Below, in pieces: positions 1-64,000 of a stretch of 64,000 nucleotides of DNA. The notes below the pieces were generated by a model. It was not told where the DNA came from. It searched no databases and saw only the letters and a list, made by a program, of their open reading frames with translations. The stretch's first letter is position 1, and each line of letters starts with the position of its first letter. This stretch comes from Sipunculus nudus (lineage: Eukaryota > Annelida > Sipuncula > Golfingiida > Sipunculidae): NCBI GenBank assembly GCA_026874595.1, contig CM049313.1, forward strand, positions 23,928,008-23,992,007, in the 5' to 3' direction. The translations under genes were made by a program, and so were the position numbers.

Positions 1-716
1 TTGCACTTTCTTTAATGGACGTGACTGGATTTAGCAATGGGGTTAGTAGCCAAGGTCTGCATGGATAGCCAATGTCCCCTAAAAGCCACATGTTTGTAAC
101 TGCATTATATGCGGTGATATCCAGGTTCATGGATACCGCCGCATTAAAAGAAAGCTTCAGATTAAACTGGAGAACTTAAAACCCTGATCGGGAAAAAATC
201 GTGTAAAATCAAGTATTGCGTTTATGACAAGGACACTTAATTAAGTAATCTAAGAAAGATATAGTACTTAATTCGAATGACCATGAAATTCAGCAAAATA
301 TTATTTTTTTTTGTATGTAAACAAGACTCGCTTTTAAAACTTTGCAACCCTGGCGCTTAAAACTGTCTCAGAATCTGGAACAATGAACTGCGTGACCTTT
401 GCTCGCTGAGCCAACACGGGCCTTTCTCATTGGTTACACAGGCGGCGGCCGGCCAGGCGTGACGGGGGGGAAACCCCAGTTCGTTCCCCGTGTATCACCG
501 TTTATAAGGACAATATATTCTTCTAATTAAACAGTGGACAAACACTGTTTTAGTGGTATGATATATGCGCATTTGATAAGAATATCTTTATTTCATAACG
601 ATTACGACATTTTCAGACGAAATATAAGAATTTAATTGTCATGTGGAATGTCCCAGTTTTCTCAAATCATCTTCTAGAGTTCTCGCACAGCGTAGCGTAG
701 TAAGAGAGCACAGGGG
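1..716. other. No gene recognised
   Basis: No long frame or known motif was found. A GC-rich patch with a G run lies near 440-480 in otherwise AT-rich sequence. The stretch adjoins the 3' side of the Harbinger relic and may hold its terminal sequence, but I could not identify a terminal inverted repeat or target duplication. Confidence 0.4.
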
Positions 717-1399
717 CTAGGGCTTCATGTTTTGTAGCCGTGTTCCACTTTCAAATTTTGTTGACAAATCACGGGTACTTCCTGGCCATTCTGCAACCAA
801 ATTAAAAAAAAAGATTAAATCAGCACCCATGATTCCCTGTACATTCATTGCAGGATAACCTTTTCGACTAATATATACATGTTCATCTTCTGATGGACCT
901 TTGATTGCATGGTATCAACTCCCATCTATGACCCCTATCACACGAGGAAAAACAGCTATCTAAAAAGCCTTTTCTGATGTTATGTTAAATTCCGCTAATG
1001 TTTTAGGAAAAATACACATGATGTCCTACTTGTTGTAGTAATGCAAGCGTTACTGTATTTATACTTCTTGAGACACTAATTTCCAACATTATAAGCATCA
1101 CCTGTTGCTGACTGAAAATTCCCAGTTGCATAAAAGCGCAAAGCAATTAAAATTTGTAGGTACACAGGCAAAGATTGTGATCTTCTAGTAGGTCTCTGCA
1201 AATGTATATTTAAGTCGTGACACAAATGCACAATGGCTGGTCTATCAAGCTTATATCTTGCAACAAGTACCGAATCTTGCATATAATCTAAATGGTTTGA
1301 ACGATCCATAAAAAAAATTCTGACCCTGTGCCTGCGATGCCTTTGTTGATTTCTTATGAGATCAACATAGACCACTGCCATGCTTCTGAAAATGTACAC
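717..1399 (-). pseudogene. Decayed PIF/Harbinger (HARBI1-like) transposase
   Basis: The upstream part (1076-1399) reads like the helical N-terminal region of HARBI1-type proteins: a basic start, then DRPAIVHLCHDL, LQRPTRRSQSLPVYLQILIA and LRFYATGNFQSATGD. After a frame change the DDE nuclease core follows: FPRVIGVIDGS, then HAIKGPSEDEHVYISRKGYP, then NLVAEWPGSTRD. The Asp residues of VIGVIDG and of STRD match the first two catalytic acids of the family. In-frame stops lie at 960-962 and 915-917, and the frame ends at 717-719, before the third acid. Harbinger transposases cut and rejoin element ends in the nucleus. This copy cannot make a whole protein. Confidence 0.8.
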
Positions 1400-1719
1400 A
1401 TCAAATGAATGTGTTTAACAAAAAAAAAAAGTGTACATACACATTTCATTGTTCTTATTATTTTTGGAACCATAGGAAGGTCTTGGTATATGTTTCAGAT
1501 TTAATCTAGCAATATAATTAATGAAAAAAAATTACTTAATATCAGTACAACTTTGAACGAAGATGAGTCACACAGATAAGCTTACTTGGTTAAAAAAATG
1601 AATTACTAGCTCTGTTGACAGGTACAGTAAATAATCAACAAATACAAAAGAAAAAAAATTAAAACCCTCATCATTCTCTTAAGTACACAATTGGCAAGAT
1701 TTTCTAATGCCATGTGCTG

Positions 1720-2060
1720 AAAAAGATTTAAAGTTACATGCCCTAACCTTTATATCACTTTATATTGCATACCACTCAGATCATCTGTGTAGGTTAGGGG
1801 AATATCAGCTGCAGGTGTTGCCGAGGAAGAAGCTGTGGTCATACAAATTAATTTGTCCCCGTCGTCGGATCCGCATTTCTTGTTCTTTTAAAAACATTTT
1901 CGAGCTGGTGCAGGATTCCTATTTCCAAATTTAGAATTTGTTTATCCAGCTCTCTTTCAGTTCTTCTTAGGAACACTTTTTTTCATGTTCCATGGGAATA
2001 GGTTTGGCGTTTCATCTCTGCACCCATCAACAAAATGACAGGAACAAATCTAGTCCATTG
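1720..2060 (-). pseudogene. Possible Harbinger partner (Myb/SANT-like) protein remnant
   Basis: On the same strand as the Harbinger transposase, a coiled-coil-like stretch rich in Glu, Leu, Ile and Lys can be read (RTERELDKQILNLEIGILHQ), followed by a basic tract. Harbinger elements usually encode a second DNA-binding protein that ends in such a coiled coil. No SANT tryptophan pattern is visible and the frame has stops. The assignment rests on position and composition. Confidence 0.25.
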
Positions 2061-2750
2061 ACTGATCAACTTGCCGATCTTCTGTACTGTTAAAATTTTC
2101 ACAATTAAAAAATTTAGTAAATAAATGGACAGTAAATATATTAAATAAAGGCATGTAATTTTTATACCAAAAATATATAAATTAAAAAAAATTAGCATAT
2201 AAAATAAGCAGAGAAATAATATAATTTCTTTCATTTTACTATATGTATATGTTATACTTTAATATTTATGAATTATACATATTTGATAATAATTTATAAT
2301 GTATAACAATAATAATATATATATCTATATAAAGTTCACAAATAAAAAATTTAAAAAAATATATATAAAATTGTAATAAATCATATGTATATAAATGTGT
2401 GGTTAAATTCTTTATTTGTCATTAATTTATTTATAATAATACAATAATATTTATAATAATTAATAAACCTTTATATTATTAAAATATATATGAGGATATG
2501 TTTTTCATATATTTACTGTTATTCACAAAAAGGCAGTACAGCAATAATACTAATAAATCTAAGTCAAAATGAAACACACGGCTGCTGCATCCAAACATCA
2601 AACACAAGACCATATTTATAACTTAGTAAAGGGTTTCCCGATTACGCAGACCATCAGAAAAGGCGCCAGACTGTCCTTAGCGCCAGGGTGTCTCCGGAAG
2701 TAGTTTTTGGGCGGCTGCTTCAACCTCCTTTCCTTAGAGAGTAAACGAGA
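2061..2750. other. AT-rich spacer, nothing recognised
   Basis: Very AT-rich sequence with short homopolymers and no credible coding region. A short GC-richer patch lies at about 2640-2720, just before the inverted-repeat arm at 2751. Confidence 0.4.
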
Positions 2751-3253
2751 CTTTTGACTGGTACCCCGCTCTATTATGGTTTTCTTCCAATCATAGACGG
2801 GCGTACAACGCCATCTTCAGTGGTTTCAGCTTCAATATGGATATATATGAGAAAAACTATTATCTAATTTGCTCGGAAAGTTGCCAAAAGTTCGCTGTAC
2901 ATTTCATGTGACATTTAATAATTAGATTAATGGATATTAATGATATATTAATGTCATATACAGTGGAATTTCAAACTTATTCAACATATTGTATTATCTA
3001 TACATTAATCATTTTAAAACTAGATAAATATAAATATGACTTAAGAAAGTTATTTTACAGGATTCCTCATGGATAAACAACCATGACCACGTGAGCGTCC
3101 ATGACAACCGGTATGAGTGTGCAAATCGGAGTTGAGACCAGTTTATCGGCAAGTCAGGAGTTGCAACTGGGGGTACCTAAGATGGCGTTGTACGCCCGTC
3201 TCTATGATCGGCTGAAGGCCATAAAAGAGCGGGGTACCAGTCTAACGAGACTT
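2751..3253. repeat. Inverted-repeat pair, imperfect arms of about 70 bp
   Basis: The left arm (2751-2817) and right arm (3179-3250) are reverse complements apart from small indels and substitutions. The inner ends share AAGATGGCGTTGTACGCCCG and the outer parts share AGAGCGGGGTACCAGTC. The spacer is about 360 bp and AT-rich. This fits a fold-back or MITE-like element, or two opposed copies of a short repeat. No transposase is encoded and the target duplication is not clear. Confidence 0.6.
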
Positions 3254-3443
3254 ATGCTTCATAATCTGCTTTTAACTTTATTTGTTCAACTTCACTTCGT
3301 TCAGGCCAGATAATTAGGGAGATTTTTGTTTAACATGGCCTGCGTGGTTTTGGGTTGGTGTAACAACTAACTCCCAACGACATGTTTAAATTATTTCTTA
3401 TTTTTCCCTATTAGTATGTTTATGCTGATTTTTCATTAAACAG

Positions 3444-3551
3444 GAAACATGAGAACTCACCAGAGGAAAACCAACGATGTGATGGAAAAGGCAGCCAGGT
3501 CTGTTCTGCAAATGGGCCAGCCGCTTCGCAAAGTGACAGCTAACTTTCATG
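3444..3551 (+). pseudogene. Pogo/CENP-B-like HTH exon fragment
   Basis: A possible splice acceptor (ttaaacag) precedes an ATG at 3449. The frame reads MRTHQRKTNDVMEKAARSVL, then QMGQPLRKVTANFH, and runs into a GTATGT donor at 3551. The pattern of basic start, DVMEKAARSVL helix and PLRKVTANF turn-helix matches the psq-type helix-turn-helix that opens pogo/Tigger transposases and related proteins. No DDE domain follows within the next kilobase, so this is an isolated exon or a truncated copy. Confidence 0.45.
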
Positions 3552-4103
3552 TATGTTCAGTTTCTATCCAAATGTGGTATTATATTTATGATGTAAAATG
3601 CGGCTTTGGGACCTCACTTAACTAGGTCCAAAATACACGTTTACAGATTTCATGAAATTATTTTTGAAAGTATCTGAACTTTAGGAAGTACTAAAATTGA
3701 TATTATTGTTGTCTGCATTACAGATTTTAGAAATTCTGTTTATGCAATTAAAGTTTCCTATATATTTCATTGTTTTGTCTGTTCATGAAATAAATATGGA
3801 TTTAATATATTTCCAAAGCTTTCTCTGATATGTTTTGTACCATAGGACCCCCTACCCCCTCAAAGTAATACACATTTGCACCCGTGGAGAGGGACAGAAG
3901 TCAGCAAGGGGCACAAAAGTAAATTTTATCAGCTAACATGCAAATTATAAGTGAAAAAAAAGTGTTTCAATTTTGCTCAATATTATGCAGAAATTTAAAA
4001 TTTTATTCCATGAACATGGCATGTTTGATACAAATCTCCATATTTATATTCTATTTACGAAATGTGTGTGTGATTATAAATCGGTGATGTTTCACTCGTA
4101 AAG
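3552..4103. other. Leader region before LINE, nothing recognised
   Basis: AT-rich sequence with no recognised coding motif. It may include the LINE 5' untranslated region. I saw no ORF1-like zinc-knuckle or RRM protein upstream of the LINE polymerase frame. Confidence 0.35.
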
Positions 4104-7100
4104 ATGTACCGTTTTTCGGCTTTTAGAAAAGATCCACGACGTGTGTATGTGTGTGAGATTTGTCATTATGACATTGTAGGACTGTGTGAGACATGGGCAT
4201 CACAGGAAACTGATTTTAATGACATGTTACAAGGTTACACATGCCATGCTACAGTACGCAAGAGGGAAAAGAAGAAAGGGAGAAATTCAGGGGGGATATG
4301 TGTCTATGTCAGAGATAAATACAACTGTACAATGAAACGTATTTATAAAAATTTTCAAGATATGATTGTTATATTGATGGACAGAAATAATCTTATAAAC
4401 CCAGATGTTATTATCATATTGATATTTGTTTATATTTCCCCTGAGGGATCTCCAGTTTATTCAAATGGTGATCATGGTATAAATATTCTTGGAGAAAAGC
4501 TAAAATTAATAAATTCTGATTATATTAATGCAGACATAATTATAGCAGGAGACTTTAATGCAAGAACTGGAACCATAGAGGATTATATTACACCATGTAG
4601 ATCAGATAATCCATTGAATGAAGTAATCTGCTGTATTGATGATAGTATAATAGAAAGATGTAATAAGGATAAGATAATTAATAGATATGGAAGATTTCTT
4701 GTAAATCTATGTATTGAACATGATTTAAAAATCCTAAATGGTAGATCAGAGAATGATCGAGATGGACATTTTACCTGTGTATCTAACAGTGGAACCAGTA
4801 CTGTTGATTATATTATCATGTCAACAAATCTGTTCAATTATATAACCAATTTTGAAATTCTCAAATTTGACCTTTCTGATCACTTTCCTATTTGTTGTAG
4901 GTTTACTACTACCATGGAAAAACACATACCTGCACCTTCAACTATGCACCTGCACCCTTACCAGAGAGTTTATTGGAAGCATGACTTTGCACTTGCACTG
5001 CACAATAATTTACTAGACCAGACAGGTAATGTATCTATTTCAGTATTTAAAAACCAGTTGCTAAATAGTAATGTAAATCCAGACCAGGCAGTAAACACAT
5101 TAGAACAGATTTTAAATAAAGTATGTTCTCCACTAGTAAAATCCCTAAAAGTACCAAAAAAATCAAAACAACCACCATGGTGGGATAATGAATGCTCAGA
5201 TTTCAGGGAACAAAAATATCTGGCATTCAATAAATTTAGAAATACAACAAGATTGGAAAACTTTCAGGAATATAAGGAGAAAAGGAAGAAATTTAAATTA
5301 CTTTGTAAACAAAAGAAAAACAGTTATAAAACTAATTTACAAATTTCATTGTTGGATGATATGCATCAACCTAAATATTTTTGGAGAAAAGTCAAAGCAA
5401 TAACCAGAGACACACCAAAGTGTGCTGATATAAACCCAGAAACATGGCATAATTATTTTAAAAATCTTTTGAATGTGGATGTTGTTATCAATTCAGATTT
5501 TGAGAAAACCGTTAACTCCTACCTTTTAAATCATGAACATTCCTGTGAAACCTGTACCAAAAATTATCCATTGGAATTAAATTCCGCTATCACAGAAAGA
5601 GAAATTATTTGGAGTATAGAAAATAGTCGTAATAACAAAGCACCAGGGACAGATGGACTTGTAGAAATTTATAAATGTATAAAGAATGAAATAACACCAA
5701 TCTTAACTTCACTATTTAATATGATTATGACAACTGGTTCATACCCAAAGAGGTGGTCAGAAGCTATTTTGAATCCTATCTACAAGTCAGGTAATATCAA
5801 TAATACAAATAATTACAGAGGAATTGCTTTACTTAATATAACAGGTAAACTATTTACAAAAATAATTAGCAATAGACTTACAAATTGGGCAGAGAAAAAT
5901 AACATGTTGTTTGAAAATCAAGCTGGGTACAGACATGGATATTCAACTATTGATCATATATTTACATTACATGGTTTGAAACAGAAATATTTATGTAAGA
6001 AAAGAGGTAGGATGTATTGTATTTTTGTCGATTTTAGTAAAGCTTTTGACAGAATCCCACATAAAATGCTCTGGTATAGATTACATAAAATTGGAATTCA
6101 TGGAAATATAATTAAAGTATTGAAATCTATGTATAGTCACTTAACTTGTTGTGTAAAAACAGAAAAAGGATTAACTGATACCTTTTTATGTTGTAATGGC
6201 ACCAGACAAGGTTGTCTTCTAAGCCCTATATTATTTATTTTATATCTTAACCAGTTCCTAGTAATGATTAAAGAAGCAACATTACCAGGAATTCAAATGT
6301 CACAAGAATCCCAAGATATAAATATTTTAGCTTTTGCAGATGATATATGTATTGTTGGCGACTCAGTTGGTCGTGTACAAAATATATTGAACATTTTAGA
6401 AATTTTTTGTAACCATTGGGGTATGCAAGTAAATGCAGAAAAAACAAAAGCTGTAGTATTTAAGAGGGCAGGTATAATTAAACATAATGAAAAATGGTAT
6501 TTCAAGGGAAAACAATTAACTAATGTGAACCAATATAAATATCTGGGAATAATATTTTCTTCTACATTGTCCTGGAATCCTTGTCTGAAATTATTAACAC
6601 TTCAAGCACAGAAGGGCCTGAATATGGTTAAAAAATGTGAATCTAAATGTGGTAAAATGTCTCCTGATATCACAATGAATATATTTGATAAAGTTGTAGC
6701 ACCAGCATTATTATATGGTTCTGAAATTTGGGGATTCTTATCAAGACCAATTATAGATAATGTGCAATCAAGATTTTGTAAAGAAATTCTGGGTGTTAGC
6801 AGAAGCACAGTTAATGCAGGAGTTCTGCTTGAATGTGGTAGATATCCTTTGCATTGTATGTACTTTAAGAGATGTCTAAAACATTGGTTAAGAATACTGA
6901 ATATGGGAAATTCTAGATATCCTTTTATTTGTTATAATGCCTTAAAACGGTTAAATGAACTAGGTAAGCCTACATGGCCAGGCTATATTAAGCATTTATT
7001 GAATAGGTATGGATTTGGCCATGCATGGTTAGAACAGGGAGTTGGTGATGAAAAAATGTTTATTGATATGTTTCTACAAAGAGTCAAGGATATCGGACAG

Positions 7101-7538
7101 CAAGAGATGTTATCTGAAATTAAAGAAAAATCCAAACTCAGTATATATAGTGAAGTAAAATCAGGCATTGAACCAGAACGATACTTAAATAATATCCCAT
7201 ACATCTATAGACAGGTTTTAACAAAATTTCGACTAAGTGACCATGATTTTGAGATTGAAGTAGGCAGAAGAAGTAATACTCCAGTAAATATGAGACTCTG
7301 TAAATTTTGTAAGAATGATGAAATTGAAGATGAGGCACATATTCTTTTCAAGTGTTCCAGATATAAAGATTTAAGAAATAAATTTTTATCATTTATACAG
7401 AATTTTCCACAAAATATATATGGGCTTATTCAGATTTTGAGAACACAGAATCACAAGATACAGAATGATTTAGGTGTATATTTATTTCAGGTAAACAGAG
7501 TAAGACAGGAAAACATTTCAGAAAATAATATTCCATAA
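4104..7538 (+). CDS. Non-LTR retrotransposon (LINE) endonuclease/reverse transcriptase
   Basis: One uninterrupted frame of 1144 codons. The apurinic-like endonuclease comes first: VGLCETW (residue about 30), AGDFNARTG (about 150), STVDYIIM and LSDHFPI (about 260). Reverse transcriptase follows: KAPGTDG, NYRGIALLN, FVDFSKAFDRIPH (about 642), GTRQGCLLSPILF and the catalytic FADD at 744-747. A C-terminal CCHC-like finger CKFC...H...C starts near residue 1068. Such enzymes nick the target and copy the element RNA at the nick. The usual first endonuclease strand (N-x-NG) is not visible, and an in-frame stop lies upstream, so the 5' end may be slightly truncated. A (GTT)n tail marks the 3' end. The clade is not settled; the finger suggests an I/Jockey-type group. 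Confidence 0.9.
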   Translation: MYRFSAFRKDPRRVYVCEICHYDIVGLCETWASQETDFNDMLQGYTCHATVRKREKKKGRNSGGICVYVRDKYNCTMKRIYKNFQDMIVILMDRNNLINPDVIIILIFVYISPEGSPVYSNGDHGINILGEKLKLINSDYINADIIIAGDFNARTGTIEDYITPCRSDNPLNEVICCIDDSIIERCNKDKIINRYGRFLVNLCIEHDLKILNGRSENDRDGHFTCVSNSGTSTVDYIIMSTNLFNYITNFEILKFDLSDHFPICCRFTTTMEKHIPAPSTMHLHPYQRVYWKHDFALALHNNLLDQTGNVSISVFKNQLLNSNVNPDQAVNTLEQILNKVCSPLVKSLKVPKKSKQPPWWDNECSDFREQKYLAFNKFRNTTRLENFQEYKEKRKKFKLLCKQKKNSYKTNLQISLLDDMHQPKYFWRKVKAITRDTPKCADINPETWHNYFKNLLNVDVVINSDFEKTVNSYLLNHEHSCETCTKNYPLELNSAITEREIIWSIENSRNNKAPGTDGLVEIYKCIKNEITPILTSLFNMIMTTGSYPKRWSEAILNPIYKSGNINNTNNYRGIALLNITGKLFTKIISNRLTNWAEKNNMLFENQAGYRHGYSTIDHIFTLHGLKQKYLCKKRGRMYCIFVDFSKAFDRIPHKMLWYRLHKIGIHGNIIKVLKSMYSHLTCCVKTEKGLTDTFLCCNGTRQGCLLSPILFILYLNQFLVMIKEATLPGIQMSQESQDINILAFADDICIVGDSVGRVQNILNILEIFCNHWGMQVNAEKTKAVVFKRAGIIKHNEKWYFKGKQLTNVNQYKYLGIIFSSTLSWNPCLKLLTLQAQKGLNMVKKCESKCGKMSPDITMNIFDKVVAPALLYGSEIWGFLSRPIIDNVQSRFCKEILGVSRSTVNAGVLLECGRYPLHCMYFKRCLKHWLRILNMGNSRYPFICYNALKRLNELGKPTWPGYIKHLLNRYGFGHAWLEQGVGDEKMFIDMFLQRVKDIGQQEMLSEIKEKSKLSIYSEVKSGIEPERYLNNIPYIYRQVLTKFRLSDHDFEIEVGRRSNTPVNMRLCKFCKNDEIEDEAHILFKCSRYKDLRNKFLSFIQNFPQNIYGLIQILRTQNHKIQNDLGVYLFQVNRVRQENISENNIP

Positions 7539-7789
7539 AGTAGTACTTAAATTATTAAATTCACTGAATACCGTAATTTTATGTATAATTGATAATTGTA
7601 CACATATATATTTTCATCTGTGTATATCAGTGCAATTCTTTTCTACGACATATATATCTTTTAACATGATTAAGCACATATTGGCAGAAAGTGAAGGCAA
7701 ACTTGTGTATATTTATATGTTATTTAAGTTATTTGTACTTTGGGCCATGAGGCCTTTCTACAATAAATTTTGTTGTTGTTGTTGTTGTT
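7539..7789 (+). repeat. LINE 3' untranslated region with (GTT)n tail
   Basis: It follows the LINE stop codon directly. Near the end comes GGGCCATGAGGCCTTTCTAC, then CAATAAATTTT and a (GTT)n run at about 7768-7789. A simple-repeat tail in place of poly(A) is common in several LINE clades and gives the 3' boundary of the copy. Confidence 0.7.
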
Positions 7790-8251
7790 ATGTGTGTGAG
7801 AAAGTTAGCCCTGTGTCTTAATTGGTCAGTGAGTTCTCACTTATTATTTCAGATAAAATTCATGTCCTTGCAGAGATACTGCAAAAGAGTGAAGGCAGGA
7901 GAGCATCAAACCGCAATATACCGCATCAATATTCGCAAAAAAAAATTCCACATACACTAAATCATACAAAAAGCAACAAAACAGGTAATGAAGTTATATT
8001 ACAGTAAACGCTTCCTACACAATACATGCCTAACACAAAAGACTTATAAGGACTAACCCAACAAAAGTTTCGCTTTTGCTGCCTGCTTGCAATGGTTACT
8101 TTAATGATTGTAACTTGTTTAAGAAATTTCCCCATTTTTCTAAATGTTAATATATATATTTTTGTTTTTACCTGCAATATTTCTTCAACATAATATACCT
8201 GTTCTAAATACCTACACAGTTCTGTAAAATCTGGCAACTGACCTTTACACC

Positions 8252-8258
<7 letters not shown>
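7790..8258. other. No gene recognised
   Basis: Only short open frames without recognisable motifs. A (TA)n run begins at the end of this stretch. Confidence 0.4.

Positions 8259-8282
<24 letters not shown>
8259..8282. repeat. (AT)n microsatellite
   Basis: About 24 bp of pure AT dinucleotide just downstream (element sense) of the L1/Tx1-type LINE relic. Confidence 0.95.
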
Positions 8283-8300
8283 CTTTCAACAGTTAGAATA

Positions 8301-9850
8301 TTAGTGTTTGTCCTTTGTGAACTTCCTCCAACAAATTTTTAAATTTTTTTTCCATATTGTACCCACTTTGGGGCAAAACCAAAGTATATATTTCATAGTC
8401 TCTTCTTCCTGTTTACAAAATGTACAAGAGGCATTCACAAAATTGATCTTAAAAAGAAAGGAATTTAAGACTAAGCAGTTATGCATTATCCTGAATTGGA
8501 AATATCTCAGTTTACCGTCAATTGTTGTTCTGTATAAATTTTTAAAACCTTTATAAAGCTCATCTTCTGTGACAATTAACTCTAACATCCATCTTTTGAC
8601 CGTTTTCTCAATTTTTTCATTGAAATCCTTTAAAACCTTTCTATAAACAGTTTTGGTCATATCTTTATTTTTAATCAGGTTACAAAAATCTGGTTTGTTT
8701 CTTGACTCTGATTCTACCTCACCATAATCGATATTATCTGTAATAAATTTCTTCCATGGTAATGGTAAGGCGTTCTTTAAGCTTTGATAATATGGAACAT
8801 TAATTTTACAACCGTATTTAACCTTTAATTCATTATATTTCAACCATCTTAAATTATGCCCGCTCTCACACAAGAGATGTTTCAGCTTTGTTACTCATCT
8901 TTCTACCAAACTTTTTTTTACATACCACTCTTTCATCATTTTTAATATATGAATTAAACCATAATGGTTCTTCAAGTATGTCTTCAATATTATATACATT
9001 TTTGTACTTATATCTCGCCCAACATCGTAATATTTCTACCCAAAACTTAACAGATAAAGATTTAATATCCTTTTCATCAGTATTCCCTTCGAGGATATAT
9101 TTTATATTCCATTCTTAAATTCGTTAAGGCCAGATCACTCCATATTTTTATCTTTAACTCCTCTCCAACGAAGATTCTTTTTATCCAGGCTACTTTTATG
9201 GCAATATTTTTGCATTCAATGTTTATCATGTCCAATCCTCCTGTCTCTTTAGAATTATATAAAATCTTTCTACTTATTTTATTTGTGCCTCCGTCCCAAA
9301 CAAACGTATAAGTCTTATTTTCCCTATAGGTGTTAATATGCGATGGAACCACTGTTTTATTATTTTATCATTTTTTTCCATCTGCTTGTTATAATTTATG
9401 TCGACCATTTTTTTGCCAGCTTTTATAGTTATGGTTATACCTTAAACTGATACAGGCTCCTCTGTCCATTTTAGTCCAAGCTGATTAATTTTACCTTTTT
9501 CATCTAGACACATTTTTGAAAGAGGTTTAATTAAAGTTTTTTCTTTATTTATTCTTAATCCAGATATGTTCTGAAATTCTTCAGAGTTCTGTAATGCTTC
9601 TCTAACCGAGGTTTCCCCATCGGATAAGATTAAACACATGCTATCAGCGTTTTGTGTGCTCTTATACTCCTTATCAAAATATCTAAACGCTTTTATATTT
9701 TCGTTTTTTTTTTCTTATTTTCATAGCTAATATTTCAATTGCAAAAATAAAGAGGTAGGGCGACAAGGGGAACCATGCCTGACCCCTCTTGATAATTTGC
9801 AGAAAGTTGAAAAATAAACATTATTTATAACACACGAACTTCTATCTGTA
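8301..9850 (-). pseudogene. Decayed L1/Tx1-type LINE reverse transcriptase
   Basis: Read on the minus strand, the order is: SCVINN; RGVRHG, then after a frameshift PLSPYLFIFAIEILAMKI (RT motif B region); a motif C where the expected ADD reads ADS (about 9650); an SGLRINKEKT thumb (9442-9639); FVWDGGTNKISRK and GGLDMINIE (9077-9352); and the C-terminal LRYFQFRIMHN with CTFCKQEEETMKYILWFCP (8301-8873). This order and the FVWDG and CTFC blocks fit L1/Tx1-type ORF2. Frameshifts, stops and the damaged catalytic motif make it non-functional. The sequence upstream in element sense is missing, where a hAT-like end takes over near 9851. Confidence 0.75.
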
Positions 9851-10435
9851 TATCAGAGTTGGGTCCGAGTACTTTTAAAGTACTCGAGTACGAGCACTGA
9901 GCACTGTTGTATTATGCAAATTCAAAATACTGGTGGGAATGTTTAGAAAATGCAACATAAAAAGTTATATAAAAGTCAATATATAAAAGTTATATTTTTA
10001 AAGGAAATCTCACTCACATTGAATAAAGCATATAACCATATGTTAACTATATGTTATCAAATAATAATAACAATGATAACAATCATAATAACAACCATAT
10101 GTTATTAATTTCAACTTACGAAAAATATGTGTAGCCTAATGAAGATATTTAATGACAATCGGTATATGTGAAAATAGTATAAAACAACATATGTGACAGA
10201 CTGGCCATATCATTCATCATGTGTAATAATTTATAAATATTAACAAACGTTACATCATTGGCATATTACATCAAGGAAAGAGGCGATAGTTATGTAATAT
10301 TAATAGAATATTATAGATTTTCAAAGTTAGTAAGAGTTATATTACTATTGATTTTTAAAAAAAATTGAACTAGTTATGGTAAAAGTACCCCATGTAATAA
10401 TAGCTATTACTTTTCTATTACAGCCCTAGGCTAAC
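9851..10435. mobile_element. hAT-like non-autonomous element or end fragment
   Basis: It begins CAGAGTTGGGTCCGAGTAC followed by AAGTACTCGAGTAC, a short-palindrome-rich subterminal pattern that recurs at about 41203-41345 next to a hAT transposase relic. hAT ends usually start CA-x-x-G. A possible opposite end, with CTATTACAGCCCTAG, lies near 10418-10431, but the two ends do not pair well. No coding sequence was seen. Confidence 0.4.
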
Positions 10436-10845
10436 ACGTCTGATGAATTGAGTGTTTTTTAATTAGGTTGATAGTGCACAGTAAAGGGCCCAGTGTAGTG
10501 TGATTAGTTAATGCTGGGTGCTTTCATGATCCAGTGGGCACCGGTGAAAAGGCTCCTGAAAACACTAGTTTTTTCAACCACTGTCTTGGGGAATCTGGAA
10601 GGAAAGGTTTATAGCTCTCGTGTAAAACTTGAAGAAGCCTTGTGCAACTGTCGGCAGTTTTGTTTTCCTGATATTTAGTGTAAAAATAAACGTAAAAACT
10701 CCATTAGTACTGAACAGATAAACGACGCTACACAAAAAGCTAGACACAGTATCTGTCTCTATATAGACTTATTGGGAGGCATACTACTTTGGATAACAAA
10801 AAGCAAGGTGTACACCTCAAACTATGGGGGTTATGGTACATGCAT
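10436..10845. other. No gene recognised
   Basis: Mixed-composition sequence with only short frames. No motif or repeat structure was noticed. Confidence 0.35.
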
Positions 10846-10990
10846 GAATATGCAAATTTCAGTGTCACAAATTAAAGAACCGGTGTACTTTACATCCAGG
10901 CCACTGAAACTTACAAGAATTTCGAGACACAGCTTGTACATTTCAGTGTCACAGCTGGTCCTGTTTACAGGTGGCCTCTCCGCATATTGT
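10846..10990 (+). repeat. Dispersed palindrome-bearing short repeat, copy 1
   Basis: It shares a block of about 110 bp with 42944-43075 and with the reverse complement of 56555-56650. Common parts are CATCCAGG-CACTGAAA, then CAGCTTGTACATTTCAGTGT and CACAGCTGGTCCTGTTTAC. CACTGAAA and TTTCAGTG within the block are inverse to each other, so the repeat can fold. The family is unknown; a short MITE is possible. Confidence 0.6.
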
Positions 10991-12340
10991 TAGCATAAAC
11001 TCGTACACCAAGCAAGTCATTTTTATCGATGGGCAAATTATTATTTAGTAATGTTGGCAGAAAATGGAAACTCAAATGTATTGGTATCATCAGAAGAGAA
11101 CATGGAATTGAAATTAAACACCACTTAAACCAAATAGTGGGGAAATGCCCCTCATGTAATAACTGTGGTGTCACTTGCATTTGGGGACTCGTACGTCATA
11201 AGGACACTAACACAGAACCTTTATTTCGACTCGAAAATGTGGAATGCAGAGTTGGTGACAAAACGGGACAATTGCCTCAGATCGATTCCAGATATAAAAT
11301 GTATTGATTGTGTGTATATTAACAGTAAATACCATGCTGTTTACAAAATCATAGAATTCAGTACACATTGAGCAATATTCCCCCATCTGGTTATAAACAT
11401 ACCAGTGTTCAAGTGGTATATAGATCAGCTCGTTTTTTACATGGAAAAACTTCATGCAGAGGATATGTATTTCAGTATTACCATCCAAGTGAGTCAACAG
11501 CTAGAGAGCCTTATTAAACAAGGATATATAAACATCCGGATTGCATGCAATATCAGGATCTCATGCAAAATGTTTTGAATCGTGAAACAGGAAGACAATG
11601 CTCGCAAGCCAGTCCTGCCGGTATTGTGGATGAGGTTTGTCGCTCAAACGCCTTATTTTTCTTTGGGATCATGTTGTAATGGCTGCCATTTAAATGAAAA
11701 GGTTGTCTGTATGCACATTTCAAAGGGACAATATATCTTACGGCAAGAAAGGCTAATATGACACATATGGGAGCCAATCGTAACAAAAAAGATAGCTGAC
11801 AAAAGAAACAATAAAATCAGATAGTTGAATAAAATGGTGTATAAATTGTTTTCCCTATATAATTGGTTATACTTAAATGATTAAACAGCATATAATGGTT
11901 AAGTTTCAAACGCTTTCGATAAACAAGGAATACAATGGAAGACTTATATCCTCGATTATATTTAATTTTTTATGAACATAATTACTTCTGCTCTGTTTCT
12001 CTTCCTGTTGACGAAACTATTCCATTGCAAGTTCTTGAAGTTGTGTGGACAGCTCTATCTTTCACGTTTACGATTTATTTTTAACGCCTTTGTTGCCAAA
12101 GCAGGCTTCGCAACTTTGAGATTATGTTAAGGTATAACTTGGACTTATTCTCCCAATATATTCATGTTGAATAGACATATTTCGTTGCATCCCATTTCAG
12201 GCGTTTTTAGGTTTAAATTATATAAAGTATACAGGACATATTTAGTTAACTAATGGCCTTGAAGACCCCGTGTATTCGAAACTCGGTTGTGAATAATATA
12301 GTGAGCAGATCTGGAACGCAGCCATCCAAGGAAACTCAAG
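10991..12340. other. No gene recognised
   Basis: Several overlapping frames of 65-95 codons on both strands, none with a recognisable domain, codon pattern or splice context. One plus-strand frame (11029-11307) contains CPSCNNCGVTC, but not in any finger spacing I know. Confidence 0.3.
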
Positions 12341-12346
12341 TGTTAG

Positions 12347-12507
12347 AAAACATAAGTTTTAAATAATCTTAGTTTCGACATTCGGTGTAAAAAAATATCA
12401 CCAGCATGAATTTCGTTCAGATGAATCATAAGTTTTAAACAAGACTTAATTTCGACATTCGGTACAAAAAAAATATCACGAGCATGAATTTTGTTCAGCT
12501 CAATCAT
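12347..12507. repeat. Two-copy tandem repeat of about 81 bp
   Basis: Two adjacent copies share TTTCGACATTCGGT, an A-run with ATATCAC, and AGCATGAATTT-GTTCAG. Each copy begins with CATAAGTTTTAAA or close to it. Noncoding. Confidence 0.65.
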
Positions 12508-12544
12508 TAGTTTAAACTTTCGGTTTATATAGCAAACCAGGTAA

Positions 12545-12678
12545 GTGCGTGATACATAAGAGGTTACCGGGTGAGTCTGGTGTGGGCGCATTCACAGATC
12601 AAGCGAGTTCGCGCACAAGCCTGAGCTGTGTATTGCCCACACCAGACGAATTCCTGTATCCTCTTATGTATCACGCAC
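12545..12678. repeat. 134-bp near-perfect hairpin (MITE or hairpin-RNA candidate)
   Basis: The outer stem GTGCGTGATACATAAGAGG (12545-12563) pairs exactly with 12660-12678. An inner stem GTCTGGTGTGGGC (12575-12587) pairs exactly with 12635-12647. They are separated by internal loops of 11 and 12 nt, and the apical loop is about 47 nt. Arms this exact imply recent origin or selection. Confidence 0.8.
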
Positions 12679-13281
12679 AAATATATTTGACGTTTGATAT
12701 TTATCACCCCACTAGCTGCACGAATGTGTTTTTATTTTAGTCCAAATAATAAAAAGGGCCTTTTTTAACAGTAAATTTTTTACTATGGAATTTCATTGAT
12801 ACCCGCGACATGTGTAAGAAGACTTGTATTTCTACACCCACGTGCATATTCTTTCACCGAACTAAAGTGATCGATGTAAACCACAACTAAGGAAATTCAA
12901 TCGTCAACCCTCTTTCACTCTTAATATAACATGCAGCTAATTATCAGTTTCAAAATTTAGGGATGTAATAATCACTCACTAGCTACATACATATGTAAAA
13001 TTTCAAATAAAAAGAGTAACTATATTTCTTCGAAGTAAATATTTTATATGGAATTTTACTTATGCCCGACGCCCACGTTGGGATTCTTACACAAACAATG
13101 ATCCAATTAAACCATGAGAAAAAATTAATTTTGTAACCTTTTGTAAGTCCTAAGCCTGTCCCGAGGTACTCCTATACATGTATGATGCTGGGCGAAACAG
13201 GTGAGGTTTAAATTAATGCGAAAGGCGCTCAGCTTAGGCTGTTTAAAACAGTGAAAACGGTGCCAACATCAACAGACATGC
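12679..13281. other. No gene recognised
   Basis: AT-rich sequence with no motif found. Confidence 0.35.
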
Positions 13282-14144
13282 ATGAACACAATTGCAAGAT
13301 GCCAAGTAAAGCCTCGATCACAACCGGCCGTACGTGCGTCCAAATTTTGTGCAGAATCTCACGTGCCACGCAAGTCTGTCTTGCGAAATTTCGAGATCGT
13401 AGACAGGGACTATTATGACCGAGAGAGCTGGAGATTTGTAGACTTACTGTGTGATAACAGGATTGTCATTCCAGAATACTGTACCTTAATCAGACTGGCC
13501 TGTACTAGTTGGCAGGATCCTTGCATGTCTCAAATATTTGTTCTTAGTGCTGCACTGTATCGGCCTACAGTAGACTTGTGTCCGGGCGAGGTGAGAGGAA
13601 ATCCAAGCCTGTCAACATAACTATTATGTGGACAAATGTGGAGCACACAAAACTTGACAGTGGATTTAGTCTTAAACCAATTTGTACCACTGTACAAGAA
13701 AAATGATGAACTAATTGTTGTTATCTACTCAGTGATAGCAACTCTGAAGGTGACCAATGAAACCCTAGACCATGTGAGACTGAATCAAACTATGGTGGTG
13801 AAACAAATGCTCCCCATCACGAGTGTATCAATTCAAAATCAGGAATGACCCTGTCAGATGAAACTGATGTTTCTGTAGATGAACATAATCATGAGTCCAT
13901 TATTTTGAACGGGAGCCCTGTTTTTGGAATCAGTGCAACCCAATCAAAGGTGAACAGAACAGTAGATTCTGGTACCTGTCTGTCAGATTCATCTGTCGGT
14001 GATGGAGAAACTCTTCAGGAGTCCATCAAACCGTTACGAGAAAACAAGCGGTCCACTGATCGGAGTATCATGAAACCATTCGATATTAAAGGTAGGCCTA
14101 AATCTGATATAAATTGGAAAACAGTTACATTTACAGCAAAGTAA
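13282..14144 (+). pseudogene. Unidentified broken coding region, possibly retroelement-derived
   Basis: Three consecutive open segments: 13282-13620 and 13636-13848 in one frame, separated by a stop at 13618-13620, then a shifted frame that opens near 13760 and runs to 14144. The middle contains VDLVLNQFVPLYKKNDELIV and VIYSVIATLKV. These faintly resemble the V-VLN-P-LYK-V-A pattern found after the protease in some retroelement polyproteins. The last part is rich in Ser, Asp and Glu and ends in basic residues. No catalytic motif was identified. A host exon cluster is the alternative. Confidence 0.25.
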
Positions 14145-15247
14145 TTCTCCCATGTTCCAAAGTGGAATTTCAGATTGCGATGACGATGATGACTTTGTCA
14201 CCCCATACCTCAGCCTCTGACCTTCAAGAGCTGCCGACAATTCTACAATCAAAAGCTGTAAGTTGCTTGTCAGACAGACATTTGGACCATGATGAAGTTT
14301 ATGCTTGATTTTTTTTAAATATAAGGACCCTTGAAAATGTTCCAAACGGTCCAAAGAATAATCTCGCATTCCTTATAGACAGCAGTCTAAATGTTAAAAC
14401 GGTTTATCAGATAAACGATCACAGTATCATGACGATTGTGGTATTTGGAAAATATTAAAAAAGTCAACATACACAAAAACATAGTGTTTCTGATTAACCA
14501 CAGTAATGAAATAGTTGTTAATAAAAAATTGAAGATTTGGTTACCTAATTAGTCAGAACCTGAAGAGGGTATTCCAACCTTTGGAACCACAACACTCTCG
14601 GAACCAGATCCTTATCATGCACAAGTGTGCTAGCGTCCTAAAATTTAAGATAACAATAGCGTGTAAAATGGATAAGTAAAGCCCCTGCCCTTTTCCCCTG
14701 TACAAACATTTCAGGCTGCCCTGTACGAGTATATAGGGAATTCTAAACTCTAATCCCGTCGGTCCCCCCGCTGTCACCCAGAAGTAATGGATGAAATTAG
14801 GCATTAGGTTTAGAGTGCGAGGCTCTAGATAGTGTACTCACAAATGCCAAGTGAAAACGAGGAAACAGGGAGGCCATTAGATAGGAAACAAGTTACAAGA
14901 ACAAAAAAATATAGGGAAACTCGAAAAGAAACTAGTGTTTGTTAAGTAAATAATTTAACAGATAACGGTTAGTCAAATAATTTTACAGATAACGTTATAA
15001 GTATTGAAAAGCAAGCCTATAGCCATCCATTTGTAAAAAATCTCAGCCACAACACTGCTTCAGGTGTCAGAGTAACTGTTTACGAAAGATCAGATGCTAG
15101 ATATACAGAGGTTTTGCATTAAATGCCATCAGGTGTTAGGGCTTGACGAAATCTTTAATCTGGGTGATGTACATGTCATCTGTGGAGTTTTTAAACATAT
15201 TGCATTTCTCCATAGTTCATCATCATTCGTTCCATACGCTCATTTTC
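14145..15247. other. No gene recognised
   Basis: No domain, repeat or RNA gene noticed. A conserved-looking block at about 14690-14800 on the minus strand has a TATA-like CTATATACTC but no other support for a promoter. Confidence 0.3.
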
Positions 15248-17200
15248 AGCTCAGCTGACTGTAAGTCATCTGAGCTATAGCGATCACTCTTTGTCCGGCG
15301 TCCGTCGGGCTATCCGGCCGTCTGTCCGTTAACAAGGCACAAATCGTAACCACTGGACCTGAAATCTTCTAACTTTACATTCAGAGAGGTCCATGAAAAA
15401 TCTCCTTGAAAACCTGGAATTGGTCTCTGTTACCCGTATTCTTTAAGCTATGGGGCTCGGAAGTACCCCCCGGAATAATGAAAATTTGATACAAAAGCTC
15501 AAGTATCTGAACAACTAATACATTGATCACCATGATTCTTAGTTTGGATATTGTTCATGGAGTGTTTCTTCAGTTTCTGCGGACTGGTGGCGCCACCTGA
15601 ATTTTTTTGATTTTTTTTCTCTATTTTTGGGACCTCAAAAGATGCCGTCATCTGTTAACAGGGCACAAATTGTACCCGCTGGACCTGGAATCTTTTCATT
15701 TTACATCCAGAGAGGTCCATGAAAAGTCTTCTTAGAAACCTGGAATTAGGTCTCTGTTACCCATATTCTTCGAGCTATTGGGCTCCGAATTACCCCCAAG
15801 AATAATGAAAAATTTGATACAAAAGCTCAAGTATCTGAAAAACTAATGCATTGATCTCCATGATTCTTTGCATGGATATTAATCATGGACCGTTTTATCA
15901 GTTTCTGCAGACTGGTGGCGCCACCTGTACTTTTTCGATTTTTTAACGATTTTTTTTCTCTTTTTTGAGACCTTTAAGATTCCGTCATATGTTATCAGGG
16001 CACAAATCGTAAACGCTGGACCTGGAATCTTTTCACTTTACATCCAGAGAGGTCCATGAAAAGTCTTCTTGCAAACCTGGAATTAGGTCTCTGTTTCTCA
16101 TATTCTTCCACCTATGGGGCTCCGAGAATAATGAAAAATTTGATACAAAAGCTCAAGTATATGAACAACAAATGTATTGATCACCATGATTTTTGCATGA
16201 ATATTAATCATGGAGTGTTTTATCAGTTTCTGCAGACTGGTGGTGCCACCTGTACTTTTTCGATTTTTTAACGATTCTTTTCTCTATTTTTAGACCTGAA
16301 AAGATGCCGACATCCGTTAACAGGGCACAAATCGTAAACACTTGACATGGAATCTATAGACTTTACATCCAGATAGGTCCATGAAAAGTCTCCTTGGAAA
16401 CCTGGAATTAGGTCTCTGGTACCCCTATGTTCCAGCTATGGGGCTCCGAGGTACCCCCCCCCCCCCCCCAGAATAATGAAAAATTTGATACTCCTAGAAT
16501 AATGAAAAATTTGATACAAATGCTCAAGTATATGATAAACTAATGCATTGATCAACATGATTCTTTGCATGGATATTCATCATGGAGTTTTTCATCAGTT
16601 TCTGCAAACTGGTGGTGCCACCTGTATTTTTTTTCGATTTTTTACTATTTTTTTATCTATTTTTGAGACCTTAAAAGATGTGGTCATCTGTTAACAGGGC
16701 TCAAATCGTAACAATTAGACATAGAATCTTCTCACTTTACATCCAGAAAGGTACATGAAAAGTCTCCATGGAAACCTGAAACTAGGTCTTTGTTACTCTG
16801 AGCTATTGGGCATTTAAACACCCCGATCATGATTAAAAATTTGATACCAATTAAAGCAGGGCACAAATCATAAACATGGACCTGGAATCTTCTAACCTAA
16901 AATCCAGGGAGGTCTATGAAAATCTCCTTGGAAACGTGTATTTAGGTCTCTGTTACCCATATTTATTGAGCTATGGGGCTTATAAATATAAGCACCCCTC
17001 AGAATAATTGAAAATTTGATACCAAAGTAGGGCACAAATCATAACCTTTGGGCCCAGAATCTTATAACTTGACATCCTGAGAGTTCCTCAAAAGTTCTCC
17101 CAAGAAACCTGAAATTAGGTCGCAGTGAACTATATTCTCAAAGTTTTGGGGTATGTTTAAGCACCCTAGAAATAATGCAAAAACACACAAACTGCCAGAT
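15248..17200 (+). repeat. Stem-loop repeat family A with internal units of about 330 bp
   Basis: It opens with a hairpin (15248-15276): AGCTCAG, TGACT, a 3-nt loop, AGTCA, CTGAGCT. Units then start at GTTAACAGGGCACAAATC-like sequence near 15328, 15654, 15991, 16314 and 16690, with shorter decayed units near 16856 and 17028. Each unit carries GACCTGGAATCTT, AGGTCCATGAAAA, a GGGGCTC-CC block and GGTGGCGCCACC or a one-base variant. Related copies are at 35650 and 52350. The design recalls non-autonomous Helitron/Helentron-like elements with central tandem repeats. Noncoding. Confidence 0.75.
16454..16469. repeat. Poly-C tract
   Basis: Sixteen C in a row, in the position where other family A units carry a shorter run such as GTACCCCCC. 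Confidence 0.9.
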
Positions 17201-18110
17201 TCCTAATGAAAGGCCGGTTGGTTTGTCATCAAATTTGTTGTGCTTATGGGTCTTGGTGAACATAAGCTAATATGCATGAACAAAGATGCCACCTACATTA
17301 CTTTAATTAGTTGTCTGTGCAAGGACACATTGTCAACATGTCAGTCGGTTGAGCGTCATGACCCACTGGTCACTTGTTTTCTCAGCTCTCTGCCGATCTT
17401 TGCTAAAATTCACCTTTGGAAGACCTGGAATTAATAATTTGGACAGTCAATGAACCTGCCTAACGGAAAGCCATTGCCCATGCATTTCCAAAGGCAACAC
17501 ATTCTTTTTGCGAGGCACATGGCCAGGAGTTATGCAATATTAATATAAGTTATGCCGTACAAGTTATACTTAAAATATATAATAAAATTATTAAGGGCTC
17601 TTCACAGCTCAATTTTTCTTGCGGTTCGGGGGGGGGGGGGGGGGGTGTTAGCTGCTGCCTACCATATTACTACTACAATATGACAGGCCACTATAAAAGT
17701 TTTATGCATTCTGTCTGAAAGGTTAACTAATGCCCCTACATAGAGCTCATGAGGTAAAAAGTTCCATTTGCATGATCATTTTTAGTTGGTAACTGGCCTA
17801 CCCTGACGTCGCGCATCAGCCTTGGTCTTGGGTTAGTCCATACGGAAAGTTACAATAGACTGTGGCCATAAAAACTGTAAAATATGGCACCTTAAATAGC
17901 CAAATTTGGGTAAATCAATTTTTTCAGCTGTCGCTCTGTACGGACGTTCAAAATACTGAATTCAATCAGGCTGCTCAAAAGTTGAAGAGAAGTTAGTGAA
18001 CTTTTTTATTCATTAAATAAAATAAAAACAATATATGTAAAGTTATAGTAATGATCTTAAACTTTGTTTAAAAAAATTAATAACAATAATTAAAGACTAA
18101 CGATAGTAAT
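17201..18110. other. No gene recognised; poly-G tract at 17628-17645
   Basis: No coding motif. A run of 18 G at 17628-17645 is the only structure noticed. Confidence 0.35.
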
Positions 18111-18111
18111 T

Positions 18112-18420
18112 AAAGTGTATGGTCCGTCCGTTAACTTTTAGTGTCGCCGCGATAACTTACCGGGGCTTTGAGGGATTTTCACGAAACTCGCCATAACTAC
18201 TTACCAATCTCGCCCGAGTTCGATCAAGGGCAACATCCGCACATATTTGATAAGGTCACGGGTCACTAGGCTACTTTGTGGTGTCGCCGCGAGAACTTAC
18301 AAAAATAAAAAGGATTTTGATAAAACTCGTCAGAAATGTATAAATTATCTCGCTTAAGTTCGAATTAAAGCAAAATCTATGCATATTAAATGAGGTCAGA
18401 GGTGAACGCACTTTGGAGGC
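18112..18420 (+). repeat. Dispersed repeat starting GTCCGTCCGTTAACTTTTAG
   Basis: Two decayed internal units each contain GTCGCCGCGA-AACTTAC, an AAACTCG block and AATTTCG/TCTCGCC-AGTTCGA. A related copy lies at about 37575-37760, starting with the same GTCCGTCCGTTAACTTTTAG. Noncoding. Confidence 0.6.
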
Positions 18421-18840
18421 ACTTTGTTGGCTTACCAAACATTCTTTCATTCAGACGTTATTTTGACAGAGTTGTACAACGTTTGTGTATCGTTTAAAGT
18501 ATCAAAAAAGGTTAAAGAGGCTGTTATTATATATTAGGAAGTGGCTAAACTGCCGGCTGTATTTACTGCAGGCAGTTTATAGCAACTTCCTATTAATACT
18601 ATGACCTACATATTAATAATTTTCAAAACTACATAAATATTTTAAACAAATTTTTTATATTTATTATATTATACTGGTTTATGTTCAGGTAGATGTTCAC
18701 GTTTTCCAGTTCTAACTCAAACTGGGAAATTCCAAATTCTCTGCATGGGCCTAGACCTCACAATATAGTGTTTTCCGCAGAATGGGTACAACTTATGATC
18801 TGTTTCGAGAATTTTCCATTTGTTCCCATTATCAGCTAGT
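18421..18840. other. No gene recognised
   Basis: AT-rich. The sequence CTAAACTGCCGGCTGTATTT near 18546 and GCAGGCAGTTTATAGCAACT near 18570 are partly inverse, forming a weak hairpin. Confidence 0.35.
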
Positions 18841-19900
18841 CAGGTTTTTAGCGAACCTGTGAGCTCATGTGGCGTCGCCCGTCGTCTGCACGTTAACCCA
18901 TACTTTCTCAAAATCGACAGGGGAGGTATCATCACCATATTTTATGTAAGAAATCATTAATCTGAAAAAATATCGGAATTTTTTTCCTATCTGCATTTAC
19001 TTAGATTTTATAGTGAAAAGGCGAAAAAAATTTTAAAATCTCCTTCTCCAATACTGTTCATCCAAATTGTTCAATATTTCACAGGAATAATCTCTGAAAC
19101 ACTGTGTCAAATTTGTTCTAATGGTTCCAATTCGGTGAATTTTAGCCGAGTTACAGGAAGCTTCACTTAGTCATTTGGCCAAAAAAGGATACTCAAATTA
19201 CAAGATCAGAAACGTAGGAGCCATCTTCACCAAATTTTATGCAAATGTTGTTCACATGACCTATGAATTTAAGGTATTGGTGGCGCCACCTGCTTCAATC
19301 TTTTCTGTACGGGGGTCATCGGTCATTAGTACATTTACCCATAATTTCTCAGGAATAGCAGGATCTAGCATCCCCAAAATTTATGCATAAATCTGTCACA
19401 TATCAAATGTTGTGGGATTGAGCGTTTGTGGCGCCACCTGCGTTAACTTAAATTTAATGGAGAAAAAGCTGAAAAAAGAATTTGAAAATCTTCTTCTCCA
19501 AAATCATTCGGCCAAATGGTTCAATATTTCACAGAAATGATCCCAGAGGTAAGCTCTCTCAAGTTTGCTCAATGGTTTGGGTTTGATGAATTTTGGTGAG
19601 TTACAGGAATTAGAACTAGGTCGTTCGGCCAAATAAGCATACTGACATAACAATCTCAGAATCGTCAGGAGCTAGCATCAACAAGTTTATTGCAAATGTT
19701 GGTCACATGACTCATAATTGAAATTGCAGTTTTTTGTGGCGCCACCTACACTAACCTGTTTTATTTATTTACAGACAAAAAAAACCTCACAATTCAAGCC
19801 GCTTTTAGTTTAAAGATGATTTATGATGAAACTGTCATGCTGAATCATTAAATTTTTCACAAGAATTATCTTAGGGTAAGATTCTTTCAGTTTTTAAGAA
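18841..19900 (+). repeat. Stem-loop repeat family B with internal units
   Basis: It starts with hairpin CAGGTT-TTTAGCG-AACCTG (18841-18859). Repeating blocks include CGGCCAAAT-GTTCAATATTTCACA, a GAATTTTGG/AGC-GAGTTACAGGAA block and TTTATGCAAATGTTGTTCAC, and they end in the palindrome core GTGGCGCCAC at 19280, 19438 and 19736. The units are more diverged than in family A. Noncoding. Confidence 0.65.
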
Positions 19901-21055
19901 TAGATTTAATTTTTTTGGGTCATATAAAGCTGCATGACATTGGTCTAATGGCTATTAATCAGTAGGCCTATTTCGAACTGAGGACTGCACTAGTCTACTT
20001 GGGCAGAACTTTTGATGCCTTTGTTCAAGTTTACTTAAATGATATTTAGGCAGAATTATTGGAGCTTCAACAATGAAAGGACTACATCTTTTATTATTCT
20101 CAACATTTTGACAAAACAATCTTATGGATATGTCAGCTTGCAAAAAATAGCATTGTAGCCAAAGTCTTTCAGTATGTGTAAACATTTACCAACAGGGCAG
20201 GATTGTGTCTGTATCTATAAACAGCTTGGCAGACTGCCAACTATGTCAGATTTGGCAACAGGCAAAAGGTCAGTCTGGATCTATTTATAGCTTTGGCAGA
20301 CTGCCAAACGTGTCAGACTATGCAACAGGTAATAAGTTCATTCAATGCAGCCAGGTACAGGTCAAGTTAAAGGTCAAAACAAATTAAACAAACCAATGTC
20401 TCTTTTCCAATGTCTCTTTTGGAAGTATTAGTATTTAGCCTGTTGGTGATTGATCAAATTCCACCTGTTGGCCACAGTAGCTTACACATGACAAATCCTG
20501 CAATTCTAGTGTTATCATCTTGGGACCTTTCCAACTTTAGAGCTCAATGAAGTGATAAAACCGAGGGATGAATTTCCAAATCACATTAAGTGCAAACGTA
20601 GGGATGAAGACCTGACAACAGAAGGTCTGCAATATTAGAATACTTAAGGGTGCCCATTCACCAACCCTTTTTAAAAGGATATATGTGATTTCTGGCTTCC
20701 TCCTTGTATATATTATAGTCTAGCGGCAAACCTCCTAAAAGAGGCTTAGAAATAGGTGTAACCCCAACCGTAGGTATAACAAAACACAACCTACATCTTA
20801 ATAGAGGTAGTCATCTTCTCATTCTGAGGAGTAGTTCGTGGTTGTAATAAATTGTTCTTTGGCATACTTATTGACCCGTTTCCGTGGCAACCTATCAATT
20901 TTTAGGTGATGTTATTATTTTATTTTTTTTGTTAATATCTTGATAAATACTAAAGATAGGCACTTGCAGTTTTCACCATAATGTAGCATTTCATTTACAG
21001 ATTAGGAAAACAGAAATATACTATAACTAGATATTTCTTTGCACCGCAGGCACCC
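19901..21055. other. No gene recognised apart from a short duplication
   Basis: Contains the 67-bp duplication listed separately. Otherwise only short frames without motifs. Confidence 0.35.
20215..20345. repeat. Two-copy 67-bp repeat with NFI-like palindromes
   Basis: Each copy holds the exact palindrome TTGGCAGACTGCCAA (20226-20240 and 20293-20307), followed by TGTCAGA and GCAACAGG. The palindrome fits the NFI consensus TTGGC-N5-GCCAA. Whether any protein binds it is unknown. Confidence 0.6.
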
Positions 21056-21059
21056 AGAC

Positions 21060-22700
21060 AATTAACAGACAATTAACCCCCCCCCCTCCCCCAGTCCTTG
21101 ATAAGATGCATATGACCTGTAAGTTTGGACTGTACCAACAATTTTGTTTGAGTTATTGCCGTAATTTCATTTTAACATTATCGCTTCTGTGACCTTGAAA
21201 AAATGTATCAAGGTCATCCATGTTCAAATTTGACCTAGCCGTTGATAAGACGCATCAAACATGTGGGTTTGGTGACTGTACCTCAAATTCTTACAAAGTT
21301 ATTCCGTTTAAACATCATTTTAGCAAGAAAACAACATAAGGTGGCGCCACCTTTCTTCTGCAGAAAACAATGCTATCAAAGATCTTATGTCAGTTTGATT
21401 TTTGGACCAATCCATGCATCCCTCAGTGAGATATTAAAGTTAACATCATTTCAGCGTTATCGCCTCTGTGACCTTGAAAAAAGCATCAAGGTCATCCATG
21501 TTCAAACTTGGCCTAGCGCTTGATAACATGCATCTTAACTGTAGGTTTGGTGACTGTACCACAAATTCTTTTTGAGTTATTGCCCTAATACCATTTTAGC
21601 ATTATAGCTGCTGTGACCTTGAAAAAAATGCATCAAGGTCATCCATGTTCGAACTTGACCCAGCCGTTGATAAGATGCATCAAACCGGTGGGTTTTGTGA
21701 CTGTACCTCAAATTATTACAAAGTTATTGCCCTAATATCATTTTAGCATAATCGCTGCTGTGACCTTAAAAAATGCATCAAGGTCATCCATGTTCGAACC
21801 TGACCTAGCCCTTGATAAGATGCATCTAAACTGTAGGTTTGGTGACTGTACCGCAAATTCTTTTTGAGTTATTGCCCTAATATCATTTTAGCATAATCGC
21901 TGCTGTGACCTTGAAAAAATGCATCAAGGTCATCCATGTTCGAACTTGACCTAGCCGTAGATAACATGCATCAAACCTGTGGGTACGATGTCTGTATCTC
22001 AAATTCTTACAAATTTTTGCGTTAACATCATTTTAACAAAAAACGACACAAGGTGGCGCCACCTGTCTTCTGCAAAAGACAAAGCTGTCCAAGATCACCG
22101 GTCGATTTGATTTTTGGATCATTCCATGTATCCCTTACTGAGATATTAAAGATTGTGTGTGAATTTCACCAAATATGGGAATATTCAAGGTCACTCTCAT
22201 AGGAAAGGTCATGACTCCAATTTAAATAAACATCATCCCATAACCCTTATCTATGTATATGCATAATATAAAAGAAATCTGTCCAATAGTTTTTGACTTA
22301 TATTGTTCACAATACTGTCCAGTGGCAATTTTGGGGGTATTTAAAGGCACGAAAACAAGTAAAGAATGATAGGTGGCGCCACCAGTTTCTGGAAGATGAC
22401 AACCCTATCCATGATCTTTGATCAACTTGATTTTGGGATCAATCCATGAAAGATTTCTTGAGATATTTAAGAATTTGTGTGATTCTCTCCAAAATTGGAC
22501 CTATTCAAGGTCAAGGACACTCTCCTAGTAAAGGTCATGACCTCATTTCAAATAGGTGTCGTCCTCTCGCCCATCTCTATACATATACCAAGTTTGGTAA
22601 AGTTCCATGAAATATTTTTTGAGTTATCGCGCCAACAAGATTTATATGCGGCGGAGGCGGGACCGGCATGAAAACATAGTATCCCCCGACTTTGTCTGGG
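21060..22700 (+). repeat. Stem-loop repeat family C with units of about 146 bp
   Basis: Five units carry TGACCTTGA, 8-11 nt, TCAAGGTCA at 21190-21216, 21469-21494, 21613-21641, 21760-21786 and 21905-21931, with GATAAGATGCATCAAAC and GTGACTGTACC blocks between them. GGTGGCGCCACC occurs at 21340, 22052 and 22372, each followed by CTTCTG-like sequence and a CCATG-ATC block. The 3' end near 22680-22705 is a small hairpin, ATCCC-CGACTTTGTC-GGGAT. Noncoding. Confidence 0.7.
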
Positions 22701-23389
22701 ATTACAAAAATGTGATATCTACATATTGATTATGTTAATTATGTATTATTTTTTATTTTGAAAATGGCTATATATGATATTATATTTTCTGTAGATTTGC
22801 AAATGTATAAAAAAGGAGCCACAAAATATGATCAGATGAAAAGACCAGCTACTGAGGAATAAATTAATATCAGATATGCCAGGGTTTATTAAGTATATTG
22901 TTGAAAAAACAGCCAGAAATAGAAATATGTAAATTTGGCTAAGTCTGTGGAAATAGAAACAGTTACGAAAAAAACACAGTATAAATCGGTGTAATTTGTT
23001 TTCAACTTTTGAAGTTTTACACCACAACAGGGTGTGCTTAAAAAATATATTTATAAACTGTTTTCATTTGTTTGATATAAATTTGATATTTTCAATGTTA
23101 TTCCATTAATAAATAGAGAGTACTGAAAATGTGAGTTAAATGTATTTAAATATTACATTCCTTCTCAATTCATCTGAACCATGCTGATATATTTTGGTAA
23201 CTACCATTTACATATTTTAAAATTAATAAATTTATTACTTTCAGCTATGTTTGGTAATTTGGACTATACGGATTTTGAATATTTTTTGCTTTATTGTTTG
23301 TTTTTAAAATATATATAAATAATAATATATACCTCATGCTACATTAAAATATTACAGGTACGTATGATATCATTATTATTTATAATGAT
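22701..23389. other. No gene recognised
   Basis: AT-rich. A minus-strand frame (22746-23027) is hydrophobic through base composition and has no recognisable family. Confidence 0.35.
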
Positions 23390-23760
23390 TGTTACGGGGT
23401 GACATAAAAGCGGACCGTACTCTCTCGCTAGTGAAGCTTATTTTTCTAGCGAAGCGGTTGGAACGCCAAATATATGCGCCACCGACATGGGTTCGAATCC
23501 CGGGATCGGCCCAGTATTTTCCCCGTAGCAATTTGTCATCGTAGCAAATGGGGGTTCGTCCGGGATGACGGCAATCTTTGTGTCCCAGGGACTGGTGGTT
23601 TGAATTAATTGGGCAAATACTGCCACATGGTTCACCAAAAATGTGACTCCTGGGATAGGTCATCGTGTTCTGAACGCTCTTAAGAGGGGGTGCATGTGTT
23701 ACGGGGTGACAGAAAAGCGGAACATACTGTCTCGCTAGTACAGCTTGTAATTATCTTTCA
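23390..23760 (+). mobile_element. Miniature LTR element (TRIM-like) with tRNA-like promoter in LTR
   Basis: The 5' LTR candidate runs 23390-23546, starting TGTTACGGGGTGAC and ending GTAGCA. After two bases comes TGGGGGTTCGTCCGGGAT (23549-23566), which differs at one position from the classic proline-tRNA primer-binding site used by murine leukaemia viruses. About 130 bp of noncoding interior follows, then a purine tract AAGAGGGGGTG (about 23681-23691) and a second, truncated LTR start at 23697 with about 43 of 48 bases matching. Inside the LTR, TAGCGAAGCGG (23447-23457) and GGTTCGAATCC (23490-23500) match tRNA A and B boxes at tRNA-like spacing. No protein is encoded, so mobilisation would need a partner. 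Confidence 0.65.
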
Positions 23761-23945
23761 TAAAATATTTGTAGCAGATGATTTGTCTTAAGCATCCATA
23801 CACATGTACTTAAATACATAAATGTTAGGTAAAACATCAAGTGGCAAGGATATTGTATGAAATTTTCAAAGTGCATTTGGTAATATACAATAGCATATTC
23901 ATTTGCATTAGCTTTAAATGGACTGAGTTGCATCGTAGCCTACCC

Positions 23946-23948
<3 letters not shown>

Positions 23949-23995
<47 letters not shown>
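23949..23995. repeat. (AT)n microsatellite flanking hAT relic
   Basis: Pure AT dinucleotide ending next to the presumed hAT left end. Confidence 0.95.
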
Positions 23996-23998
<3 letters not shown>

Positions 23999-24349
23999 CA
24001 GACATAGGGTGATTACTTCATATATGTAATCAATTACGATCATGATTACTTTTAAACTATATGATTACGATTACGATTACCAAAATAAGGGCATGTAATC
24101 GATTACGATTACTCTATGATTACTTCATAAAGTAATCATGATTACAGCCTCGATTACAAACATTATTGTCAAAAACCAACATGAGAATTTATACTCTATA
24201 CTTTATTCAAATAAATCAAGGAAAAAAGCAAAACATTGAAATATTTGTCAGTCCAATCAAGATAAAATATATATGCAGTGAAAGAATCTGAAGGAAAACT
24301 AGTATTTACATTAACTTCAAAAGCTTGTTGCACTTTATGAACATTAGTC

Positions 24350-25224
24350 TTTCAAAATGTGTATCTGGCAACACTAAACAATCGTTCCACCGGAGCTGAT
24401 GTAGCTGGAACAGTAAGAACTTTCTGGCCAGCTAGGCGAGTAGCGGGAATGCGCTTGATATTGAGTGCCAAAACTGCATTGGGTCAGTAGAATCTGGAAG
24501 GCAAGCTGCAGTCAAATATTCCTCTACCTCCTCTGCTGCGTCAGTTGATTTAATAGAAACTGCCAGTGCTTTGTTGTTGCTCTCCATCTGCGGCGTTTGA
24601 CCATTGACACGGGATGTGATGGAGACATATCGGGTTGACTTAGACGGTTGGTCTCTGCGGGTAGTTTCATTTTCTGGTCAGCTGCTTCACACTGAACTTT
24701 ACACCAAGCCAGCCTGAAGCGAGGATCTGGTGTTGCTGCCATCCTAAACGAAGGTGTCTCTTCATAGACACTAAGACGTGTCTGTCAATGGACTTTTTCA
24801 GGCTGGTCCGGTGGTGGTGCTGATCTCAGCTAACTGAGTACGCTATGGACAACAAGGCTGGCTGTCACCACCTTCTCACCTTGTGTCAAGTCTGTTGCAG
24901 CTTCAGAAGGAGCCAGTATTTCACAAAGTTCTTGAAGTAGAACTCTGTCATGATTGCTCAGCTTCACATTTGACTCTAGCATGTTCAGCTTTTCCTCAGG
25001 AATACGGAGAACAGAATTGATCATATTGACTTCAGAATTCCATCTAGTAACATTAGCTGCCTGCAGTTTGCGATGGCCTTCCAAGAGATCAGTACTTGTT
25101 GTTGACTAACGGAGATAGGAAACAATCTGAGAGGCTTTTGCAATGACAGTGCGGAGAGAGCCAGCTTCATTCAGTCCATCCTTAACTACTAAGTTGGCTG
25201 TATGGGCAAAGCAGCCATCACGTT

Positions 25225-25281
<57 letters not shown>

Positions 25282-25400
25282 GCATCATCATCAGGGTATG
25301 TGAGATCGGTGACGTCACAATCAACAGAATCATCAGTTTCTGAGTCACTGTCACTTTTAAATGACATTATCTGATATCCCATTGGTGATTTGTTTTGCAA
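24350..25400 (-). pseudogene. hAT transposase relic (ZBED-like)
   Basis: From the N-terminal side on the minus strand: an acidic leader MSFKSDSDSETDDSVDCDVT (about 25360); then, beyond a (TA)n array, CFAHTANLVVKDGLNEAG and ASQIVSYLR (25106-25220); VTRWNSEVNMINSVLRI, LLQELCEILAPSEAATDLTQ and GEKVVTASLVVHS (24830-25084); DPRFRLAWC (24524-24742); and LTVPATSAPVERLFSVA (about 24370-24430), the hAT dimerisation motif. The BED finger and first catalytic part are absent; the (TA)n array at 25228-25277 sits where they should be. Frameshifts and stops separate the pieces, so the copy is dead. Confidence 0.8.
25228..25277. repeat. (AT)n microsatellite inside hAT transposase
   Basis: Fifty bp of AT dinucleotide bridging a coding deletion in the hAT transposase. 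Confidence 0.95.
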
Positions 25401-25800
25401 TATTGCTTAGCTTGGTTGTTTTGCTCTATACTGATGAAGTGATTTGCTCATGAGGTAACTGGCATTTGAATAATACCTGGCTCACTATAATTGCTCATTT
25501 TTGCAATACCAGTTGCAGAAGAAGTTTTAGCTAAGAGCTGTTAAAGTGAGCACTTCACTATGGTTTTAAATAAAATTATGATGACCATACTCAACATAAT
25601 AGAAATAAAATTTAAAACACTGATTTAATTTATTCCTGTACTATTTTATCAGAAAATTCTCACACAATTCAGATAGCTTCAAGAGATACATTTACTATTT
25701 AAGTATTATATGATGGCTATCAGAAGTCTCAATTGCTGAATGAACCATTTTTATTGATGTTTTACTTCACTTGTAAACAAGAAAGATAAGCTGTTAAATT
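25401..25800. other. hAT interior, nothing recognised
   Basis: AT-rich sequence between the transposase start and the right subterminal repeats. Probably the element 5' untranslated region. Confidence 0.35.
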
Positions 25801-25914
25801 GGTTTATTCAAAAGTAATCAATGTAATCATATCTAACTATCATGATTACGATTACATTGGGAGAGTGATTGATTACGATTACAATTAATTTCCTTGGATT
25901 TTTTTTTGTAATAA

Positions 25915-26245
25915 TATTTGTGGAGCGTGGTGGCGTGATGGATAGGGCGCCTGACTTGTGACCGCAGGGTCCTGACCTCCGTCTGCGCTAAGACTCCTAG
26001 GCAAAGTCTTTAACACATGTGTGCGCTCTCCCAACCCAGGAGTGAATGGGTACTGGACATGGGAGGAAGGCAAATGTAGAACGAATAACCTTCTAGCGCA
26101 TGATATGGCAGCTTTGGTTGTATGACCCCAAGGAGCCGAGGAAAGCTACAAGAATGAACAGACCCGGAAGGCAAAGTGTAAAGTCGGATGAGACTGACAT
26201 CGTCGGTGATATTAGACCATAAACTCCCACCTTTACCTTTAACCG
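25915..26245 (+). mobile_element. tRNA-derived SINE candidate nested in hAT
   Basis: The head GTGGCGTGATGGATAGGGCG resembles a tRNA A-box region. About 35 nt on, GGGTCCTGACCTCC stands where a B box would be, but it is degenerate. A unique body contains GTGAATGGGTACTGGACATG, and the 3' tail is CACCTTTACCTTT, a short-period tail. Its position inside the hAT right arm means it inserted after the hAT. Direct flanking repeats were not resolved. Confidence 0.55.
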
Positions 26246-26309
26246 ATTACGATTACTTAAATAAATGTAATCGATTGTAATCGATTACTGATTACGATTC
26301 CCTCATGTT

Positions 26310-26314
<5 letters not shown>

Positions 26315-26371
<57 letters not shown>
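26315..26371. repeat. (AT)n microsatellite
   Basis: Fifty-seven bp of AT dinucleotide between the hAT right end and the next pseudogene. Confidence 0.95.
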
Positions 26372-26374
<3 letters not shown>

Positions 26375-26426
26375 AAGTGATGTATATTTATTTAATGTAA
26401 TGCCAAAACCATTATGACGTAACATA

Positions 26427-28745
26427 GTGAGAACACAGAAATGGGCAAAGTATGTGCAAACATATATCAGCGACATGAAGGCACTCGAGCACAAACACCC
26501 TGAAAGCTACCAACACTTTCATGTAGGAGGTTTTGTAAAAAGACTATCTGCTGAGAACACATTCAATGCAGTAGCAACTTATCAGCCTTTTGAACAAACT
26601 ATAAATCGTGATCAAAATAGCAAAGGTGATGTAGTTGGTCTGGCGCTCCGCGAGGGTGCACTTACGCATCACCTGGTGACTGACATGGAGAATACCTGAA
26701 AGCATTCAGGAATTTATGTGACACAAAGGGAAAGACCAACACAACTCATAAAGAATGCGGAAAGTTGCGCATAGCAAAAGATAGCAGTAACGTAGTGCAA
26801 ATATTAGGGGTTGCTGAAAACTGCCCGAATCTCTTTGATCTTGAAAGCGTTCCAGACAACTCATTATTATAGTTACGGGACAAGTTGCATCTGCAACAGT
26901 TCGATCTACCGATCCTGAAAACTGGCACAAGAAAGGTAGAATCATTTGTGGAGCGGAGATTAGTGGATAAAGCAAAAACTAGATGTGTCGGAACGACACG
27001 AATGCCCCCGCCTGGGGCAAATTAGAAACATTTGTTAAATTTTGAAAATGTTTTTAAGTTCAGGTGTCATATGGTCAAAAGGAGGTCAACTGGGACGAAA
27101 CGCGGACTCGATCTGTAACTGGTCAATATCTGCCCACACACCAAAATTCAGGCCAATATCTGCAGGCATTGCAAAAAAAGTCCCTTCATGTGTATTTGTC
27201 ATGAAAATTTATATTTTTCATGAAATTTTCTAAGTTAAGGAGCCGTAAAACGGTCAAAAGTAGGTCAACTGGGACGAAACGCAAACTCGATCTGTAACTG
27301 GTCATTATCTGCCCACACACCAAACATCAGGCCAATATCTGCACATATTGCGAAAAAAAGTCCGTACATGTGTATTTGTCATTAAAATTTATATTTTTCA
27401 TGAAATTTTCTAAGTTAAGGAGCCGTAAAACGGTCAAAAGTAGGTCAACTGGGACGAAACGCAAACTCGATCGGTAACTTGTCATTATCTGCCCACACAC
27501 CAAAAATCAGGCCAATATCTGCAGGCGTTGCGAAAAAAAATTCGTTCAACTGTTTTATTTCGGAATGACGGAAGGACGGAATGACGGACATGGGTAAACT
27601 ATATACCCCGGCCACTTTGTGGCGGGGGCATAAAAATCTGGGACACAGATCCTCGCTCGTAGGTTCTCACCTTTGCAGATATGTATCACGTGGTGAAATC
27701 AGGTCACTCGGGTATCAAGTGGTGATTTCACCACTAGTATTCACCCTAGTATTTAATAATACTCAGACACAATCTCTGAGGTCCTCTTTCGTCGATTACT
27801 GGTTATGTCTAATCAGCGGGAGGTTGGCCTTGAGGATGTCCTAGGGCATGAGCTGGCCAGTATTCCTCCGTCTGTTTTAAATTATGATGCGACAAGGAAG
27901 AAAAAAGTTCAGGCTAACTTGGCGAAGAAACTTGAGGCTAAGTGTGCAGAGGTACACCCATTTGCAAACAGGCCCCAGCACAGCCTACGTGATCGATGGT
28001 ATGGCCCGGCTTCAAAGTTTGAATGAAATCCAGTTTATAACCTTTTAAGAATGGGGTCTTATGGTTTTACAGTGTATAAAACGACTCTTAGATGATAATT
28101 TAGGTGTGGAAAAATTTGCACTTGTGTTTGATAGATACCATAAATCCCCGGTCTATTAAGCAACTTGAAAGACAGCGTTGCGGTGACGAAAACGGACCAA
28201 ATTATGCAATTTCAATTTCATCTCAATTTTTATTTTGTCCAGGGCACCGCATATCCTGATCAGCAAACAGTGCATCATTCTTGCTGGTTAGGATATACGG
28301 ATGGTCAGCTTGTTAAACAGGTAAGTCAATCAGGAAGGAGCTAACAGACGCATGGTTCTCCACGCCATCCATCTGCATGATACTGTTGACCGATTAATCA
28401 TCCGTAGTGATGTGCTGGTACTGCTGCTGTATTACAGGCAAAATGTGTACAAGCAGACAAGGCATACAACAGCCAGAAGGGACAGACGGCGCTTCATCCC
28501 CTGTCAGTGACATTATGGAAAAGATGGGCCGTGATTTTGTTACAGCCTGCATTCAGCTTATGCACTTACAGGTTGCGATACCACAAGTGCCTTTTTCAAA
28601 ATTTGGAAACGATCTGTATTCTCAAAACTCGTGGACTATGTGAAGAACACGCCTGACGCGCTAGGAACGTTTGGGCTGTCTGGCAATGCTGCAAATGATA
28701 CAAATGCTGCATGGAAATGTGTGCTTCAGCTCTTTTGAAAACAGT
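26427..28745 (+). pseudogene. Broken copy of a widespread uncharacterised animal protein family
   Basis: Pieces in order on the plus strand: WAKYVQTYISDMKALEHKHP, FVKRLSAENTFNAV, EQTINRDQNSKG (26427-26699); NLFDLES and VESFVERRLVDKAKT (to about 26980); then, after an insertion, FADMYHVVK; LEDVLGHELASIPPSVLN (27805-28026); YVIDGMARLQSLNE; KRLLDDNLGVEKFALVFDRY; RRMVLHAIHL; and ALTGCDTTSAFFKIWKRSVF with LVDYVKNTPDALGTFGL (to 28740). I recognise this block order from large, often intron-poor, multicopy uncharacterised proteins of molluscs, cnidarians and fishes. The VIDG, DRY and GCDTT blocks look nuclease-like, but no activity is established that I know of. Several frameshifts, stops and one element insertion (26985-27634) disable it. 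Confidence 0.65.
26985..27634 (+). mobile_element. Tandem-unit element with GC-rich inverted ends, inserted in pseudogene
   Basis: Ends ATGCCCCCGCC (27001-27011) and GGCGGGGGCAT (27621-27631) are exact inverses. Three internal units of about 180 bp start near 27049, 27231 and 27411 and share GGTCAACTGGGACGAAACGC and ATCTGCCCACACACCAAA. The 3' end folds as CCCCGGCCAC-TTT-GTGGCGGGGG. AAAAACT and AAAAATCT flank it and may be a worn target duplication. It splits the surrounding protein family between KAKT and the following IWDTDP block. Confidence 0.65.
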
Positions 28746-30165
28746 TCCAATGCCCTGCTCATGACAAGCTGCGATATGTCGTAGCCTCCACCAGGGACCG
28801 TTCAGGTGCACAGTAGTCCAGTAAAAATAGGGTTTCACTTGGAACAAATTGCAACATATATTATTTTACAACCATGCATTTCTGTAAGGTCCGCAGTTTG
28901 AGATAGTAAAAGTCGCAAGGAATCATAGCATGGGAAACATGGTAAATGTAATGACAAATTGAAATTTACCATTATGCCTCAAAACTGCGAGTTTTAAATT
29001 TTAATGGAGAAGTTATTTCTAAGAATTGATGCTTTATAACGTTTGATTAATGCATATTATGATCAAGAATCATGCTGAAGGTGAGGGGCATCATCAAAGT
29101 ATTAGATTTCGAAATATTCAATGTTTTAGGGTTACAAATGAAATAATCCCTGTGTTATTATAATATTAATTTTATAATGAGGATGACAGGAAAAAATGAC
29201 AGGCTCAATGCGCATCTTTGATGGCGGTTATCTTTAATTTTTTGTGTCTTAAAGGACAATAGTAACATAGGTAAACCATTGTTATATACCTTTTACTTAG
29301 ATTTCTTAAAAGAGTTTGACAGTGAAGCAGTTACATAAATTGTCACAAAGGCAAATAATGTTTACCGTATATGATCACAAACACATGGAAAGTTGGGCTT
29401 GAATAATTACATGACTGGTTGTGAGATTTTGTTGTTGTTTGTTAACTGAGCATTCAGCAATTCTTAGCAATAACGATGAATGTTTCCTTTACGGGCACAA
29501 TTAGAAAAGGATTATATTTTATTTAGGACAGGATTAAGAAGTTGTTATTATACGAGCAGTGTTTTACGTTCGGGAGTAATATTAGCCCGATTTTATTCGC
29601 CTACAGGACCTACATGGGCCACGGTCGGTCAACAGCTCAAGAGACATAACTAATGTAGGACGAACTTCTTCACATATAAGATATAATGTCTACTCATCCT
29701 AAGAACTCGTTAATGGTGTACTTGCAATATTATTTACTGTAGATGATCTGATATAAAACAAACATATCCTCCCATAAGCTAACGCTGTTGAACTCTTAAC
29801 GGAATCTCCCATGTTTCCTTATGTAGGGTTCATTAGGGTGACCAAGCTCTCAGCTACCGTAAAGCATACGAGTATCCCAATGAGATCCGTTGGGGTTTAG
29901 GCCAACAACACGTTCAGGGTGTGTGTGTGTGTGTTGGCGGGAGGGAGGGGGTCCCCATTTTACTATATATTTTCAAACATCCTATTGACGTATAATGCAC
30001 GTTTTTTTTAAGGACTTACCTCTTTTGATATACCACCGTCATCTTCTTAGTCGAACAATCATTACGGAACAAATGAACATATATACAGCTCTATATACAT
30101 CATTAAAACTTGCCATTATATATCTTGCTGGCCACGTTTAGAAATTCCTAAAGACGTTGCGTTAA
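28746..30165. other. No gene recognised
   Basis: AT-rich and without long frames. A (GT)n stretch and a G-rich patch lie near 29920-29950. Confidence 0.4.
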
Positions 30166-30914
30166 CCGTATTTCAGCTTCCGGATGTGAACTGTTAGATA
30201 TCCTGGCAAATGATTTCATTTAACTCCAAATCGAGGCATATGTGCACCGTGTTTAGCCTTCTGCCACTGCCCTCTATGCCCTCTATGGTGAACTCCCGTG
30301 AAAGGGTCCTTGAAATTCTTGGAATGATTGACAGTACTATGTGTATAATCTAATTCCTCCAAACAATCATAACTCTTGCAACAATCAGAAAATGTTATTG
30401 TTTCGACCTCTGTGTGTTTCTGATTAATTGAGATTAAAGTTTCTTTACTGCGGTCATATAGAACCACCATGAACACTGTTGTTTTATCATCCCTTTCCCT
30501 TCCGCGAAAACCCACCCACCTTTCACGGTATTATCCCGATTGTACCTATGCTTGGCAAACTTTGATTCGTCTATTTCGACTATCACATTGTCCCCTCCCA
30601 TTTTACCACCACTGTCTGTTTCTCTTAAAAGTATTTCTTCACATATTTTGCAACAGAAACTGCTACAGTCGACGACAGTTTTATTGCTGCATTCTAGTTC
30701 ATGTGTAATGTGATCTCATGCACCATAAGTATGTCAGCTCCGGGATTTCCTCCAAAGTCATATTCGACAATGCACGCTAACTACCATGTCTGATAGACAA
30801 CCTGATATCATGAGCTGGGTTTCTTTTCTGACAACGCCATCTAACCAGTTCACTAGTTTTAGAACTTGATGCTGACACTAATTTCATTGGAGAATTACAT
30901 TTATGACAAGTACG
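30166..30914 (-). pseudogene. Merlin-superfamily transposase relic (IS1595-like)
   Basis: In order on the minus strand: a zinc-ribbon-like TCHKCNSPMKLV near 30900 and VRWRCQKRN; IPELTYLWC; VIVEIDESKFAKHRYNRD and GGWVFAEGKG with the first catalytic Asp (about 30560); after a frameshift, FMVVLYDRSKETL and TITFSDCCKSYDCL with the second Asp; YTHSTVNHSKNFKDPFTGVH; GQWQKAKHGAHMPRFG; then a stop and HLPGYL. This is the order of Merlin/IS1595 DDE transposases, and nearly the whole protein is represented. A family-typical TIEGTW block reads RGHRGQW, which puts the third catalytic acid in doubt. Several stops. Confidence 0.8.
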
Positions 30915-31157
30915 ATTTTTTATTACATTCTTTTATACCAACCAATAGATTGTTCCTTCTTTATTTTTTTATATCTCTCTTATCAGTTTCTTTAATGTAA
31001 TATTTTTATCACTGGTCGATGTCTCACTTCTTTGGTAACCTCCAAACGCAAAAGTACTCGTATTTCCTCTGCTTACCTGGTCTTTTTTTTCTGAAAACAT
31101 TCGTGTGTGGAACCATCACTAAAACATATTGTAACTTGAATACACGAACCTTTTTCT

Positions 31158-31190
<33 letters not shown>

Positions 31191-31650
31191 CAGTCATTCC
31201 TGATTGATTGCTCTGTATTTTTCGCAACACATCTTGTAGTACCAATCCGCTCGCCTGACAATTGCTCTTTTTGAAGAGTCTCAGTACTTACAACTCTGAG
31301 GGTGCCTCCCTGCGGTGAACTTTATACTTAAATTCTTTTTCGAATACACGAATCTACTTTTCATTCATTTTCATGCTTTAAGCTGTCCATGTTTCTATAT
31401 GTGCTCCCTCTAGCTGTCACTTTGGGCAGAGTAGATCTCGTGTGGTTGCTTATGCCGCTAACGGTTGTCAAACTTGTTTTCATTACGATTAAATTTAATT
31501 AGCTCCGTCAGGTGGCGCTCTCACTTACCTTTGACCCAGGTTCAGATATCACCAAAGTCGGTGAATGTACGGTGTAATGGCATTAGTGTTCGACTGCCGA
31601 CCAGTGCTGCATTGGAAAGAATCCCCCGAGATTGATGATAAATCGAAACG
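30915..31650. other. No gene recognised; 31-base poly-G tract at 31158-31188
   Basis: No coding motif. The G tract is the longest homopolymer in the window. A tRNA-like or SINE-head-like stretch (TGTAATGGCATTAGTGTTCG) near 31573 is too degenerate to call. Confidence 0.35.
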
Positions 31651-31863
31651 ATGGAAAAATTACAAAATAATGGAACAGGAATGATAAAAATTAATAAGTA
31701 CAACACTAAGATCGAAGGAATACCTATCCAGACAGGTTTTTATGAAACCAGTGGATACGGATATCACACCAAATTCAGTCAGGGTCTAGACCAGCATCAG
31801 AACTACAGTAAGGGCACGAGTCCTTTGCCTGAATATAAAGGGAAATATCATGTCTATTTATGA
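31651..31863 (+). CDS. Small unidentified frame, 70 codons
   Basis: A frame with stops immediately upstream starts at an ATG in a fair animal context (AACGATGG). The product contains TGFYETSGYGYHTKFSQGLD and ends PEYKGKYHVYL. The Tyr/Gly-rich, motif-like composition and absence of repeats look more protein-like than most frames here, and it lies next to the minus-strand exons at 32184-33131. It could be a single-exon small gene, one exon of a larger gene, or chance. Confidence 0.3.
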   Translation: MEKLQNNGTGMIKINKYNTKIEGIPIQTGFYETSGYGYHTKFSQGLDQHQNYSKGTSPLPEYKGKYHVYL

Positions 31864-31870
31864 CGACTTA

Positions 31871-31937
31871 TAATATAATATAATATATATGTATATGTAT
31901 ATATATATATGTGTGTGTGTGTGTGCGTGTGTATGTT
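31871..31937. repeat. (AT)n/(GT)n compound microsatellite
   Basis: AT-rich dinucleotides merging into (GT)n. Confidence 0.9.
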
Positions 31938-32183
31938 TGTGGATACAATTTATCGACATGCCATTTAAAGTAGCCACAATATGTTTAAAAAAACAATAAA
32001 GACTAAATTTGGAGCACTTAATATAGAAAAACTTAAAACCAGAAGCTTTTGTTTTAAAAGACATAAATATAGACCTATATGTATGACATTCAGAAGTATA
32101 AAAGTATGATAAACATTATTAGCAATGTTTTATTATATATTAATGTGCAATTACAAATTTTAGGAATATATATAAAAACATAC

Positions 32184-33131
32184 ATTTTCTAAATGTGTTG
32201 GCCACTCTGGATGCTCAGGTTCAATGTCTTCTTCCTCATCTTCATCATCCCTGTTCTTGATACGCGAGGCTTAGGAAAACTCAGTTGCTCTGTCTCCCCT
32301 CGAAAACTCCTCGACGTGTTTAACGAGATCAACGTAACCTGGCCACTCGTTACCCTTGTGTTATTGTCAAACAAATCCGCTATATGGTTAACAATTGAAA
32401 TACTTAATGAACCATTGATATAATTGCATTAAAACATCATATTATAGTTTAATAATGTAGTTTATGTTTATGTTTAAAAAAAATCAAAGAAGGTAGAAAT
32501 GGGCATCTGTATTAAATATGTTTTAAAATAATAAACTGGGCAGTTTGAATACATAAATGCATGGTCAACACAAGCAATATATTCACATTGATGCTTTTAA
32601 CAATAAAAAATATGCTTAATTTTTAATTTCTCATATATAAATAATCCATATTAGGTAATTTATATGATTTAAATATTTGCAATATTTTCATCTGTGACAG
32701 TTAAATCTTGGCCACATTTAATAAACAAATATAATCACCATGAATCACTTTTTGTCGAGCTTCGTTATATAGAGACACGACGTCTTTTAGTTTCCCGGTG
32801 GTGTTTTTGGCGACCGCCTTCACTGAATTCAATGTAAGTTCACGTGAGCGCCTTAACACCTAAAAACCAGTTGGAAATACATATTCTTAATGTTGTATGT
32901 TAATACAAGTATATTCAATGGAAACGAAATGTTAACTACTTACTTTATGACAATATTCAATGGAAACAAAATGTACACTACTTCCTTTATGACAATATGT
33001 ACCTGAACACCATGTAATGAACACAAACAAAAATCAGTAATGGAAACCCAACGTGTTCGTGCACTATATTGATACTTTCTCCTCGATCTGAGCCACTCCC
33101 GAAGCTCTGCTTTCCAGGATTTTTTCCTTCA
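32184..33131 (-). CDS. Three phase-consistent exons of an unidentified host gene
   Basis: Exon 33076-33131 (56 bp) follows acceptor GAACAG and ends at donor GTATCA. Exon 32739-32859 (121 bp) follows acceptor TTTTTAG and ends at GTGATT. Exon 32184-32269 (86 bp) follows TTTTCCTAAG and ends at GTATGT. Joined, the phases match without a stop and give KEKILESRASGVAQIEEK, then VLRRSRELTLNSVKAVAKNT, TGKLKDVVSLYNEARQKVIH, and an acidic segment RDDEDEEEDIEPEHPEWPTH. The product looks helical and charged, with an acidic loop. I do not recognise the family. First and last exons were not found, and introns of 216 and 469 bp are plausible. Among all frames in the window this is the best host-gene candidate. 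Confidence 0.5.
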
Positions 33132-33872
33132 CTGTTCATATATACAAGATACATAAATGACCATTTCAACGTTGCCACGATTAATACATTACCTCAAAAA
33201 TGATATGTGACTTCATGGAGTTACTTATAATAAAAAAAATACTCACAGAAATGCATCTTTATAGCATCTATTTAAAAAAATCAAATCCTCCCCCTCCCAC
33301 CTTCGGGGATAAGCCCCTTTTTATATGCTTTGCTTTGACAAAGGGTTTTGCCCCCCCCCCCCCCCCCCCCCCCCGACTTTGCACAGGCCACAGGGCCTGA
33401 TTTAATATTATTTCAACACTTTATAGGGACGTTAATTTTACAATGGATACTGCATGCTCATCACTTTGAACACAAACAAATTTCTCTTCATATATCTGAA
33501 AGGGTGGTCTGGTGCACTGTCAAGCCATCTTTTGATCTGACGGTCTCCAAAAGTCTATTAATAGACACAATTTATCCCTTCTTCAAAAGGGAGTATATTC
33601 TTCGCCTATATATAAATATATAACCTTCAATATTATAATTTTTTTATATGCATTGTCTACATTAAGTAATATTTGCATACGTATTTTTATAATAAGAAAG
33701 TAAGATCAGTCATATATATCTTTCAATATTTGTGACTTTTAAAAAGACCTGCCGATAGAATTGAGAGGCTTGAATATTTAAACAAGAATTCACTCTGTTA
33801 AAGACATATAGTGTACAAGAACTTAACATTAACAATGATGTTAAAAGAAAGACATACATGTATTAAAGGTTG

Positions 33873-33950
33873 CACAAACAAATCGGTTGGTACGCCGGAC
33901 TTGTGCGCCACAGGTATGGGTTCGTATCCGGGATCGGGCAAATAATTATC
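33873..33950 (+). repeat. Second copy of the tRNA-like LTR segment
   Basis: CGGTTGGTACGCCGG, GCGCCACAGGTATGGG and TTCGTATCCGGGATCGG align with 23455-23510 in the miniature LTR element at roughly three quarters identity. The B box reads GGTTCGTATCC. No flanking LTR or primer site was seen, so this is a fragment. Confidence 0.55.
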
Positions 33951-33985
33951 TCTAAGCAAAGTATTTCAGTAACAATGAATTAATT

Positions 33986-33989
<4 letters not shown>

Positions 33990-34045
<56 letters not shown>
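33990..34045. repeat. (AT)n microsatellite
   Basis: About 56 bp of AT dinucleotide. Confidence 0.95.
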
Positions 34046-34055
<10 letters not shown>

Positions 34056-34207
34056 CTCTTAGAAAAAATGGTACATTGTGAAAGTTTTACAAGGATACAT
34101 TAATACATGAAAAGGATACTTACCAAAACATATACTATGATGATAATTTTTATGATTATTTAACATAAATAATACATTCTGGTTTTAATCCAAAATCATG
34201 TTAAAAT

Positions 34208-34243
<36 letters not shown>

Positions 34244-34272
34244 AATATATATATTTATATATATATATATAT
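34208..34272. repeat. (AC)n/(AT)n compound microsatellite
   Basis: AC dinucleotides followed by interrupted AT dinucleotides. Confidence 0.95.
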
Positions 34273-34301
34273 GTGCAAGCTTTAAATATATACACTTAAT
34301 T

Positions 34302-34332
34302 ATAAGGGCCCGCTTGACAAGCGGTGCCTTAT
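34302..34332. repeat. Two-step hairpin at the edge of a repeat
   Basis: ATAAGG and CCGCTT pair exactly with AAGCGG and CCTTAT around a 3-nt loop, with 2-nt internal bulges. CAGTCCGTCCTTCCGTCGGT follows, the kind of leader seen in the other stem-loop repeats, so this is probably the end of another such element. Confidence 0.6.
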
Positions 34333-34374
34333 AGTGATCATCGTGTCAGTCCGTCCTTCCGTCGGTGACGCTCC

Positions 34375-35400
34375 AGACCTGTCGATTTATAGACCTGTCG
34401 GAATTCCAATATGGCAGCCACGATGCAGTCGGTGATTTTTAGACTGAACTTGGTTTGAATGATCAATCTGTGTCCGATCAGATAAGTGATTATTAAACCA
34501 TATTTACTGGATACCATGTACATCATACTTTTTTCTTTTAGTAAGCAAAACGTTATGATAAACGCTATCAAAACCTTTCCATATATCAATAAAACATGCG
34601 GCAGTGACATTTTTATTTGAATTGATAAAGCATTGATCTATTGTACTTTGTAAGGCAAATAAAGCTGATCTGCTTGAAGATATGTAATGTTTATCTGTAA
34701 ATAGATCATTGTTATTGAAAAAGGTAATTAGGCTTGATTTAACCAACTTTTCTAGTATTTTCGGTACATGATTTATTACTGAAATAGGTCGGTAGTTATT
34801 ATGATCACCCTTACTGCCGGACCCTTTGAATATAGGAGTGATTTTAGCGGTCGTATAGCCTGCAGGGATTTTACTAGTGAGAAGGGAAAGGTTAAATATA
34901 TTGGCTAAAGAGTGTACAATTTGATGAGCTGCCACTTTGAGAAAAAATCAAGACATTCCCAATATTTCTTCTGTCACACTGTATTCCAGTTTCAATTGTT
35001 GTGACAATATAAACTGTGTGGAAATAGCATTGAATTTAAAGGATTCAGAATGTGAGATTACAAGGTGATTGCAATTAAACTCGTTCACTGGTAAAATCTT
35101 CACTAATTTTACTTTAGGTTTATCAGGTTCAATCTGAGGCTTAGTGGTGTCTGACGACGATTTGGAGGGTAATATATGTTTAAGAGCTGTCCACATGCCT
35201 CTTGAATTCGCTTATTTATCTTGGATCAAGATATCATGGTTAATTAGAGGGTTGTAAACCCTTTATTTTGACGGATTTAATGCGACGTTGGAGTAGAGGG
35301 GCATTATTATTACATATTTTCAAAAGTGCATAGCGCCATAATTCCAAAGCTAGCTCTTCATCAGAAATAATTAAAATATGTCATAAAAACATAGATCAGG
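34375..35400 (-). pseudogene. Truncated CR1/Jockey-like LINE reverse transcriptase
   Basis: Minus strand, in order: LLQRRIKSVKIK (about 35300); MWTALKHILPSKS and VTEEILGM (34948-35196); then AAHQIVHSLANIFNLSL, KITPIFKGSGSKG, NNYRPISVINHVPKILEKLV, SRSALFALQSTID and ACFIDIWKGFDSVYH, the RT motif A region (34504-34935); and LSDRTQIDHSNQVQSKNH (about 34420). This is the first half of an RT with its preceding linker. The region normally holding YADD is missing. Motif A reads DIWKGFD where LDLSKAFD is usual. Stops confirm decay. Confidence 0.75.
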
Positions 35401-35649
35401 ACAATTCGTCTTTTTAATTCAAGTTCGTCGAATTTTCTAAAGGTATGCTGATATACAGACTTCGTAATTGTAATCCGAGGGGGTCTATTTTAAACAGTGG
35501 TCACAAGAAAGTGGTCACTAATACAGGGTGAACCTCAACATTTGAATGCATGTTAGGATGCGTAGAAAATATTAAGTCAATCTTCGTAGAAATTGTCCGA
35601 GTTACACAAGTTGGCTTTGAGGCAGGCTGCTTAAAGCTGAAGATTTCTT
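35401..35649. other. No gene recognised
   Basis: Short spacer between the LINE relic and a family A repeat. No motif. Confidence 0.35.
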
Positions 35650-36590
35650 AGCTCAGCTGACTGAAAGTCACCTGAGCTATAGCGATCAATCATCGCCCGT
35701 CGTCCGTCCGGTCGTCCGTTCGTTAACAGGACAAAAATCATACCCGCTGGACCTGGAATCTTCAAACTTTACATCCAGGGAGGTCCATGAAAAATCTTCT
35801 TGGAAACCTGAAATTAGGTCTCTGTTACCCATATCCTTCAAGCAATGCGTCTCGTAAGTACCCCCCAGAATAATAATAAAAAAAATGATACAAAAGCTCA
35901 AGTATCTGAATAACTACTCCATTGATTACCATAATTCTTTGCATGAATACTAATCATGGAGTGTTCCATCAGTTCCCGCAAACTGGTGGCACGACATGTA
36001 TTTTTTCTAATGTTTACGATTTTTTCTCTATTTTTGATACCTTTAAAGAAGCTGACATCTGTTAACAGGGTACAAATCATAACCACTGGACCTGGAATCT
36101 TCTAACTTAACATCAAGGGATGTCCAAGAAAAGTCTCTGTGGAAATGTGACATTAGGGCTCTGTTACCCGTATCCTCCGAGTTATTGAATAATTAAAAAT
36201 TTGACACAAAAGCTCTAGTATCTGAATAACTAATGCACTGATCACCACGATTCTTTGCATAAATATTAATCATGGGGTGTTCCATCAGTTTCTGCAAACT
36301 GGTGGCTCAACCTATATTTTTTTTTATATTTTTACGAATTTTTTTCTCTATTTTTGATACATTCAAAGAAGCTGTCATCTGTTAACAGAGCACAAATCGT
36401 AACCGCTGCACCTGGGATCAACTGATTTGACATCAAGGGAGGTCCATGAATAGTCTGTGGAAACTTGAAATAAGGTCTCTGTTACCCATATCCTCCGAGC
36501 TATGGGGCTCGTAAATACCCCTTAGAATAATTAAAAATTGATACAAGAGCTCTAGTATCTGAATAATTAATACACTGATGGCCATGATTT
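35650..36590 (+). repeat. Stem-loop repeat family A, second copy
   Basis: It opens with hairpin AGCTCAG-C-TGACT-GAA-AGTCA-C-CTGAGCT (35650-35678) and the GTCCGTCCG leader. Units start at 35722, 36061 and 36381, with the same GACCTGGAATCTT, AGGTCCATGAA and TCATGGAGTGTTCCATCAGT blocks as at 15.2-17.2 kb. The palindrome has decayed to GGTGGCACGACA and GGTGGCTCAACC. Confidence 0.75.
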
Positions 36591-37560
36591 TTTGCCGTGT
36601 TTGCCCTAGTTTGCCCGGGTTCGTCCGTGTAGCTGCCGTGTTGCCACCGGCGTGACGGTCGTTGGAGGTCCGTCGACGTGCGAAAACCCCAAAATGAGCA
36701 CGGATCATCCCTGAATTTGATCCGTGCTCATTAGGGACTAGGGCTTTAGTGGAACCATGTGTTTACATTTCCATGTGTAGCACAAATGAGGTGCTCATGT
36801 AAAAAACTACTATTTCCACTTGGTCAATTGATAACTGTGGTATAACTATGTGTCTTTTCACCCAGGTTGTAATCCATCAAGTCACTGTGCAAGTCTGTAA
36901 AAAATCTTGAGCAAGGACACACTGAAATGTCACACACCTCTCAGAGATTAGATGGAATGGATATTACTTGCATTTCTATCAAGAATAATGATTAAAACCT
37001 GGCCATCCCATTAGGTTCTCTGCTTCCTAATTATTCGCCGATTGTCATCCATCTTCAGGCACATTTCCAGTTATATTCTTGAAGGAAAACTTGTCAACTT
37101 GTCAATTGCTGTAAAATATGTACAATGATGCCACATACTATACAATCACTTCTTATTTGATCATTACAGCTAAAAATGGGACGTCTCTTTTGGGCCCGGG
37201 GGTGGGGGGGGGGGGGGATAAATTCTTGTTTTTAGATATATCTCACACTCACTAGCCAGGAAGACAACTAGTCTTTGCAGCACTATACATGGGCCATTTG
37301 GACAGTTCGTTGCGTTATAATGTTCTCTTGCCGAACGGCTTTTATCTAGGAGTATTTCAAATCTTTAGACCTACAGATGAAACATTCAGCATATAGTTAG
37401 ATGTCCCCTGCGTCCAAACAATCCCTACATTCCAACTTTTTCATTCCAAAAATTAATGATGCAATTCATTTCCGAAAAAAATAAGCTATTGATACACTTC
37501 AACAGTGTCCACTTTGCTTGACTGTATTTTGTATCTGTTTACGCAGGTCATATGACAGGA
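36591..37560. other. No gene recognised; contains a strong hairpin
   Basis: A GC-rich island lies at about 36595-36690, next to the hairpin at 36693-36732. A G tract follows at about 37197-37217. No coding motif. Confidence 0.35.
36693..36732. repeat. 15-bp perfect stem, 10-nt loop
   Basis: AATGAGCACGGATCA (36693-36707) pairs exactly with TGATCCGTGCTCATT (36718-36732) around TCCCTGAATT. Function unknown. Confidence 0.8.
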
Positions 37561-37569
37561 GTAATATGG

Positions 37570-37810
37570 TATACCCCCCGTCTGTCCGTCCGTCCGTTAA
37601 CTTTTAGTGTTGCCCCGATAACTTACAGGGGCTTTGATGGATTTCCACGAAACAATTTACCAACAGATTTTCTCGCCCGAGTTCGATAATGGGCAACATT
37701 TAAGCATTAATTAATAAGGTCACGAGTCACCAGGCCATTTTTGATGTTTTTGTTATCATGTTGCGGCCATTTTGAAATATGGCCGCCATGTTGACTCTTA
37801 CATGGATGCA
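37570..37810 (+). repeat. Second copy of the GTCCGTCCGTTAACTTTTAG repeat
   Basis: It matches 18112-18260 in GTCCGTCCGTTAACTTTTAG, GATAACTTAC-GGGGCTTTGA and TCTCGCCCGAGTTCGAT. It ends in a GGCCATTTTGAAATATGGCC palindrome near 37770. Confidence 0.6.
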
Positions 37811-37919
37811 AGATTGCCACTTATGATAGAATTGTTCCTTTAGGGTCGATTTTAGATATTTAATTAGGTGATGTATTTTCTTCAGAAAATGAACAAACGA
37901 TTACACATGCTTCTGCACT

Positions 37920-39180
37920 AGTACTGGGACGTGCGATGTAGGAGTAGCCGGATTCATAGGATTTTGTGGTTTTGCAGAAGGCGCAGAATCAGGTGCAGTC
38001 AGAGGAAGCACATGAGGTGTTAACGGATGCACATTAATATCAACTGATGCTGTAAGTTGAGACATACGGCTCGATATCGTGGGATAAAAAGCATCTTTTG
38101 ATTTGCAAAAAAAAACACCGTAGCTTGTGCAGTTCGAGAATTTTCAGTAACAGACGATGTTGCAGGAGGCAAGGTAGATGTTTTAGTTGCAGGAGAAATA
38201 GCAGTGGGTGGTGTTTGAGGAGGCACAGTAACTCGTTTCGCAAGTGACACGTCCGCAAATGGTGTTGTAGGAGGCATGTGATCTTGCAGGATACACAGGA
38301 GCTAGTGGTGCTCCAAGAGACACACCATCATGTGATGTTGCATGAGGCACTGTAAATGGGGGTGTTACAGAATGCACACCATCTTGCGATATTTCATCAG
38401 GCACAAAAAATGGTTGTGTTTCAGAGGGCACATGATTCACACTAAATGGTGATGCTTCGAATGCACAGGTTCTGTAAATTTTGCATGAGACATAATCACT
38501 GGTGATGTTACAGAGGGCAAAGTAACTGGTACCGCACCATTCCGACAGGCCATTTCCTCGGGTTCTACATGAACTCTTTTAGTACTTTCTGCAGTGCCTG
38601 TGTTATTTAAGGTAAGCGGTAGGAAATTATGGAACCCATCTGGTATATGTTCGCTCACATATGTATCCCTCTAGATAATGGCCGAGAGTATTAATTAGGA
38701 TATCATGGTCAAATATACCAGTACTTGAAACAATCCTGAGGTTTCCGTGGCCAAGTTTTGACACTACAAGGATCCGCAGGTATTATTCCCTTGCAATGGC
38801 CTGAAGGGTATAATGATCCCCGTATGTCGTTGATCGGGATATGTTTAATGTATAGTTTTAAAGTCTGTTCTTCTCCGAAGAAATCCGAGTAAAAACCCTT
38901 GTTCTGTCTAAGATGTCATTATAGCAGACTGACGTAACTGTTCTCCGGTTCTGTAGATGCCTAAACCACTGGGGTGGTGGGAGACTGCATCGAACTGGCA
39001 ATAACCATATTTAATTGGGCCCATCATCAATTGAACACCTGTGATAAATTCACCATAACCCGTCCCCTTTTTAATTTCATAACTTCCCATTCCTTCAGTA
39101 AAATCTCCCTCAGATTCTTCAGCTTATTCCTCGCTTTCTTAACTTTCATATCTGGATGATGTGTTTCCTTCCCATCTAAA
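37920..39180 (-). pseudogene. OTU-like cysteine protease relic with Pro/Thr-rich tail
   Basis: Minus strand: a basic helical leader (DMKVKKARNKLKNLREILLK, about 39110-39150); then a Cys box in which GYCQFDAVSHH sits where OTU proteases have DGNCQF, followed by LGIYRTGEQLRQSAI (38908-39090); then, after a frameshift, TTYGDHYTLQAIARE, LRILVVSKLGHGNLRIVSST, GIFDHDILINTLGHYLEGY (38660-38850). This is the OTU order WGDH-TLQA, LVVSS, GHY-E. The closing His expected in GEHYVSL is replaced (ICERTY). Next comes a Pro/Thr/Ser-rich stretch of degenerate repeats such as VPHATSHDGV (37920-38640). OTU domains of this type occur in animal transposons and in host deubiquitinases. Stops and frameshifts show decay. 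Confidence 0.65.
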
Positions 39181-39524
39181 GAACACAGTGGTAAATAGTA
39201 CATTTGTTATATATATTATACTTATGGTATATGGTACTCCGATGTTCCTCTCTCCTCCTATATTCTTAAAATATTCTCCAAATATTCTCCGAGACTCCTC
39301 CCTTCTCCTGCTCTTGGGTCAAGCTTGTTAAATACTTAAATTAAAAAAATACGGGTTTCAAAGGATTTCATTTTTTTTTTCGAATTCACCATACATTTAA
39401 AACAAAAATTATAACAATGCTTATCTAATTTTAAGGAATTAATAATATAAAAATCTAAATCAAGGTTTCCATTTTTCATCGTAATAATGATGTTAAAGTT
39501 ATACACCGTCTGTCAGTATTTTTT
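39181..39524. other. No gene recognised
   Basis: Pyrimidine-rich then AT-rich sequence, no motif. Confidence 0.35.
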
Positions 39525-40669
39525 GCTTGCCGGAAATCTTCGATTTCGGCAAGCATGTTGGTCAGTTGCGTATGTCTGTTTGTTGCTTGCCGGAAATCTT
39601 CGATTTTTCTTACACTAATATCTCGAATCAGATTTTTTCATTTTCCAGATATGGCCGCTAGGGGGCGCTGCACTCGAACTTCCCCAACATATCTTTTTTG
39701 GGCCATATCTAAAAAATTTTAAACCCCAATTACAGAAACTATAGCTTATTTTTTTTCCTCTGGGTCTTTTCCATAAGCTGAGAAAGTCATCTGGTCTCAG
39801 CGTTGTGTAACTTTGTCAGTATGTCTGTCTGTTTGTCAGTTCTCCACAAATTCGCCTGCTTGCTGGTTTTGTCCTACATATAGCATTCTACAGGCAACGG
39901 TTTTGCAGGAATCGCTTTGAACTGGTTCATCTTATGTCTTACAGTTATATCCCGAAACAGATTTTTCATTTTCCAGATATGGCCGCGAGGGGGCGCTGCA
40001 CTTTTACCTCCCACAAATATCATTATTTAGGCCATTTCTCCAAAACTCAAACCCTCAATTACGGAAACTATAGCTTATTTTTTTTTTCTCTGGATCTTCT
40101 CCATAACCTGAGTAAGTCATCTGGTCTCAGCTTTGTGTCACTTTGTCAGTATGTCTGTCTGTTTGTTAGTTCTCGAATTCGCCTGCTTGCTTGTTCTTGT
40201 GTCCCAAATATAGCATTCTACAGGCCACAGTTTTGCAGGAACCCTTTTGAAACTGGTACATCTTATGCCAAAACCTAATATCACGAAAGGAATTTTTCAG
40301 TTTCGGGATATGGCCACTATGGGGCGCTGTACTAGAACCAATACAAGGTATCATTTTTTGGCCATATCTCCAAACCTGTGAACCTTATCTGCATAAACTA
40401 TAATTATTTTGTTTCTAAACACCTTTTTCATATGATAATCTAGACACCTGATAGCTCAGATGTGTCAGTATGTCTGTCCAATTGTCGGTTGTTGTGAGCT
40501 CTCTCGGCTTGTTAATGTTCTTACTTGTGATATATGGCGTTCAACAGGACACAACTTCTCAGCAATCGCTCTGAAAGTCACTGAATTGATAGAAAACCGA
40601 CAGTTTGTTCTTTCTGTCCGTCTGTCTATTATTTCATTTCCGGCAAGCGTTCGACCTATGGTCGTCTAG
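39525..40669 (+). mobile_element. Helitron-like non-autonomous element with ~325-bp units
   Basis: The left end folds as GCTTGCCGGAAAT-CTTCG-ATTTCGGCAAGC (39525-39554), and GCTTGCCGGAAATCTTCGAT recurs at 39585. Three internal units share CAGATATGGCCGC-AGGGGGCGCTGCAC or a variant near 39645, 39975 and 40300, plus CAGTATGTCTGTCTGTTTGT. The right end has ATTTCCGGCAAGC (40636-40648), inverse to the left end, then hairpin CGACC-TAT-GGTCG and CTAG followed by T. A hairpin shortly before CTRR-T is the hallmark of Helitron 3' ends. No Rep/helicase is encoded. Confidence 0.55.
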
Positions 40670-41202
40670 TTTGTATTTTTTTCACATGGAAATTATTTTA
40701 ACGAAGATCTTATTTGCAATGATATAATATTTGGTTTAACATTTTAATTACCCTTCATTCCTAATTATAAAATCAAATGTGTGTTTCTTAGGTGTCAAAC
40801 TTAACTTACAATTTAATTTCTTATAAATTAAATATTGCCATTATTTACCCTTTTACCATCCTATTTCTTTTAACATTTTCAGTAAAGTAAGCAGAACAAT
40901 TGCTTGAATGAAACTTTCTCAGAAAAATACCCTAAATATTTGTGACCCGTGAACTGTTCTTCTGTTTTCTGTGCACCATGGTCAACATTATGCTGGTTTA
41001 CAGTTGTCAAAATAAAGTAAACCGTATCGGACATTTCGTCATTTTTATATGTGAGCGTTTCTGTATTAACATGGAAAAAAAAACGAAAGCATGCCAAAGC
41101 AGCATGAACTTAGTGAAAAAATATTTGAATATTATAATAATTTGTTTTCTTCCTTTATACCCTATTACCAGAAAGTGTTCCGCACAGAAATTCTGAGACC
41201 AT
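40670..41202. other. Unassigned; one unidentified minus-strand frame
   Basis: A minus-strand frame of 72 codons (40879-41097) contains DTVYFILTTVNQHNVDHGAQ and looks protein-like but matches no family I recognise. It could be a LINE N-terminal remnant. Confidence 0.25.
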
Positions 41203-42200
41203 AGTTGGGTCTAAATGTACTTGTACTCGAAGTAATGGTACTAAGGACTACTAATCCCAGTATTCAGTAATCGTTTTGGAATACTTTCTTCAAAATGACC
41301 TTTGTACTCATACTGGTACTCAAGTACTTTATGAGTATTATTGAGTACTTAAGTCTATGCACATATTATAAAAAAATATAGAAATTTATACACAAATGAT
41401 ACATACATACATACATTAATATCAAAGGGGCTCAATCATCTATCTGACCTTTGAAAACTAAAGGAAATCCCAAGGAGCTGTCCCTTTATATTATAAATAA
41501 ATAAATGTCACAAAACGTGAATATAAAAGTATGCAGGTCGCTTGTTCTGTTTATATCAACGTGTTTATAATAGTGTTCTCTATTGTTAACATTGTTTGTG
41601 GGAATAACTGCAATGAAACTAGCTTTGCAAAGAATAGCAGATGAGAATAAAGAATAAATATTGATGTGTATTAGAGCCCTGGCCTGATGTATGAGATGAA
41701 ACCCACATCCCAATTAGTGCTGCACATTTAGTCATAGGTGTTAAGAATGCGTGGTTGCTGGGTTTTTGGTGAAAGAGAGATTACTAACATGAAGATGAAT
41801 CCCCTAATCACTTGTGGCTGGCCAGTAATAATAGACTTAATCAGGCTAACAAATCATACACAATGATGAATCAGCTGTGTTTTATTTGTTGCTTTTTTCT
41901 TGGCCTTTTCCTATAAAATGTGGCTCTATTCAGCAGTTTTCTGGTAGTCTATGCTTCCATACCTTGGACCTGCAGGAAGCAGCAACACTTGACACCAGTA
42001 GCTTCCCCCTCCTCATGGAACCCCATATCTGTGCAGCAGTGTCAAAATTAAATGTCTCCCATGGAGGGCCCTCCAGTGACACCATCAAACACTGGTTCAG
42101 TGTATCATCAATCACCCTGTTTCTCAGGGATGACTTTATTCTCTTCGTGGCAAAGAAGCTTCGCCCACATGCTGAAAAGGAAGTCAACATCAGATAGTCT
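41203..42200 (-). mobile_element. hAT-like element relic with transposase C-terminal remnant
   Basis: One end reads CATAGTTGGGTCTAAATGTA with many short AGTACTC/GAGTACT palindromes to 41345, like the end at 9851. On the minus strand, 41930-42190 encodes ATKRIKSSLRNRVIDDTLNQ, CLMVSLEGPPWETFNFDTAA and QIWG. This resembles the dimerisation region of hAT transposases and ZNF862-like host relatives. The rest of the transposase is absent. The far end was not located. Confidence 0.55.
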
Positions 42201-42943
42201 CAAATCTTGGCACTTTAACATGCCCTGCATATTATTTTCTCCTAATTATTTAACTAACACTAGTGTTGAATTACCCTCAGCAGAAACAGAAGGTGACACT
42301 AACAGTCTTTATTATGTAATTCATTTTTATTGGAAAAAGAATTTTTTCATTTAAAAATGATATTTTAAATAACTCTTTTGGGATAATCTAAGCACGACCC
42401 ACCGGCAGTTAAGATAGGCTGCACCAGTGCTGCTGCAGCCAGATTTGCCAAAAAAGGATGGGTGAAAGTATTTCATTTTATGTTGATTTTTTTTCATTAA
42501 ACTTATTTTCGGATAAAAATTTTATAGCATTTTTAATGCATTCAAACCGTCCTCTCTCTCCCTGCCGGAGTGGATACGGCTTTGTAAAAGGCAGCTTTAT
42601 TATTATTTTCTTGTAGCCATAGAGCATACACACTATATTTTGTAGTCTACACGTAGGCCTATTTTTTTCACATCGTAGGGATCGAATGTTCCTTGAACTT
42701 GCCGAACACTTCCCTTCAACTCAGCCAGATAAGTGGATTCCACATACCCCAAAACTCACATTTTATACGCGATAAATAGTGACTGGTCCTATGGATTTCG
42801 GTTTCCCTCACATTTAATTCCGACAAAGAAGGTAAATATGTACATACATATGATGGAACTTATAGAGAGAAGAGTAAATATCGTATTAACAAAAGGAGGT
42901 CATTAACATTTTTATTTAAAGCAGGAAACCTAATCACATGTTT
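42201..42943. other. No gene recognised; possible LINE 3' tail
   Basis: Around 42560-42606, GCCGGAGTGGATACGGC is followed by AGCTTTATTATTATT. This could be the simple-repeat tail of a short LINE fragment. Nothing else was recognised. Confidence 0.3.
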
Positions 42944-43075
42944 ATTGTAAACGATCTCACCCTTCAGTACAGGTGCACTTGCATCCAGGGCACTGAAATG
43001 TACACCTGTCGCAGGACTCAGCTTGTATATTTCAGTGTCACAGCTGATCTTGTTTACCGGTCCGCTTTTTAATGA
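42944..43075 (+). repeat. Dispersed palindrome-bearing short repeat, copy 2
   Basis: It matches 10860-10980 in GCATCCAGGGCACTGAAA, CAGCTTGTATATTTCAGTGT and CACAGCTGATCTTGTTTACC. Confidence 0.6.
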
Positions 43076-43250
43076 CCTATATTCAATGAACCCTGATTTA
43101 AATGTTATTCCATGTACATCTACAGCGTTCAGTTCAGATACCTTATGCAGGGAATGCGTGATTCGGACAAGATCGCTATTGGCTAAATAAATAAGGTGAG
43201 ACACCATATATGCGAGGATCCGGCCTGTGTTATGAATATCATGTAAAACG

Positions 43251-43270
43251 AATCGCTACATGTAGCGATT
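43251..43270. repeat. 20-bp perfect palindrome
   Basis: AATCGCTACATGTAGCGATT is fully self-complementary. A related near-palindrome, GTCGCATCATGTAGCGAC, lies at about 48664-48681, and both are near a TCCGGCCT block. Confidence 0.9.
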
Positions 43271-43275
43271 TATGC

Positions 43276-44150
43276 CGGTTCCGCATGGAAATAATCTGAG
43301 GCGGTAGAAGGTCGCCCCCCCCCCCCTCCAAATTAAATTACATGAGAACAATCAAATATGTTTTCGTATTAAGGCCAAAGCAATGTAGCCTATCGAAGGG
43401 CTAACAGCTAATAGACCATAGCCTCACGGGGGCATAGGGGAGGGATCCACAGGAATGCTTGACTCTTTTTCTGCATTTGAATAACTGCACTATTATATTC
43501 TCAAGCTTATACTTTCTCCGACATTATAAACTGCAGGTCATATGAAGGCCTTATTAATACACAGGAATGCACAAAATAAAGTCGTGTCTGAAAGTGACGA
43601 AAGTTTTTTTGTGTAAATATTTAGCTGTATATAAATATATCATAATATCGTCCTTATATACATGTATTTTTCATGTAAACCAAACCTAAAAAACACATGG
43701 CACATTAGGTCGCCTAATTTTTCAGTAAAAATGAATTAAAAAAAAAATTAAAATGGTATTCATAGTTTATTTAGCAGGCATCAGTATAGCTTCAAAGCAA
43801 GCAAGGTTGAAGTTACCCACAACTCAGTATATGACTCTTATGCTATCTATACTTTAAACAAAATGAGTTTTTACATAACAACAAAACAAATTGGAATATG
43901 GAAGGATTAAAAATTACCCGGGCATAAAAGCAGATTGATAGATTATTATTACTGACTGATAGTCACAATGTACCGACGCAGACAAATCAGGTTGTCAGTT
44001 TGCCTGGCTTGCAGAGGTCTGCTAGGGATAGGTAGTAGCTTCTAGTAAGGCAAGTACCTTTTCAGCAGGCTCAAACGTCCTACTTACACTGTGCTTGTCA
44101 TACTTTGTTTTCATTATAATCTGTATTTTTAAAAATTTATATTTGACTTT
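43276..44150. other. Mostly unassigned; distal part may be decayed retroelement
   Basis: A C tract lies near 43315. The stretch from about 43900 onward continues the decayed downstream side of the Gmr1-like element on the minus strand, but no reverse transcriptase motif was found in it. Confidence 0.35.
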
Positions 44151-44199
44151 GCAATCTCACAAGCATTGTGAAGATTGGTGCGAAAGTCTGAGACATACT

Positions 44200-46757
44200 G
44201 CAATAAACTAAGAGAATTAGGATTTTCACACAAGAGTTTTTCTTAAAGCAGTTTCACTGGACCGCGAACTGAGTGTCCAAAAACTAGTTCAAAGGAACTG
44301 AAACCTAAGGACTCTTGAAAGGATTCTCTGACAGCAAACAGCAATAGGTGAATTCCTTCATCCCAGTCTTTCTGTGTGTCATAACAGTAAGTCCTGATCA
44401 TTTTTTTTAATGTCTGGTGAAAACGCTCGGGGGCGCCCTAACTTTCAGGATGGTATGGCGAAGAGCTGTACTTTTTTTGTACATAGCTCAAGCATAACCT
44501 GCTCGAATAAGCCAGACATAAAATTAGACCCTTGGTCAGACTGGACGGATTTTGGTAGTCCAAAAGCCTTGACAACACTTTTGGCATTAATTTTCCGCAA
44601 TGGTATTGCTTCAGGGAACCTGGTAGTTGCGCACATAATTGTCAGCAAGTACTCGTGTCCAGATTTTGTTTTGGTTAGTGGTCCAACACATTCAACAATA
44701 ATCCTACTGAATGGTTCCTCGAAAGCAGGAATAGGCCTAAGTGGGGCTTAAGGAGGATTCTGATTGGGATTGCCTACCATATGGCATGATTTACAATATT
44801 GTACAACATCAGTCCTGAGGTTGGGCCAATAGAAGTGTGTACTAACTTTCTGATAAGTTTTATTTATACCTAAATGGCCAGACAAAGGAGCCTCATGTGC
44901 CTTGCTTAGAATTTCATTGCGAAAGCTTTTGGGCATTACTATTTGATGTTTGATGACCCACTCATCATCAGCACATACACCAGGTGATCGCCATTTACGC
45001 ATAAGCACTTTTTTAACAAACTGGGTTCTGTGAGAGTTCATCTTTAGAAACCGCCCTGGGCAACAAATATGAAATATCAGGGTCCTTATGCGTTCCGCGA
45101 TAAGTTCTGACCTTGAAAATGCTGCATCCTGTACGGGCGAGTCGTTAGACGAGTCACTAGTGACTCCTAGAGTGTTGTTATCTGGACCATTATCCTCATG
45201 TGTGTTATTCATGGTAATAGACCTAGTTACAGCACATGAAGGATACAGACCAGGAATTTCCTGACTTTCAGGATCAGTGTCCTGATCAAGTGACGGGCTT
45301 TCTGTCACTATTGGTGCAGGCTGTACTTTGTCACCAGAAACATCATTGCCTTGTAGCAACTGAATTCCTTTAAAGGGTAAAGTAGTTTTTATGCCCACAG
45401 TAATATTCCCAGATATCCAATCTGACTTTAAATGTATACTGTGAAGCGGAACTTAAGTGTGCTTGTCTGAAAACACACAATAGACAAGTGCATGTGCACC
45501 AGTAAAAGACCTATTAGAAAATGGCAAAGTGTTTGCTAATTCTAATAGGGGTAGAGTCTGAGAAACCCTTGAAAGTGATACAAGACCATCATGTTTGAAT
45601 GGCTCAAATAACTCCATTTCAGAGTCAGGAGAGGAATCTACTACCTCAGTTTCATCAAACAAAGAACTGACACTGAAAGTGTCAGTCATAAACTCTTTTT
45701 CAGAGTCATTAAAGGAATCTACATCCTTTTTACCATCAAACTCCTCATGGGAGTCAATAGAGGAATTTTCCTCAGCAGAAACAAACTTCTGTTAGTCATT
45801 AGAGGACCTGGCCTCATTTGAAATACCCTCGCAAGAGCCATAAAAGGACTTATTCAGAGAATACTTCCTTGCAGAATTCTTTAAAGGACCTAGGCTTATT
45901 AAATTCCTCGCAGGTTTTTTACCCCTCAAGCTACGGATTCTACGGAGTCAGACGGCACGTTGAACCCCTTATTTACATGAAAAGAGACAGGCTCTTGTAC
46001 TATGCTTTGCATAGATTTTGAAACAAAACCAGAAGGTTTGCCATTTGTTTTTTTCGCAAGTTTCCAGCAGTCAGATATTATATGTCCTTCCTTCTTGCAG
46101 TAATTACAGATTTTCTTCGCAAATGACTGCTTTTTGTTTGACTTAAACACAGTGGACGTGGACTGAGGTGTAGCAATGGACTTTGCAGAACTATCAGGAC
46201 TACTAGTACTGGGTGACTGCGCTTTAAACTTCTTTTGACCATACTGATTTACATACTTGTTTGTGAATGCTTGGTTTGATTTACTAGTAAAGGACACTTT
46301 GTGTGTTAATGAATAATCATCAGCTGAATAAGCAGCAATGTCAAGGGTTTCAGGACTTTTCTCATCAAGAAAAGTTTTATCGTCTGCGTTAATGCAGCGC
46401 TTGAATTCTTCAAGCAAAAGCAACTGGCGCAAATTGTCATTACATTTTTAGAACTACACCAGCGATCAAACAACTGCTCTTTTGTCCTAGCAAATTCGAC
46501 GTAGGTCTGCTCTTTGCGCTTTTCCCGATTTCTGAATTTCTGGCGGTAAGCCTCCGGAAATAACTCGTAACCTTTAAGGATTAACTATTTAACCAGGGCA
46601 TAGTCAGAAGCAGCTTCTACTGAAAGCTCTGTATAAATTTCTCTGGCCTAGACAGTCAATACACTTTATAAAGTCCTAATTGTTCCTTTGTCAACTGTTC
46701 AAGTTGATCAAGGTCGGGATCGTCAACTAGTGTCTTAGGTTTGAAATAATCTGCCAT
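44200..46757 (-). pseudogene. Gmr1-like Ty3/gypsy gag-PR-IN relic
   Basis: Gag starts MADYFKPKTLVDDPDLDQLE at 46757, then passes several frameshifts to EEFKRCINADDKTFLDE and a zinc knuckle, CNYCKKEGHIISDC (45926-46432). A protease remnant follows: HDGLVSLS and NTLPFSNRSFTGAHALV (45453-45689), where the catalytic D-T/S-G segment is deleted, then LPFKGIQLLQGNDVSG (about 45350). Integrase comes next: GHLGINKTYQKVSTHFYWPN with CKSC (44748-44960), then TIMCATTRFPEAIPLR and SVQSDQGSNFMSG (44445-44648), and LLLFAVRESFQESLGFS (about 44300). Integrase directly after protease, with no RT between, is the order of Gmr1-type Ty3/gypsy elements. The RT expected downstream is absent, so the copy is also truncated. 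Confidence 0.7.
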
Positions 46758-46882
46758 GTTAAGATATTAAAACAATAATAAAAAAAAAACAGAGATAAAT
46801 CCTGTAAACAATGTAATATAAACAATGTATGATAAAACAATGTGTCCTTGTCAAGGCCTAATAAAGTTTCAAAACTATTAAG

Positions 46883-46902
46883 CCTCCCAGAGGAGCCCCC
46901 AA
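46883..46902 (-). other. Primer-binding site of the Gmr1-like element
   Basis: On the minus strand TTGGGGGCTCCTCTGGGAGG lies between the LTR end and gag. TGGGGGCTCCTCTGGGAG matches the proline-tRNA primer site TGGGGGCTCGTCCGGGAT at 15 of 18 positions. Confidence 0.5.
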
Positions 46903-46907
46903 TTTTA

Positions 46908-47881
46908 TGTTACGGAACCTAATATCAACAGATCACGTATGCGTGATGAAGATAACTTTTGTAATGCAGATAAAAAAAAAATCAGATTCTGTAACACTAG
47001 GCAGCGTGAAATGTCAAGGGGAAAGAATAAAGAAGTCAGTGGTTTTTTGTTAACAAATAACTATAATTTATTCTTAAAACTAACCTAACATTACAATATA
47101 CTAAATCAATACAATTACACAGTATAACAGCAATATAACGGCAGATCAATACAATCACCCAGTAACATAAACAAAATGCACAGTACCTGGATACCACCAC
47201 TGTCACAGCTTATTTCATCTAAGAGAATAATAGTCCAGTTCATTCGCAAAATCAATCCGCCGTAATCCCAAAGTGAAGTTCCTGTCATAATCCCGAAAGC
47301 AAACTGAAGACTATATTAGATCGGTCACAAATCTAGAATAGAATCTATAATTACCGCACTCATCGGAAAAGGTCCCACGAACTGACTTACACGTTTCTGT
47401 GTCCCCTGTAATATTTCTCTACTCTCTCTCCTCGGCTCTAAAACACAGCCCCTATTTATAACCTTTCATCCGAAAACTCTAGAAAATTTCCTTTCGCGAA
47501 CAATCGAAAAGAACCTAACATGATACACAGTAAACACGCGTTACAGGAAACATCCAGAACAACACTGCTGTGTCTCTACATACCAGGGTTCACACGTGAG
47601 CCGGCCAGGCGAGAAAGCCCCAGACTAGCATGACCGCTGTTCACACGTGTTCCACGCGTGGGCCGGGCTTTGCCGTCATAGCAACAGACAACGCTAGAGG
47701 TGAACAAACGCACTGCTGCATACAATAAAAGACACATCTATAACAATTTACATCCTCAACAATAGCCTATTTTTATATAGCCCGGTTCGCAAATGTGAAC
47801 ATCACCACTGACCTGGGGGGTGAACTCGAAGCATTCGTAAGCCGAACGAATGCATAACAAAGTCGTTACTCCATCGTTACA
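46908..47881 (-). repeat. 5' LTR of the Gmr1-like element
   Basis: In element sense it ends GGTTCCGTAACA at 46908, six bases before the primer-binding region. TATA-like boxes appear as GGTTATAAATAGGGGC (about 47450-47465) and GGGCTATATAAAAATAGG (about 47767-47784). The start is uncertain: TGTAACGATGG at 47881, or near 47800 if a separate DNA transposon begins at 47811. No 3' LTR was found in the window. Confidence 0.5.
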
Positions 47882-48130
47882 CATTTTTGGGTAACTCGAA
47901 ACTTTCTTTAAATTCTTCTCGTTCGTAAATGCCTCATTTTTTTCGTTATTTTAACGGACGGTCCGGACCATCCGTCACGGTAACGAAAACGTGTACAAGA
48001 GTCGTCAGACGGTATTTTTCTACTTACTCGACTGAGATTAGTCAACCATTTCTTGTGCCGTGCCTACCATATGTAATGACATGTGTAAATAATAACAAAT
48101 TATTACAACCTATAACTTCATTTTCACACA

Positions 48131-48131
48131 A

Positions 48132-48195
<64 letters not shown>
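48131..48195. repeat. (CA)n/(TA)n compound microsatellite
   Basis: CA dinucleotides run directly into TA dinucleotides. Confidence 0.95.
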
Positions 48196-48197
<2 letters not shown>

Positions 48198-48928
48198 ATA
48201 TTGATCTGATATATGCCTCTTTTCCTAGAGAACCGAACGCAATCATCCATACATGGAAGTTTATTGCAATAGTTGTGATGACAATTTATATACATTTTAT
48301 ATACCTTTGTCTCTATGTAATACACATTTTAGAGCTGCAAGCGAATGAAAATACCAATTTTCGTAATAAATAGTGCGACAACGGAAGAAAAATATTTTAT
48401 TGTAAAATATTAATTACATGTATGACGGCTATCGTTTTTTTTATCCCATCTTGTTAAAAGTTGGGAAAGCAGATGACATTTAACAGCATTTAACTCATTC
48501 AAATATTAACATATATAACCAGAACTACGACTCCTTTAAGGGGTTGCGGATGCGGTACGGGCGTGATTGCGGATCGAGTCAAAATTATGATTTTATGAGG
48601 TACCGTTTCCTTTCATTCGGTTGTGGAACATATCCGGCCTCATCGGACATCGGACAAAAAAAATGTCGCATCATGTAGCGACCCGTCTAATAAAAAAATT
48701 TAAACGCGGATTAGGTCTGGAGAGCATGCAACCACGTACATTTTAGTTGGGGTATCCCAGAATTAAATGTGTTAATCGTTATAAACTCGCCTGGAAACGA
48801 AATCATTGCAAATATTTATAAAACATTCCCTTATGATCCACTCTTGATTTGTCAATTCATGTTCACGTATAAGCTGCCGTTTTCTTAATCTTATCCAGTC
48901 ATGTTTTACATTACAGGGATAATAGTCG

Positions 48929-48930
<2 letters not shown>

Positions 48931-48987
<57 letters not shown>
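48931..48987. repeat. (AT)n microsatellite
   Basis: About 57 bp of AT dinucleotide. Confidence 0.95.
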
Positions 48988-48988
<1 letters not shown>

Positions 48989-49724
48989 CACATACATGTA
49001 TTTTATCCGCGACCGCATACCTGGACCACATTCCGAATCATATGAAGGTTTACAGCACCTAACAAACTAATGAACTGAGGAAAATTGCTCGTGATTATGG
49101 TGCAAATATTTTCTAAATGCATACTGGTATAAGGATATTTTTGTTGTGTTGCATTTATCTATATTGCTTGCATGAATAGAAAATAAGAAGCAAAATCAGC
49201 CATATAATAAAAGACGAGCTGAGAATGTCCCTTCAGTCCATTAATGTAGATGGACATTGTGCAATTAGTCCCTGGTTGTAATATTTAATTCTGTAATTTA
49301 TGCAATGAACAATGAGTGTGTAAAATCCACGATAAATATATCGGTATAAAATATAATTTACTGCAAAACGTTCCATCACGTATAATTATCGATAGAACCT
49401 ATTTTAAATGACCGAGGGGAATGTAATCATAATAAAGATAGTTTTCCTGAAACAATATAAGATTAGTTAAAACGTATTTTAAACAAATTTTATAATACTG
49501 ATATCACATCTCAGTTTTGAAACGTAGAACGGATAATTTGTATACATATAAGTAAAAAATGTGCATGTGTTTTATTTCTCCCATACATGATAATCTTTAT
49601 TTCAACCGTAAGAATAGATGTGTTTCCATGTGCGCGTATAAGTGTAAAACATCGCTCATATATGATTTGTCAACTGGGGTGTTTCAATGTATTCGTCATC
49701 GTATTTGCGAATGTGCGTGTATAC

Positions 49725-49753
49725 GTGAAAATCGTTACAGGAGCGATTTTCAC
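49725..49753. repeat. Hairpin with 10-bp stem
   Basis: GTGAAAATCG and CGATTTTCAC pair around a 9-nt loop, inside the candidate 3.7-kb transposon. Confidence 0.7.
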
Positions 49754-51206
49754 GCTTAGGATCTGCGTGAACTCAGAGATTCGGGCTAAAATCACGTCAC
49801 ACTTTTTTTTGTAGAAGGCCTGCTCGATACCATTGTACACAAATATACGTCTGCCAGTCTGCATACACGCGCATATGGAAACAACCTTTACAAATACACA
49901 ATTAGAAATAAAACAGGATTTATAACACCATACAACACCATTTTGATGTTATTCATTATAAATATAATACAAATAATCATAATTTAAAATCACACATTAA
50001 AGGTGTTGAAGTTAAAGGACATAATCAGAAGCTATATTATGAGTGTTCTTTTACACTATCAATTCAGTTTTGCTTTTTGCAAAAATTTCGGGCCAACACC
50101 ATCCCGGCACACAGTCTCAGTCTACGGTTGTTTGAAAACTTTATATGACTCCGCGTGTTTTTAAACACAGTCCGTGTGTTTCTGTTTACCATAACAGGCT
50201 GTCTAACCGGAAGTCTGAGTGTGAGGCGCAAAGGTGATGTTTCAGCCAGTGGGAAAATGTATTACATTTTTTAGGCCAAGTCAGTGAGGGCATCTCCTAA
50301 TGTACACATGTTGTGGCCCGGCGATGCATATGCTGTGTTTATGTTTACACCTTTGTTCCACTGTTTTGAATAATTTCAAGGGAAAATTTTGGCAAGTACA
50401 GATTTATTTTAAAGGGAAAAATCTATTTTTCGTGTTTATTCAACATGCTTTATAGGTGATTGGGCCCCTTTAAAGAATGTTTAACCAAATCGCTTTTGGT
50501 CTACCATCAAGGAATGCCTATTTTTTTTTTTAATATGCAATTTATTGTTATGAGCTTTTCTAACTTTCAGACATTTTGAGACATCCTGTAGCAAAGCACA
50601 CATCGTAAATGTTAGAGCTTTACAAATCTCGCTTAATACCTGCTAGCCATTAAGTGAAACCATTATTTTGATCACCATGAACGCCGGACACGAACCCGTG
50701 TTGAGAATGACCGGAAGTAGCTGTTTGCACGAGTAAATCCAGCTATGCCTTCTTCTGCCGTTTGCAATCTCGTATAGTTCCGTATTGTTTGCCTACAGAT
50801 GGCCTTTTTGGATTACGATTGGCGGATATTTAAAAATTAACAAAAATGCTTTATTTCTTTGCCGTGTTTTTTTTTTATTATTATTCATCTGATAATATAG
50901 ATGAGGATTTTTGGAATGTCGCCATTTTGACACTGACAAGAATAATTCAGACCCTTCAAAATATAAGCTCGTATACAGTCCCTCCAAAACTGATGTAAAA
51001 GTATTCCCTTTGCTTTCGGTCTCAATCGTCATCATAAAGTTGCTTTTAAAACAATGTTTATAGTTTGTAAACATGATTTGGTAGCAGGACACCAACAAAG
51101 ACTTCCATCTTGTAAATAGAGGAACGCTTTGTATTGCGTCAAGTGAAGCTTTTATGTATGCACATTAAAACCAGCTTACATATCATGGAGATTATTAGGG
51201 GAAAGG

Positions 51207-51207
<1 letters not shown>

Positions 51208-51244
<37 letters not shown>
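51208..51244. repeat. (CT)n microsatellite
   Basis: About 37 bp of CT dinucleotide. Confidence 0.95.
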
Positions 51245-51247
<3 letters not shown>

Positions 51248-51526
51248 TCCCAAGCCCAAGAAATAGTTATAATCTCTCACAACTAGCACGGGATTCAGAA
51301 AAGTATAGGAATTTTGGCATTATATGCTTCAAAGAACCTTATCAGAAACGGCAACGAAAGTTTTTTCGTTACTTAAAATGTGGATACATATAACGGGACA
51401 ACAACGAAGGGTTTCGAGTTACGCTCGTTGTTTTCTCGTTTGATTCTCGTTGTTGTCTCGTTTAATTACACCTAACGAATGAGATAACGACAAAACTATA
51501 AAATTTTCGAGTTCACCCCCCAGGTC

Positions 51527-52345
51527 TTCAAGGTAAATATACCGATGTATGAATTTCTAGCCACGAGCACAGCGCCATAAAATAAAGTGAACAAATCATA
51601 TTTTTACATATCTTATTAAGACAGTTTTCCACTAAAAAAATATTGTAACTTTTGGAGTGAAAATTAGAGCCCACTTTTTATTTAATACATCCCCAAACCC
51701 CGATAAAAAAAGATGGTTACCAGGTTTATCAGCTAGTCATGAAATAAATGTGGCCCCTTAAAAATTATATTAACTGAAAAATACCTGACTCTAAAAAAAA
51801 CCCAACTAACATACAACATAAATGTGATTTTAATAGACTTTTGTTAATACTTTACAAAAATAAATATAATTAAATTTTAAAAGACCAGTGGAATATAATT
51901 GGGGCCCGAATCAAAACGGCTTTAAATAGTTTCTTCCAGTGATGTGTCGTACCGTATGTTAAATATCAGTTTCTGATCGCTCTGGAATTTATACATTTTC
52001 AAGCATTTCGTTGGGTCTTGCGAAGCTCTTTGCCCTCACGGGCCCCATGGGGCCCTCCGGATTAAAACCTAAACATAAGGTAACTGATAAAATTTAAGAC
52101 AAATGAGATTGCCTCTTTTAGATCATGCATTTTATTGTGCCTATGAAAACACATGGTCCCTTATTTGCACTCATGCTTAAATATTTACAAGTTACAACAA
52201 AGAAGTAACAAATTTCCGCTTTTTTACGGATTTAATTATTCCCTAAAGGGGAAGCTCCATAGTCGACCCGAGCCCCTATGTGACCTCTTAATGATAGCTA
52301 CATTTATGTTAATCAACACAAAATTCAAAAGAGACATCCTCACTT
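51527..52345. other. No gene recognised
   Basis: AT-rich, no coding motif. A short GGGCCCCATGGGGCCC palindrome occurs near 52040-52055. Confidence 0.35.
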
Positions 52346-52349
52346 TTTT

Positions 52350-53140
52350 TTTAGCCCAGCCGACTGAAAGTCATCATAGCGATCACTCTTTCTCCCTTGT
52401 CCGTTAAAAGAGCAAAAATTTTAACCACTGGACCTAGAAACTTTATACTGAAAACCAACAGAGGTCCATGAAAAATATCCTTTGAAACCTGAAATTAAGT
52501 CACCATGACTTATATTCTCCGAGCTATGGGGCTCGATGGTATCCCCCTCCCCCCCCCCCCCCCCCGATGTAATAATAGCTCCAATATCGAAATAACTATT
52601 GTATTGATTGCAAAGATTTTTTCCCCATGCATACTGATCATGGAGTGTTTGCTGAAGATTGGTGGCTCCACCTATATTTTCGCATTTCCACCCATTTTTC
52701 AGATCTTCAGAAGATGCCCTTGTCAGTTAACAGGGCACAAATCGTAACCGTTGACCTAGAACCTTCTTACTGTACATCCAGGGAGGTCCTAGGGCCAGTA
52801 TCCTTAGAAACCTGAAATTAGGTCATGCTGACCTGTTTCTTCGAACTACATGCTGAAAACATGAATTTGAGCATCTAGACATCAGATGAACACAAGGTGT
52901 ATCCACTAGGCCTAGAATCGACTACCATTACACCCATAGAGGTCTATGAAAAATTTCCTAGGAAACCTGAAATAAGGTCACTGTGACCTATAATCTCCGT
53001 GCTATGAGGTTCGAAAGTTCCCCCCAGAATAATAAAAAAAAATTGAAACAAAAGCTCCAATATCGGAATAACTAATGTGTTGATTGCAAAGATTTTTTTC
53101 CATGCATATCGATCAAGGGGTGTTTTATCATTTTATCATA
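52350..53140 (+). repeat. Stem-loop repeat family A, third copy
   Basis: A decayed opening hairpin (AGCCCAGCCGACTGAAAGTC) precedes units near 52404 and 52727, with AGAGGTCCATGAAAAA, CTGAAATTA-GTCAC and a C tract at 52544-52565. The palindrome reads GGTGGCTCCACC near 52661. More diverged than the copies at 15.2 and 35.6 kb. Confidence 0.65.
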
Positions 53141-53536
53141 TAATCAAAATAAGTCATTGTGAACCCCCATGTCAAAATTAAAAAGAAAATGAGTTTGCTG
53201 CGTTTTAGGCATGTGTAGGAGTCATTTGAACGGCTTTCTTAAAGTGTCTACGTTACACAACTGCAATTGATTTTTCCCCTGCAACGGATCTGGCTCCTCA
53301 CCTGTTCATAAGGCTTTACTATCATTAAGATCACAACAATCATCCAGATCGCCGAGTATTACGTAAAGTATATATATAGAAGGAAACGCTGCATCCTGTT
53401 CATTTTTTCAACTAGGATGCGCAAGCTGTATGTATAAAGGGTCCCTTCAAGGAAATTAATATTCAGTGAAAAATCAGTTAGACTGAGGTCTATTCAGCAC
53501 TCTGAGAAACTTCGCTTATTGATCTGTTGGTAACAC
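53141..53536. other. No gene recognised
   Basis: No motif or repeat noted. Confidence 0.35.
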
Positions 53537-54162
53537 TATAGTCCGTTCCAGCACCCCTGTCCACCTGTTTTTTCGCGATTATCTCTACATAAGACAAACT
53601 TGCAAAATAATATTTGCACCAATGGCATGAAGAGGCAAAAGCGTAATTTTTGGTACCTTACCTACTAAAAATATAAATATTTTTCACTTTACGGCCTGGC
53701 CGACATATCTCATATATATCCGTGGTTCATGGCGTCCCTAATAAGTGGCCATTGTTTATCCTCCTTGGATATGGATATAAAGTAATGTGACGTAACAGTG
53801 AAGCGCGTGCACGCGGAGAATACAAGTCTCGCTGTAAACAGGGGTCGGGAGCTCTTGATTATTGGTCCCATGATTATGGGCGCCTCTTTAGTACGTCACG
53901 TCTATTATGACGTCATCACTAATCCCTGATATGCCCATTTCACAGATTTGTGGCACGATGTCGCTACAGAATAGACTTGTTACTCATAAAATGCTTTTAA
54001 ATTGTTTACAGGAAAATGACATAAGGTACGCTATTATTTCCATAACAGTTAATTAAGATTTTTCCTCTTTCTGCCCAAAGATCAAAAAGTTTGGACGTTC
54101 TTTGATTATCAAAAAAATAATCACGAAAAAACAGGTGGACAGGGGTACTGGAACGGACTATA
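53537..54162. mobile_element. 626-bp MITE with 46-bp terminal inverted repeats
   Basis: The ends pair over 46 bp with about two mismatches (53537-53582 and 54117-54162). They begin TATAGTCCGTTCCAG, then ACCCCTGTCCACCTG and TTTTTTCG-GATTAT. The TATA at each end makes a TA target duplication possible, as in Tc1/mariner. No transposase is encoded. Confidence 0.8.
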
Positions 54163-54574
54163 ATTATATCAGCTGTACTAGCGCTGGTATGGCTAAGAGC
54201 TGGCTCAGATGGTTGAATTTCTTGTGCTGACCGCATTGTCTTGCTGCTCAGGCATGAGAAACGCGTGGCTGCTGACTGAACAAATCCGTGATGTAACTGT
54301 TGCAGAAGTATATGGTGCTTGATACCTTGGTACCCGAGGCATCCAATAATAACCCCCAACATTTGAAAATTGATGTCTTCTTCTGACGTTTCAGTGGTCG
54401 CTTTGTCCATACCGGCCTTTCACGACAATGAGACCCTGAAGAGTCATTCGTAATACCCGTGAAATGTAATGTGTTTTTCTGTGGTCCATTCTCAGAACAA
54501 GTGTGACTTTTGTTCATGATACTTGAACTGGGTACCTTAGTACTAGATCCTGTAGATCCTGCTTTGTTTTTCAT
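54163..54574 (-). other. Unidentified open region on the minus strand
   Basis: An exon-like stretch with a possible acceptor (TTTATCAAG) near 54566 contains STGSSTKVPSSSIMNKSHTC and KNTLHFTGITNDSSGSH. An overlapping second frame has KATTETSEEDINFQMLGVII. No family is recognised and the frames conflict, so coding status is unclear. Confidence 0.2.
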
Positions 54575-55275
54575 GCTTGATAAAGGACATACAGACAAAG
54601 TGACAGACATAGAGACAGACAGAAGCCAGAAACTCCAAAACAAATCCCAACCAAGGTATGCATAAGAGCAATCACCGATAAAAATTTGAATGAAATCGGA
54701 TAATATTAAGGAAAGTTATCGCACGGGAACGAAAACCTGACAGACAGACATAGTGACAGACATACAGACAGACAAAGGCCAGACACTCCAAAACCAATCC
54801 AAACCAAGGTAAACATGAGAGCAATCACTGGTCAAAATTTGAATGAAATCGGATAATGTTTAGGAAAGTAATTGCACGGAAACGAAAACCTGACAGACAG
54901 ACAGACAGAATGACAGACAGACAGACAGAAGCCAGACACTCCAAAACCAATCCTAATCAAGGTATGCATGAGAGCAATCACTGACCAAAATTTGGATGAA
55001 ATCGGATAATATTTAGGAAAGTTGTCGCACGAAAACGAAAACCTGACAGACAGACAAAGTGACAGACAGAAGCCAGACACTCCAAAACCAACCCCAACCA
55101 AGGTATGCATGAGAACAATCACTGGCCCAAATTTGGATGAAATCGGATAATATTTAGGAAAGTTATCGCACGGAAACGAAACCTGATGGACGGACAGACA
55201 GACAGACAGACAGACGGACAGACAGACAGACAAACCCAAATAAATGTCCCCCCGCATCATCGGAGCGGGGGCCTA
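54575..55275. repeat. Tandem array of about 150-bp units with GACA runs and terminal hairpin
   Basis: Four units share GCCAGACACTCCAAAACCAA (54625, 54778, 54931, 55073), GAGAGCAATCACTG, TGAATGAAATCGGATAAT and AACCTGACAGACAGAC. The array ends in a (GACA)n run, then CCCCGC-ATCATCGGA-GCGGGG and CCTAAA. The hairpin with CTAA at the 3' edge again suggests a Helitron-like end. Confidence 0.75.
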
Positions 55276-55699
55276 AAACTAGCAATCAGTTATGTTATAG
55301 CTACCTGATCTTTAACGTAACTGGGGGTTAGGGGTAAGAAATCCTCCCTCAGCGATGCCAGTGTGGTAATCAATTAACTAGAACTAACCAATACTAAGGA
55401 ATCTATCTTGACAGTACCAGACATGGCAATCTCTGAGTCGGCTTTACTAGTATGCAAGAAACCCATTTCCTCTTTTACCATTCGGCGACATGAAATCATA
55501 TGGTGTAGTCAATCCAAATACTTATTTGAAAAAATTAAACATCTGTGGTCTGAGCAGTATAATTAACACTAAAAAAAACCTCGAAACAGCTTTCCACTGC
55601 TTTCACAAGATAATCCCGGGGATAGATTATATCCTCAAACATAACATGGAAATATGTGACGGGGCTCAAGGTTTGGGTCTGCTTTGCCCCACCAATGTA
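55276..55699. other. No gene recognised
   Basis: One plus-strand frame (55490-55711, 73 codons) contains YLKKLNICGLSSIINTKKNL. It has no known family and borders an antisense RT remnant, so it is probably incidental. Confidence 0.25.
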
Positions 55700-56095
55700 A
55701 AAGAAATCTGAAAGAAATAAGTTATCAATATATACATCATTTACATAATTAAATATATTTTTAAAATATATACAAGACCAGGAATATGTCCTTGAACAGG
55801 TACCTAATTATGTATTTTGTGGACTGGTGTCCAATTTATTCGACAGAGTGTGCAATTTTAATAACGTTACTTTCTTCGAAGAACTCCATAACAATAATTT
55901 AAAACCATTTAACATGTGAGAAGTGTTTATTATGTCAAACGCTTTAGATAAATCAAGGAGTATCTTTAAGGGGGCATCTTCCTATCCTTTATTTTCTCAT
56001 GTATTTATAAACGTTTCATAAAGGTTCTTCTGCTGCAAATTTCTTCAGCCTGTATATTCACAAAAATCAAGCAAATGCATTATTTTCCGTTGTAA
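55700..56095 (-). pseudogene. Short LINE reverse-transcriptase remnant
   Basis: On the minus strand, NLQQKNLYETFINT is followed by APLKILLDLSKAFDIINTSH, then LKLHTLSNKLDTSPQNT. LDLSKAFDIIN is the RT motif A block of CR1/Jockey-type LINEs, and the preceding segment is the usual spacer. Stops interrupt it and no YADD follows. Confidence 0.6.
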
Positions 56096-56554
56096 ATGAC
56101 ATTTTTTTGCATCACTAGGCTACACTTGCCTGCCACACACATTTGGTACGCCTGACCGATTACAGGCGCTTGGCTTCGTTGTTCACCATCTCGGCGTTTG
56201 ATGTGATATTAACTGCGAACTGCTATCACTGCCAAGGGTTCTAAGCATGACAATAAACGGGATTATGAAAATATTCTATGATTCAGATCAGATTTTACCA
56301 TTACCATTTTACCCAGTCAGATTTACCATTGTTTATATAGGAAATGGTTTTATGATTTCAGATTTATGTGACAATAAACGGGATTTTCTATTTACCGATA
56401 TGACACAAAGTGGGCTCGTCCGTGTTGGCTTCCGTGATTGGTTGAGGGAGAACTGCTGTGTGATTGACCTTAAAAATCCTGTATATATAATTTATTTGCT
56501 CTAGTTACGCATTTGTATACTTTCATAAAATCTGTTCTTACAAATCTTAAACGT
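56096..56554. other. No gene recognised
   Basis: Short frames only. GACAATAAACGGGATT occurs twice (about 56248 and 56370), a small local duplication. Confidence 0.35.
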
Positions 56555-56650
56555 TCAAGCTACAGGTAAACAAGACCCGCTGTGACACTGAAACTTACAA
56601 GCTAGCAACTGAGATGTTTGTACATTTCAGTGCGATGCATGCAAAGTACT
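56555..56650 (-). repeat. Dispersed palindrome-bearing short repeat, copy 3
   Basis: The reverse complement matches the repeats at 10860 and 42944: GCACTGAAATGTACA, then AGCTTGTAAGTTTCAGTGT and CACAGCGGGTCTTGTTTACC. Confidence 0.6.
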
Positions 56651-57227
56651 GAGATCGTTCCATGATTGGTTGATTGCAAGAAGACACCAGAAACCTGGCC
56701 ACAAAATGTGAATGGTGAGTTATTTTATAAACACAGAGCCACAACAGGGTATATCGCTTAAGGCGCGGGGGGGAGGGGGGGGGGGGGGGATGTGGTTGAT
56801 GCATACTACACATGTGTAAACAGTATTATAAATAAAACTCCGTTATAGAATTAGTACCTTGCACATATGAAATTATAATTAAGCTTCGCCCGATAGATAT
56901 TAATATTATTTCGAATTTTTGTGTGAATTAAATCCTGAATTCACTCAAGAAGACGTATATATATAGAGCCCTGGACAAAAGCTATTTGACATTTATAAAT
57001 CTTGCATACTTTTGTATATATTACAAAATAATGTTTCGTTATCACATACTCACCATAGTATGTATTTAAACATACAGGCACACATTTTTCTTATTTTGGG
57101 TGAAATAATAAATATCTTAGATGAGAATCAATATAAAACATGAATATAATATAGTTGGCAACATTATATATTATGCACATTTTATGTACACATTGTATGT
57201 AGAACTTGTTCAAGCTGAAAAACCCTG

Positions 57228-57274
<47 letters not shown>

Positions 57275-57321
57275 CATTTCAAATTTCAAAATGAGACAAA
57301 AGATGCTTTTCATAGTCCTAA
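56651..57321. other. No gene recognised; G tract and (AT)n
   Basis: G tract at about 56766-56789 and (AT)n at 57232-57270. No coding motif. Confidence 0.4.
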
Positions 57322-57663
57322 ATCATCACAGATGCAGAGATTCAACTGATTCAGCCACAGATCCACCTCAGTCTTGATGGAGGAAGATGGTACAACAGCA
57401 AACATTCTGCAGGACAACAGGATCCAAGCGTACCAGTGCCTCCTATTTTTGGCAGGAAGCAGTTTCCTTATCCAGATATCCCGTCAAATTTTAATGAAGG
57501 GATAATTGATCTTCATTTAATAGAATCAATATCTGTAGAGAATGATGAAGATGGAGATTATCAAACTGGGAAACCTTTTAGAAGGGGCAGGATTTATTTT
57601 AATAGTGGCCATGTGTCTCAGATGTTAGAATGCTTATTTTGTAAAAGCCATTGTCCACTCTAG
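57322..57663 (+). CDS. Exon-like unidentified frame
   Basis: A continuous frame opens after a stop at 57319, with an AG (CATCACAG) just before 57331. It reads DAEIQLIQPQIHLSLDGGRW, PVPPIFGRKQFPYPDIPSNF, IDLHLIESISVENDEDGDYQ and KPFRRGRIYFNSGHVSQM, to a stop at 57661-57663. A GTAAAA donor is possible near 57640. Balanced composition and no repeat context favour a host exon or an old gene fragment. I do not recognise the family. Confidence 0.4.
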   Translation: MITDAEIQLIQPQIHLSLDGGRWYNSKHSAGQQDPSVPVPPIFGRKQFPYPDIPSNFNEGIIDLHLIESISVENDEDGDYQTGKPFRRGRIYFNSGHVSQMLECLFCKSHCPL

Positions 57664-58757
57664 AATGAAAGAAATATCATATACAGTTATGATAGCTGTT
57701 TCAATTCACAGTGGCTTTGTCAAATGTGAATGCAAGGCATTTAGTTAGGTGGCTTAACGGAATTATCGTTACACGCCGGATAAAAGCAGCAAATTTGGTA
57801 TGAAGTATTTCCTGATCATTCTGGAGGAGGTGCCCACCCGAACTCGGTTTCTGGTTCTTTCAGCAGGCCCCGAGTCCAAAATAACAGGATTTTACGTAAA
57901 ATTTCACAAGTTTATAACAATAAACGGAATGTTGTAAACTCAATTGACTCTAAAACTCATTTTAAATTAATCAATATACATAATAAGAACACCATTAAGA
58001 AATATCATAAACAGTTGTCGTAGAAATTGTGACGAAAATCATGTTAAAGTATATATAATTGTTGGTGCAAGAGGTCAAAAGGTCACGTCATCCATTGATG
58101 TGAAATTGTATCCTGTGAGTTTGTTAAAATGCCCTCATGCTCTGAAGAAAATATTGAAAAAGTTAAGATATATATAATTTTAATAACAATTAATATTGCA
58201 TAAATATTAGAATTATAAAGATTCACACTCATATAATTGAAATATATAGGGAAAATACTAATAAATATACACTTTTCCATTGAAACCAACCCTTTCGATA
58301 TCTATACATAAGTCGTATTGACGAAAAACCCAGGTGATTGAAACAATTTATTTAATTGTCTAACCTTTGATCATTAATAATCAAGGCACAAATACATATC
58401 GATTATAAAATATGGTAAATGCTTTAATGAAAATGTGCCATGAAGCAATATTTGTTTACACTTATCAAAATAATATCTTTCTGGAGAGAAAAGGGCTACA
58501 AGCAAATCCATTGACTTTGCGAGTGTTATATATGGACTTATATAATACGCTAAAGAGCGGTTCTTGAACATCCGTTGGGTATTATATCTATTAGGAATAA
58601 CAACATTTCAAAGAAATTAATAAATTGCAGTATAATTATTGATAGTAGCAATTTAGATCAAGGTTCAATTCGACGGAGCTTCCATGGCATTTAGTCATCT
58701 GCTGTTGTAATTTTTATAGGTCGAGAGTGTAGTTAAAATATTGGAGCTCAGCTTTTA

Positions 58758-58801
<44 letters not shown>

Positions 58802-59640
58802 GTTTGCATAATTGTTTGGGTGATAAAGATCATTCTAGTATAGATGCGATCTGGCCAGCTCAGTGCATGATTGGTGTTTACATTGGCATTCTACATAGAT
58901 CGGACTAATATTTTTGCACTGTGCATTAACTCATCTCAGTCACGATAAATGATACAGAGGCAAGTGAGACAATTCTCAGAATTGAAACATAAAGCAGCAT
59001 TTGTTTACACTTATCCTAAATAATATTTTACTGAAATGACAAATTTGGCTTGTGGCTTTGTTCAGATCTATGCACTGTGAGACTGGGGATACCTTTAGAG
59101 TACAAGTCAATGAGGACTTATGAAGATCAGCTTGGTGTTTAATTCGTTTAGAATAAAGATGTCTCTATAAAAAAAAAATGTCAGAATATAATCGATTAGC
59201 GTTGTTTAGACAAAGTTTTACATTCGAAATTGTTTAGACATTGGAGGAAATGTCCGACTGAGTTAACTTTAATTGTTTATGATTATAAAATATTGAATAT
59301 GAATAAAGTATGAAATATGAATTTGCTCAAGTTGTATTATAATGCTGAGACCGCCATTTTAGTGCAAGTCTAAAGTTCTGATAGAAGCAAACACGATGTA
59401 TCTATCTGGAAAAGGGGGCTTTGTCTTAAGTTTCCCTACACATTTTGTTGTTCAGAGATGTTTGTTATTGATGGATTCCTAAACCTAAGAACATTTAGGG
59501 TGAATTTCAGAGAGTGATTGGAGATACAGATAACGCATATACTTGATTTGGAATATAATTGGTCGGTTTTGTTATTCAGATATTTACTTTCAGACTTGTT
59601 GTCTTGTTCAGACTACACATCTTGTTTGCGATAAAATCAT
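57664..59640. other. No gene recognised
   Basis: AT-rich. (TA)n at 58760-58798. AAGCA-ATTTGTTTACACTTAT recurs at about 58445 and 58993, showing a diverged local duplication. The distal part may contain the end of the gypsy 3' LTR. Confidence 0.35.
58760..58798. repeat. (TA)n microsatellite
   Basis: About 39 bp of TA dinucleotide. Confidence 0.95.
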
Positions 59641-59911
59641 TTCATAAAGGTATTTGTTACATCATACGGGAAATAGAATGGCCTATGAAATTGATTAAAC
59701 CGCATGCTTGCATATGATATATAAAAATGAATCATGTATCTATTGTAATGGTACAGGGCGGCTAAACGCAACACATGAAGACGGCGGAAGTCCTTTTTAA
59801 TACCGATACCTGATTGGCCATTGACCAGCAAGGCCTACACATAAGACTGTACTCAACGTAACCGTACCTTGATCGTAACATCGGTGATTCGTAACATGTC
59901 AGTACATTACA
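59640..59911 (-). repeat. 3' LTR of the gypsy element (outer end not resolved)
   Basis: In element sense a purine tract, GGAAAGGGAGGT (59911-59922), is followed by TGTAATGTACTGACATG, a plausible LTR start. A TATA-like TTTATATATC occurs about 200 bp in. The 5' LTR is outside the window, so the far boundary cannot be fixed by comparison. Confidence 0.5.
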
Positions 59912-60175
59912 CCTCCCTTTCCAAGTATTTAAGCTTTAAGAGATATATAATATAAATAAATAACATAGCTGAAACAAAGTCTCTGTTTGTTATTATTTAA
60001 ACTGTATGAGCAATGTCCATGACGAAGTGTGCCTTGGGTACCTTGTTATATGATTTATAAGTAATACTGGCGAACTATATATCAAAATATATGGACGGTG
60101 CATGCAATAAAACAATGTGTTTAGAGTCTTTAAGAAAATGATCAGATCATTACAGTCCGGACAAACAAGAACAAT

Positions 60176-63100
60176 TTACAGATTTAGCCTCTCGACAGGT
60201 TTAACCACTCTACCGTATCTGGTGGTAATCTGAGGCAGTGTAACATTAACACAAACAGGCGATGACTCTGTGACACAAGTGTTAGAATCCCTGGTTGGAC
60301 TAGAAGGCACCTGATCAGCAATCTGTGATGTATCATTGGGAGCCTCCGACAGGGTTTCACTGCTGCTGAAGTGCTCTGCCACGGTCTGCTCAGGCAGCTC
60401 TCGACCACGAGCTGGCGGAATAGGCATATGAGTGAAACTTGGTCTTGGTCTCACACTTACCAGCTCTTTGGTACCGAACATGTGACTTCGATTTCTACGC
60501 AATGTTTGACCATCCGCAGTGTGTATCCAATAACTACGCGGCACATGTGGAACTTTCTGTTTAACTACACCTAATTTCCATTCTCCCTTGTGGGAATGGA
60601 ATCGAACAGTGTCTCCGACATGCATATCACGTTTCTCTTTGCTGGCACGTTTATCATAATAAAACTTCTGAGTTTTCTGTCTCTGCTTAAGGTGCGGTCC
60701 TGCTGGTTTGGGCACCTCTGGTTCCAGTAGTTCTGACTTTACTGGCAGTCGACATCGGAGTCTGCGGCTCATCAGCAATTGTGCTGGCGATCTGTTAACT
60801 CCATCTAGCGGCGTGTTGCGATAACTAAGCAGCGCAATATTTGGGTCATCTCCAGACTGTTTACACTTTTTTAACAGACTTTTCACTGTTTGTACCGTTC
60901 TCTCAATCTGCCCATTTGATTGAGCATAACCTGGGCTGATTGTTGTGTGCTTGAAGTCCCAGGTTTTAGCGAAATTCCGGAATGCTTTGCTCGAAAATTG
61001 TGGTCCATTATCACTCACGCATTCATCAGGTATTCCAAATCTGCTGAACATTGACTTCAACACTGATATGGTTGTTTCACTGGACTGATCTGACAACAAG
61101 CTGAGATCCGGATACTTGGAATAATAATCAACACACAATAAATATTCGCGACCCTGATACTCAAACAGATCAACAGCTACCTTTGACCAAGGTCTGTTTG
61201 GTATCTCATGACACAACATAGGCTCAGCTGACTGCTTTTTCTGGTTACTCTGACAAGCAGCACAACTAGTTACAGTGTCCACAATCTGTGCAGTCATTCC
61301 TGGCCAATACATGCTTTCCCTGGCCAACTGTTTTGACTTTATGATACCCATGTGTGCTTCATGCGTCCGTTTCAACATCTCTGAACGCATAGTATGCGGC
61401 ACAATCAGCTTATTTCCTTTGAATAAAAGTCCATCCTCATATACAATTTCGTCCCGGAAGGCAAAATAAGGCTTTAATTCTGACGGTGCTTGTCTGCGCT
61501 TCTCTGGCCAGCCATCTTGAACTGCTCTCATTAGCGATTGCATTGATAGGTCATTGGCTGTAGCCGTCTGGAACTGCAGCTTTCTCTCGTCACTAATCTG
61601 TAAGGCACATATCTCAAGATTATCATCAAACAGATCAGCCGGGCCTGTATCACTCAGATACGCTCTTGACAAGGCGTCCGGTAGGAACATTTCTTTACCT
61701 GGGCGATATACCAGGCTGAGATCGTATCTCTGTATGCGTAATCTCATTCTTTGGATTCTGGCAGATAATAGATGCAGTGGCTTCTCAAATATGCCAATTA
61801 GCGGCTTGTGATCAGTCTCTACTGTGATTTGTTTACCATAAACATAGTCGTGGAATTTATGACAGGCGAAACAAATGGCGAGAAGTTCTTTCTCGATCAC
61901 TGCGTATCTAGTCTGAGCGGCATCCAGCGCCTTTGAGCCGTATGCGACAGGTTGATTTTCTTGGATCAGCACTGCGCCTAGACCTGACTGGCTAGCATCT
62001 GCTTGTATTTTAACCGGCTTGGTTACGTCATAAAATTTCAGCACAGGTGCTTTACAAACAAGTGTTTTAAGCTTTTCAAATGCACAGTCCTGCTGCTGTT
62101 CCCAATGGAACTCAACTTTATCACCAAGAAGCAGTCTTAGTGGCTTTGCTACCTCAGATAGGTTGGGAATGAACTTATGTAGGTATCCGACGGTTGCCAA
62201 GAAACGTTGTACATCCTCACGATTTTGCGGTGTTGGCATGTCTCTGATAGCACGTGTATGCTCTTCACTAGGCTTTAATCCGTCTTTGGACATGATATGC
62301 CCGACATATTCAACTTGACACAAACCAACTTTTGACTTGTCTGGATTTAGCTTCAGGCCAACTTGCCTAGCTCTGTCAAGCACTTGTCTTAACCTCTGAT
62401 TATGTTCCTCAACACTGGTGCCATGCACCAAAATGTCATCTACAACAACCTGAACACCATCAATATCTTGAAATATATCTTGCATGACTTGGTTAAATAT
62501 ATCCCCACTAGTGCTTAGTCCAAATGGTAATCTGGTGAATCTGTATCTCCCCCAAGGTGTGTTAAATGTACACAATTTGGAGCTGTCCTTGTCTAATTCT
62601 ATTTGCCAATATCCTGAGTCAGCATCTAATGTGGAAAATACAGTAGCATCTGGCATATTTGCTGCGATCTCCTCAATGGTTCTCACTGGATGGTGTGCTC
62701 TAAGTAATGCTTTGTTAAGCTTGGTGGGGTCCAAACAAACCCTGATGCCATTCTGCTTCTGCACAATGGTAATACTGTTAACCCATGGTGTGGGGTCATA
62801 TTGTCGCACAATAATGCCGCCTTTCTCCAGTTTATCTAACTGACACTTGACTTGATCCCTGATAGCATGGGGTATTCGACGCGGAGGATCAACACTGGGC
62901 ACAATGTTACTGTCAGTGTATAAATGACAACCAGTCTTAATACAGCCTAAATCCCTGTAAAACACATCATTAAATTCTCTGAGCAACAACTCTGAAGTTT
63001 TGGCTTCTAGCGATGCATTGACTGCGTGCACGCGTTTTATCAGGCCAAGTTTAATGCAAGTGTCACGACCTAATATAGGATCTCCAGTGTCCACGACATG

Positions 63101-64000
63101 AAATTTGACATCAGTCCCACAGAGAGTCACAACAGCCTCTCCTAACGGGGTTATCTTATGTCCACTGTAAGAAGTTAAACTTGCACATGATGGGCTCAAC
63201 TTAACATCACTCAACTGTTTAAACTGCTGCATGGGCAATATATCAGCATCGCTGCCTGTATCAAGCTTAAATGTGATCTGCTTACCCTGAATGTTAATCG
63301 ATTCAGTCCATGGAGATTTGCTGACAGTGTCCACACGAAGTTCTTCAATCATAAGGCTTGCTGATAATTCTGGTTCCGAATCACTCTTAACCTCAACCTC
63401 GTGAACCTGATAACGCGATTTCTTCCGAATGCGACACATGGATCTAAAATGGTTTACTTTCTTGCAGTGATGACACTGCTTACCAAATGCTGGGCAATCC
63501 TCTCTGGATCTATGCTTAGGTCCACCACAATAATCACACGGTCTATGTGTTTTCTGTTGTGTAGTAGTACTAGACTGACTCTGAGTATTCTGTGGTTTTA
63601 CATGTGACTGTGACTGCCTATCTTTAAAGTTGGTAGGTTTACGCCTGACTCGGAGCTGGTTCACCTCTGCCCCTGTCTGTCTTTTCAGCTGGGACGCTGA
63701 TATCTCACTTAACCTGCACATGTTGATACACTGTTCTAAAGACAAGTCTTCAGTCTGCAATAGTTTCTCTCGTAATGTTTCATCATCAATCCCACATACA
63801 ATGCGATCTTTTAATAAAGTGTCCTCTAGATCACCGTACTCACATTCGGCTATCTTTTGCCGTAACATCGTCAGATAAGCATCAAACGGCTCACCGTTTT
63901 GCTGGGTCGTGTTAAACTGGTATCTAACAACTGTAATGTTCCGCTTACCTCTGCAATACTGGCGAAATTTCTCCTTCAGAGGGTCAATTTTGTCTATTTC
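60176..64000 (-). CDS. Ty3/gypsy gag-pol polyprotein (5' end beyond window)
   Basis: One uninterrupted minus-strand frame runs from the window edge (64000) to a TAA at 60176-60178; the first ATG in view is at 63868. Counting from that ATG: two CCHC zinc knuckles (about 111-145), protease LDTGSD (202-207), RT with STLDADSGYWQI (412) and VVDD (475-478), RNase H with D623, E661 and D686, integrase H836, H839, C869, C872, and the catalytic D900, D953 and E989. A C-terminal basic region follows. All catalytic residues are present, so the copy may be recent. Upstream of the ATG the frame continues with gag-type sequence. It would make virus-like particles and integrate its cDNA. The C-terminal tail may be a short non-enzymatic extension. 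Confidence 0.92.
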   Translation of the reverse strand, partial: EIDKIDPLKEKFRQYCRGKRNITVVRYQFNTTQQNGEPFDAYLTMLRQKIAECEYGDLEDTLLKDRIVCGIDDETLREKLLQTEDLSLEQCINMCRLSEISASQLKRQTGAEVNQLRVRRKPTNFKDRQSQSHVKPQNTQSQSSTTTQQKTHRPCDYCGGPKHRSREDCPAFGKQCHHCKKVNHFRSMCRIRKKSRYQVHEVEVKSDSEPELSASLMIEELRVDTVSKSPWTESINIQGKQITFKLDTGSDADILPMQQFKQLSDVKLSPSCASLTSYSGHKITPLGEAVVTLCGTDVKFHVVDTGDPILGRDTCIKLGLIKRVHAVNASLEAKTSELLLREFNDVFYRDLGCIKTGCHLYTDSNIVPSVDPPRRIPHAIRDQVKCQLDKLEKGGIIVRQYDPTPWVNSITIVQKQNGIRVCLDPTKLNKALLRAHHPVRTIEEIAANMPDATVFSTLDADSGYWQIELDKDSSKLCTFNTPWGRYRFTRLPFGLSTSGDIFNQVMQDIFQDIDGVQVVVDDILVHGTSVEEHNQRLRQVLDRARQVGLKLNPDKSKVGLCQVEYVGHIMSKDGLKPSEEHTRAIRDMPTPQNREDVQRFLATVGYLHKFIPNLSEVAKPLRLLLGDKVEFHWEQQQDCAFEKLKTLVCKAPVLKFYDVTKPVKIQADASQSGLGAVLIQENQPVAYGSKALDAAQTRYAVIEKELLAICFACHKFHDYVYGKQITVETDHKPLIGIFEKPLHLLSARIQRMRLRIQRYDLSLVYRPGKEMFLPDALSRAYLSDTGPADLFDDNLEICALQISDERKLQFQTATANDLSMQSLMRAVQDGWPEKRRQAPSELKPYFAFRDEIVYEDGLLFKGNKLIVPHTMRSEMLKRTHEAHMGIIKSKQLARESMYWPGMTAQIVDTVTSCAACQSNQKKQSAEPMLCHEIPNRPWSKVAVDLFEYQGREYLLCVDYYSKYPDLSLLSDQSSETTISVLKSMFSRFGIPDECVSDNGPQFSSKAFRNFAKTWDFKHTTISPGYAQSNGQIERTVQTVKSLLKKCKQSGDDPNIALLSYRNTPLDGVNRSPAQLLMSRRLRCRLPVKSELLEPEVPKPAGPHLKQRQKTQKFYYDKRASKEKRDMHVGDTVRFHSHKGEWKLGVVKQKVPHVPRSYWIHTADGQTLRRNRSHMFGTKELVSVRPRPSFTHMPIPPARGRELPEQTVAEHFSSSETLSEAPNDTSQIADQVPSSPTRDSNTCVTESSPVCVNVTLPQITTRYGRVVKPVERLNL

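Follow-up and report, generated by a model that had tools for sequence, protein, structure and literature searches.

Helenus elements are TRIMs with tRNA-derived sequence in their LTRs (Kojima, 2024; PMC10886601). Helenus is known from plants and fungi and from six phyla of animals; bivalves are among its hosts, and the pteriomorph bivalves have 51 families. The elements are 311–1263 bp in length (PMC10886601). Primers of bivalve Helenus include tRNA-Pro, target duplications in animals are 4 bp, and Gypsy elements are the likely helpers of Helenus in animals (PMC10886601). The class name is TRIMp3, and the suggested origin is the insertion of a SINE into the LTR of a TRIM; the Pol III activity of Helenus has not been experimentally validated (PMC10886601). 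Further, Helenus elements are mentioned in a 2026 meeting report (PMC12859917).

Here, we describe an element probably of this kind in a 64-kb stretch of DNA, which we call the window. The first-pass annotation of this DNA regarded a miniature LTR element with a tRNA-type promoter as an unusual animal analogue of Cassandra. The tRNA-type counterpart that it proposed exists and is named Helenus: because Helenus was described in 2024, from six animal phyla among others (PMC10886601), the kind is already known. The element is thus probably a further example of Helenus, here with a tRNA-Pro primer and in a single damaged copy, and not a new kind.

Like the molluscan families of Helenus, the present element is a short LTR element with A and B boxes in an LTR and with a primer site and a purine tract between the LTRs. 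In the bivalve families tRNA-Pro is among the primers and Gypsy elements share the primer type; the element described here is also of the tRNA-Pro type. In contrast to Helenus, the tRNA-like unit was present in one LTR only and a 4-bp target duplication was not found, a comparison based on the published description of Helenus. Cassandra, a plant TRIM, likewise has a small-RNA Pol III promoter (putative in the present element) in its LTR, which holds 5S rRNA sequence (PMC10886601) in place of a tRNA-like unit. Another TRIM of animals, biv-TRIM of bivalves, similarly has short repeats that enclose a short interior, together with a purine tract (PMC6934838). Its repeats are 202–218 bp and its interior 77–80 bp, compared with 157 bp and 148 nt here, and its purine tract is mostly GGGGAGA with no unambiguous primer site, whereas the present element has a clear tRNA-Pro site; no tRNA-like repeat is mentioned in the opening part of the Results on biv-TRIM (Satovic et al., PMC6934838). 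Finally, tRNA-derived SINEs likewise have A and B boxes, which come from a tRNA-like head. However, no body or tail was visible here, and the unit was located inside an LTR beside the primer site.

Organization of the element

The features of the element and of two related sites in the window were as follows (+ and −, strands).

23390..23546, +: 5′ LTR, TGTTACGGGG...CATCGTAGCA, 157 bp; begins with a 50-bp direct repeat, has TG..CA ends and is followed 2 nt on by the primer site
23447..23514, +: tRNA-like unit, borders approximate; in the 5′ LTR, absent from the 3′ LTR
23447..23457, +: A box TAGCGAAGCGG, part of the sole A+B pair on both strands of the window
23490..23500, +: B box GGTTCGAATCC, starting 43 nt beyond the start of the A box
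23517..23520, +: TTTT just past the tRNA-like unit, possibly a minimal Pol III terminator
23549..23566, +: primer-binding site of tRNA-Pro type, TGGGGGTTCGTCCGGGAT, one mismatch to the proline/MLV-type site
23567..23681, +: interior, apparently noncoding, read directly; no frame of at least 90 codons among the plus-strand frames listed
23682..23690, +: polypurine tract AAGAGGGGG, read directly
23697..23794, +: 3′ LTR, apparently without the tRNA-like unit; 88% identity with the 5′ LTR over its first 50 bp, remainder gapped, right end uncertain (alternative 23776)
33880..33937, +: the tRNA-like core a second time, degraded and with its A box not conserved; no clear likeness in the LTR flanks
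46884..46901, −: proline-type primer site, three mismatches, belonging to a Gypsy-type element in decay; LTR-like end CCGTAACA 6 nt upstream

Read directly from 5′ to 3′, the order was LTR start, A box, B box, the GTAGCA end of the 5′ LTR (23546), primer site, interior, purine tract and second LTR start (23697). This is the order that had been annotated, with an interior of about 130 bp; it was indeed present, but the second LTR was not a full copy, and the purine tract was 6 nt (TGCATG) away from the 3′ LTR start. The interior measured about 130 nt including the purine tract, and the span between the LTRs 148 nt (23549–23696). Positions 23390–23439 and 23697–23746 formed an ungapped direct repeat, identical at 44/50 positions, for which the naive binomial probability, without correction for searching, was about 1e-18. 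The element thus had two short direct terminal repeats, matching first over these 50 bp and then in a gapped continuation to about 23794. The element had been annotated as ending at 23760; the gapped alignment of the 3′ LTR places its end more likely near 23794, giving a whole length of about 405 bp.

As expected of a TRIM, the element was short and lacked recognisable coding capacity, the open frame on the minus strand having only a sub-threshold Pfam match, and a primer site was located beside the 5′ LTR. The minus-strand frame (23379–23750; 124 codons) was free of stops and spanned nearly the entire element on the opposite strand. It had no Pfam match above the cut-off, the best being DSL (E = 0.033, sub-threshold), and a coding interior was thus unsupported. 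A nearby frame (24833–25105) had no match in Pfam or among solved structures. A plain tandem repeat, which the first-pass annotation had named as an outcome that would overturn its reading, was rejected: TRF identified no array overlapping 23390–23800, and the repeat copies were 307 bp apart with an LTR-like order between them.

No clean target duplication was detected at the likely ends, where TGAT precedes 23390 and TCCA follows 23794. If the 3′ LTR ended at GTAGCA (23776), there would be a 6-bp duplication with one mismatch (AATGAT/GATGAT). The divergence of the LTRs, approximately 12% (88% identity), indicates that the copy is old.

Promoter boxes, primer site and a possible helper

The A+B box pair was found once in the window (both strands) and in 0/200 first-order Markov-simulated 64-kb sequences (both strands), with search patterns that were composed once the site was known; matches to the B box alone numbered 24 across the 200 simulated sequences. 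The distance of 43 nt between the starts of the boxes is the spacing in a tRNA without a long variable arm. Of the annotated tRNA-like Pol III promoter, the box pair exceeded chance and the promoter activity is putative, but the boxes were present in one LTR only. An LTR, here the 5′ LTR, thus contained a tRNA-like stretch that includes both boxes, as in Helenus, and the likeness of the unit to tRNA is limited to these boxes and their spacing. ARAGORN, under its bacterial-code setting, identified no tRNA gene in the window, and the tRNA-like unit had no match in Rfam at gathering scores. At E values up to 1, a search of 23300–23850 gave no tRNA match; its two matches, one to a nematode snoRNA (E = 0.031) and the other to a microRNA family (E = 0.27), fell far short of the respective gathering scores. 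Further, folding of the unit gave a z-score of +0.94, and 163/200 shuffles folded at least as well. On the results of ARAGORN, Rfam and the comparison with shuffles, a true tRNA gene was rejected, and there was no recognisable cloverleaf.

The primer site began 2 nt past the GTAGCA end of the 5′ LTR. It had been annotated as one base away from the murine leukaemia virus type, and a count confirmed the single mismatch. The mismatched base could presumably form a G·U pair with a proline tRNA. When up to 3 mismatches were allowed, the proline-type site had 2 matches in the window and a mean of 0.00 in 100 shuffles; the two were 23549–23566 (1 mismatch) and 46884–46901 on the minus strand (3 mismatches). 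The primer site's own pattern had a mean of 0.03, with a match in 3/100 shuffles.

The second of these sites belonged to a decayed Gypsy-type retrotransposon (44448–46584, minus strand) with an LTR-like end near 46908. On the minus strand, Pfam identified an integrase zinc-binding domain above the cut-off (44751–45452) and an integrase core match under it (44448–44747); a SCAN match was also under the cut-off. The first 8 bases of the miniature element, when reverse-complemented, give the LTR-like end CCGTAACA of the remnant. However, the 8-mer TGTTACGG occurred 4 times on the two strands of the window, with about 0.7 expected per strand, and one occurrence was within the coding frame of another Gypsy-type element. 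Comparison of the miniature element with the 5′ region of the remnant revealed no similarity beyond chance: 98/200 shuffles scored equally well, as did 68/200 for the interior alone, and common descent of the two was rejected. Because the 8-mer is weak and no similarity exceeded chance, the remnant can at most illustrate the class to which a helper might belong.

These features suggest how such an element would have been copied. Pol III transcription would start near 23435, inside the 5′ LTR. The weak TTTT at 23517 may act as a leaky stop that is read past some of the time, with the transcript ending in the 3′ LTR. Runs of at least four T within 23390–23793 occurred at 23441 and 23517 only; because there is none from 23521 to 23793, a transcript that passed the TTTT could extend into the 3′ LTR. 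First-strand reverse transcription would be primed by a proline tRNA and the second strand by the purine tract, with the enzymes for copying and insertion coming from an autonomous Gypsy element that uses this primer type as well. The tRNA-like unit would form most of the repeat (R) region. In this copy, the 3′ LTR would since have lost the unit, and the copy should for this reason no longer move.

The mismatched LTRs and their origin

The second LTR had been taken for a whole LTR. Its ungapped match to the 5′ LTR ended after 50 bp, and the continuation aligned best with the tRNA-like unit left out: the next 48 bases scored 99.5 against the 5′ LTR minus the unit and 81.0 with the unit kept. 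The gain from removing the unit was equalled by 5/2,952 random continuations drawn from the window. Less strikingly, the right tail alone was matched in score by 18/4,693 windows, and the tail compared with the rest of the LTR was matched by 5/500 shuffles; these tests were picked after seeing the sequence, so that the case is somewhat overstated. We concluded from the alignments that the 3′ LTR likely extends to about 23794 and appears to lack the unit. In this single copy, the tRNA-like sequence is thus in the 5′ LTR and absent from the 3′ LTR. In Helenus, it would be expected in both LTRs of a family consensus.

The LTRs of such an element are identical at insertion, as a result of reverse transcription. 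Unless there was recombination between two subfamilies, the 3′ LTR has therefore since lost the unit or the 5′ LTR has acquired it. We favour loss, because LTRs that include the unit are well known from animal elements. A gain is possible because of the near-repeats on the two sides of the unit, TATTTTTC (23439–23446) and TATTTTCC (23515–23522), which were read directly. The mismatch offers a small lead on the gain or loss of such promoters.

A second copy of the tRNA-like segment had been annotated at 33873–33950 as a sign of a dispersed family. The core is indeed related: the alignment of 33880–33937 with the tRNA-like segment scored 54, which 0/500 shuffles reached, with 46/58 alignment columns identical by hand count. 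The LTR flanks, however, were not clearly shared. Under looser scoring the alignment continued across the LTR flank on the right, but this flank by itself resembled the 33.9-kb copy weakly (14/500 shuffles as good), and neither the strict nor the loose alignment extended into the left flank. Because the core is common to both sites and the flanks are not clearly so, the 33.9-kb copy is better evidence that a tRNA-like module is dispersed than that the LTR is. No second full copy of the element was seen in the 64-kb window.

The reading best supported by the sequence is a miniature LTR element in which one LTR contains a tRNA-like unit with A and B boxes, a putative promoter, and we consider it probable that the locus is a single old, damaged and immobile copy of a Helenus-type TRIM of about 405 bp. 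This assignment is based on the LTR repeat, the A+B pair and the primer site 2 nt past the LTR; the lack of a run of at least four T in 23521–23793; a length and order as in Helenus, including the tRNA-Pro primers and Gypsy partners of bivalves (PMC10886601); and the Gypsy remnant in the same window with its tRNA-Pro-like primer site and LTR end CCGTAACA. Several observations count against it: the unit is in one LTR, there is no clean target duplication, and the purine tract is 6 nt off; the fold is no better than shuffles, and neither ARAGORN nor Rfam reports a tRNA; and similarity to the Gypsy remnant is lacking, the shared 8-mer is weak and no second full copy was seen. Chance assembly, with a 50-bp duplication around unrelated sequence and accidental promoter-like and primer-like motifs, would agree with the single copy seen and the unclear target duplication. 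It is nevertheless highly improbable, because the repeat, the box pair and the primer site each exceed chance and are ordered and spaced as expected.

The main rival, which we regard as somewhat unlikely, is that a short tRNA-derived retroelement or tRNA retropseudogene was inserted, after integration, into the 5′ LTR of an element that had no Pol III promoter, either a plain TRIM or a small LTR element of another kind. The 3′ LTR does align best to the 5′ LTR minus the unit, the near-repeats TATTTTTC and TATTTTCC could be its target duplication, and the relative of the unit at 33.9 kb has no clear LTR flanks. However, the unit has about the size of a tRNA, and neither a SINE body nor a tail was visible; the near-repeat has few bases and is rich in T, and integral tRNA-like units in LTRs are established in animals (PMC10886601). 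Further, the 3′ LTR retains both flanks and 6 extra bases and is therefore not a clean empty site. The other outcome that would overturn the first-pass annotation, a SINE beside or within an unrelated repeat, is less probable than a Helenus-type copy. That one LTR represents a filled site and the other a nearly empty one, with a tRNA-derived unit having entered one LTR of a plain TRIM after integration, is itself unlikely; if true, the locus would have captured the initial stage of the route by which Pol III-driven TRIMs are proposed to arise, the insertion of a tRNA-derived element into an LTR. The mismatched LTRs and the unclean target duplication would also fit an origin from two related TRIM subfamilies, with and without the unit, of which the locus would be a recombinant or a tandem remnant. 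Tandem TRIM arrays are reported in bivalves (PMC6934838), and tandem arrays also for the zebrafish Helenus LTR-11_DR (PMC10886601). We consider this origin very unlikely, since it needs two subfamilies, of which there was no evidence here, and simple loss of the unit from an old LTR is cheaper.

Pattern searches and other features of the window

The exact LTR-start pattern had no match in viral contigs or in genome contigs, which is little informative because these were viral and prokaryotic collections. The pattern of the LTR–primer site junction and that of the primer site also had no match each in viral contigs, a viral collection being similarly uninformative. A string search of the literature returned papers matching the 10-mer TGTTACGGGG alone, and, judging by the listing, none of these was on this kind of element.

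Other mobile elements were present in the window. A long minus-strand frame at 60179–64000, open at the window edge, belongs to a Gypsy-type element that may be recent; the searched part (60179–63100) contained reverse transcriptase, RNase H and integrase domains. A 1152-codon open frame on the plus strand (4080–7535) represents a non-LTR retrotransposon, with endonuclease and reverse transcriptase domains in the searched part (4080–6479). Retrotransposon pieces on the minus strand matched zf-RVT (8304–8894) and reverse transcriptase (34507–34947), and 30219–30530, also on the minus strand, matched the ISXO2-like transposase domain DDE_Tnp_IS1595 (E = 7.5e-10). A weak Pfam match of 13761–14141 (plus strand) to a potyvirus coat protein, at 23 bits against a 27-bit cut-off, is probably due to chance. 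Tandem arrays were located at 15328–16458 (325-bp units), 21441–22008 (145 bp), 27073–27539 (180 bp), 39608–40339 (330 bp) and 54586–55232 (153 bp).
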